44,095 bases of DNA from Bacteroidia bacterium. GTDB taxonomy: Bacteria > Bacteroidota > Bacteroidia > B-17B0 > Aurantibacillaceae. Shown in pieces: positions 1 through 44,095 of the stretch. Position numbers and translations under genes: made by a program. Location: positions 1-44,095 of the forward strand of contig JANYIQ010000169.1 of assembly GCA_025362575.1 (NCBI GenBank), in the 5' to 3' direction. The notes under the pieces were generated by a model. That model saw nothing but the letters and a program-made list of their open reading frames with translations. It did no database searches and had not been told where the DNA came from. The stretch's first letter is position 1; each line of letters begins with the position of its first letter.

Positions 1-1
1 A

Positions 2-1246
2 AATTACAATATTGTTGTTTTGGATCAGGCTCTAAAAAATAATTCATCCATCAATTTAATAAATACAAACGTTACCCGTGAAGGTCATTTTTACGATGCA
101 AATGTTACAGGTGTTGGTTTCCGGTTTAACAACAAAAATAATATTTATACAATTGGCGGTGCCGGAAACATGACTAACCGCTTTTATCCTGACAGCGCAA
201 AACCTTACACCGGTTATGGCTCGGGTTTTGATTTTGGAAAAAGCGGCGGAAATTTTAAATGGAGCATCTATAATTCCTTTAACACCGATAAATACAATCC
301 TAATGATCTCGGCATTCAATTCAGAAATAATAATATCGATGCTGGGCTCGATGTAAGATATAATGTTTACAAACCCTTCTGGAAAGTGAACAATCTTAAT
401 AATCGAATTAATTTTTTCTACCAACGCATGTATAAGCCTGATGCGTTCGCCAATTTTGGAATTTACGGAAACCATAATACTACTTTTTCGAAATATTTTT
501 TTACCTGTGGGTTAAATTATGGCATTGAGCCAGTTATAACTTACGATTATTACGAACCTAGAATTTTCGGAAGGTTTTACACATTCCCTAAAAATTATAA
601 TCTGGGGGGATTTATTTCTAGTGATTACCGAAAACCATTTGCTCTCGATATTTTCAGTAATTACAGGATTTTTGAAGAAAATGACCGCGCTAACTTTAAT
701 ATAGCTATTGCTCCGCGTTACAGAGTTAACAACCGACTTTCGTTTAATTACGAATTAGCCGATAACCAACGGCACGATGATATTGGCTTTGTGCATTACG
801 ATTATTATACCGACACTATTACTTTTGGCCGCAGGAATATGCAAACCATCAGTAATACTTTTTCTACAGTTTATAAATTCACCAATAAAATGTCATTGTC
901 ATTCCGTTTGCGCCATTATTGGTCAAAGGCCCAGTATCAGCAATATTATAGCTTAGAAAAAGATGGGCTTTTAAAAGTACAATCAGATTATATGAATGAT
1001 CATAATGTAAATTTTAATGCATTTAATATTGACATGGTATTTTTCTGGCAATTTGCACCGGGCAGTGAACTAAATATAGTTTGGAAAAATTCCGTTTTGA
1101 AACGAGAAACCTTGATCAATAATGATTATTATGACAATTTTCAGAGCACCTTTAATACCCCACAAAATAATTTGGTTTCGGTTAAGATCTTATATTACAT
1201 CGATTATCTAAGCATTAAGCGCGCTCTTAATAAACCTAAAACCTAA
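2..1246 (+). CDS. DUF5916 family protein, 3' part (5' end outside window)
   Basis: The reading frame is already open at base 2 and runs to the TAA at 1244-1246, so only about the last 414 residues are present. A TTG at base 20 is in frame but is not the real start, because coding sequence continues upstream of it. The text is rich in Tyr, Asn and Phe with alternating strand patterns and no long hydrophobic helix, as in the beta-barrel-like C-terminal half of DUF5916 proteins. The 'VVLDQALKNNS' and 'LINTNVTREG' segments at its start and the closing 'VKILYYIDYL' are what I recognise of the family. Full-length members carry an N-terminal carbohydrate-binding-like (CBM9-type) domain, which would lie outside the window. 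Function in the family is not established; an outer-membrane or surface location is inferred. Confidence 0.8.
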   Translation, partial: NYNIVVLDQALKNNSSINLINTNVTREGHFYDANVTGVGFRFNNKNNIYTIGGAGNMTNRFYPDSAKPYTGYGSGFDFGKSGGNFKWSIYNSFNTDKYNPNDLGIQFRNNNIDAGLDVRYNVYKPFWKVNNLNNRINFFYQRMYKPDAFANFGIYGNHNTTFSKYFFTCGLNYGIEPVITYDYYEPRIFGRFYTFPKNYNLGGFISSDYRKPFALDIFSNYRIFEENDRANFNIAIAPRYRVNNRLSFNYELADNQRHDDIGFVHYDYYTDTITFGRRNMQTISNTFSTVYKFTNKMSLSFRLRHYWSKAQYQQYYSLEKDGLLKVQSDYMNDHNVNFNAFNIDMVFFWQFAPGSELNIVWKNSVLKRETLINNDYYDNFQSTFNTPQNNLVSVKILYYIDYLSIKRALNKPKT

Positions 1247-1299
1247 TTGTTAAATTCTTACTTTCCTTTATAATTAGGTTTATCGTTTGAAAAATAATT

Positions 1300-1405
1300 T
1301 CAGTTTTCACTCGGATTTTCGCTGATAAAATTGGCGGATTTTCGCAGAAGATAATATTAAACTCTGCGCACATCTTCGCAAACATCCGTGGAAATCTGCG
1401 TGAAA
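1300..1405. repeat. Degenerate short-period repeat (TTTTCGC / ATCTGCG words)
   Basis: Between the convergent DUF5916 and LytTR genes the sequence repeats 9-12 base words such as GATTTTCGCTGA, GGATTTTCGCAGA, CATCTTCGCAAA and AAATCTGCGTGAAA. No ORF or clear terminator is visible. It resembles the 'TTCGC/CTGCG' low-complexity phrases common between Bacteroidota genes; the role is unknown. Confidence 0.45.
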
Positions 1406-1410
1406 TGCCT

Positions 1411-2154
1411 CTAGAGTTCTTCCAACATCTTCATCACCTCAGGTCTCTTTCTTGTTGAAACCGGAACATTGCAACCATCCGTCATTAATAAATAACCGCC
1501 ATCCGTTTTAACGAATTCTTTAATGAATTTTGTATTTATTAAATGAGATTGATGTACCCTATAAAATCCCTGATCAGATAAAAGATCTTCAAAGTCTTTA
1601 AGTGTTTTTGTTACCAATAATTTTTTGCCATTACTGAAATGAAATTCGGTATAATTCACATTGCTCTCGCAACGCAGAATATCATTGATATTAACGATAT
1701 GAATTTTATCTTGAGTATGAAGCGCTAAGCGTTCGTGCGCTTTCTGATTATTCTTTAAAGAATCATTCAGTAATTTATATTTTTCGTTCTCGTTAAGTTT
1801 TTCGTTACGGAATTTTTTCAGTGCTTCCACCAATTCATCCGGGTCAACAGGTTTCAGCAGATAATCGATGGCCGCATACCGAAAGGCTTTGATGGCATGC
1901 GCATCAGATGCGGTTATGAAAATGATCTTGAAATTTATGTCCTTCAAAATATCCAGAAGATCAAAACCACTACCATCCTGCATCTGAATATCCAGAAACA
2001 AAACATCAGGCGTCATTGCCTTTAAAAGTTTTGCGCCCTCCACTACTCCATTGGCCTCTCCAATAACGGTAACATCCTGAGCATACACCTGCAGATCCTT
2101 TTTTAAGGTGATACGAGCTTGCTCTATGTCGTCTATTATTATTGCTTTTATCAT
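1411..2154 (-). CDS. LytTR-family response regulator
   Basis: 247 residues. The receiver domain occupies about residues 1-120, with acidic residues D8 and D9, phosphoacceptor D55 in LFLDIQM, and conserved K101 in LLKPV. A LytTR DNA-binding domain follows (about 145-245), with the typical 'RCESNVNYTEFHF' and 'FYRVHQSHLINTKFI' segments. The protein should be phosphorylated by the kinase encoded just upstream: that gene's stop lies only 23 bases before this start codon, so the two form an operon. LytTR regulators bind direct repeats in promoters; I see no obvious target in the window. All catalytic residues are intact. The gene is convergent with the DUF5916 gene. Confidence 0.95.
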   Translation of the reverse strand: MIKAIIIDDIEQARITLKKDLQVYAQDVTVIGEANGVVEGAKLLKAMTPDVLFLDIQMQDGSGFDLLDILKDINFKIIFITASDAHAIKAFRYAAIDYLLKPVDPDELVEALKKFRNEKLNENEKYKLLNDSLKNNQKAHERLALHTQDKIHIVNINDILRCESNVNYTEFHFSNGKKLLVTKTLKDFEDLLSDQGFYRVHQSHLINTKFIKEFVKTDGGYLLMTDGCNVPVSTRKRPEVMKMLEEL

Positions 2155-2177
2155 TTATGCAAAATTAATGAAAATAT

Positions 2178-5100
2178 TTATCCCACCGTTATTCTCACCA
2201 CCACTTTAGTTCCAATCGCTTCCCCTCCTTCATCGTACAAATCAACAATTTCAAGTGATTGAATGTTTTTATCTTCTTTCAATAAATCCAGTCGTTCCTG
2301 AGTAACAATTAAGGCTGTAGATTTGTGATAGGTCTCTTTACTATTCTTGTTTATTTCTTCTGCTTTTTTTCTTCCGATGCCATTATCGGTAACCGAGCAT
2401 TCCAGAACACCATCTTTTTCAAAGAAGTTAACTTCAATTAAGCCGCGTTTTCCATCAATATTCTTCAGACCATGCTTGATCGCGTTTTCAATAAAGGGCT
2501 GTAATAACATTGGTGGAATTTTCACGTAATCTTTTTCAATATTTTCGCCTACCGTAATTTTATAATCAAATTTATCCCCATTACAGAACTTTTCAATAAG
2601 CAAATAATTTTCCAGAGTGCTTACTTCCTCTTCTAAAGTAATAACTGCGTTTCGGGAATTATCCAATATCTGTCTCATCAATCGCGAGAACTTAGCCAAA
2701 TAATATCTGGCGGCTTGCTCATTATCTGTTCCAATTTGCGACTGAATGGAATTAAGCGCGTTGAAAATAAAATGCGGATTCATTTGCAAACGCAAGGCCT
2801 TTTGCTCGAGCTCCATCACTTCTTTTTCGAGTTGCAGTTTATTCTGTCCTTCCTGCGCCTTTTCTTTAATGCTATTCACCCGCCATTTAAAGATGACAAA
2901 AATAACAGTAGCTCCTATCAATATCATTAATGTGATGAACCACCAGCGCAGCCAGATCGGTGGTGTTATGGTGAACTTAAAACTTACCGGCCTTTTATTC
3001 CAGACACCATCTTCGTTGCAGGCTTTCACCATAAAATTATATTCGCCCGCCGCAAGGTTAGAATAATTAATGGCATGCTGCGGACTCACCGGTGACCAGT
3101 CCTTATCCGAGCCTTCTAATTTCCATTGATATTTCACTGCATCGGGATTACTGAAATTAATTCCCATGAAATCAAAACTAATGTTATTTTGATCGTAGGG
3201 CAATTCCAGATCACTTACTGTGTTCCAGTCGCCACAAAACTTTTTATACGGTGTATTTGAGATCGTTTCATTAAACAGTTTGACATCAGTAATACTTGTT
3301 ACCGGTTCATTTACATTCATTACAAGATTAGCAGGATCATATTTTGATAATCCATTAATAGTACCAAACCAAATGGTGCCATCTGTTTCACTCAGCACTG
3401 CATTTTGAACCGTTTCCACTCCGGTAAATCCCTCGCCTTTGCTGTAATGTTTTACATTCGTTATTTTTCTGTCATTATCAAACTCCAGATAATCCAATCC
3501 TTTTTCTGTTCCAACAAATAGATTATCCTTCAGGTCAAAGCTTAATAAATAGGCATTGGAAGAAGTTAAACCCACCGCTTCATTAAATGTTTTTACTTTG
3601 TAATCGCCCTGATACAAAGGAAAAGTCATGATACCACCATCCGTTGCCACCCACAAATAGCCGTTCTGATCTTCAGCAAAGCCACGAATGGTATTTGCCG
3701 GCAAATGGTTTTTGATATCAAGAAAATCAACCTGAACCGTATTGTCAAATATCATTCCTATCAATCCGCTTTCGGTAGCATACCATAACTGACCTTTCTT
3801 ATCGTAATGCAAACAAGCTAATCGATCACGCAATAAGCCTGAATTTTTAGCCGTAAAATTTACCAATTCCAATTGTGGTTTGCCCAGATCCATTTTATAA
3901 AGACCCATTCCGGCTGTGGCGATCCATAAATTTCCGTCCTTATCTTTTTTAATATCCCTAATGAATTTTTTTTCAAGTCCACCGATCGGATTAAAAGCAA
4001 TTCCATCATAAACGTAAAGTCCTTGTCCATCGGTTCCCAGATAAATATTTCCAAGATCATCTTCGCAAATGCTTTTCACTTTAAGATCAGCGAAACCACT
4101 ACTTGAGTTAAAGCCTTTGAATTTTCCACTATCCAAAACACTCACACCTTTATCATAAGTTGCGATCCATAAACGTTGCTTACTGTCGCGAAACACAGTG
4201 TAAATGTAATTTTCACTTAAGCCTGAGGTTTTATCATATTGCGTAAACTGTTTTCCAAAATAATTACAAGCACCTCCGCCCGATGTTCCAAACCAGTAAT
4301 TGCCGCTTTTATCCTGGGTAATGCAATGCACGTGATTATTTCCTAATCCTTCGTTGGTGCTAAGCCATGAAAATGTTTTGGCGTCTTTATTATACTGACA
4401 AACACCGTTGTTCAGTGTTGCGAGCCAAACGTTATTTCGATCATCAAAATAAATATCAAGAACAGTTTGTTTGTATAATTCAAGATCAAGATCGATCCGA
4501 AAAAATTTCTTTCCATCGAAAACATAAGCACCATCGCCATAAGTACCTATCCAAACATTTCCGGCCTCATCTTGTTTAATGCAGGTGATCACATTATTAG
4601 TGAAACCATTTGACTTGTCATATTTGATTGCTGAATAAGACTCACCATTGATCTTTAAATTATATAAGCCCTTCTTAGTAGCATCATCACTTCCGTACCA
4701 GACAGAATTATTCCGGTCAACCAATAAAGTATTTATATTCTTTCCTTTGTCTTTTAAAATGGTGGGGATATTTTTCGGAACAGTATCTTCCATCAATAAA
4801 ATTCCATCATCAGTTGCGAGCCAGGCGCTTCCTTTTTTATCGAGATCAATTTCACGAACAGCAACTCCATTAAGATGTTTTTTAAAAGAATTTCCATTGT
4901 AATACGACAAGCCATTCATGGTACCGATCCACAAATTCCTTTTAGAGTCTTCACGAATGCAAAAAACCTTATTGCTGCTTAATCCTTCCTTAACAGAATA
5001 ATTTCTAAATTCCTTTCCGTCGTAACGGCTTATTCCGCCACCCTGTGTTCCCATCCATAAATAACCGCGACTATCCTGTAGCAAACTATATACTTGCGAT

Positions 5101-5234
5101 TGAGCAACGCCGTCTTTTACAGAATAATTGTGAAAATTGTATTGCTGAGAAAAAGCCAGTTGGCAGTAAACAAAAAGCAGTAGGCAGTAAGCCGTCTTTA
5201 TATGAAGTAACTTATTCTTTTGATTCAGTTCCAT
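2178..5234 (-). CDS. Propeller/Y_Y_Y sensor histidine kinase (LytS-like)
   Basis: 1018 residues. A signal peptide (about 1-29, ending AFSQ) is followed by a long periplasmic domain of two-component-regulator propeller repeats (about 35-640; recurrent 'DxxGxLWxGT' and 'NxWIGTxGxG'). Then come a Y_Y_Y domain (about 665-760), one membrane helix (about 765-787), a coiled coil, a His_kinase domain with phosphoacceptor H821 in NPHFIFNALNS, and a HATPase with N-box QPFIENAIKHG (about 912-922) and G-box DNGIG. This is the hybrid-propeller sensor layout, but the receiver is a separate protein encoded directly downstream. The ligand is unknown; propeller sensors of Bacteroidota often detect surface glycans. 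The leader and signal-peptide codons consist largely of short repeats (see findings). Confidence 0.95.
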   Translation of the reverse strand: MELNQKNKLLHIKTAYCLLLFVYCQLAFSQQYNFHNYSVKDGVAQSQVYSLLQDSRGYLWMGTQGGGISRYDGKEFRNYSVKEGLSSNKVFCIREDSKRNLWIGTMNGLSYYNGNSFKKHLNGVAVREIDLDKKGSAWLATDDGILLMEDTVPKNIPTILKDKGKNINTLLVDRNNSVWYGSDDATKKGLYNLKINGESYSAIKYDKSNGFTNNVITCIKQDEAGNVWIGTYGDGAYVFDGKKFFRIDLDLELYKQTVLDIYFDDRNNVWLATLNNGVCQYNKDAKTFSWLSTNEGLGNNHVHCITQDKSGNYWFGTSGGGACNYFGKQFTQYDKTSGLSENYIYTVFRDSKQRLWIATYDKGVSVLDSGKFKGFNSSSGFADLKVKSICEDDLGNIYLGTDGQGLYVYDGIAFNPIGGLEKKFIRDIKKDKDGNLWIATAGMGLYKMDLGKPQLELVNFTAKNSGLLRDRLACLHYDKKGQLWYATESGLIGMIFDNTVQVDFLDIKNHLPANTIRGFAEDQNGYLWVATDGGIMTFPLYQGDYKVKTFNEAVGLTSSNAYLLSFDLKDNLFVGTEKGLDYLEFDNDRKITNVKHYSKGEGFTGVETVQNAVLSETDGTIWFGTINGLSKYDPANLVMNVNEPVTSITDVKLFNETISNTPYKKFCGDWNTVSDLELPYDQNNISFDFMGINFSNPDAVKYQWKLEGSDKDWSPVSPQHAINYSNLAAGEYNFMVKACNEDGVWNKRPVSFKFTITPPIWLRWWFITLMILIGATVIFVIFKWRVNSIKEKAQEGQNKLQLEKEVMELEQKALRLQMNPHFIFNALNSIQSQIGTDNEQAARYYLAKFSRLMRQILDNSRNAVITLEEEVSTLENYLLIEKFCNGDKFDYKITVGENIEKDYVKIPPMLLQPFIENAIKHGLKNIDGKRGLIEVNFFEKDGVLECSVTDNGIGRKKAEEINKNSKETYHKSTALIVTQERLDLLKEDKNIQSLEIVDLYDEGGEAIGTKVVVRITVG

Positions 5235-5300
5235 TGTTTATCGCAGTTTGTCTTTTCAGTCCCTGTAGTCTCTTTAATCCCTTACTTCTTTTAAGTCTCT
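5235..5300 (-). repeat. GGGACT/GAGACT-type repeat in kinase leader
   Basis: Read on the minus strand, the leader upstream of the kinase start contains purine-rich words GAGACTTAAAA, GGGATTAAA, GAGACTACA and GGGACTGAAAA, a degenerate tandem repeat of about 9-11 bases. It lies between the candidate -7 element and the start codon, so it would be transcribed. Confidence 0.45.
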
Positions 5301-5309
5301 TCTAATAAT

Positions 5310-5317
5310 CAAAGGTA
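5310..5317 (-). promoter_or_regulatory. Candidate Bacteroidota -7 element for the kinase-regulator operon
   Basis: The minus strand reads TACCTTTG here, an exact match to the Bacteroidota -7 consensus TAnnTTTG, 76 bases upstream of the kinase ATG. I see no good TTTG -33 element at the usual spacing. Confidence 0.35.
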
Positions 5318-5398
5318 AAAAACGCTTTCTATCTATATGCCTGCGAATAATAAAATACCACAAATAAGACCGAAAAGCCGCCTAATTTTGAACCATAT

Positions 5399-7768
5399 AT
5401 GCTACGAAAGGCCTTAAATAGCTACAGAAATCACAAACCGACTCTCAAACAATGGCGAAACCGATTGTTTTTACTTGGATCCATCGCTTTTGGCTTTTGG
5501 TATGCGAATTGTTTACCAGAAACTCTGTTTAACGACAGCACTTCTACTGTATTACTGGATAAAGACGGGAATTTACTAGGTGCCAAAATTGCCGACGACG
5601 GACAATGGCGATTTTCGGCAAGTACTTCGGTTCCAAAAAAATTTGAGACTTGTTTGATACAGTTCGAGGATCGGAATTTTAAACAGCATTTTGGGATCAG
5701 TTTTAAAGGGATTGGAAGAGCAGTTGTTCAAAATGTGCGAAATAAAAAAATAGTAAGTGGTGGAAGTACATTAACAATGCAATTGGCTCGCATTATGCGG
5801 AAAAATCCACCAAGACATTTTCTGGAAAAAATTATTGAGATGTGCATTGCCACCCGAATGGAAATGCGTTACAGTAAACACGACATTTTAAATTATTATG
5901 CTTCGCATGCGCCCTTCGGAAATAATGTGGTGGGATTAGAAGCAGCGGCCTGGCGATATTTTGGAAGAAGTGCTAATTCTTTAAGTTGGGCCGAAAGTGC
6001 AACACTTGCTGTTTTACCAAATGCACCCGGATTAATTTACCCCGGTAAAAATCATAAACGCTTGTTAGATAAACGTAATCGTTTGTTGAAGCGCTTGTAT
6101 GACATAAAACAATTGGACGAAACGACCTATCAGTTAGCATTAAGCGAACCTTTGCCCGATAAGCCATTGCGACTGCCACAATTGGCGCCACATTTATTAA
6201 CGCGATTAATTAAAGAGGGTCATAAGGGGAAAACCATTAACAGCACCATTGATATTAATTTACAGGAAAAAGCTACAGAACTTTTGCAAGCGCACAGTTT
6301 ACGATTACAAGAAAACAAAATTTATAACGGCGCAGTTTTAATTACCTCCGTTAAAACGGGAAAAGTTTTAGCTTATGTGGGAAATACCAAAGTCAATGAT
6401 AACGAACAAAGTTGCGATGTTGATTGCGTTGCAGCGCCAAGAAGCACAGGCAGTATTTTAAAACCCTTTTTATATGCAAAATGTTTAGAGGATGGGATAA
6501 TTACACCAACCATGCTGGTTCCTGATATACCAACACAATTCGGAAGTTTTTCGCCAAAGAATTTTTCATTGCAGTATGATGGGGCGGTGCCGGTGAACAA
6601 AGCTTTATCGAGAAGTTTAAATATTCCAATGGTGAGGCTACTGAATGAATATGGACTTGAAAAATTTCATCGCGAATTAAAAAAATTAGGTTTAACCACT
6701 TTACATAAACCGGCGCAACATTACGGACTCTCTTTAATATTAGGAGGAGCAGAAGCAAAATTATGGGATCTGGGACAGGCCTACACACAAATGGCTCAAA
6801 CTTTAAAGTTTAGTGAAACAAATGAGTTGTGTGCAGTCGATCAAAAACACATGAACATTAAACATCAAACACCAAACATCAAACCTCAAACAAACCGCGC
6901 TTGCATCTACAAAACATTTGAAGCGATGGTTGATGTGAATCGTCCGGATGAAGATGGGAACTGGAGAGCATTTGCATCGGCACAAAAAATTGCCTGGAAA
7001 ACCGGAACCAGTTTTGGATTCAGAGATGCCTGGGCGATTGGAGTAACACCCGATTACATGGTTGCTGTATGGATCGGTAATGCAGATGGAGAAGGCAGAC
7101 CGGGTTTAACCGGAATAAAAGCAGCAGCTCCCTTATTGTTTGATATTTTTTCTCAACTACCAAAATCGCCACAATGGTTTTCTGCACCCATGGATGAAAT
7201 GAGTAAAGTTGCTATTTGCCATGAGAGCGGTCATCGTGCAACCGACATTTGCGAAAAAGCAGATACGGTCTGGATTCCGAAAACCTGTTTGATAAGTGTG
7301 GCTTGTCCTTACCATCAAATTGTACACTTGAGTAAGAATGGAAAAGAAAGAGTGGACAGTGATTGCGAAAGTGTTTATAATATGAAACACGTGAATTGGT
7401 TTGTGCTGCCGCCTTTGGTTGAGAAATATTATAAATTCAATCATCCCAATTATAAAGTGCTGCCCGATTTTAAAGCAGAATGTTTGACCAAAGTTTCGGA
7501 TAGGGCATTTGCAGTTCTTTACCCGAAACCAAACAGTAAAATTTATGTGCCCATTGAAATTGATGGTAAAGTTGGAAGAACTGTTTTTGAAGCAGCCCAT
7601 CGAAACATCAATACCAAAATTTACTGGCATTTAGACGAGAATTTTATTGGGGAGACCAAAGAGATACATCAATTGGCTTTAAACCCAAGCGTAGGAAAAC
7701 ATAAACTGATATTGGTAGATGAGAATGGAATTGCGGTGACGATAAAATTTGAAGCGATGGGGAATTAA
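5399..7768 (+). CDS. pbpC: Penicillin-binding protein 1C
   Basis: 789 residues. Bifunctional peptidoglycan synthase of the PBP1C class. Membrane anchor about 22-38. Glycosyltransferase domain about 50-215, with catalytic E90 in EDRNF, the GGSTLTMQLAR motif (121-131), and RYFGRSANSLSWAESATLA. Transpeptidase domain about 300-600, with S352-x-x-K355 (STGSILKP), S406-x-N408 and K534-T-G. A BiPBP_C domain ends the protein. A 7-base tandem repeat encodes residues 485-499 in a linker before the KTG region. Bacterial alpha-2-macroglobulins are classically encoded beside pbpC; here the macroglobulin lies 22 kb away. The last 16 codons plus stop are duplicated at 13116-13165. Confidence 0.95.
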   Translation: MLRKALNSYRNHKPTLKQWRNRLFLLGSIAFGFWYANCLPETLFNDSTSTVLLDKDGNLLGAKIADDGQWRFSASTSVPKKFETCLIQFEDRNFKQHFGISFKGIGRAVVQNVRNKKIVSGGSTLTMQLARIMRKNPPRHFLEKIIEMCIATRMEMRYSKHDILNYYASHAPFGNNVVGLEAAAWRYFGRSANSLSWAESATLAVLPNAPGLIYPGKNHKRLLDKRNRLLKRLYDIKQLDETTYQLALSEPLPDKPLRLPQLAPHLLTRLIKEGHKGKTINSTIDINLQEKATELLQAHSLRLQENKIYNGAVLITSVKTGKVLAYVGNTKVNDNEQSCDVDCVAAPRSTGSILKPFLYAKCLEDGIITPTMLVPDIPTQFGSFSPKNFSLQYDGAVPVNKALSRSLNIPMVRLLNEYGLEKFHRELKKLGLTTLHKPAQHYGLSLILGGAEAKLWDLGQAYTQMAQTLKFSETNELCAVDQKHMNIKHQTPNIKPQTNRACIYKTFEAMVDVNRPDEDGNWRAFASAQKIAWKTGTSFGFRDAWAIGVTPDYMVAVWIGNADGEGRPGLTGIKAAAPLLFDIFSQLPKSPQWFSAPMDEMSKVAICHESGHRATDICEKADTVWIPKTCLISVACPYHQIVHLSKNGKERVDSDCESVYNMKHVNWFVLPPLVEKYYKFNHPNYKVLPDFKAECLTKVSDRAFAVLYPKPNSKIYVPIEIDGKVGRTVFEAAHRNINTKIYWHLDENFIGETKEIHQLALNPSVGKHKLILVDENGIAVTIKFEAMGN
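6854..6891 (+). repeat. AACATCA heptamer tandem repeat inside pbpC
   Basis: Five consecutive 7-base units (AACATTA, AACATCA, AACACCA, AACATCA, AACCTCA) plus a partial AAC. Because 7 is not a multiple of 3, translation gives a 7-residue period (NIKHQTP / NIKPQTN). The segment lies in a linker of the transpeptidase domain and keeps the frame. The same word family recurs at 30104-30139. Confidence 0.8.
7719..7768 (+). repeat. Direct repeat copy A: 3' end of pbpC
   Basis: These 50 bases (last 16 codons plus stop) recur at 13116-13165 with 47/50 identity. The three differences are AAA/AAG, GAA/GAG and TAA/TGA, all synonymous. A further similar stretch, GTAtACCGAGCTT against GTAcACCGAGCTT, lies at nearly the same distance after each copy. 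Confidence 0.9.
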
Positions 7769-7894
7769 AAACCAAATGACCAAAAGAGGTCAGAGCAATG
7801 TATACCGAGCTTATATATTATTAATTAAATGTTTAATTCTAGAAGTTCCGCGTGAGATTTTGTGCGGTCACAGTATTTTTTACCACTCAAATAG

Positions 7895-7925
7895 TTTGAA
7901 CCTGAAGTTTTTTTTCTTACCTTTA
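7895..7925 (+). promoter_or_regulatory. Bacteroidota promoter for the NHL-SBBP operon
   Basis: TTTG at 7895-7898 (-33), 19 bases, then TACCTTTA at 7918-7925 (-7; consensus TAnnTTTG). The ATG is 21 bases past the -7 element, so the leader would be very short. Confidence 0.6.
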
Positions 7926-7946
7926 ATAACATTTTAATCCAATCCT

Positions 7947-9275
7947 ATGAAACATATTTTTACTTCAATTATCTCGATTTCGCTTGTTGTATTTTCATTG
8001 ACATCAAATGCTCAAATTATAAATACCGTAGTTGGATCCGGTACTGCAGGTTTTAGCGGCGATGGCGGACTAGCAACAGCAGCACAAATAAATCAACCAA
8101 ACGCAATTGCCTTTGATGGAACAGGTAATATGTACATTGCTGATTTCTTAAATTATCGGGTAAGAAAAGTAACTACAGCTGGCATAATTTCGACCGTAGT
8201 AGGAAATGGTACTTTTGGCTTTAGTGGTGATGGCGGTCCTGCTACATCGGCCCAATTAACAGGCCCAACAGCTTTATGCTTTGACGCCTTCGGTAATTTA
8301 TATATTGCTGATCAGGCTAATAATCGAATCAGAAAAGTAAATACTTCTGGGGTAATTTCAACGTTTGCTGGAACAGGTATTGCTGGGTTTGGCGGTGATG
8401 GAGGGTCAGCAACACTTGCTGATTTAAATAGTCCAACATCTATTGCTTTAGACGCATTAGGTAATATGTACATTGCTGATCAAGCAAATAATAGAATCAG
8501 GAAAATAAATACTTCAGGTACCATTTCAACATTTGCAGGTACAGGAGTTGCAGGTTTTAGCGGTGATGGGGCAGCGGCCTTGAGCGCGCAATTAAATTCA
8601 CCTTATTGCTTATCAATTGATCTATCAGGAAATTTTTATATTGTTGATGTGACAAATAAACGCATTAGAAAAATAAATACATCAGGTGTTATTTCAACTT
8701 TCGCAGGAAACGGAACCACTGGTTTTAGTGGTGACGGTGGACCAGCAACCAGCGCTCAATTTAATTCACCGAATTGGGTAAGTAATGATGCCTTTGGAAA
8801 TATTTATATAACAGATGCTTTTAATAGTCGAATTAGAAAAGTAAATACTTCAGGTGTTATTTCGACATTTGCAGGTAGCGGTGTTGCTGGATATGCTGGA
8901 GATGGCGGTATTTGCACAAGCGCGCAAATACTTCTCCCAATTGGAACTGCTTTTGACGCTGCCGGTAATTTTTACATATGTGATGATGCGAATTATCGAG
9001 TTCGTAAAATAACTCTTGTTACTGATGTAAAACAATTGACATCAAGCAACACTGACCATTTAATATACCCAAATCCATCACTCGGAATTTTTAATTTCGA
9101 GTTATTTTCAGATGCAGAAATAACAATTACAAATGCTTTAGGTCAAGAGGTTCTGAATGAAAAATTATTGACAGGAAAACAAAACATAGACCTTAAAGAT
9201 CAAGCTAAGGGAATTTATTTTCTTAAAATAACGGGCCAAGAAAAAGAACAAAGAGTTAAACTGATAAAAGAATAA
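7947..9275 (+). CDS. NHL-repeat beta-propeller protein, T9SS type-A cargo
   Basis: 442 residues. Signal peptide about 1-22 (ends SNAQ). Six repeats of about 56 residues follow, each with a 'GxGxxGFSGDGGxATxAQ' loop and a 'GNxYIADxxNxRIRKV' strand pair, the pattern of NHL propeller blades. The last 75 residues are a T9SS type-A sorting domain (IYPNPSLG, then ALGQEVLN and GIYFLKITG, ending KLIKE), so the protein should cross the outer membrane and be anchored or released. It is the first gene of a likely operon with the next gene (11-base gap). Close relatives in the window are the inverted gene at 11699-13051 and the fragment at 19570-20160. The ligand or enzymatic role, if any, is unknown. 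Confidence 0.9.
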   Translation: MKHIFTSIISISLVVFSLTSNAQIINTVVGSGTAGFSGDGGLATAAQINQPNAIAFDGTGNMYIADFLNYRVRKVTTAGIISTVVGNGTFGFSGDGGPATSAQLTGPTALCFDAFGNLYIADQANNRIRKVNTSGVISTFAGTGIAGFGGDGGSATLADLNSPTSIALDALGNMYIADQANNRIRKINTSGTISTFAGTGVAGFSGDGAAALSAQLNSPYCLSIDLSGNFYIVDVTNKRIRKINTSGVISTFAGNGTTGFSGDGGPATSAQFNSPNWVSNDAFGNIYITDAFNSRIRKVNTSGVISTFAGSGVAGYAGDGGICTSAQILLPIGTAFDAAGNFYICDDANYRVRKITLVTDVKQLTSSNTDHLIYPNPSLGIFNFELFSDAEITITNALGQEVLNEKLLTGKQNIDLKDQAKGIYFLKITGQEKEQRVKLIKE

Positions 9276-9286
9276 TTACTTTACAA

Positions 9287-11692
9287 ATGAAAAAAATACT
9301 ACTTTATATATTTTCAGGGCCAATTCTTTTACATGCTTTCGTTCCAAATGTTCCTCAAATTAGTTTTAAGGAAAATCTCGGTCAAGTTAGCGATCAATAT
9401 TACAAACCACGACCGGATGTTTTATTTTCAGGCACTGATGGCAATATGAATTTTCACTTGAAAAATTCCGGAATTAGTTATCAATTGTACAAGATCGAAA
9501 AAACAGACAGTAATCCTACTAAATTAAGAACCGCTCTTTTTAAAAAAAATCTACCAGCAGAGAATGTCTCCATTTATCGCATCGATATCAAATGGCTTAA
9601 TGCAAACAACAATGTTACTGTTGAGAAAGGACAGGCCCTACCCGATCATGATAATTATTATTCAGAAGTTTGCCCAAACGGCATTACCAATGTGAAATCT
9701 TATAAAGAATTAATGTACAAAAACATTTATTCAGGGATTAGTTTACATTATTATAGTAAAGACGAGCGTTTGAAGTACGATTACATTATTGCCCCGTATG
9801 CCGATTACAAACAAATTCAGTTACAAATCAATGGTGCAGAAAATATTTCACTAAATGAAAAAGGAGAACTAATTATTAAAACTCCTTTTGGAGACATAAC
9901 AGAACAAGCACCTTTGGTTTTACAAAACGGAAAACAATTAACTGCAAAATGGATCGTTACAAATAATGTGGTTAGTTTTGATATTAGAAATATTGATCCA
10001 AAGCTTCAATTGATAGTAGATCCTTTGGTTCGTGTTTGGGGAACATATTACGGTGGCGCGGGTAGCCTGGGAAACACTGGGTCCGGCGTTTGCAAAACAG
10101 ATGTGAATGGCAACGTATTTATGGTTGGATCTACAGATTGCAATATCGGAACCACTATAGCCACAATTGGAAGTTTTCAGTCAAATTTTATTGGTGCAAC
10201 AGATGGGTTTTTGGTGAAATTTAATACTGGAGGTGTTAGGTTGTGGGCAACTTATTATGGTGGCGCTGGTGGCACAAATTTTAATGAGTGTAGCATTGAT
10301 CCTTCAGGAAATGTTTGTGTTGCTGGATTAACTTCTACTAGTAGTGGATCGGTCATTGCAACTCCGGGAAGCCATCAATCCTTTTATGGTGGTGGAGCTG
10401 GCGATGGCGTGTTGGTAAAATTTAATTCGAACGGGATTCGCCAATGGGGAACGTATTATGGAGATATTGGCATTGATAATGCTATTTCCTGTGCAACAGA
10501 TGTCTCCGGAAATATTTATCTTTCTGGTTGGACCGACGCAAGTACAACTACTTTAATAGCAACACCTGGAAGTCACCAGCCAATTTATGGAGGAGGAGAC
10601 GACGCTTTTTTGGCAAAATTTAATAGTAGTGGGGTTCGTCAATGGGCCACATACTACGGTGGTAATAGTAGTGAAGCTGGCTATTGTTCAACTGATAAAA
10701 ATGGCAATGTATATTTAACTGGATTTACAGGTTCAACTTCAAATATTGCCAGTATAGCTGCTCATCAAACAACTTACGGTGGAACCTATCTTGCAAAATT
10801 CAACGGCAATGGACTTCGCCTTTGGTCGACATATTACGGTGGCTCTGGTAGTGATGGTGGTTATAGTTGTAAAGCTGATTCGGTTGGAAACATATATTTA
10901 TGCGGTAAAACTACTTGTTCAATATCTACGATTATTTCTACAACCCTTAGTCATCAAACAACATTTGGAGGAGGAACAATTGAAGGTGATGGTTTTTTAG
11001 TGAAGTTCGACCCCAATGGTGTTAGAAAATGGGGAACTTATTATGGAGGTACGGGAGATGATTATTGCAATTCTTTATCTATAGATAGAAATGGAAATAT
11101 TTTTATAGCCGGACAAACTGAATCAAGCGGAGCACTTGCCATTTCAACGTCAGGTTCTTATCAATCAGCTTATGGTGGTAACACCAATGTTTTTTTAGTG
11201 AAATTTGATTCAGTGGGCTTTAGACAATGGGGAACGTATTATGGCAGTAACAATGGCGAGTTTTATGGACATTGTGATGTAGATTTAAATGGGAATATTT
11301 ACTTAGGAGGATCAACGTCCACTCCAACTGGGACAATAATTGCCACTATAGGAAGTCATCAACCAAACTTTAGCGGCAATGTTGACGCCTTCCTTGTAAA
11401 ATTCTTTGATTGCAGTTCCTCGAACGGACCAGCCTGCGTGGGAATTGAAGAATTTAAAAACCCTACTCTATCCTTGAATGTTTATCCTAATCCTAATAAT
11501 GGAGATTTTATTATTGAAACTGAAACAGAGCTGAGTTTAAGAATCGTAAATGAATTGGGGCAAGTGGTTCAGCAATTAAACCTGAGCGCAACCAATAATT
11601 ATAAAACGCATCTTAATAATTTAAATGCCGGAGTTTATTTTATCACGAGCGACAAAGGCAGAGTTAATAAGAAGATTGTGGTGATAAAATAA
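9287..11692 (+). CDS. SBBP-repeat propeller protein, T9SS type-A cargo
   Basis: 801 residues. After a short signal peptide, residues about 25-250 look like the DUF7948-type N-terminal domain found ahead of SBBP repeats (FKENLGQVSDQY, ending LQLIVDPLV). About seven blades follow, each opening with a 'RxWGTYYGG' strand and containing 'DxxGNxYxxGxT' and 'FLxKFNSxG'. The C-terminus is a T9SS type-A domain (VYPNPNNGDF ... GVYFITSDKG ... KIVVIK). It follows the NHL gene by 11 bases and probably shares its promoter. It converges on the next gene: the two stop codons lie within a 14-base palindrome. Surface or secreted location is inferred; specific function unknown. Confidence 0.9.
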   Translation: MKKILLYIFSGPILLHAFVPNVPQISFKENLGQVSDQYYKPRPDVLFSGTDGNMNFHLKNSGISYQLYKIEKTDSNPTKLRTALFKKNLPAENVSIYRIDIKWLNANNNVTVEKGQALPDHDNYYSEVCPNGITNVKSYKELMYKNIYSGISLHYYSKDERLKYDYIIAPYADYKQIQLQINGAENISLNEKGELIIKTPFGDITEQAPLVLQNGKQLTAKWIVTNNVVSFDIRNIDPKLQLIVDPLVRVWGTYYGGAGSLGNTGSGVCKTDVNGNVFMVGSTDCNIGTTIATIGSFQSNFIGATDGFLVKFNTGGVRLWATYYGGAGGTNFNECSIDPSGNVCVAGLTSTSSGSVIATPGSHQSFYGGGAGDGVLVKFNSNGIRQWGTYYGDIGIDNAISCATDVSGNIYLSGWTDASTTTLIATPGSHQPIYGGGDDAFLAKFNSSGVRQWATYYGGNSSEAGYCSTDKNGNVYLTGFTGSTSNIASIAAHQTTYGGTYLAKFNGNGLRLWSTYYGGSGSDGGYSCKADSVGNIYLCGKTTCSISTIISTTLSHQTTFGGGTIEGDGFLVKFDPNGVRKWGTYYGGTGDDYCNSLSIDRNGNIFIAGQTESSGALAISTSGSYQSAYGGNTNVFLVKFDSVGFRQWGTYYGSNNGEFYGHCDVDLNGNIYLGGSTSTPTGTIIATIGSHQPNFSGNVDAFLVKFFDCSSSNGPACVGIEEFKNPTLSLNVYPNPNNGDFIIETETELSLRIVNELGQVVQQLNLSATNNYKTHLNNLNAGVYFITSDKGRVNKKIVVIK

Positions 11693-11700
11693 GCTTATTT
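11687..11700. repeat. Perfect palindrome at convergent gene ends
   Basis: AAATAAGCTTATTT is a perfect 14-base palindrome. It contains the TAA of the SBBP gene (11690-11692) and overlaps the first two bases of the opposing stop triplet (11699-11701). Only six bases separate the two coding regions. It could act as a weak bidirectional terminator. Confidence 0.6.
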
Positions 11701-13051
11701 ATTCAATCATTAATTTCAAATTATAAACTTGCTTTTTATTCTCAAGAATTACGCATTGGTAAACTCCTGTATTAAGAAGATCAGAATTGATCAAATTTGC
11801 ACCTTGTTTCACTTCTTGCCTATAAACTATTTGCCCAAGCATATTTACAATGTGCAGCTCAGCATTTTCAATTTCGTTTTCAATTTTGAGTTTAAATGAA
11901 CCGGCACTTGGATTTGGATAAATTGTAATTTCAGCACCTGCTTTATTCATGCTGTTAATTCCTGCAAAACAATTGGAAGGGCATGACTCTCTTATTAGGT
12001 TATTTCCTGCATCTACCACAAATAAATTATTTGAGCCATCGAACTTAATATCTACAGGACCATTAAATTGTGCAGAAAGTGGAGTACCGCCATCACCTGA
12101 AAACCCTGCAATTCCTGTGCCTGCAACAGTTGTAATTATACCTGATGTATTCACCATTCGAATACAATGATTATTTGAGTCAGCAAAATATAGGTTTCCT
12201 AAAGCATCAAATGTAATGCCATATGGAGGTCTAATTTGTGCGGCGGTTGCAAGTCCCCCGTCTCCTGTATAACCATACAACCCAGATCCCACTATAGTGG
12301 TAATAATACCACTTGTGTTTACTTTCCTTATTCTTGCATTTATTCTGTCGCCAATGTAAATATTACCTGAGGCATCAACAGCAACTGAAAATGGACTCGC
12401 CATTTGAGCTGAAGTCGCAGGACCACCGTCACCGGAAAAACCCATTAATCCCATACCTGCAATTGTGGTAATTGTACCGGTAGGCGTTACTTTCCTTATG
12501 CAATGATTGTTGTCATCAGCAATGTAAAGATTACCGGAAATATCTAAAGCAAGTCCTTTTGGATATTTAAGCATTGCTGAAGTTGCCGGGCCGCCATCAC
12601 CACTATAGCCCGCAGTACCATTGCCCGCAACAGTTGATATTATTCCTGAAGTATTGATTTTTCTAACCCTGGTATTAGCCATGTCAGAAAAATAAATATT
12701 TCCACTGCCATCAATTGCTATCCCCATTGGAAGGGATATTTGAGCAGCCGTGGCAAGACCACCGTCGCCCGAAAAACCTGCAGTGCCTGTTCCTGCAATT
12801 GTGGTAATTATTCCGGAGGGTGTTATTTTTCTAATCCTGTCATTTGAGCCATCTGATAAATAAATATTACCTGTTGCATCAATCGCCATACAAGTCGGGC
12901 CATTGATATTAGCATTCTTACAAAATCCTCCATCTCCTGAAAAACCTGCGGTTCCGGTTCCGGTATGGGTATAAATAATTTGCGTTTTACAAACAACTGA
13001 CCAAAATAAGAATGATATTACAGAAAAAGATCTAAGCAGAAGTGGTTTCAT
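11699..13051 (-). CDS. NHL-repeat beta-propeller protein, T9SS type-A cargo (inverted paralogue)
   Basis: 450 residues, paralogous to the NHL protein at 7947 but on the opposite strand. Signal peptide about 1-24 (ends VVCKTQ). Six NHL-type blades share the 'GTGTAGFSGDGGLATAAQI' loop and 'GNIYFSDMANTRVRKINTSG' pattern. The C-terminal type-A sorting domain carries IYPNPSAGSFKL, MLGQIVYRQ and LLNTGVYQC, ending LMIE. A likely promoter lies just upstream on the minus strand. Together with the two plus-strand genes it fills the region between the two pbpC-end repeats. The strong DNA similarity between inverted paralogues makes inversion of the intervening SBBP gene possible. Confidence 0.9.
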   Translation of the reverse strand: MKPLLLRSFSVISFLFWSVVCKTQIIYTHTGTGTAGFSGDGGFCKNANINGPTCMAIDATGNIYLSDGSNDRIRKITPSGIITTIAGTGTAGFSGDGGLATAAQISLPMGIAIDGSGNIYFSDMANTRVRKINTSGIISTVAGNGTAGYSGDGGPATSAMLKYPKGLALDISGNLYIADDNNHCIRKVTPTGTITTIAGMGLMGFSGDGGPATSAQMASPFSVAVDASGNIYIGDRINARIRKVNTSGIITTIVGSGLYGYTGDGGLATAAQIRPPYGITFDALGNLYFADSNNHCIRMVNTSGIITTVAGTGIAGFSGDGGTPLSAQFNGPVDIKFDGSNNLFVVDAGNNLIRESCPSNCFAGINSMNKAGAEITIYPNPSAGSFKLKIENEIENAELHIVNMLGQIVYRQEVKQGANLINSDLLNTGVYQCVILENKKQVYNLKLMIE

Positions 13052-13070
13052 TTCAATTGGGTTTGATTTT

Positions 13071-13102
13071 TAAAAATACCTATTAATCGGCGATAATACA
13101 AG
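13071..13102 (-). promoter_or_regulatory. Candidate promoter for the inverted NHL gene
   Basis: On the minus strand: CTTG (13102-13099), 20 bases, then TATTTTTA (13078-13071), a fair match to TTTG/TAnnTTTG spacing. The start codon at 13051 is 20 bases further on. Confidence 0.4.
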
Positions 13103-13115
13103 TTCCTTGTTATAA

Positions 13116-13165
13116 ATGAGAATGGAATTGCGGTGACGATAAAGTTTGAGGCGATGGGGAATTGA
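13116..13165 (+). repeat. Direct repeat copy B: detached pbpC 3' end
   Basis: A 50-base copy of the pbpC terminus (ATGAGAATGGAATTGCGG..., ending GGGGAATTGA), 5397 bases downstream of copy A and in the same orientation. It has no attached ORF. The three mismatches to copy A are synonymous in the pbpC frame, including TAA to TGA. The rest of 13052-13408 holds a promoter for each flanking gene and no credible ORF. Confidence 0.9.
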
Positions 13166-13388
13166 GTCTTTATGGTTAAATCGGGGCATACCTAAGTACA
13201 CCGAGCTTTTTCATTCAGAAAAAGCGGAGATTTCTGATTATACTTGAGAATAAATGATTTAAATGGTTCGATTCCTGGAGGAAAACGTTTTATAACATAA
13301 AGTCAATAGAGCGTCTATTAAACAAAAATCAAGAGTGATGGAAACCATAATTGATCCAGGGAAAAAGCAGATTATTCTTTACTTTTAT

Positions 13389-13396
13389 TATCTTTA
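13389..13396 (+). promoter_or_regulatory. Candidate -7 element for the propeller sensor gene
   Basis: TATCTTTA matches TAnnTTTG at seven of eight positions (nn free) and lies 13 bases before the ATG. No TTTG is visible at the usual -33 spacing, so the assignment is weak. Confidence 0.3.
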
Positions 13397-13408
13397 CTTT
13401 TATACTAC

Positions 13409-16396
13409 ATGGCTAAGAGAGCACTTATTATATTATTAACCTTGTTATATGCTTGCGGAGGGCCACCAAAGCCGGTGCCTTTTCCTGCCAATGAAGATGA
13501 GTTTCCTCAACCGCAGACTCAAAAAATAAAAATGCCCGAGGCAAATAAAACCTCATGGCTCCCCTCATTCAGAGAAAAAAAACCGGCCCGGGTAAGCAAA
13601 GTAACCTACGAATATGCGAAAGATTCTGTTTTCAGGTTAGAGGCTTTTCAAACCATGCATCAACCAATAGATTCTAACATTATTAAACTAGAAGACATCC
13701 CCTCTACGCCTTTGGCATTTATTTCTCTTAAAAAAAATAAAATTCATCCTTCCATTATCCAATTGGGTCAGGCGCAAAAAAACAAGGTTGAGCGCGCCAG
13801 CGTTGAAAGCATTTTTACAAAAGGTATTTTAGAATTGGGTCAAGACCAGGGTTTGCCGGGCACATCTGTAAAAAGCATTGTTCAGGATAAATTAGGACGC
13901 TTATGGATGTCGACCGACAATGGTGTTTGCGTTTACAATGGCGAAAGTATTTATACTTGGTACAAACGTCAGGGTATGAGCCGTGATGTGAAAAATAATT
14001 TATGTATTGATAAGAACGGACATATTTGGGCCGCAGGAAATGGCGTTGACGAAATAATTCCCGAAAAAGGGATCATCCGTCATTACGGAAAAAAAGAAGG
14101 GTTGAACACCGATCGCGTTGTAGCGGTAGATATTGATAGCCTCGGAAAAATTTATATCTCTGAACTTAATGGTATAGATATTTACGATCCTGTCGAAAAA
14201 ACTTCAGTATATGTAGGTCGTGAACAAGGTATGGATCCGGGCCTGAATATAAATCATGTAACCGTTGACAGGCTAGGCAGAATATGGGCAGCCAGTAATT
14301 GCGGCGGCATTAATATTATTGACGCGAAATCAGAAAAACTATATCATCTTAAAGATAAACAGGGATTAGGAAATAATGATTGTCGCTCTATTATTGTAGA
14401 TAGATCCAATAAAATCTGGATGGGAAACTGGTACGGTGGCGTAGATTATTACGATCCGGCTACCGGATCGTTTTTGCATTTGCGATTAAAGCACGGCTTA
14501 AGCATGCTCTACATTAACCAGGTGATGCAAGATAGCAAAGGACATATTTTGATCTCTAACCTCGATCGTGGTCTGGATATTTTTGACCCACTGAAAAGAA
14601 AATTCTGTCACCTTTATGGAAAACAAGGCGTAGTAAAAAGTACAGTGTTTTGTACGTTTGAAGATAACGAGAACAGAGTCTGGTTTGGAACAAATGGCGC
14701 CGGTGTTCTTTGTTACGATCCTACAAATGGCGACATTAATAATTATAATACCCAGTGGTGGTCAACCCGCCGGCCTATACTGGCTTTATTACAAGATAGC
14801 AAAGATAATATATGGTTAAGCACAAATGGCGCCGGAAGCGAGATCTATAATCCGGACAAGGCACAACGCATTAAGATTAATCATGGTGATGATTGGACCA
14901 ATGCCTGGCAAATGGATATGATGGATGACGGAAAAGGTAATATTTATTTTTGCAACTCTTATAAAGTGGTAAAATATGTAGAGGGCGCTTCTGAATTTGT
15001 TTGGTGGAACGAAGAGACCGGATTACCATTTAATGGAATAGAAAGTTTGTTATTAGATAATGACCATTTATTATTGGGAGGCCAGCACGGCTTAATGCGT
15101 TTCAATTTAGTGAATGAGAATTCATATCTTTTAAAAGTAGAGAAGGATACAGTGGAAATGGCCGTGAATTGTTTGTACAGTAGTAATGGAAAAGTTTATA
15201 TTGGCACTTACAATTCGGGTTTGCATATTTTTGATCAGAAGAATTCGAGCATTAAACATTTTTCAAAAGCGCAAGGCTTTGTTAATGCCATAACTTCGAT
15301 AGTAAGTGATAAAAAAGGAAGGGTTTGGATCGCAACATCGGGCGGGGGTTTAAAGATGTTTGATACCGAGACGAATTCGATCACTACCATAACCACTACC
15401 AATGGATTAGCCGAAATGACTGTAACCAGTTTACTGATCAAAGATGATAAAGTGTATGCCGGAACCGCAAAGGGTTTGTCGATAGTAGATATTTCGAAAG
15501 ATAAATTCACAATTAAAAATTTAGGAAAGGCACAGGGCTTCCAAACTTCCGATTTTAATACCAGAGCGGTAATTGAAGATAAAAAAGGAAAGATCTGGTG
15601 GGGCATTGGTGATGTACTTACTATTTATGAACCTTCCAACTATCAGCAAATGCCGCATAAGCCAAGTATTACGGCCATTGATATCATGGAAAAAGAAAAA
15701 CATTTTGATATTGATACCACTAATTTGGATCTGATCTTGGCTACGGATACCATTTGGACCCCAATGCGCGATCTTTACCATTTCAGATCTACTTTAAACA
15801 ATCTTCCAGGCACTACCGATATTAAATGGAAAAGTACGGAGGGCGAATATCAATTACCTACCGAATTAATTTTGAAATACGATCAAAACCATATCACTTT
15901 TCATTTTACGGGAAATTATATCGGCAATAGAGATAAAGTGCGCTACCGTTACATTTTAGAAGGTGTAGATAAAACATGGAGCCCTGTAGAGAGTGAGCCA
16001 AAAGTAGATTACCGGAACATTGCTCCGGGAAATTATACATTTAAAGTTAGCAGTAGTAATTTTGGAAGCACCTGGAGTGAGCCCACTTCTTTTTCGTTTC
16101 GCGTTACACCACCTTGGTGGAAAACAACTTTAGCTTATGTTGTATATGTTTTAATTGTTATCGGAATAATGTTTGGATATAACAAGATTCACACCGCACA
16201 ACTAATAAAACGACAAAAAGAATTAGAGCAACTGGTGAAGCGACGCACCAAAGAAATTGAAGAGCAAAAGGAAGCAATTGAGGATAAACAAAAGGAGATC
16301 CTTGATTCTATTCATTATGCAAAACACATCCAATCGGCCTTAATGACCAGCGAAAAAAACATAAGCCGAATGTTAAATAAATTGAAGAAAGATTAG
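13409..16396 (+). CDS. Propeller/Y_Y_Y membrane sensor ending in a bare coiled-coil tail (no output domain)
   Basis: 995 residues. The N-terminus MAKRALIILLTLLYAC has a lipobox-like C16, so it may be a lipoprotein or have an uncleaved signal. After a Pro-rich stretch come propeller repeats (about 145-740; 'DxxGRLWMSTDNGV', 'DNENRVWFGTNGAGV'), a Y_Y_Y domain (about 825-895) and a membrane helix (about 905-925). A cytoplasmic coiled coil then ends at residue 995 with KQKEILDSIHYAKHIQ and 20 further residues. In related proteins this linker leads into a SpoIIE/PP2C or kinase domain; here it stops. The last 45 residues match the end of the TPR protein at 40923 without gaps (25 identities). The downstream DNA shows no detached output domain. 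Confidence 0.9.
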   Translation: MAKRALIILLTLLYACGGPPKPVPFPANEDEFPQPQTQKIKMPEANKTSWLPSFREKKPARVSKVTYEYAKDSVFRLEAFQTMHQPIDSNIIKLEDIPSTPLAFISLKKNKIHPSIIQLGQAQKNKVERASVESIFTKGILELGQDQGLPGTSVKSIVQDKLGRLWMSTDNGVCVYNGESIYTWYKRQGMSRDVKNNLCIDKNGHIWAAGNGVDEIIPEKGIIRHYGKKEGLNTDRVVAVDIDSLGKIYISELNGIDIYDPVEKTSVYVGREQGMDPGLNINHVTVDRLGRIWAASNCGGINIIDAKSEKLYHLKDKQGLGNNDCRSIIVDRSNKIWMGNWYGGVDYYDPATGSFLHLRLKHGLSMLYINQVMQDSKGHILISNLDRGLDIFDPLKRKFCHLYGKQGVVKSTVFCTFEDNENRVWFGTNGAGVLCYDPTNGDINNYNTQWWSTRRPILALLQDSKDNIWLSTNGAGSEIYNPDKAQRIKINHGDDWTNAWQMDMMDDGKGNIYFCNSYKVVKYVEGASEFVWWNEETGLPFNGIESLLLDNDHLLLGGQHGLMRFNLVNENSYLLKVEKDTVEMAVNCLYSSNGKVYIGTYNSGLHIFDQKNSSIKHFSKAQGFVNAITSIVSDKKGRVWIATSGGGLKMFDTETNSITTITTTNGLAEMTVTSLLIKDDKVYAGTAKGLSIVDISKDKFTIKNLGKAQGFQTSDFNTRAVIEDKKGKIWWGIGDVLTIYEPSNYQQMPHKPSITAIDIMEKEKHFDIDTTNLDLILATDTIWTPMRDLYHFRSTLNNLPGTTDIKWKSTEGEYQLPTELILKYDQNHITFHFTGNYIGNRDKVRYRYILEGVDKTWSPVESEPKVDYRNIAPGNYTFKVSSSNFGSTWSEPTSFSFRVTPPWWKTTLAYVVYVLIVIGIMFGYNKIHTAQLIKRQKELEQLVKRRTKEIEEQKEAIEDKQKEILDSIHYAKHIQSALMTSEKNISRMLNKLKKD

Positions 16397-16412
16397 TAGT
16401 TAATTTTAAACC

Positions 16413-16609
16413 ATGCCCGAACAGCTCATCACCCTCAATACTTACACCTACATCATTGAGGCTTATATTTTGTAGCAAAGCTGGAAGCAGAAGGCATAAA
16501 AAGTTTTTTGAAGAAGGAGAATTTGCTTTCTACCCAACATTTTTTTTGCCCGGCTAAAATGAATTGCAATTTTGGTCTGAAATTGCTTTTGTTACTACTG
16601 TTCGTGTAG
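16413..16609 (+). pseudogene. DUF2007-like protein, frameshifted remnant
   Basis: From the ATG at 16413 the frame reads MPEQLITLNTYTYIIEAYIL and then hits TAG at 16473. The protein resumes in another frame from 16475 as AKLEAEGIKSFLKKENLLST, open until 16607-16609. Together these resemble the N-terminal half of DUF2007 (putative signal-transducing) proteins, whose opening is typically 'TYxxxxEAxxxxxxLExxGIxxFL'. A single-base deletion near 16470 explains the break. The C-terminal part is not recognisable. Found by reading the region by eye, so the family call is moderate. Confidence 0.6.
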
Positions 16610-16785
16610 AAATATTACTCTAAGAAACGTTCATTTCTGTCACCGCTAATTTAGTTGCAGGGTTTACCGCCCCGGCTAAGGCCGTTCTGACACTAACTAA
16701 GGTTGATAAAAAGCTAGTGGAACGCCACCTTCAGGTAACACGGGGCAATTGCGTCAGCGGGCGAACGAGGTAATAAAAACTTTTG

Positions 16786-16793
16786 TATCTTTA
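16786..16793 (+). promoter_or_regulatory. Candidate -7 element for katG
   Basis: TATCTTTA fits the Bacteroidota -7 pattern, 130 bases before the katG ATG. That implies a leader of roughly 120 bases which includes GC-richer, structured DNA (16800-16890). No clear -33 TTTG. The stretch 16610-16780 shows no gene. Confidence 0.35.
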
Positions 16794-16916
16794 TATTAAC
16801 TCTGGTACTTGTAGACGCGGATTTCTTCGTAAGCCCGCCGAACGCCAACCCCGAAACCTTTAGCAGCAAGGTTAAGGCAACAGCGACAAGACAAACAACA
16901 ATAAATTTAAAATTAA

Positions 16917-19100
<2,184 letters not shown>

Positions 19101-19200
19101 CCCAGCTGCTAACAGCACCTCCGAAAAAAATGGCGGGGAAGTGCGTATAAAAACCGTTTTGCAACTAATTACCATTAGTGGGTATAGACAGTTGAGTGTT

Positions 19201-19260
19201 CCTAACCCGCCACTTCTTTTAGTTGCATTCCAAGATCAAACCGTTAGGTGCAAGTGGCGG
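19201..19260. repeat. Interlocked inverted repeats downstream of katG
   Basis: Two perfect inverted pairs overlap without nesting: CCTAAC (19201-19206) with GTTAGG (19243-19248), and CCGCCACTT (19207-19215) with AAGTGGCGG (19252-19260). A third related piece, GGCGGGGAAGTGCG, sits at 19132-19145. The CCTAAC/GTTAGG pair recalls the outer boxes of integron attC sites, but the inner boxes are misplaced and no integrase is present. Confidence 0.5.
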
Positions 19261-19291
19261 ACAAATTCCGTAAGGCAAAAAAATGATCAAC

Positions 19292-19367
19292 TTTATCCGA
19301 ATTTAACCTGAAATTCATTCGCATTATTCCATTTTGATTCGTATTAATCCGCATTAATTCGGATAAA
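19292..19367. repeat. 12-base inverted repeat enclosing 10-base tandem words
   Basis: TTTATCCGAATT (19292-19303) is the exact reverse complement of AATTCGGATAAA (19356-19367). Between them are related 10-base words ATTCGCATTA, ATTCGTATTA and ATCCGCATTA. The style is similar to the repeat at 1300-1405. Confidence 0.6.
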
Positions 19368-19443
19368 TGAGAATGGCTGGAATTATCGAAAACACTATTA
19401 TTCCAAGGGTTTTGTCACCAGAGTTATTTTATAACATAATTAT

Positions 19444-19474
19444 CTTATTTGGACTCCCTAATTGTCCAAATAAG
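19444..19474. repeat. 11-bp hairpin
   Basis: CTTATTTGGAC (19444-19454) and GTCCAAATAAG (19464-19474) form a perfect stem with a 9-base loop. No T-run follows; a direct repeat of GTTTCACC comes shortly after. The surrounding stretch 19101-19569 carries no credible gene. Confidence 0.55.
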
Positions 19475-19569
19475 TCCAAAAATTGTTTCACCTTTGTTTC
19501 ACCAGTCAGGAGGGCAGCCCAGCAAGCCCCACCCTACCCGCCTTGTAAAAAGGTTCAGGTCTGAGGAGT

Positions 19570-20160
19570 AGCACAATTGCAGGCACCGGAAGTGCGGGCT
19601 ATTTAGGCGATGGAGGGCTAGCAACTGCAGCTCAAGTAGGATGTCCACGTGGTTTGGCTTTAGATGCTGCGAATAATTTATTTATAGCAGACTATAATTA
19701 TGGTGTAATCAGGAAGATTTCATCTGGCATAATAAGCAGAATAGCAGGCACCTGCATTAGTGGGTATTCTGGTGATGGTGGATCGGCTATTTTAGCACAG
19801 ATTAAGCCTGCAGAACGTTTTGCTTTTGACGCTTCCGGAAATATTTATATATCTGATGAAAATAACCAACGCGTTCGAGTAGTTTGTTTTGCAAGTTGCT
19901 CTTTAGGTTTTGATGAAATTAAAAATTCAACTAGTTTAAAAATATTTCCAAATCAGGCCTCAAATATTTTACAAATTGAAACCGAACAAACTAATTTAGA
20001 TAATTCAGAAATTGAAATAACCAATTCTTTGGGTCAAACAATTCTTAAACTTCCGTATTCAAAAACAATTGATGTTTCAAAATTGCAGGAGGGGTTTTAT
20101 TATTTAAAAATTAACTCTCTTGGCAAACCAACTTATTCTTCCAAATTCATTAAACAATAA
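19570..20160 (+). pseudogene. 5'-truncated NHL-repeat T9SS cargo gene
   Basis: Similarity to the NHL proteins starts abruptly at 19570 (STIAGTGSAGYLGDGG) inside a blade. The frame has a TAA at 19546-19548 and no ATG or GTG before the similarity; TTG at 19654 is the first alternative start. No signal peptide is possible, so export cannot work. Two blades and a type-A sorting domain (LKIFPNQASNILQIE ... GFYYLKINS ... KFIKQ) remain. Note PNQ instead of the usual PNP. It looks like the 3' remnant of a paralogue of the genes at 7947 and 11699. The terminator that follows is intact. Confidence 0.8.
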
Positions 20161-20209
20161 AAAAGGTCTTCTGTACTCCAAGCGCTTTGTTTATAGATCC
20201 TATTGTAGC

Positions 20210-20244
20210 ACCCGTTGCAAGAAATTGTGACGGGTTTTGTTTTT
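20210..20244 (+). terminator. Rho-independent terminator after the NHL remnant
   Basis: An 11-bp stem (ACCCGTTGCAA with TTGTGACGGGT, two wobble pairs) closed by a GAAA tetraloop and followed by TTTGTTTTT. Confidence 0.8.
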
Positions 20245-20330
20245 ACATTTAACATTCCCTAGCCCAACCACAATTTTCGCTCAAAAAACCTTTGTATGAA
20301 ATTACCATGGTTTTTTTATTTTAAATTAAA

Positions 20331-20363
20331 GGCATACCAGCCGTTCCGATAGCTGGCTCTGCC
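20331..20363. other. Two-part hairpin, unknown role
   Basis: GGCA (20331-20334) pairs with TGCC (20360-20363) and CCAGC (20337-20341) with GCTGG (20352-20356), around the loop CGTTCCGATA. It could be a structured RNA or a repeat-family member. It lies in the 510-base gap 20161-20670, which otherwise holds only a terminator and a candidate operator. Confidence 0.4.
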
Positions 20364-20563
20364 ATTCGACTCTCTTCAAAAGAAATCAAATGGATTTAAT
20401 CCTAGCGCTATTTCTTTTTATGAAATTGATTCCAATTAGAAATTAGGTAAGCAAAAAAAGATCTGCTAATTTTTTCAAAACAAGAATGTTACCTAAATCC
20501 ATGTTTTAAAAACACTTTCATTTTTAACAACGACATCATTTAATTTTTTAATAATTCTAAAAA

Positions 20564-20578
20564 TGAGAATCGTTCTCC
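20564..20578. promoter_or_regulatory. Candidate Fur-type operator upstream of the DUF3494 operon
   Basis: TGAGAATCGTTCTCC, with the perfect inverted pair GAGAA-TCG-TTCTC, resembles the 7-1-7 Fur box (TGAtAAT-n-ATTaTCA). It lies 93 bases before the first possible start codon. Confidence 0.35.
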
Positions 20579-20670
20579 TTTTGCCATAAAAAACTACTAT
20601 CCAGTGAATAATATAAATAATAACATTCATTTTATAAGTTTTTGATTTATAAACTTGGGAGATTTGTCAC

Positions 20671-23600
20671 ATGAAAATTAATTCATACATAAATTTTAGT
20701 ACCATGAAAATTAAGATAGTGAATATACTGACTGCGGGTCTTTTATTTTTAGCACCGGCCATAAGTTTGGCACAAGCTCCTGCGCTAGGAACTGCAGCAA
20801 ATTTTGTTCTCTTCTCTTCAGTGGGAGCGGTTACAAATTCAGGAATAACTTACATGACACATTTAACAGGACATGTTGGCGCAAACAGTGGAGCCATTAG
20901 TGGTTTCGGGAACGTTGATGGAAATATGTATCCCGGTGGGCCTCAAAGCGCACAGTGTGCTACTGATCTATTGATCGCTTATAATCAATTAAATGCAACG
21001 GTGCCTTCTTTCTTTCCGGCTCCATTGCTTGGTAACGGTCAGATCCTTACTGCAGGTGTATATTCAATTTCGGCGCCTGCTACTTTGAATCTGAATCTAA
21101 CATTAGATGCCTTAGGAAATCCTAATGCTGTTTTTATTTTTCAGATCCAGGGATCTTTTTCAACAAATACTTCTTCTAAAGTAAAATTAGTAAACGGTGC
21201 TAAGGCATGTAATGTGTTTTGGAAAGTAGAAGGTTTAGTTAGTATGGCGCCCGGAACACATATGAAAGGAACTGTCATTGCAAATAATGCTGCAATTAAC
21301 ATGACCGCCGGTGATACTTTAGAAGGCAGAGCGCTTTCTACAAATGACGCTGTTTCGGTGAACACAACTTTAGGTTACATACCCATTGGTTGCGGTAGCC
21401 CTTTATTGACTGGTCCTGTTGCTCCCAATCTTGCAACCACAGCTTGTTACGCCTTATTTTCAACGAATGGTCCGGTTTCAAATGTTGGCGCAACTAATGT
21501 TGTTGGTGATATTGGGACGAACAACGGTTCAACCACCGGATATAGCACATTAACTACAACAGGTACAATACATCCAATTCCTGACGGCTCTACATCACAA
21601 TGTGCAACCGATCTTGGAGTAGTATATAATTATTTGAATACATTAGCTACAGATATTACTTTATTATTTCCTGCACAATTTGGAAACAATCTTGTACTTA
21701 CGCCTCATACTTATTTAATGAATGGTGCGGTAACTTTAACAGATTCTGTTTTTTTAAACGCACAAGGAAATGCTAACGCTGTATTTGTTCTGCAAATAAA
21801 AGGTGCTTTATCTGCCAGCTCGCTTTCAAAAGTTGTTTTGATAAACGGTGCGCAATCAAAAAATGTTTATTGGATGGTTGATGGTGCAGTAAGTCTTAAT
21901 ACAGGTTCTATTTTTAGAGGAACTATTATTTGTAATAATGCTGCAATACTTTTTGCAACCGGTGTTACTTTAGATGGAAGGGCTTTAACTACAACAGGTG
22001 CATTAAGCACTTCAGCAGCTACAGTAACTATTCCTGCTTCAGTTAGTGTTATTTCACCACCTACAAATATAACAGCATGCGTGGGTTCATCGGCGAGCTT
22101 TACAATAGCTGCATCGGGTTCGTCTTACCAGTGGAGAAAAGGCACTACAAATTTAATTAACGGTGGAAATATTTCGGGCGCTACAACAGCAACCCTTACA
22201 ATTAATCCTGTTGGTTTAAGCGATGCCGCCACTAACTACAATGTTGTAATTACCGGAGCATGCGCTTCTAACTTTACTTCAACTAACGTTTCTTTAACAG
22301 TAAACCCTGCTACCGGTATTACCTCGCAACCATCCAGCCAGGTATCTTGTCCGGGTAACTCGGTAAGTTTTACAACTGCTGCAAGTGGATCAAGTTTAAC
22401 TTATCAATGGAGAAAAGGAACAGTAAATTTAATTAACGGAGGAAATATTTCGGGAGCAAATACTGCTACCTTAACTATTAATCCGGTAAGTATTACCGAT
22501 GCTGCAACAAACTATAACGTTATCGTTACAGGAGCTTGCGCGCCAAGTGCAACTTCTACAAACGTTTCTTTATCAATTAGCGGTGCGATCATAACCTCGC
22601 AACCTTCCAACCAGGCATCTTGCCCTGGTAACTCAGCAAGTTTTACCACTACTGCAAGTGGTACAGGTTTAACTTACCAGTGGAGAAAAGGAACAGTAAA
22701 TTTAATTAACGGAGGAAATATTTCGGGAGCAACTACTGCAACCTTAACTCTTAATCCCGTGAGTATTTCTGATGTTGCAACAAATTACAATGTTATTGTA
22801 ACAGGAGCTTGTGCGCCTAATGCAACTTCTACAAACGTTTCTTTATCAATTAGCGGTGCAAACATAACCTCACAACCTTCAAGCCAGGCTGCATGTCCGG
22901 GTAACTCAGTAAGTTTTACAACTGCTGCAAGCGGAACAGGTTTAACATACCAATGGAGAAAAGGAACTGTTAATTTAATTAATGGCGGAAATATTTCAGG
23001 AGCAACTACAGCAACTTTAACTATTAATCCTATCAGTGTTGCTGATGTTTCTTCAAATTACAATGTAGTTATTACCGGAGCATGCGCTCCTAATGCTACT
23101 TCTACAAATGTTTCATTGAGTATTGACAGTCCAAATATTGTTACCCAACCAACTAATCAATCGGCTTGCCCGGGAAGTTCAGTTAGTTTTGTTACAGCTG
23201 CAAGCGGTGGCTCACTAACTTACCAGTGGAGAAAAGGAAACATTAATCTTGTTAACGCTGGAAACACTTCAGGGGCAACTACAGCTACCCTTACTCTTAA
23301 CCCGGTAAGTGCTTTAGATGTTGCATCTAACTATAATGTTATTGTGATGGGATCATGTGCTCCAAACGATACGTCGATCATGGTATCGCTTTCTTCTGGC
23401 ACGGCAATAGTTGCAATGGCCAGCAGTAATTCTTCAGTTTGTGTAGGAAGTTCTATCAACTTAAGTGCGCAAAGCGTTACAGCCGGATCATATACATGGA
23501 CAGGCCCAAGCGCTTTCTCATCTAACTTACAAAATCCTACCATCGCAAATTCTGCAACAACAAACGCAGGTACTTATTCATTAAGTGTTGCATCTGGAAC

Positions 23601-23937
23601 ATGCGGTTTCGCTTCAACCACAACTGCAGTTATAGTAAACGATTGCTCAGTAACAGAATTTTTTATCCCGGAAGGTTTTTCACCGAACGGCGACGGAATA
23701 AACGATGTATTCTTTGTTAGGGGAATAAGTATTTATACTGAGAACCACTTTACAGTATTTAACCGTTGGGGAGATAAAGTTTATGAAACCGACAATTATC
23801 AAAATACCTGGAGTGGCAAAGTTACAACAGGAATAAGGATCGGAGGCGATGAATTGCCGGTAGGAACATATTTTTACCTACTTGATCTGAACAATGGAAC
23901 ACCCGTTTATAAAGGAACCATTTACTTAAATAGATAA
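20671..23937 (+). CDS. Ice-binding-like (2x DUF3494) adhesin with five Ig-like repeats, T9SS type-B cargo
   Basis: 1088 residues from the first ATG; an ATG at 20704 ([12 protein letters not shown]) gives a cleaner signal peptide ending SLAQ. Two DUF3494 beta-solenoid domains follow (about 38-238 and 255-455; each has '[24 protein letters not shown]' and '[12 protein letters not shown]' type strands). Five Ig-like repeats of about 91 residues run to about 905, each with '[28 protein letters not shown]'. Next comes one PKD-like segment, and then a CHU_C type-B sorting domain (about 990-1088: '[12 protein letters not shown]', '[10 protein letters not shown]', '[10 protein letters not shown]'). 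It should be a long surface adhesin; ice binding is only one known activity of the fold. First gene of the operon with PorP/SprF and OmpA proteins. Confidence 0.92.
22030..23395 (+). repeat. Five tandem Ig-like repeats at DNA level (273-base period)
   Basis: The TGGAGAAAAGG word recurs at 22132, 22408, 22681, 22954 and 23227, giving spacings of 276, 273, 273 and 273 bases. The middle copies share long identical stretches around AATTTAATTAACGGAGG, so unit number could change by recombination. Confidence 0.85.
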
Positions 23938-23974
23938 GATAATTAAAAATTATTCATTATAGAAATTACAAGAT

Positions 23975-24907
23975 ATGAAAACATTTAAAAAAATAATAGT
24001 CGCGGTAGTTGCAACCATATGGGCCCTAAACAGCCAGGCACAGCAAGATCCAATGTATACACATTACATGTATAATACATTGATGGTTAACCCGGGTTAT
24101 GCCGGTAGCAGAGATGCTTTAACAATAACTGCACTTCATCGTTCTCAATGGGTAAATTTTAAAGGAGCACCTGTTGTTCAATCTTTAACCATGCACTCCC
24201 CGATCATTAACGAACATATCGGAATTGGTTTATCAGTTCTAAATGATAAGATCGGCCCCAGCAACCGCACTTCTATCTTTGCTGATTTTGCATACCGCAT
24301 GAATCTGACCAAGAAGTCAAAATTGGCTTTAGGTTTAAGCGCTGGAGCAAATATTTTTCAGGGCAATTTAAGTTCACTGCAATTAGATCAACAAAGTGAT
24401 CCTGCTTTCCAATACAATAGTACGAATCGGGTATTACCAAACTTTGGATTTGGAGCTTATTATTCAAGAGAACGTTTTTACGCCGGGATCTCAGTACCGG
24501 GTTTAATACAAAATAATTATTCTGCGATCACAGCTACTAATTTAACAGGAGCAGAACAAAGACACTACTTTTTTATAATGGGTGGTGTAATTAATTTAGG
24601 CGAAAATCTTGCTTTTAAACCTACTACTTTAGTGAAAGCCACTCCCGGAGCACCAGTACAAGCTGACCTTACCGCTTCTTTTATCATTTTTAAAAAATTG
24701 ATGCTTGGAGCTATGTATCGCACAGGTGATTCTTTCGGAGGTTTGATAGGATTCAACATTACAGATCAACTCTACGCGGGTTACTCTTACGACTATTCGT
24801 ATGGATTAAGAACGGGAAGGTATAATTCCGGAAGTCATGAGATCTGCTTACGTTACGATTTTATTTTCTTCAGCAAAAAACAAATACATACACCACGACA
24901 TTTTTAA
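23975..24907 (+). CDS. PorP/SprF family T9SS membrane protein
   Basis: 310 residues. Signal peptide about 1-22 (SQAQ), then the family's opening QDPMYTHYMYNTLMVNPGYAGS and 'LTALHRSQWVNFKGAP' type strands, ending in an outer-membrane barrel pattern (YAGYSYDYS ... HEICLRYDF). PorP/SprF proteins are linked to T9SS; SprF is needed for secretion of the type-B cargo SprB in Flavobacterium johnsoniae (established). Here it follows the type-B cargo gene by 37 bases and precedes the OmpA gene by 27 bases, so it is probably the dedicated partner of that cargo. Confidence 0.95.
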   Translation: MKTFKKIIVAVVATIWALNSQAQQDPMYTHYMYNTLMVNPGYAGSRDALTITALHRSQWVNFKGAPVVQSLTMHSPIINEHIGIGLSVLNDKIGPSNRTSIFADFAYRMNLTKKSKLALGLSAGANIFQGNLSSLQLDQQSDPAFQYNSTNRVLPNFGFGAYYSRERFYAGISVPGLIQNNYSAITATNLTGAEQRHYFFIMGGVINLGENLAFKPTTLVKATPGAPVQADLTASFIIFKKLMLGAMYRTGDSFGGLIGFNITDQLYAGYSYDYSYGLRTGRYNSGSHEICLRYDFIFFSKKQIHTPRHF

Positions 24908-24934
24908 TCAAACAAGATCATTAAAATAAAAAAT

Positions 24935-26902
24935 ATGAAATCATTAATTTTTACAATCACTTTATGCATTGCTGTTAGCATTAACGTCTTTGCAGCCAAC
25001 AAATCCGGCAAGGAATTGAAAGGCGACAAATTTTATTTTATTTACGCTTTTGATAAAGCAATTGAATCCTACAAGCATTCGAAAGAATTGACCGTGGAGG
25101 GTCAACGTCGTTTAGCTAAAAGTTACTTTAACATCAACAAGTATACTGAATCAGAAATTGCCTATGCAAAACTTGTAACCATGCCTGACTGTAATTTATC
25201 TGAAGATTATTTTAATTATGCCATGATCTTAAAAAGCAATGGCAAGTATGATGAATCCAATACATGGATGGATAAGTACAAAAATCTTAAACCAAACGAC
25301 CTGCGTTCGGTAGATTATGATGGCAATAAAGCTAACATGAGTAATTTAAAAACGGATGATGGAAAATACAAGATAAATGCGTTGGATTTGAATACAACTG
25401 CCCAGGATTTTGGAACTTCTTATTATAAAAATTCTATTGTTTTTGCATCAAGTCGTTCCAATGCGAAAATGATCGCACGCAAATCAAACTGGAACGGCGA
25501 ACCGTATTTAGACATCTACATTTCAGAAATGGACGGCGATCAATTAAAAAAACCATCGGTATTAGCCCGAAAATTAGATGGCAAAATGCATGATGGCCCA
25601 GTTAGTTTTACTAAAGACGGCAATTACGCAGCCTTTACTAAAAACAACTATGACCTTTCTAAAAAAGAGAAGGTAGTTAGCCTTGAAATATTTTTCACAA
25701 ACAACACAACCGGTAAATGGTCGAAAGAGGAACCTTTTTACCTGAACAATAAAGATTATTCGGTTGGTCACCCTAGTTTAAATGCTAACGGAACGGTTAT
25801 GTATTTTGTAAGTGATATGCCGGGAGGTTTTGGTGGAACAGATATTTATAAAGTAACGAAAGACGAAAAAGGAACCTGGGGAAAAGCAGAGAACATGGGA
25901 ACAAAAATAAATACCGAAGGAGATGAAGTGTTTCCGTTCTTTGAAGAAACCAATGAAGTATTATTTTTCTCCTCTAACGGACGTTTCGGCCTTGGCGGAC
26001 TTGATATTTTTATTTGTCCTACCCATGGTTCTAAATTAGGCATAACTTATAATGCGGGTTTCCCTTTAAATACACAATACGACGATTACGCTGCTATTGC
26101 AAATACAACAACCAACAAAGGTTATTTTTCTTCTGACAGAACCGGTGGAAGTGGTTCTGATGATATTTATGCTTTCGATCTTTTAAAACCTTTGAACATT
26201 GGTAAAAAAATAAAAGGTATCGCTAAAGACAAAGACTCAAAAGCAATTCCAAACACCTTCATTACTTTATTCGATGATAAAGGTGTGGTAATGGATACTG
26301 TGACAACAAATTCGGATGGCGCATTTACTTTTTTAGTGGCTACTGATAAAAAATTCGCATTAACCGGAAAAAAGGAAAAATACAGTGAAGGAAAGACAGA
26401 AGTATCTACCAGCGAAAAAGATTACGTTGTTAATGCCGATGTTACTTTACTGAGTAAAGAAGAAGCCATCGCCAAAAAAATAGAAGTTGGAGCTGACTTA
26501 GGAAAAATTGTAGAAGCGAGTAATACATTCACAGGAGATTTTAAAACTGAAACCGTTTATTTTGACCTTGATAAGTTTGATCTTCGCCCTGATGCGGTAA
26601 CCGAATTAGCTAAGATCGTTAAAGTGATGAATGATCATCCGAATATCGTTGTTGAACTGAGATCGTATTCAGATTGCCGCGCCAGTAAAGAATATAATCA
26701 GGCACTATCTGAAAGAAGAGCTAAAGTATCGGCATGGTATATCAAATCAAGAATTACAAAACCGGAACGTATAACATCTAAAGGCTTTGGCGAATCCAAC
26801 CCTGTTAATGGATGTTCTTGTGAAGGAACTGTTATTTCAAACTGTTCTGACGAAGAGTTCCAGAAGAACCGACGTACTGAATTCATTATCTTAAAGAAAT
26901 AA
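24935..26902 (+). CDS. TPR/PD40/OmpA-family envelope protein (PorE-like)
   Basis: 655 residues. Signal peptide about 1-20 (VFAA). TPR-like helices about 25-130, then WD40-like PD40 blades (about 160-425; 'HPSLNANGTVMYFVSDMPGGFGG', 'PFFEETNEVLFFSSNG'). A carboxypeptidase-regulatory-like domain follows (about 430-500, KGIAKDKDSKAIPNTFITL), then an OmpA peptidoglycan-binding domain (about 535-655, VYFDLDKFDLRP ... RASKEYNQALSERRA ... NRRTEFIIL). This is the architecture of T9SS-associated OmpA proteins such as PorE, which connect the outer-membrane machinery to peptidoglycan. Last gene of the operon; a strong terminator follows 31 bases after the stop. Confidence 0.92.
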   Translation: MKSLIFTITLCIAVSINVFAANKSGKELKGDKFYFIYAFDKAIESYKHSKELTVEGQRRLAKSYFNINKYTESEIAYAKLVTMPDCNLSEDYFNYAMILKSNGKYDESNTWMDKYKNLKPNDLRSVDYDGNKANMSNLKTDDGKYKINALDLNTTAQDFGTSYYKNSIVFASSRSNAKMIARKSNWNGEPYLDIYISEMDGDQLKKPSVLARKLDGKMHDGPVSFTKDGNYAAFTKNNYDLSKKEKVVSLEIFFTNNTTGKWSKEEPFYLNNKDYSVGHPSLNANGTVMYFVSDMPGGFGGTDIYKVTKDEKGTWGKAENMGTKINTEGDEVFPFFEETNEVLFFSSNGRFGLGGLDIFICPTHGSKLGITYNAGFPLNTQYDDYAAIANTTTNKGYFSSDRTGGSGSDDIYAFDLLKPLNIGKKIKGIAKDKDSKAIPNTFITLFDDKGVVMDTVTTNSDGAFTFLVATDKKFALTGKKEKYSEGKTEVSTSEKDYVVNADVTLLSKEEAIAKKIEVGADLGKIVEASNTFTGDFKTETVYFDLDKFDLRPDAVTELAKIVKVMNDHPNIVVELRSYSDCRASKEYNQALSERRAKVSAWYIKSRITKPERITSKGFGESNPVNGCSCEGTVISNCSDEEFQKNRRTEFIILKK

Positions 26903-26933
26903 AATTCTATTCCCAAAATCTATTCCCAAAACG

Positions 26934-26965
26934 GGAGAGTTCTTCAAAAGAACTCTCCTTTTTTT
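26934..26965 (+). terminator. Rho-independent terminator of the adhesin-PorP-OmpA operon
   Basis: Perfect 11-bp stem GGAGAGTTCTT / AAGAACTCTCC with a 3-base loop and seven T residues. The word CTATTCCCAAAA occurs twice just before it. Confidence 0.92.
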
Positions 26966-27006
26966 ATATGCCCCATCCAAACCAATAAATATTGCAAATA
27001 ATAAGG

Positions 27007-27039
27007 TTTGAAGTATACCTTTTTCGGTTTTTACTTGCG
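27007..27039 (+). promoter_or_regulatory. Candidate promoter for the second DUF3494 gene
   Basis: TTTG at 27007-27010, 21 bases, then TACTTGCG at 27032-27039 (TAnnTTTG with two mismatches), 16 bases before the ATG. The preceding terminator supports a separate promoter here. Confidence 0.35.
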
Positions 27040-27054
27040 CACCTTTGAGATGTT

Positions 27055-28701
27055 ATGAAAATACATTCAAAACTTAATACAATACAAATGAAAAATAATT
27101 TACTTATTCTTGCAACCACCTTCACTATCCTGGCGTCTACGGGCACCAGCATAGCACAAGCGCCTACTTTAGGCACAACCGTCAATTTCGTGCTTTTCAC
27201 AAGTGCTGGAGCAGTGAGCAACATAGGAACCTCACAAATAACAGGTAATGTTGGAACAAATAGTGGTTCAAGTACCGCTTTTGGCAACGTTAATGGACAA
27301 ATGCACGATAATGATCTTGTGAGCGCAGCAGCGGCAACGGATCTTACTACTGCATACAATCAATTGAATGGTACAACTCCAACTGCTTTTCCTGCGCCTT
27401 TATTAGGAAACGGAACAACCATGAATGCAGGGGTGTATTCTATTGCCGGAGCAACCACTTTGAATTTAAACCTTACTCTAAACGGACAAGGAAATGCAAA
27501 CGCTGTATTTATTTTTAAAATACAAGGTTCTTTTTCTGCTAACGCAGGTGCCAGGGTTATTCTAACAAATGGAGTTAAAGCATGTAATGTGTTTTGGAAA
27601 ATTGAAGGTTTAGTTAGTATGGCAGCAGGATCAACAATGCGTGGAACAATTATCGCTAACAATGCAGCTATTAACATGAACGCACAAGATACGTTAGAAG
27701 GAAGAGCGCTTTCTATAAATGGAGCAGTTACCGTTAACGGGGTTATGGCTTATACACCTATTGGTTGTGGAAGTCCAGTTCTTACAGGCCCGGCGGCACC
27801 TAATTTAGCGTCTACCGGTTGTTATGCAATATTTTCTGCTAATGGACCTGTTACTAATACAGGTATTACTTCAGCTATTGGTGATGTTGGAACAAATGTT
27901 GGATTATGCACAGGGTTTAATACCTTAACTATTGCAGGTACTGTACACCCTATTCCTGATGGAAGTACTGCTGCTTGTGCTGCAGATCTTCTAAATATTT
28001 ACAATTATTTAAATACATTGCCTTCTGATATTGAATTATTATATCCGGCGCAATTCGGTGGTAATTTAGTACTCACACCACATACTTACATAATGAAAGC
28101 TGCTACTACTTTAACGGATACACTTTTTCTAAACGGATTGAATAATCCAAATGCTGTATTTGTTATTCAAATTAACGGGTCACTTTCAACAAGCACCTAT
28201 GCAAAAGTAATTTTAAAAAATGGTACTCAGGCAAAAAACGTATACTGGAAAGTTGATGGAGCAGTTAATATTAATAATTATTCCGTTTTTAAAGGAACGA
28301 TCGTTGCTAATAATGGAGCAATAGCGTTAAATACAGGTGTTAATTTAGATGGAAGAGCATTAACAACAAATGGTGCATTGGCTACCAATGCCTCTACTGT
28401 TAACATTAATGGAGCATGCGGGTCTTTAGGTTTTGCTTCTTTAACAAGTACCGTAGATCTTGTTAGAATAACACCAAATCCATTCAGCGCATTAATTAGA
28501 GTAACTTTGGTAGACGCCTCTTTGGTTAACTTGGCACAATTGAACGTTGTGAATGTATTAGGCGAAGTTGTTCTTACAACAACATTAACAAAAGAAGTAA
28601 CAAGTCTTGAAACAAGTCATCTACCTTCAGGGATCTACTTTTACAAAGTAACTGGAAATAATAAAGTGATTCAATCCGGTCGATTGATCTCACAACAATA
28701 A
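27055..28701 (+). CDS. Ice-binding-like (2x DUF3494) protein, T9SS type-A cargo
   Basis: 548 residues from the first ATG; an ATG at 27088 gives MKNNLLILATTF and a signal peptide ending SIAQ. Two DUF3494 domains (about 40-238 and 255-455) are close paralogues of those in the gene at 20671, down to shared phrases such as 'ACNVFWKxEGLVSMA' and 'PIGCGSPxLTGPxAPNLA'. The Ig-like repeats are absent and the end is a type-A sorting domain (RITPNPFSALIRV ... VLGEVVLTT ... GIYFYKVTG). The same passenger thus leaves the cell by two kinds of T9SS signal. It is monocistronic, bounded by terminators on both sides. Adhesion or matrix function is inferred. Confidence 0.92.
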   Translation: MKIHSKLNTIQMKNNLLILATTFTILASTGTSIAQAPTLGTTVNFVLFTSAGAVSNIGTSQITGNVGTNSGSSTAFGNVNGQMHDNDLVSAAAATDLTTAYNQLNGTTPTAFPAPLLGNGTTMNAGVYSIAGATTLNLNLTLNGQGNANAVFIFKIQGSFSANAGARVILTNGVKACNVFWKIEGLVSMAAGSTMRGTIIANNAAINMNAQDTLEGRALSINGAVTVNGVMAYTPIGCGSPVLTGPAAPNLASTGCYAIFSANGPVTNTGITSAIGDVGTNVGLCTGFNTLTIAGTVHPIPDGSTAACAADLLNIYNYLNTLPSDIELLYPAQFGGNLVLTPHTYIMKAATTLTDTLFLNGLNNPNAVFVIQINGSLSTSTYAKVILKNGTQAKNVYWKVDGAVNINNYSVFKGTIVANNGAIALNTGVNLDGRALTTNGALATNASTVNINGACGSLGFASLTSTVDLVRITPNPFSALIRVTLVDASLVNLAQLNVVNVLGEVVLTTTLTKEVTSLETSHLPSGIYFYKVTGNNKVIQSGRLISQQ

Positions 28702-28715
28702 AAAATAAATTTGAC

Positions 28716-28760
28716 AAAAAGATCCCCGGTTTAAGTATTAAGCCTGGGGTCTTTTGTTTT
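28716..28760 (+). terminator. Rho-independent terminator after the DUF3494 gene
   Basis: A long imperfect stem (GATCCCCGGTTTAA with TTAAGCCTGGGGTC, one mismatch and wobbles) with a GTA loop, followed by TTTTGTTTT. Confidence 0.8.
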
Positions 28761-28818
28761 GGTATCTTCCACAAATTAAGGTCGTGAGCTAAAAAACACG
28801 CTTCTCTTACCCTCAATA

Positions 28819-29040
28819 TCAAAAGAAGGGTACAATTATTTTCCGGTATACTTTATATAAATTCATCACTAGGAAAAGGATGTAAGCTTGTTGTTGAAAT
28901 CCCGCTAAACAAAAATAGTTGATCAGTTTTGGAAAATGAGATAGGCCATATTGTTTTGCAGTATTTTCTATGAACCTTACGTCCGTGAAGACACAGGATT
29001 TTAAGTGCGGAAAAAGCGATTCAAAATCTAATAAAACCAC
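28819..29040 (-). CDS. Possible small hypothetical protein
   Basis: 73 residues from a GTG start (MVLLDFESLFPHLKS ...). I recognise no family. A TATCTTTT element resembling a -7 box lies shortly upstream on the same strand, and a pair TACCC/GGGTA sits at its 3' end. It may instead be a chance ORF or a gene remnant in the 530-base gap between the DUF3494 gene and pgeF. Confidence 0.2.
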   Translation of the reverse strand: MVLLDFESLFPHLKSCVFTDVRFIENTAKQYGLSHFPKLINYFCLAGFQQQAYILFLVMNLYKVYRKIIVPFF

Positions 29041-29232
29041 TAAAAATATTGGTCAAAAAAGATACAAAATCCAACATTTCAGCGCATCATAAAATAGCTA
29101 TGTTCAAAACCTACAGTACATTTATTCAAATTTAGCAAATTATTTCGGTTTTTCGGCTTTTTCTGAATGCAAAACCTCGTTACACCAAGGTTAGCTAATA
29201 CTTTGATCGCTACATGGACTGAAGATGGTTTT

Positions 29233-29946
29233 TCATTTTCTCATCCCTATCAAAGCATACATCCTCCCCGTTTTCCCGTTTTCTTTACGGTAAGAATAAA
29301 AAAGATCATTATTTAAAACGGTACAGTAATCAGAGACTTCAATATTATTTTCTTTAATTCCGAATTCGAGCAATTGATTTTTATTAGCTTTCTTAAGATC
29401 CACAAAATATTTTTGTTTCTCTATATTAAAGTATTTTTCGTCATCCTTAAAATGAATGGCTACTTCGTCGCCCACCTCAAAACTTTTTTCCCCAATGCAA
29501 GCGCCAATGTAAGCCAAACAATCTTCTCCTTTGGTTCCGTAATTTTTTTGCATTGCTTTTAAAGTCTCGGTTACAATTTTAGAAATGGTTCCTTTCCAGC
29601 CTGCGTGAATGGAAGCTACTGCCTTATTTTTTGTATCGTAAATTAAAACGGGCGTACAATCGGCTGTTGAAACACAAACATAAACTTCGGGAGTATTTGT
29701 TATAATAGCATCATAGCCCTCATCAATAATTGGCTTATTGGTAACCAAAACTTTATTGCTATGCACTAATTTACTTCCGGCCAATTGATCCGGTTTTACA
29801 CCAATTTGTTCTAAAAACAGATCACGGTCGTGACTGTAATCCGGACTTTCGGTATTTAAAACGTAACGCTGACTTTGAGCAGCAACTAAATTAAAGCCTT
29901 CGAATATTTTTGGAAAAATGACCATCCCTGCACCCAAAATTAGCAT
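29233..29946 (-). CDS. pgeF: Peptidoglycan editing factor / YfiH-type multicopper-oxidase-fold protein
   Basis: 237 residues from the first ATG; a second ATG seven codons later (MVIFPKIFEGF) is an equally good start. The family's metal-binding His-Cys-His set is present: H62 in VHSNKV, C97 in STADCTP and H114 in IHAGWKGT. The C-terminus has the usual 'FYSYRKENGKTGRMYALI'. Members are polyphenol oxidase/purine nucleosidase-like enzymes, and E. coli YfiH (PgeF) corrects mis-incorporated amino acids in peptidoglycan. It is divergent from the macroglobulin gene with 193 bases between. Confidence 0.93.
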   Translation of the reverse strand: MLILGAGMVIFPKIFEGFNLVAAQSQRYVLNTESPDYSHDRDLFLEQIGVKPDQLAGSKLVHSNKVLVTNKPIIDEGYDAIITNTPEVYVCVSTADCTPVLIYDTKNKAVASIHAGWKGTISKIVTETLKAMQKNYGTKGEDCLAYIGACIGEKSFEVGDEVAIHFKDDEKYFNIEKQKYFVDLKKANKNQLLEFGIKENNIEVSDYCTVLNNDLFYSYRKENGKTGRMYALIGMRK

Positions 29947-30103
29947 TCTCGATCCGATTTAACAAATTACAAGTCCTTGAATTGACGTGGCTTTCAAGGC
30001 ATTTTTCAACAAATATTCAAATTTTTTTATGGAATCCTTCAAAGCACTACATCTCAATATAAACAATGAAGCAGAGTAAACATACTTCATTGTAAAAACA
30101 ATA

Positions 30104-30139
30104 AAACACTAAACATCAAACATTTAAACATTCAAACAT
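30104..30139 (+). repeat. AAACATC-type repeat in the macroglobulin leader
   Basis: Successive words AAACACT, AAACATC, AAACATTT, AAACATTC and AAACAT run right up to the ATG at 30140. The same word family forms the heptamer repeat inside pbpC. Confidence 0.7.
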
Positions 30140-33100
30140 ATGAATATGCAAACAACTAAAACCAAAAAACTGTCATACATCGCTGCCTTGGGCGCGGTAA
30201 CCATGTCGACCTTAGTTTGGATGACCCCAAGCGGTTATTTCCAGCAAGCCATGGAAAACGATTTTATCAAGTCGTTAAAGAATAAATTAACTGCCTATAA
30301 TGAACACTCGCCCGAAGACAGAGTATACTTGCAATTAGATAAACCGTTTTACGAACCTGGCGACGATATCTGGATCTCGGCTTATATAAGAGATGGCATT
30401 AGTTTAAAATCATCTACAAAAAGTGATATCATTCATGTTGAGTTGATAAATCCCAAAGGAACCGTTGAACGCAAAATAAACTTAATTGCCAAGAACGGAA
30501 AAGCTGCCGGTGATTTCGCCATTGATAAAGAAGCATTGGGAGGTTTATATAAAATTCGTGCGTACACCAGCTGGATGAAGAACGAAGGCGAAGACAATGC
30601 TTTTGTAAAAGACATACAAGTACAAGATGTGGTGCTTCCTAACTTAAAAATGAAATTAGATTTTGAGAAGAAAGCGTTTGGCTCAGGCGATGAAGTAATT
30701 GCCAAATTAGAATTGAATACCAATGAGAACAAACCACTATCTGATTACAAAATAAAATTTGTAGCGAATCTAAACGGACAAAAAATTATTGAAAAATCGG
30801 ATATCACAGATGAGAATGGAATGCGTTATATCAAATTTAATTTACCGAAGGAATTAAAAACAAATGACGGTTTACTGAATGTGATGATAGATTATAACGG
30901 AAGCACAGAAAGTGTTTCGCGTTCCATTCCTATTATTTTAAACTCGGTTAAATTTACCATGTACCCTGAAGGTGGCGATCTGGTAAGCAGTTTAGATAAT
31001 ACAGTTGCTTTTCGCGCACTGAATGAATTTGATAAACCTGCCGACGTTGAAGGTGCTGTATTCACTGAAAAAGGAAGTCGTGTTGCTTCGTTCTCAAGTT
31101 TTCACCAAGGTATGGGGGCATTTAAATTCAATCCGCAACCCGACGAAAAATACATTGTAAAAATCACAAAGCCCGAAGGCATAGCACAAACTTTCAAATT
31201 ACCGGAAGCTTTACAACGCGGTTATGTAATGAGCATTGATAATTCGAAATTAGGAGAAGTTGGCGTTACAGTTAACACTACTGAAAACGAAGAATTATCT
31301 CTGGTAGCTCAGGTTCGTGGTAAAATGTACTATTCAACCGTAATTAAAGCTTTACAGGGAACAAACAAATTAACTTTTTCAACTGCTAATTTCCCGATCG
31401 GTGTTTCTCAAATTACTTTATTCGATTCAAAAGGAATTGCGCGTGCAGAGCGTTTGGCTTTTGTGAACAAAGACAAGCAATTAAATATCTCTATCGAAAC
31501 AGAAAAAGATAAATACTTGCCTCGTGAAAAAGTAAAAATGACCGTTATTGTAAAAGACGAACGTGGTTTACCAATGCCGGCTAATTTATCTCTATCGGTT
31601 GTGAACGATCAGTTGCTTTCTTTTGCAGATGATAAATCAGGAAATATTTTATCTCAATTATTAATACAACAAGACATTAAAGAAAAAATTGAAGAGCCGG
31701 CATTTTACTTCAATAAAAAAGAAGCAAAAGCAGACAAAGCTTTAGACTATTTATTAATGACCGGTGGCTGGAGACGATTTACCTGGGAAAAAGTAATGGA
31801 AGAAGAATTGCCTGCTATTAATTACTTAGGCGAAAGAGCAATACTTGCAGGAACAGTTTTAAATGCAAATGATGGTAAACCATTATCGAATGTAAGTATT
31901 AAAATTCCAGGTGGCGTTGAATACACTACAGATTCAGAAGGAAAATTCTCATTAAAAAAATTAGATCTGTCAAGTCCGGTTACACTGGCATTTAATAACG
32001 AAGGATTTTATCCTCAATCGCAATACATACAAGACTATAATCAAAACATGGTATTGTATATGTATAAAAAAACCTACAATTATTATGGTTACAATACCGG
32101 TTCAGGAATGGGCGGACATAACAGAAGTAAAGCCGGCAAAGGTGTTCCTGTTGCTGAGCCCAACATGGTTGCTGCAGGTGCAGTAAATGAGGAAGATGCG
32201 GCAATGATAGTTGAAAAAGCTCCTATGCAAAAAAGATTAGAAAACAATGTAGTAGCTAAGAACGATAAAAAACATGCTCAGGGCCCTCCTGCTCCGCCTG
32301 CATCAAAATCAAAAGATGGTTTAAAACAACCCGATTTAGCTAAAGCGGCAAGCATAGTAGCAAAACAAGAAAAGGCGCAAAAAGAAGTATTTAAAGATGA
32401 AGACAAGAAAGTTGCAGGAAAAAAAGCAATTGCAGCACGTGATCGCAGAGCTGATGATTTTGGTGGCGATCTTGATGAAGGAGAATTTCAAAATCAACCG
32501 GCTATTCAGGCATATTACCGTGCACGTCAGTTCTATGCCCCAACATACGACAAACAGGAAAATGTGGAAACAAGAACTGACTTCAGAAATACGATCTACT
32601 GGAATCCGAATGTTGAAGTTGGATATACCGGTAAAAAAACTTTAGAGTTTTATACTTCCGATGATATTACATCTTTCCGCACCACAATTGAAGGAGTTGG
32701 AAGTGATGGAACTTTAGGAAGAACAGAACAAAATTTCTTTTCACAATTACCATTTGCCATGACCACCAAAATTCCGGTTGAAGTTGCAACTGAAGATTTT
32801 GTTTCTATTCCTTTAACGTTAAAAAATAATACAGATGCGCCGCTTGGTGGCGTTATCACTGTAATTGCGCCGGATGGTTTAAAAGAGTTGGCAACTATTC
32901 CAACCGCACAAACCATTATGCCCGGTAAAGCAAAAACCATTTATTTAGACTATAAAGTTTTAGATAAAATTGGTTACGGTGAATTTACCATCAGTTTTAA
33001 AGCTTGTGGTTTAGGAGATGCTTTCACGCAAAAAATAAAAATTGCACCAAAAGGATTTCCGGTGCAAGCTTCTTTCTCGGCTCAGGAGGTAGAAAAAGAA

Positions 33101-34651
33101 TACTCTTTCGAAATTAATAAAATGGTGAACGGTTCTTTAAAAGCAAACTTCACTGCTTTCCCGAATGTTGTTTCCGATTTAATGAAAGGTGTGGAAGGTA
33201 TTTTACAGGAGCCTTACGGTTGCTTTGAACAAACTTCTTGTTCTGCTTATCCAAATGCAATGGTGTTGGATTATTTAAAATCAACCGACAGTAAAGACAC
33301 TAAAACTCTGGCTCGCGCTACAGACTTATTAGACAGAGGTTATAAACGCTTAACATCTTTTGAAGCATCTGAAAAAGGTTACGAATGGTTCGGTGCTAAT
33401 CCCGGTCACGAAGGCTTAACCGCTTATGGTATCATGGAATTTGCCGATATGAAAAAAGCCGGGCAAGATGTTGATGCTAAAATGATGGAACGCACATCTA
33501 AATGGTTAATGAGCCACAAAGATGGTAAAGGCGGATTCGCAAGAGAAAAACATGCTTATCATGATTTCGGAAGAATAAGCGATGACATTTTGAACGCATA
33601 CATTGTTTATGCTTTAGCAGAAGGTGGTTATACCGATATTCAAAAAGAATTTGAAACTTCCTACAAAAAAGCAATCGAAACAAAAGATCCATATATGTTA
33701 GCGATGATGACGAATGCAGCTTATTCTTTAAAAGAAATAACTAAAGGAGATGCCGCTTTAGCAACATTGATCAGCAAACAGGATAAAGAAGGAAGTTTTA
33801 ATGGAGCTACGCACTCGATCACTTATTCTCAGGGAGAGTCGTTAAAAATTGAAACTACCTCTTTAGCGATCATGGGCATCTTAAAAGCCAATGGAAAAAG
33901 TGCAAGTTCACTAAACTCTGCAGTGCAGTTCTTAGTAAGCACACGCAGCGGTTCAGGAGTATTCAGTTCAACTCAGGGTACAATTTTAGCGCTTAAATGT
34001 TTAACTGAGTATGCTAAGTTCAGCAAAAAAACAACTGAAGACGGTACCATTGCTATTTTTGTTGACGGTAAAAAAGTAGTTGAAAAAAATTACAAAGCCG
34101 GAGATAAAGGTGCCATTGCAGTTGAAGGTTTAGAAGAGTTCATTAAAGGAGAAGGTAAACACGATATCAAAGTAAAATACATTGGCGTTAAAACTCCCCT
34201 TCCTTATTCAATCGCAGTAAACTGGAGCACTGCTTTACCGAACAGCGATAAAGAATGCAGTATTGATCTGAAAACAAAAATGGCAAGTAAATTTGCTAAC
34301 GTTGGAGAAACTGTGCGTTTGACTGCAACTATCTCCAACAAAAAGAACGAAGAAGTTCCAAGTACAATGGCGATCATTGGTATCCCGGCAGGCTTCTCTG
34401 TTCAACCATGGCAGTTAAAAGAACTGCAGGAGAAAAAAGTGTTTGATTATTATGAGATCAAAGGCAATAATATTGCTGTGTATTATCGCGGAATGGCTGC
34501 AAAATCAGTAAAAGAGATCAATCTTGATCTTAAAGCAGAAATGCCGGGAGAATATGATGCGCCTGCTTCTTCAGCTTACTTATATTATACCAATGAGTTT
34601 AAAACCTGGAGTGCTACTGAAAAAGTAACGATTAAAAAAGCGGTGATTTAA
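30140..34651 (+). CDS. Alpha-2-macroglobulin family protein with intact thioester motif
   Basis: 1503 residues. An N-terminal signal/anchor (about 10-30, no lipobox) is followed by MG domains (the MG2-like 'RVYLQLDKPFYEPGDDIWISAY' near 55). A carboxypeptidase-regulatory-like insert lies at about 570-625. A Tyr/Gly-rich and then charged, Pro-rich low-complexity linker spans about 635-795. The A2M core follows ('YWNPNVEVGYTGKK', about 815), then the thioester G1027-C-F-E-Q1031 in PYGCFEQTS, and an alpha-helical complement-like domain. Thioester macroglobulins trap attacking proteases covalently. The low-complexity linker could be the exposed bait or simply a spacer. Divergent from pgeF; pbpC, the classic neighbour, lies 22 kb upstream. 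Confidence 0.93.
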   Translation: MNMQTTKTKKLSYIAALGAVTMSTLVWMTPSGYFQQAMENDFIKSLKNKLTAYNEHSPEDRVYLQLDKPFYEPGDDIWISAYIRDGISLKSSTKSDIIHVELINPKGTVERKINLIAKNGKAAGDFAIDKEALGGLYKIRAYTSWMKNEGEDNAFVKDIQVQDVVLPNLKMKLDFEKKAFGSGDEVIAKLELNTNENKPLSDYKIKFVANLNGQKIIEKSDITDENGMRYIKFNLPKELKTNDGLLNVMIDYNGSTESVSRSIPIILNSVKFTMYPEGGDLVSSLDNTVAFRALNEFDKPADVEGAVFTEKGSRVASFSSFHQGMGAFKFNPQPDEKYIVKITKPEGIAQTFKLPEALQRGYVMSIDNSKLGEVGVTVNTTENEELSLVAQVRGKMYYSTVIKALQGTNKLTFSTANFPIGVSQITLFDSKGIARAERLAFVNKDKQLNISIETEKDKYLPREKVKMTVIVKDERGLPMPANLSLSVVNDQLLSFADDKSGNILSQLLIQQDIKEKIEEPAFYFNKKEAKADKALDYLLMTGGWRRFTWEKVMEEELPAINYLGERAILAGTVLNANDGKPLSNVSIKIPGGVEYTTDSEGKFSLKKLDLSSPVTLAFNNEGFYPQSQYIQDYNQNMVLYMYKKTYNYYGYNTGSGMGGHNRSKAGKGVPVAEPNMVAAGAVNEEDAAMIVEKAPMQKRLENNVVAKNDKKHAQGPPAPPASKSKDGLKQPDLAKAASIVAKQEKAQKEVFKDEDKKVAGKKAIAARDRRADDFGGDLDEGEFQNQPAIQAYYRARQFYAPTYDKQENVETRTDFRNTIYWNPNVEVGYTGKKTLEFYTSDDITSFRTTIEGVGSDGTLGRTEQNFFSQLPFAMTTKIPVEVATEDFVSIPLTLKNNTDAPLGGVITVIAPDGLKELATIPTAQTIMPGKAKTIYLDYKVLDKIGYGEFTISFKACGLGDAFTQKIKIAPKGFPVQASFSAQEVEKEYSFEINKMVNGSLKANFTAFPNVVSDLMKGVEGILQEPYGCFEQTSCSAYPNAMVLDYLKSTDSKDTKTLARATDLLDRGYKRLTSFEASEKGYEWFGANPGHEGLTAYGIMEFADMKKAGQDVDAKMMERTSKWLMSHKDGKGGFAREKHAYHDFGRISDDILNAYIVYALAEGGYTDIQKEFETSYKKAIETKDPYMLAMMTNAAYSLKEITKGDAALATLISKQDKEGSFNGATHSITYSQGESLKIETTSLAIMGILKANGKSASSLNSAVQFLVSTRSGSGVFSSTQGTILALKCLTEYAKFSKKTTEDGTIAIFVDGKKVVEKNYKAGDKGAIAVEGLEEFIKGEGKHDIKVKYIGVKTPLPYSIAVNWSTALPNSDKECSIDLKTKMASKFANVGETVRLTATISNKKNEEVPSTMAIIGIPAGFSVQPWQLKELQEKKVFDYYEIKGNNIAVYYRGMAAKSVKEINLDLKAEMPGEYDAPASSAYLYYTNEFKTWSATEKVTIKKAVI

Positions 34652-34659
34652 TAGGAGTT

Positions 34660-34731
34660 CGTCATTGCGAGGGACGAAGCAATCTGTTCCACAATTCAGA
34701 TTGCTTCGGTCGTACCTCCCTCGCAATGACG
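34660..34731. repeat. Imperfect palindrome of the GTCATTGCGAG...GAAGCAATC type
   Basis: The left arm CGTCATTGCGAGGG + ACGAAGCAATCTG (34660-34686) pairs with CAGATTGCTTCG (34697-34708) and CCCTCGCAATGACG (34718-34731), leaving a 10-base loop and a 9-base bulge. Sequences of this kind are scattered through many bacterial genomes. It begins nine bases after the macroglobulin stop and may end its transcription. Confidence 0.85.
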
Positions 34732-34746
34732 TAATACAAAGAAAAT

Positions 34747-35175
34747 ATGAAAACCATGAAAATAAATAATTTGAACAGGGTCGGCTTTTGGTCGGTCCTG
34801 TTTTTATTGTTTGCCATTTCCAATATTTATGCAGGAAATATTTGTTATGAAGATAGTCTGAAGAAATCATACGACATAAATGATCCAAGAAATCCGAATT
34901 GTCCTTGCCACAAATATCAAAAAATGGCGGATGATGAATACGCTAAATTGATGGGTAAAGAAATAAAAAAAACTGTTGTAAGATCAGATGAATTTTCGGG
35001 AAAAAGTTTTTCGAATGAAAAAAAGATCTCAAAAAAACACAACTCTGCTTTCATCAAACTTTGGCGTAAGAAAAAGAAAATATTTTTTAAACAACTTAAT
35101 AGGGGTGGTGGCATTTGCAGTTGGGATATTTGGAAACGCTTCAGTGATCCAACGGCTTGCTATCACTGGAAATAA
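34747..35175 (+). CDS. Small secreted Cys-containing protein, unknown function
   Basis: 142 residues; a second ATG lies three codons in. Signal peptide about 1-29 (ISNIYAG). The mature part begins with ICYEDSLKKSYDINDP and a compact RNPNCPCHKYQKMADDEYAKL segment (C-x-C-H), then a Lys-rich middle, and ends DPTACYHWK. I do not recognise a named family. From about 34990 a second frame encodes a hydrophobic stretch (YFLNNLIGVVAFAVGIFG), so a frameshift in the A-rich run around 35065-35085 is conceivable. The gene precedes the channel gene by 66 bases on the same strand, so they may be co-transcribed. Confidence 0.6.
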   Translation: MKTMKINNLNRVGFWSVLFLLFAISNIYAGNICYEDSLKKSYDINDPRNPNCPCHKYQKMADDEYAKLMGKEIKKTVVRSDEFSGKSFSNEKKISKKHNSAFIKLWRKKKKIFFKQLNRGGGICSWDIWKRFSDPTACYHWK

Positions 35176-35241
35176 AAGCCATATAAAAAACTTGCTTTGT
35201 TCGCTCCTAAATGCTACTTTCACTCGTAATTAAGCATTAGT

Positions 35242-36930
35242 ATGTTAGAGAGTCCGCTGCACGAGCACCATTTATTACGTTATCAGGTTAACATTGAAGA
35301 CAAGCCCATTTTTGGCCGGGAAAAAACAGCTGCAATAAGTTTTTTTGATGAAAACAATAAGCGTGTTGCCATATACAAATATGCCGTAGTAGCCGTAGAT
35401 GAAATTTACGGCATGATAGACCGAGGAGAAAATCTGCATTTAAATAATTGCTACATAAATGATTTTTCACTCACTGATTATAGGGTAAGCAAAGGTTTAG
35501 ATGATCACGTATTCATTAAGCTAATTAATTTTTCGGCAAAAAAAGCATTTTTTGATTGTGATGTAACCACTGATTTTAGTTACTCGGAATTTGAGGGCGC
35601 TAAAACCATTTTTGATTCAGCCATTTTTGGAAACGGCCGAACCAATTTTTTCAATGCTAATTTTGGACATGGTAATGTGAGTTTTAAAAAAGCTAAATTC
35701 GGAAGCGGAAGTACCAGTTTTCAGTCTGTAAAATTTGGTGACGGCGATATTACTTTTAATAATACTAATTTTGGAACCGGTGATCTGAGTTTTGTTGACG
35801 GGCAGTTCAGCAATGGCAACGTTGATTTTAAAAGCACATATTTTGGTGATGGAACCGTTGATTTCAAATTTTCTCGTTTTGCAAGCGGTGATATTTCCTT
35901 TGAACGTGCCAGTTTTGGAAAAGGAAAGAAAGACTTTAAAAACGTTGAGTTCGGAGGTGGAAAAATAGATTTCAGAAGAGTTGAGTTCAATGATGGCGAT
36001 GTATCTTTTGAAGGTGTTGAATTTGGAAACGGTAAAGTAAGTTTCAGAAGTTCGACATTTGGCGTTGGAAAAAAAACATTTGAATTTGCCGATTTCGCAG
36101 ATGGCGAAGCGCAGTTTGATCTTGTAGATTTTGGAACAGGAACCGTAAGCTTTAATAAGGCGCGTGTTTCAGACATATCATTTAAAGGTTGTCCTCTGAA
36201 TTGCTACATGGACCTTCGCTTTGGCGAATGCAAATTAGTTGACTTGAGCAATACCATTGTTCGCGATATTTTAGATGTAAAGCCCGTTGGAGAAAAAGTT
36301 GTGATCCAGGAAATGAATCTTGTTGATATGCGTATTCTTGGACGCTTATTTATCAGCTGGAGAGAGAACGATGTGGTCGATCTTATCTATAATCAGAAAA
36401 CAACTTCATTATATCAAAAAGCAGAACAGTTTCGTGTATTGAAGGAAAATTTCAGGAATAACGGTCAGTACGAAGATGAGGACGGAGCTTATTTAGAGTT
36501 TAAGCGCTGTGAATCAAAAGCAAACCTTAATGATGCCATTTTAAAAGATAAAAAGAATGCGCTATGGGCTTATCCTAATTACTATTTTCAGAAATATGTT
36601 TTTGATTATGTTGGACGTTATGCCACTGCCCCTACCCGTGTGCTTTTAAATGCCTGTTTCACGGTAATTGTTTACGGATTACTATACTATATTATAACTG
36701 ATTTCTTTCCCGGGTTTGGCTCCGTAGCAAGCACCTTACCTCCCGAACTGTTACACATTCATGAATTCTGGAACAGCATGTATTATAGTGCCATTACTTT
36801 TTTCACCATTGGTTATGGCGACTATTTTGCTGATGGTTATCTCAAGATCTTTGCAGCACTTGAAGGCTTTTCAGGCGTGTTCCTGATGAGTTATTTTACT
36901 GTGGCTTTTGTAAGGAAGATATTACGTTAA
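35242..36930 (+). CDS. Two-helix K+ channel with N-terminal 12-residue-repeat solenoid
   Basis: 562 residues, no signal peptide. Residues 1-128 are a soluble N-terminal domain. Residues 129-308 are fifteen uninterrupted 12-residue repeats, F-[GSAN]-x-G-x-x-x-F-x-x-x-x, resembling a pentapeptide-type right-handed beta-helix but with its own period. A helical charged segment follows (about 390-450). The C-terminus is a KcsA-like pore: helix 1 about 467-488, selectivity filter T522-I-G-Y-G-D527, helix 2 about 536-558 (Ion_trans_2 type). Known K+ channels often carry regulatory cytoplasmic domains; here the solenoid would be the sensor or scaffold. The gate stimulus is unknown. The final residues RKILR lie just past helix 2, so there is no C-terminal RCK domain. 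Confidence 0.9.
   Translation: MLESPLHEHHLLRYQVNIEDKPIFGREKTAAISFFDENNKRVAIYKYAVVAVDEIYGMIDRGENLHLNNCYINDFSLTDYRVSKGLDDHVFIKLINFSAKKAFFDCDVTTDFSYSEFEGAKTIFDSAIFGNGRTNFFNANFGHGNVSFKKAKFGSGSTSFQSVKFGDGDITFNNTNFGTGDLSFVDGQFSNGNVDFKSTYFGDGTVDFKFSRFASGDISFERASFGKGKKDFKNVEFGGGKIDFRRVEFNDGDVSFEGVEFGNGKVSFRSSTFGVGKKTFEFADFADGEAQFDLVDFGTGTVSFNKARVSDISFKGCPLNCYMDLRFGECKLVDLSNTIVRDILDVKPVGEKVVIQEMNLVDMRILGRLFISWRENDVVDLIYNQKTTSLYQKAEQFRVLKENFRNNGQYEDEDGAYLEFKRCESKANLNDAILKDKKNALWAYPNYYFQKYVFDYVGRYATAPTRVLLNACFTVIVYGLLYYIITDFFPGFGSVASTLPPELLHIHEFWNSMYYSAITFFTIGYGDYFADGYLKIFAALEGFSGVFLMSYFTVAFVRKILR
35626..36165 (+). repeat. Fifteen 36-base repeats coding a dodecapeptide
   Basis: Every 36 bases the frame returns to TTT/TTC-(GGx)-xxx-GGx. 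All fifteen units keep exactly 12 codons, with Phe at positions 1 and 8 and Gly at position 4. DNA identity between units is modest, so selection on the protein repeat rather than recent duplication maintains it. Confidence 0.9.
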
Positions 36931-37087
36931 TGAACATTGCTGAAAACATTTTTTTGTTTGATGGATTCCAACCCGCATTTTAAAAGATAAGTATTGGTGT
37001 TTGGATAAATCGTTGGTAGCAGATGGTCAGAATGAAATGCCTGAAAAAAGATCATTCAAAAGAATTTAACTGCAGTAAATACCCCAT

Positions 37088-37118
37088 TTTGGGTGAGGCG
37101 AATTTCATTTTAAATGCG
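37088..37118 (+). promoter_or_regulatory. Candidate promoter for the kinase-regulator-TPR unit
   Basis: TTTG at 37088-37091, 19 bases, TAAATGCG at 37111-37118 (TAnnTTTG with two mismatches), 11 bases before the ATG. Confidence 0.4.
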
Positions 37119-37129
37119 AAATTTGTATT

Positions 37130-40100
37130 ATGCGCTTTTGGTGTAAAATAACGCTATTTCTATTATTTGCTTTTACAACAAGGGCACAGGATAATGGATT
37201 CTTTGATCAGATCTGGTTAGATGAAGGACTCTCTCAAAGTAGTATTACCAATATTACGCAGGATAACCAAGGTTATGTTTGGTTTGGAACCCAGGATGGC
37301 CTGAACCGATATGACGGAAAACAGATCGACCGCTTCAATTTTCAGCCCTTTAATCCCAACTCCATTTCAGGAGATAATATTTCAGATATTGCTTCTGACT
37401 CTTCGGGTAATATCTGGGTATTAAACACAACCGGAGTTTTGGATCTGCTAAATCTAAAAACCTTTAAAGCCACTCACATTTCTGAACTCTTAAAACTTAA
37501 TTCTGCAGGGCGTCGATTTATTCTAAAAATATGGTTGCTCAACAATCGCGTTTTTCTGTCGACCTCAAAAGGATTTTGCGAACTACTTTCAAAGAACCGA
37601 CAATACGAACTGAGTTACTTTAATTTCAAACGCAATCAAAATAATGCTTCGGTTTTATCCATTTATTCTGCCTGTTCTGACAACTCAGGGAATTTATACA
37701 TTGGTTCCAATGAAGGCGTATACCTTAACTCTGCCGGATCAGGTGACTTCGTATTCTTTACGCCATCAAAAAACCGGGAAGAAAACTTAAATAAAGAGTG
37801 TCGTGTTATTTTTTACAAGAACAATACCTTGTATTTTTCTCAGGAAAATTTATTTTACGCCTACGGAAAAGCGGATTCTAAATTAAATTTATTTTCCATC
37901 GGATCTCCTTCATTGGGCCTTATAAGTTCGGGCTTGTGTGATAACAGAAATAATTTCTGGTTAGGAACAGCCAGCAACGGAATCTTTGTTCTATCGGGAA
38001 ATACAGATGGAACTTTTAAAGAAGAAAAACATTTTACAGATAACAGTGCCATCAAATATGGTCTAAAATGTAATTTCATTAATTGCCTTTACCAAAGTAA
38101 ACATCCTAATGAGGATATTGTATGGATCGGTTCACGTGATGCAGGTGTGTTCAGTTATAGTTACTCTAAAAATTCTTTTCAACTGGTTTCTTCGCTTTTA
38201 AAAGATGAGAAGCCTAGTTTTTTCTCTATCGTTAAAGACCGTGAAAACGTTGTGTGGTCGGGGACTTATGCCGGCATTTATAAAATTGATCGCAAACTAA
38301 AAACATACTCTTTCATTAACTTAAGAAGCATCATGCCAAGTGCCAGGCCAATTGATGCGCTGTACTGTGATGCTAACGATGATGTTTGGGTAGCCGCGTC
38401 GAATTCGCTTTATAAGATCAATAAGAAGAAAAATGTTCTGATCCCTTTTGCAGAACAAATTTTTCCGGATAAACGAAGCCTGATCATTCACGTCATTGCC
38501 ATTAATGACGATAGTTTATTGTTGGGTGCAAATGTTGGACTTGCCGTTTTCAATAAGAAAACAAAAAACACTAGACTAATTAATTCGGTCCTCATCAATG
38601 ATTCTGCTGTAAAAATTACCGGTGTACGTACTATGTTCATCGACAGTAAGAAGAATTGGTGGATCGGTACTGACTTAGGCCTGATCTTTTTAGACAAACA
38701 AAATAATAAAAATAAGATCTTCAAATACGATCCATCCAACAAAGAAAGTATGCTTGCTAACATCAGCATGGATGTGAACGAAGATAAATCTGGCAACATA
38801 CTTGTTGCAACTACCAAGGGAATAAGTGTTATTAAAGATCCTGCCGGTGGAAAGTTTGAGAATTTTCATATTCAGCAAGGTTTAACAAATAACTTTATTT
38901 ACGGCTTACTGGCAGACAAGCAAGGTAAATTCTGGATGAGCACCAATTACGGGATCTCTGTATTTGATCCGGTTCAAAAAAAATTCAGAAGCTACCGCGG
39001 TTCAGATGGAGTGTTCATCAATGAGTTCAACTATAGCGGTTTCTATGCTTCGGCCGATGGAGAATTATTATTCGGCGGATTAGGCGGCATAGTAAGTTTA
39101 TATCCTGAGCAGCTTGTGAAAAATGTTTTGCCACCAACTGTATTATTGCGTTCGTTCAAAATTAATCAGAAGAATTCAGACTCCTTATTGTTAAAGAATT
39201 CTTTACTCAATTTTAAGCACGATCAAAATGACATTTACCTGGAATTTTCTGTTCCGGATTTTTCCGGAAAGAACAGAACGCAATTATTATATAAACTCAA
39301 AGGCGGAGTAAAAACCGATTGGGTCGAATTGAACGATGCCTATTCCCTATCCCTTGCCAATCTTGCACCGGGAGCCTACGCTCTCGAAGTTAAAGCCATT
39401 AATCCGGATGGAATTGAATCGCAAAGATCATTTGTATTTACTTTCATTATTGAACCGCCGTTCTGGCAAACCTGGTGGTTTTACATTTTTCTTGGATTGC
39501 TTTTAATTGGAATGAGTTGGTTGATCTACCGTAATCGCCTTCGCAAAAAAATTGAACATCTCAAAGAGATCGAATACATTCGTCAGGAAGAAAACGAAAA
39601 AGTAAGAAAAGCCGCTGCTTTAGATCTGCACGATGAGTTTGGCAACGGACTTACCCGAATATCCATGCTTGTAGAAATGGCGAAAATAAAAATGCCAAAA
39701 GAAAATACTGAGTCACTGAAATTTTTAGATATTATTTCTGAGAATTCTTCGCGGCTTTATCAAGGCACCAAAGATTTTATATGGTCCATTAATCCCGGTA
39801 ACGATAATCTTTTTGAGATCATTATCCGGATCAAAGATTTTGGTGATGAATTGTTTTATGGTACCGGAATAAATTTTGAGATAATAGGATTAAATGAGGA
39901 ACTCAAAAAACTGAAGCAATTACCCGGAAGCGGCCGTAACATTGCCATGATCTACAAAGAGGCTCTTTCCAACATCATGAAGCACGCAAAGGCTAATGCC
40001 GTTTCATTAAGCATTGAACAAAGTCCTGCAGAAATAACTCTCGCCCTAAAAGATAACGGCAAAGGTTTTGATCAGAAAGAGAACAAGAATAGTTTCGGGA

Positions 40101-40207
40101 TCTCTAACATGAATCAAAGAGCCTCAAGAGTTGGAGCACAGATAAAAATAGATTCTGAAATAAATGCCGGAAGCACGATCAGATTAATCATAACTAAAAC
40201 CAATTGA
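37130..40207 (+). CDS. Propeller/Y_Y_Y sensor histidine kinase (NarL-partner type)
   Basis: 1025 residues. Signal peptide about 1-20 (TTRAQ). Propeller repeats span about 25-660 ('DNQGYVWFGTQDGLNRYDG', 'DSSGNIWVL', 'DKQGKFWMSTNYGI'), a Y_Y_Y domain about 690-775, and a membrane helix about 780-800. A HisKA_3 dimerisation domain has H834 in LDLHDEFGNGL, and a HATPase has N-box EALSNIMKHAKA (about 944-955) and DNGKGF (976-981). The Lys and Asp around the His are typical of kinases that phosphorylate LuxR/NarL-type regulators, as does the regulator encoded two bases downstream. Its output class differs from that of the LytS-like kinase at 2178. Confidence 0.95.
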   Translation: MRFWCKITLFLLFAFTTRAQDNGFFDQIWLDEGLSQSSITNITQDNQGYVWFGTQDGLNRYDGKQIDRFNFQPFNPNSISGDNISDIASDSSGNIWVLNTTGVLDLLNLKTFKATHISELLKLNSAGRRFILKIWLLNNRVFLSTSKGFCELLSKNRQYELSYFNFKRNQNNASVLSIYSACSDNSGNLYIGSNEGVYLNSAGSGDFVFFTPSKNREENLNKECRVIFYKNNTLYFSQENLFYAYGKADSKLNLFSIGSPSLGLISSGLCDNRNNFWLGTASNGIFVLSGNTDGTFKEEKHFTDNSAIKYGLKCNFINCLYQSKHPNEDIVWIGSRDAGVFSYSYSKNSFQLVSSLLKDEKPSFFSIVKDRENVVWSGTYAGIYKIDRKLKTYSFINLRSIMPSARPIDALYCDANDDVWVAASNSLYKINKKKNVLIPFAEQIFPDKRSLIIHVIAINDDSLLLGANVGLAVFNKKTKNTRLINSVLINDSAVKITGVRTMFIDSKKNWWIGTDLGLIFLDKQNNKNKIFKYDPSNKESMLANISMDVNEDKSGNILVATTKGISVIKDPAGGKFENFHIQQGLTNNFIYGLLADKQGKFWMSTNYGISVFDPVQKKFRSYRGSDGVFINEFNYSGFYASADGELLFGGLGGIVSLYPEQLVKNVLPPTVLLRSFKINQKNSDSLLLKNSLLNFKHDQNDIYLEFSVPDFSGKNRTQLLYKLKGGVKTDWVELNDAYSLSLANLAPGAYALEVKAINPDGIESQRSFVFTFIIEPPFWQTWWFYIFLGLLLIGMSWLIYRNRLRKKIEHLKEIEYIRQEENEKVRKAAALDLHDEFGNGLTRISMLVEMAKIKMPKENTESLKFLDIISENSSRLYQGTKDFIWSINPGNDNLFEIIIRIKDFGDELFYGTGINFEIIGLNEELKKLKQLPGSGRNIAMIYKEALSNIMKHAKANAVSLSIEQSPAEITLALKDNGKGFDQKENKNSFGISNMNQRASRVGAQIKIDSEINAGSTIRLIITKTN

Positions 40208-40209
40208 CA

Positions 40210-40866
40210 ATGAACAAAGTAAATTTAAACCTGCCTGCCGGCAAGGCAGGAAAGAGAATTGTTTTAGTGGAAGACGACCCGATCATTCGTGAAGCCTTTA
40301 CAGCTTTAATAAATCAGAGTGCCGATTATTCAGTTGAGAAAGCCTATTCCAATGCTGAGGAAGCGATAAAAAACATTAGCAACGACAATTCTGATATTTA
40401 TTTAATGGATATTGAATTGCCGGGAATGAATGGCATTGAAGCCATTTCTAAAATAAAGGTGATCAATCCTAAGATCAGAGTTGTGGTTGTAACCGTTTAC
40501 GAAAATGATGATCTGGTTTTTAAGGCTCTGTGCGAAGGCGCATCGGGTTATCTTACCAAAAATATTCCACCTCAGAAATTAATAGACTCCCTGAAGGAAC
40601 TCGAAGGTGGTGGCGCACCAATGACAACAAACATAGCCCGTATGGTTGTTTCTTCATTTCATCGTAACCGTCAGAGCCCTTTAAGTGCAAGGGAATTAGA
40701 AGTATTAGAACTGCTTGCCTCAGGGAAAAGTTATTCTTCCATAGCCGATCAGTTATTTGTAGATAAAGAAACCATTCGTTCCCATATCAAAAATATTTAC
40801 TTAAAACTCGAAGTGCATTCAAAGGCGGAAGCCATTGAAAAAGCGAGAAAGAACAAATTTATATAG
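40210..40866 (+). CDS. NarL/FixJ-family response regulator
   Basis: 218 residues from the ATG at 40210, two bases after the kinase stop; a TTG at 40204 is in frame but less likely. Receiver domain about 16-130 with E21-D22-D23, phosphoacceptor D67 (YLMDIELPGMNG) and a conserved Lys in GYLTKN. LuxR-type HTH about 150-215 (LSARELEVLELLASGKS ... ETIRSHIKNIYLKLEVHSKAEA). Residues 8-14 (LPAGKAG), just ahead of the receiver, are encoded by an inserted-looking palindrome at 40230-40250. This is the cognate partner of the upstream kinase. Confidence 0.95.
   Translation: MNKVNLNLPAGKAGKRIVLVEDDPIIREAFTALINQSADYSVEKAYSNAEEAIKNISNDNSDIYLMDIELPGMNGIEAISKIKVINPKIRVVVVTVYENDDLVFKALCEGASGYLTKNIPPQKLIDSLKELEGGGAPMTTNIARMVVSSFHRNRQSPLSARELEVLELLASGKSYSSIADQLFVDKETIRSHIKNIYLKLEVHSKAEAIEKARKNKFI
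40230..40250. repeat. CCTGCC-TGCCGGCA-AGGCAGG palindrome inside a coding region
   Basis: CCTGCC at the left pairs with GGCAGG at the right, with an inner TGCCGGCA palindrome and one bulged A. It adds exactly seven codons (LPAGKAG) at the N-terminus of the response regulator, immediately before its first beta strand. It is far more GC-rich than the gene around it. Confidence 0.75.
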
Positions 40867-40922
40867 GGACTGATAACATATTGCTCTATAAAACACTATA
40901 TTAGCAATACAAAATCTTTTTT

Positions 40923-42251
40923 ATTATTAAAACCAAAATACTGTCTCTACTTGTTCTTTGCCTGGTCATAGGATGCAGCATTTCGTTTGCCCAAAATAAT
41001 CGAAGTATAGATTCCATTCTTGTATTACTTAAATCGAGTAAGGAAGACAGCCTGAAAGTAAGTCACCTTGTAAGATTATGCTGGGAATATAAAAACCTTG
41101 GTGATTTTGATAAAGGACTCGCTGTTGGAAAAGAAGCTTTAGATCTTACAAAAAAACTCAAATTTAAAAAAGGCGAAGTTCAGGCACTGAATAACATTGC
41201 AGTTATTTATTACAGTTCCACAAGTTATCCTAAAGCCCTTGACAATTATTTTGAAGCCTATCGCATCGCTGTTGAAATTGGTGATAAACAACAGCAGGCC
41301 GGCATTCTCAGTAATGTGGGTGTTATATACGACAATAAGCAAAATTATGAGAAGGCTCTGGAATACTATTTAAAATCTCAGGAAATGGCCGAAAGCACAA
41401 AGAACAAAACGCTTATGGCCAATAACCTCAATAATATCGGAGGTGTCTATTTATACCAAAACGATTACAAAAGAGCGCTGGAATATTTTTTAAAAGCACT
41501 TGCGATCAAAGAAGAATTAGGGAATAAGAACGGAATTGCGAACTCTTTAATTAATATCGGAACCTTATATTACAGCTTGGAGGATTTCCCCAAAACAATG
41601 AAGTACTTTTTATATGCCCTAAAAATAAAAGAAGAAATAAAAGATAAGGCCGGAATTGCTACTGTTTGCGGCAATATCGGGGCTCTTTACATTCAAATGG
41701 GGCGTTTCGACAGAGCCGAAAGTTATTTACTAAGATCACTTGCCATTTCCGAAGAAATAAAGTCCTTCGACGACATGAGTAATGCTCATCTTAATTTAAG
41801 TGATCTGTATGACTCTACTAAAAAACTGAGCCAATCTCTTTTTCATTACAAAAAATACAAGGCTTGTCAGGATTCGATCTTTAATGAGGAAAAAAGTAAG
41901 GACATGGGCCGACTGGAAGCCAGAAGTGATTTTGATAAACAACAGGCGGTGTCAAATGCTGAGCATAAAAAAGAATTGGAATTATCCGATGAGCGTGAGA
42001 AGAGACAAACTTTAGTGAGTTATTCAGTTGGAGCCGGCTTACTTCTGGTTCTGTTGTTCGCCGGATTTCTTTTCAATCGCTTTAGAGTGATCCGAAAACA
42101 AAAAGCCATAATTGAGCATCAGAAAAAAATTGTAGAAGAAAAACAAAAGGAAACTATGGATTCCATTTATTACGCAAAACGCATTCAGGGTTCGTTATTA
42201 ACCTCAGAGTTGTATTTTGAAAGGGAGTTGAACCGTTTAAATAAGAACTAA
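40923..42251 (+). CDS. TPR membrane protein with bare coiled-coil tail; probable non-canonical (ATT) start
   Basis: The frame is open from 40905. ATG, GTG and TTG are all absent until GTG at 41316, in the middle of a TPR. Yet codons from ATT at 40923 encode a convincing signal peptide (IIKTKILSLLVLCLVIG ... SISFAQ) and more than 100 residues of TPR helices, so I place the start at or near 40923 (442 residues). About six TPRs (60-330; 'NNLNNIGGVYLYQNDYKRALEYF') are followed by a coiled coil, a membrane helix (about 365-385), and the tail KQKETMDSIYYAKRIQ plus 20 residues. No kinase or phosphatase follows. It lies 56 bases after the NarL regulator on the same strand, so it may belong to that operon. 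It converges on the SDR gene (3-base gap). Confidence 0.8.
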   Translation: MIKTKILSLLVLCLVIGCSISFAQNNRSIDSILVLLKSSKEDSLKVSHLVRLCWEYKNLGDFDKGLAVGKEALDLTKKLKFKKGEVQALNNIAVIYYSSTSYPKALDNYFEAYRIAVEIGDKQQQAGILSNVGVIYDNKQNYEKALEYYLKSQEMAESTKNKTLMANNLNNIGGVYLYQNDYKRALEYFLKALAIKEELGNKNGIANSLINIGTLYYSLEDFPKTMKYFLYALKIKEEIKDKAGIATVCGNIGALYIQMGRFDRAESYLLRSLAISEEIKSFDDMSNAHLNLSDLYDSTKKLSQSLFHYKKYKACQDSIFNEEKSKDMGRLEARSDFDKQQAVSNAEHKKELELSDEREKRQTLVSYSVGAGLLLVLLFAGFLFNRFRVIRKQKAIIEHQKKIVEEKQKETMDSIYYAKRIQGSLLTSELYFERELNRLNKN

Positions 42252-42254
42252 AGC

Positions 42255-43427
42255 CTAAGGCTCGAGGGCAGCTTCAAAAATATCGATGTCCTTTAAAAGA
42301 TGCACCGAGGTTTTAATATACTCATGTGCGGGTTTAGATTGAACCACACCAATATTCTCTTCAAGAAGTCTTGTATTATCAAACACCTGACCTAATTCCA
42401 TAAATTCAATGTAAGGATCAAGGCCTCCCATTAGAATGCGAAGTTCGCTTGTATCTTCCATGATACTGTTCCAATAATCGAGGTACTCAGGGTAGTCGTT
42501 CAGTTTGGAATCTGCGCTTAAACGTTTACGTGCCCACATTTTCATGTCGCGAAGCATTTCGTGCCCAACAAAATTAAATTTCGGTAATTCAGGGAACGCC
42601 TTTTCAATTGTATTACAAATAGCAACAGAAGTTGTAGCGGCTTTTTCGCCGGCGGAAATATGATAGACCTGGTGTTTTCTGTTTTTCGCGAAGATCAATT
42701 TCGTGATCGCATCCGAAACATAATCAACCGGAACCATATCAAGCAAAGAGTTTCCGTTACCGGGAACCAATCTCAGGAAATTAACGGTAGCAAGTGTCCA
42801 CATAATTACGTAAGAGCGCGGAACCCAAGGGCGGCTATCTCCTAAGATAATGGAAGGACGAACAATTAATATTTTATCGGCCGGTAAATGATTCGCGATT
42901 TCAATTTCACCTTGCATTTTTGTGTAGGTGTACTTCACTAAATGCTCAGCTTCTAAATTTGGCGACTCTGATTCGGTGATGGTTCTATCTCTGGCTTGTT
43001 TGCCACAAATAGTTGCAGTACCAACATACACAAAGGTCTCAAGCTCTTTTAAGGTCTGACTCCATTTCAGAATTTTCTGAAGACCGTGGATGTTTATCTC
43101 CTCCACCATCTTATCATAAATAGGAGAAAAAGAAGTGTTAGCGGCCGAATGAACGATATAGTTCACATCGCTTAATGTTGTATTCTCACAAAGATCTTCG
43201 GTTAGGTCGTCCTGGGCTAAGTCACCCTGAATAGGAATAATTCTGTTAGGATCGAAAACATCTCCGTGAAAATCGAAAACTTTTTTCAATCGCTGAATAG
43301 CTTTTTCCTTTGAACCGGAACGCACCAGGCAATATATTTTACCAACTTCACTTCTCTTCGACAAATCAACAAGTAATTCACCTCCCAAAAATCCAGTTGC
43401 TCCGGTAATAAAAATATTCTTCATCAT
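42255..43427 (-). CDS. SDR-family NAD(P)-dependent reductase (NAD_binding_4 / thioester-reductase-like)
   Basis: 390 residues. Rossmann motif G9-A-T-G12-F-L-G15 at the N-terminus, catalytic Y166-x-x-x-K170 (YTYTK), and the family segments 'VNYIVHSAANTSF', 'KILIVRPSIILGDSRP' and 'MVPVDYVSDAI'. This is an extended SDR of the fatty-acyl-CoA reductase/thioester-reductase group, here as a stand-alone enzyme without a carrier protein or adenylation domain. A fatty-acyl or polyketide thioester substrate is possible but not shown. It starts seven bases after the SMR gene on the same strand, so the two form an operon. Confidence 0.88.
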   Translation of the reverse strand: MMKNIFITGATGFLGGELLVDLSKRSEVGKIYCLVRSGSKEKAIQRLKKVFDFHGDVFDPNRIIPIQGDLAQDDLTEDLCENTTLSDVNYIVHSAANTSFSPIYDKMVEEINIHGLQKILKWSQTLKELETFVYVGTATICGKQARDRTITESESPNLEAEHLVKYTYTKMQGEIEIANHLPADKILIVRPSIILGDSRPWVPRSYVIMWTLATVNFLRLVPGNGNSLLDMVPVDYVSDAITKLIFAKNRKHQVYHISAGEKAATTSVAICNTIEKAFPELPKFNFVGHEMLRDMKMWARKRLSADSKLNDYPEYLDYWNSIMEDTSELRILMGGLDPYIEFMELGQVFDNTRLLEENIGVVQSKPAHEYIKTSVHLLKDIDIFEAALEP

Positions 43428-43434
43428 TCTCTAA

Positions 43435-43752
43435 TCAAAAAAGTTCCAGTCCAATTATTCCTGCAACTATTAATAAAATCGATACTACTTTAACTGCTGA
43501 TACAGGCTCCTTAAAAAAGACAATTCCTATTGCAGCAATTAAAGCTGTACCAGCTCCGGCCCATACAGCATAAGCAATGCTTACTTCCATTTTTTCAAGA
43601 ACCAGAACTAATAGGCCAAGGCTCAATCCGTAAAAAACAAAGACTAAGACGGATGGCCATAATTTAGTAAAGCCTTCAGCATACTTCATGCAAACTGTAC
43701 CTAATACTTCAAACACAATTCCCAGCGCCAAATATAACCAGTACAATTTCAT
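43435..43752 (-). CDS. Small multidrug resistance (SMR) family transporter
   Basis: 105 residues, the usual SMR length, with four hydrophobic helices. The essential proton/substrate-binding glutamate is E15 in GIVFEVLGT, and helix 3 has the conserved YAVWAGAGTA. It should work as a dual-topology dimer exchanging protons for cations. The subtype (EmrE-like drug exporter or Gdx/SugE-like guanidinium exporter) cannot be fixed by eye. First gene of the operon with the SDR reductase. Confidence 0.93.
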   Translation of the reverse strand: MKLYWLYLALGIVFEVLGTVCMKYAEGFTKLWPSVLVFVFYGLSLGLLVLVLEKMEVSIAYAVWAGAGTALIAAIGIVFFKEPVSAVKVVSILLIVAGIIGLELF

Positions 43753-43796
43753 TTCAGTTTGATCCGTTTTAAATTAAAGAACAGTAATAAAAATGT

Positions 43797-44039
43797 TGGA
43801 GAATATCGGATTAACTCCGTTGATCCTCACAACCAAAAGTCAAGATCAAAAACAGGTTGCTAAGCAACCTTATTTTAATTTTCCTGCCAAATTTCAAGTA
43901 AGCTTGAATTTGTCTGGAAAATCGGATTAACTCCGTTGATCCTCAGACTTCAAAAGTCAAGATCAAAAACAGGTTGCTAAGCAACCTTATTTTAATTTTC
44001 CAGACAAATTCAAGCAAGCTTGAATTTGTCTGGAAAATT
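43797..44039. repeat. Two tandem ~117-base repeats containing tRNA-end sequence and hairpins
   Basis: Copy 1 (from 43797) and copy 2 (from 43914) share ATCGGATTAACTCCGTTGAT, GTCAAGATCAAAAACA, the hairpin GGTTGC-TAA-GCAACC (43855-43869 and 43972-43986), and a terminal inverted repeat. The offset is 116-117 bases. In copy 2 the inverted repeat is a perfect 26-bp stem (43989-44014 with 44019-44044, loop CAAG); in copy 1 it is imperfect. Copy 1 opens with TGGAGAATATCGGATT, identical to the start of the tRNA 3' end at 44071. Confidence 0.9.
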
Positions 44040-44061
44040 AAAATCCGCTAAAGCGGTTTTT
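44035..44061 (-). terminator. Probable terminator of the tRNA gene
   Basis: Read on the minus strand: AAAACCGC-TTTA-GCGG followed by ATTTTAATTTT, starting about ten bases after the tRNA 3' end. Confidence 0.6.
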
Positions 44062-44070
44062 GATCCATTG

Positions 44071-44095
44071 TGGAGAATATCGGATTCGAACCGAT
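44071..44095 (-). tRNA. tRNA gene, 3' part only (rest outside window)
   Basis: The minus strand reads ATCGG-TTCGAAT-CCGAT, a perfect 5-bp T-arm with a canonical 7-base T-loop, then ATTCTCC (3' acceptor strand) and discriminator A. CCA is not encoded. The 5' half and anticodon are beyond the edge, so the amino acid cannot be named. Confidence 0.9.

Follow-up and report, generated by a model that had tools for sequence, protein, structure and literature searches.

Membrane sensors of uncultured Bacteroidota with a conserved C-terminal tail and their probable, separately encoded PP2C partner: a putative split SiaA/RsbU-type phosphatase

Results and discussion

Two unrelated membrane sensors with a common tail

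The window, a stretch of 44,095 nucleotides from a Bacteroidia bacterium, codes on its forward strand for two membrane sensors with unrelated heads and closely similar C-termini. The first (13409..16396, 995 aa) combines an N-terminal signal, a Reg_prop propeller, a Y_Y_Y domain, one predicted TM segment read by eye (TTLAYVVYVLIVIGIMFGY, 16124..16180), a coiled coil and a tail of 45 aa (EEQKEAIEDKQKEILDSIHYAKHIQSALMTSEKNISRMLNKLKKD plus stop codon, 16259..16396). The second (40923..42251, 442 aa from its probable ATT start) has a signal peptide, a TPR array, one TM segment likewise predicted by eye (LVSYSVGAGLLLVLLFAGFLF, 42012..42074), a coiled coil and again a tail of 45 aa (EHQKKIVEEKQKETMDSIYYAKRIQGSLLTSELYFERELNRLNKN plus stop codon, 42114..42251). 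Both tails are predicted to dock a phosphatase. The start of the TPR-tail gene is likely an ATT codon, or else the product of a sequencing error, because there is no ATG, GTG or TTG near the signal peptide (40923-40960), where the frame past the previous stop reads QYKIFFIIKTKILSLL.

The two tails align without gaps with 25 of 45 residues identical and a BLOSUM62 score of 129, as against a mean of -20 (sd 14) and a best score of 52 among 100,000 shuffles. The positions and length of the tails, their 25 identities and the unrelatedness of the heads reported in a first-pass annotation of this DNA were thus all reproduced. Both sensors end 30 residues past the D of the DSIxYA motif, and neither contains an output domain or gives a SpoIIE match; hence the one-piece SiaA/RsbU architecture, which unites sensor, linker and PP2C in a single polypeptide, is absent from the two proteins.

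Two further propeller sensors in the window carry histidine-kinase outputs, thereby displaying a similar type of head on differing outputs. They are encoded at 2178-5234 and 37130..40207 (+), next to response regulators of the LytTR and LuxR types; the latter sensor, with a HATPase kinase output of its own, lies upstream of the LuxR-type regulator (40204-40866) and the TPR-tail gene. Elsewhere in the window, a PorP/SprF gene and an OmpA-family gene lie between the genes (20671-23937 and 27055-28701) of two proteins that combine an ice-binding domain with a type IX secretion sorting domain.

The tails form a large class with a conserved stop

A genome-wide search of the window's own genome (G000; here G numbers denote genomes, mostly MAGs, and L numbers loci) with one tail recovered 69 places, which on being read out one by one fell into two classes. 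One comprises about 30 tail proteins ending 29-39 residues past the D of DSIxYA, with one at 55, and the other about 37 genes whose DSIxYA motif continues into a SpoIIE/PP2C domain. A further 121 tails, stopping at 25-34 residues, were recovered from 79 loci of other Bacteroidota. The median stop across all 151 tails lies 30 residues past the D, with 149 falling within 25-34 and the remaining two at 39 and 55; one-piece phosphatases end 242-287 residues past the same residue. Because these tails, about 30 from G000 and 121 from elsewhere, have a conserved end, the window pair represents two members of a large class and not two truncations. Conservation of both stop and sequence across the 151 tails rules out random truncation of the two window sensors, as the first-pass annotation had argued; its stronger statement that the tails stop at the same point holds as a conserved range and not as an exact position.

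The proposal that the tail is a portable module was also borne out, in that it is attached to differing sensor heads, mostly TPR and some propeller. Among 80 tail proteins scanned, 76 gave TPR-family matches, and in 76 a segment of strong hydrophobicity precedes the motif by about 30 residues. No other part of these proteins is conserved as well as the tail (mean identity of 63% and 49%, versus 20-31% elsewhere). Six genomes of the genus have tails, at 29-63 copies each. Pfam and NCBIfam hold no model for the tail itself, which is caught, weakly, by the SiaA profile alone. Two tail genes (L056:2-2065 and L069:3822-6725) lack a stop and continue in frame into the signal peptide of the next protein (SLNQLNKNILSCLLLLLSFVAFS and LKQLNKKVLSCFLLLVSFVSFS).

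A putative, separately encoded catalytic half

Reading of the neighbors of tail genes in unrelated MAGs uncovered a stand-alone SpoIIE domain of 232-236 aa directly adjoining them in L055, L060, L065 and L111. The L065 protein lacks a linker, its beginning (METQNFFILYKPKDIVSGDFYY) coinciding with the first strand of the PP2C fold, and the tails end at approximately the position where this strand begins in one-piece relatives. In such bare PP2Cs no more than about 5-20 residues precede the first strand, leaving the chain without an N-terminal linker helix, and in the class sample the PP2Cs ranking below them all belong to longer frames. G000 encodes a single copy of 235 aa outside the window (G000:C323:19202-19909), which matches Pfam SpoIIE (PF07228) with 74.6 bits, the gathering cut-off being 25. 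The SGDFY, ADCTGHG, TDG and DD metal-binding aspartate motifs are invariant in five aligned bare PP2Cs. The first-pass annotation had envisaged a phosphatase supplied by another gene, and a stand-alone PP2C with a start matching the tail stop, often in the next gene, is what was found.

When the bare PP2Cs were searched for residues specific to the partner, only a short list resulted, namely F9, H29, E37, C42, S90 and A110, which are not tied to docking. The conserved F9 precedes the first strand, and the conserved H29, E37 and C42 lie in a loop (positions 29-42, in L134:1483-2190) that is longer than in most one-piece enzymes; both the loop and F9 are possible docking or specificity features. 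In G198 (L326-L329) the tails bear a private variant, KCMMPxEKW, in several copies and the bare PP2C is among the most divergent, which looks like co-divergence.

Several lines of evidence relate the tail to the linker of SiaA-type enzymes. Residues 931-989 of the window propeller protein, which include most of its tail, match positions 378-435 of the SiaA profile NF038263 with an E-value of 2.7e-6, a match far below the curated whole-protein cut-off, placing a SiaA-type linker helix in this protein. The bare PP2C of the same genome matches positions 433-657 of the NCBIfam SiaA profile, such that window tail and bare PP2C tile it. The linker helix (positions -12 to +14) is closely common to tails and one-piece enzymes. 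The signature E-K-Y-I-x-R/K-x-L is conserved in the tails and weak in the one-piece enzymes, although in some one-piece TPR/propeller-linker-SpoIIE sensors an EKYI motif runs straight into the PP2C; a tail-specific signature would be expected if contact is made without a covalent tether. A single-chain model of the L065 tail and bare PP2C, read through the stop codon, was predicted with a pLDDT of 91 and has two helices before the fold, and the model of the one-piece control L085 likewise has helices before the fold. Among solved structures, SiaA-PP2C (6k4e) alone was matched by sequence, and it also ranked first by fold; the read-through model aligns to it over 241 residues at a Z of 29.7, and this alignment starts inside the first tail helix. 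As the stop codon was read through and the alignment was dominated by one-piece enzymes, this model alone cannot prove docking and serves as a consistency check.

Gene neighborhoods and evolutionary history

In 10 of 22 bare-PP2C loci a tail gene is situated directly upstream on the same strand, 9-138 nt from the bare PP2C, where about 0.13 such cases would be expected assuming 3,000 genes per genome. One further locus of the 22 has a tail gene next downstream, and seven more genomes outside this set show the same arrangement of tail gene and bare PP2C. The bare PP2C of G000 has no tail gene adjacent to it. G006 and G001 have a tail gene between a common upstream gene and the bare PP2C; this tail gene is missing from G002 and G003.

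A quick tree groups 24 bare PP2Cs into a single clade (SH-aLRT 98) nested among the one-piece enzymes. One-piece relatives hold both halves in register (ALLTSEKYLEKQLPDYFILYQPKDIVSGDFY); the L189 enzyme, from a genome without a bare PP2C, has an unbroken join (DSIYYARRIQRALLTSEKYLEKQLPDYFILYQPKDIVSGDFY), and L085 resembles tail plus bare PP2C along its whole length. The simplest reading would be a single split of a one-piece enzyme, after which the tail spread to many sensors.

Co-occurrence of tails and bare PP2Cs

We surveyed a class sample of 247 genomes, in which genes were called as open frames, with a profile built from the tail-specific part. A bare PP2C was found in single copy in 17 of them, and the tail profile gave matches in all 17 and in 13 others. 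The matches in these 13 were weak, and nearly all were one-piece linkers running into a PP2C or lay inside long frames; that in G176 is a methyltransferase and that in G148, also weak, is a 20-aa frame with an internal stop. Each of the 17 genomes was confirmed to have at least one tail stopping at the expected place. Tails are thereby present in 17 of 17 class genomes with a bare PP2C versus none of 230 without (Fisher p 1e-26). At least six families (f1, f16, f21, f31, f34 and f38) each hold genomes with both and genomes without, and the co-occurrence is therefore not the effect of one lineage. Within the genus six genomes have both, that of G002 having its bare PP2C cut by a contig end, and two (G005 and G007) have neither while retaining 36-41 one-piece PP2Cs. 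In a phylum sample, under strict cut-offs, 394 of 395 genomes lacked both and G000 alone had both.

In the forward test, a bare PP2C was found in 28 of 29 genomes picked solely for having a tail, about seven of the 29 being repeats of genomes from earlier sets (identical coordinates). The sole exception is the MAG G632, in which no bare PP2C was found although the tail gene L087:3684-5144 is present; the gene next to it (5129-5761) codes for a second tail-like protein. G213 has a bare PP2C and only one or two tails were found in it. As the genomes are mostly MAGs, absences may be gaps. The association with stand-alone SpoIIE/PP2C genes, which the first-pass annotation had put forward as a check, is almost perfect. 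Tails and bare PP2C come and go by lineage, and their co-occurrence does not in itself establish contact.

The same annotation had held that close homologues continuing into a full PP2C domain would refute an adaptor class. One-piece propeller homologues with a PP2C (about 1,060-1,225 aa) do exist in the genus. Propeller homologues of the tail type (about 850-1,030 aa) come from genomes with a bare PP2C, where the two forms are found side by side, and in the two genus genomes without a bare PP2C one-piece propellers only were found. Because both forms coexist with the bare PP2C and the one-piece form stands by itself where the bare PP2C is absent, these homologues do not overturn the adaptor reading, and the pattern fits a modular swap rather than decay.

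A proposed split phosphatase

We propose, with a probability of about 0.83, that these proteins constitute a split SiaA/RsbU-type PP2C, with a single catalytic subunit common to many membrane sensors, which provide it with the regulatory linker in trans. The tail would be the detached linker of such an enzyme of the PPM/SpoIIE type, cut just before the catalytic fold. In the sensor as predicted, a TPR or propeller head lies outside the cytoplasm and is followed by a single membrane helix and an intracellular coiled coil ending in DSIxYAKRIQxxLLTxEKYIxR/KxL. Its putative partner is the one bare PP2C subunit, which lacks a linker and starts directly with the first strand of the fold. Through their tails, dimeric sensors probably bind this subunit and so rebuild the helix bundle that one-piece enzymes have in cis, and signal-driven changes in the linker would set the dimer state and activity of the PP2C. 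That tail dimers should act in this way is proposed from the dimers of known enzymes. The linker helices of RsbU pack on alpha1 and dimerize the PPM domains, resulting in activation, and RsbT acts in trans on this linker (PMC12143880). SiaA-PP2C dimerizes via alpha1-alpha3 and dephosphorylates SiaC (PMC7647112), and SpoIIE is activated by dimerization via switch helices (PMC5468089).

The first-pass suggestion of adaptor sensors using a separately encoded phosphatase gains support from the start/stop match, the co-occurrence and the adjacency. Its other option, that the tails compete for a phosphatase, is unsupported, because genomes rich in one-piece phosphatases and without a bare PP2C have no tails. 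The same genomes bear on the idea that tails heterodimerize with the linkers of one-piece SpoIIE enzymes, modulating or blocking them, with the bare PP2C being incidental. The closeness of the linker helix in tails and one-piece enzymes and the presence of about 37 one-piece enzymes in the same cell would suit such pairing, but G005 and G007 keep their numerous one-piece PP2Cs and have no tails precisely where the bare PP2C is absent, and the 230 class genomes without it, many of them rich in one-piece enzymes, have no tails either. Together with the frequent position of the bare PP2C downstream of a tail gene, this renders the idea improbable. Even less credible is that the tail is a mere conserved coiled-coil end, with sensors and bare PP2C co-inherited by lineage or operon hitch-hiking and making no contact. 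Presence does follow lineages and tail genes do expand in tandem arrays; however, tails and bare PP2C are present or absent jointly within one genus and within several families, no other part of the tail proteins is as well conserved as the tail, and hitch-hiking cannot maintain 29-63 scattered copies, because most tail genes are unlinked to the bare PP2C.

A reversal of sign, with a free PP2C that is active and tails that keep it inactive at the membrane until a signal releases it, appears to us unlikely. Either direction of control would suit the results obtained here, and the bare PP2C, judging from its catalytic motifs, could be active alone; the precedents point the other way, in that an ordered linker dimer activates the phosphatase in RsbU (PMC12143880) and SpoIIE is activated by dimerization through its regulatory helix (PMC5468089).

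Returning to the split phosphatase with a linker supplied in trans, we consider it likely that it operates as a hub-and-spoke network, in which 30-60 membrane receptors converge on one free PP2C as their output, a phosphatase equivalent of the many chemoreceptors served by one CheA. Its target is perhaps a SiaC-like phosphoprotein. SiaB and SiaC genes are both present in G000 (C133), with a SiaB-like DUF6272 gene (L049:453-1010; we take DUF6272 to be the SiaB family) and a SiaC-like PF09345 gene (L049:1022-1393) adjoining a one-piece PP2C. At L005 and L045 the PP2C neighbors are DUF7793 proteins, one with a weak SpoIIAA-like match. The SiaB- and SiaC-like genes and the DUF7793 neighbors are candidate substrates of the phosphatase network.

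Implications and comparison with known systems

Most descriptions of bacterial PP2C signaling enzymes concern fusions of sensor and catalytic domain. In the present case the enzyme appears to be split exactly at the boundary between linker and catalytic domain, and dozens of inputs would be integrated by one subunit; gene patterns indicate that a group of uncultured Bacteroidota has sensors, dozens per cell, that would feed one separately encoded phosphatase. If true, this would explain a large class of orphan membrane proteins of the TPR and propeller types, numbering 29-63 in each genome of one genus, for which annotation gives no output. As the natural split provides ready-made components for reconstitution, the role of the PP2C linker as a portable, trans-acting control element also becomes a testable mechanistic question. 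We found no description of such a split system in the open-access literature, which is weak evidence of novelty.

Among the closest parallels is SiaA of Pseudomonas aeruginosa (SiaABCD; PDB 6k4e), which likewise has a membrane sensor, a helical linker and a SiaA-type PP2C. However, in SiaA a single polypeptide includes the sensor, whereas here linker and catalytic domain come from different genes and dozens of sensors appear to rely on one catalytic subunit. In arrays of MCP chemoreceptors with CheA/CheW, many receptors devoid of enzymatic output use one soluble signaling enzyme in common via a conserved cytoplasmic tip. Those arrays resemble the present system in having many output-less receptors and one common enzyme, but their proteins are unrelated and the enzyme is a kinase instead of a phosphatase, and we claim no relation between the two. 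The RsbU/RsbT and RsbP/RsbQ systems of Bacillus subtilis also control a PPM phosphatase through a dimeric helical linker; RsbU has this linker in cis, with RsbT as an additional activator, whereas here the sensor itself would provide the linker. Finally, the one-piece TPR- and propeller-linker-SpoIIE sensors of Bacteroidota share the DSIxYAKRIQ linker and, in the case of the propellers, the same heads, and differ in having the catalytic domain in the same chain.
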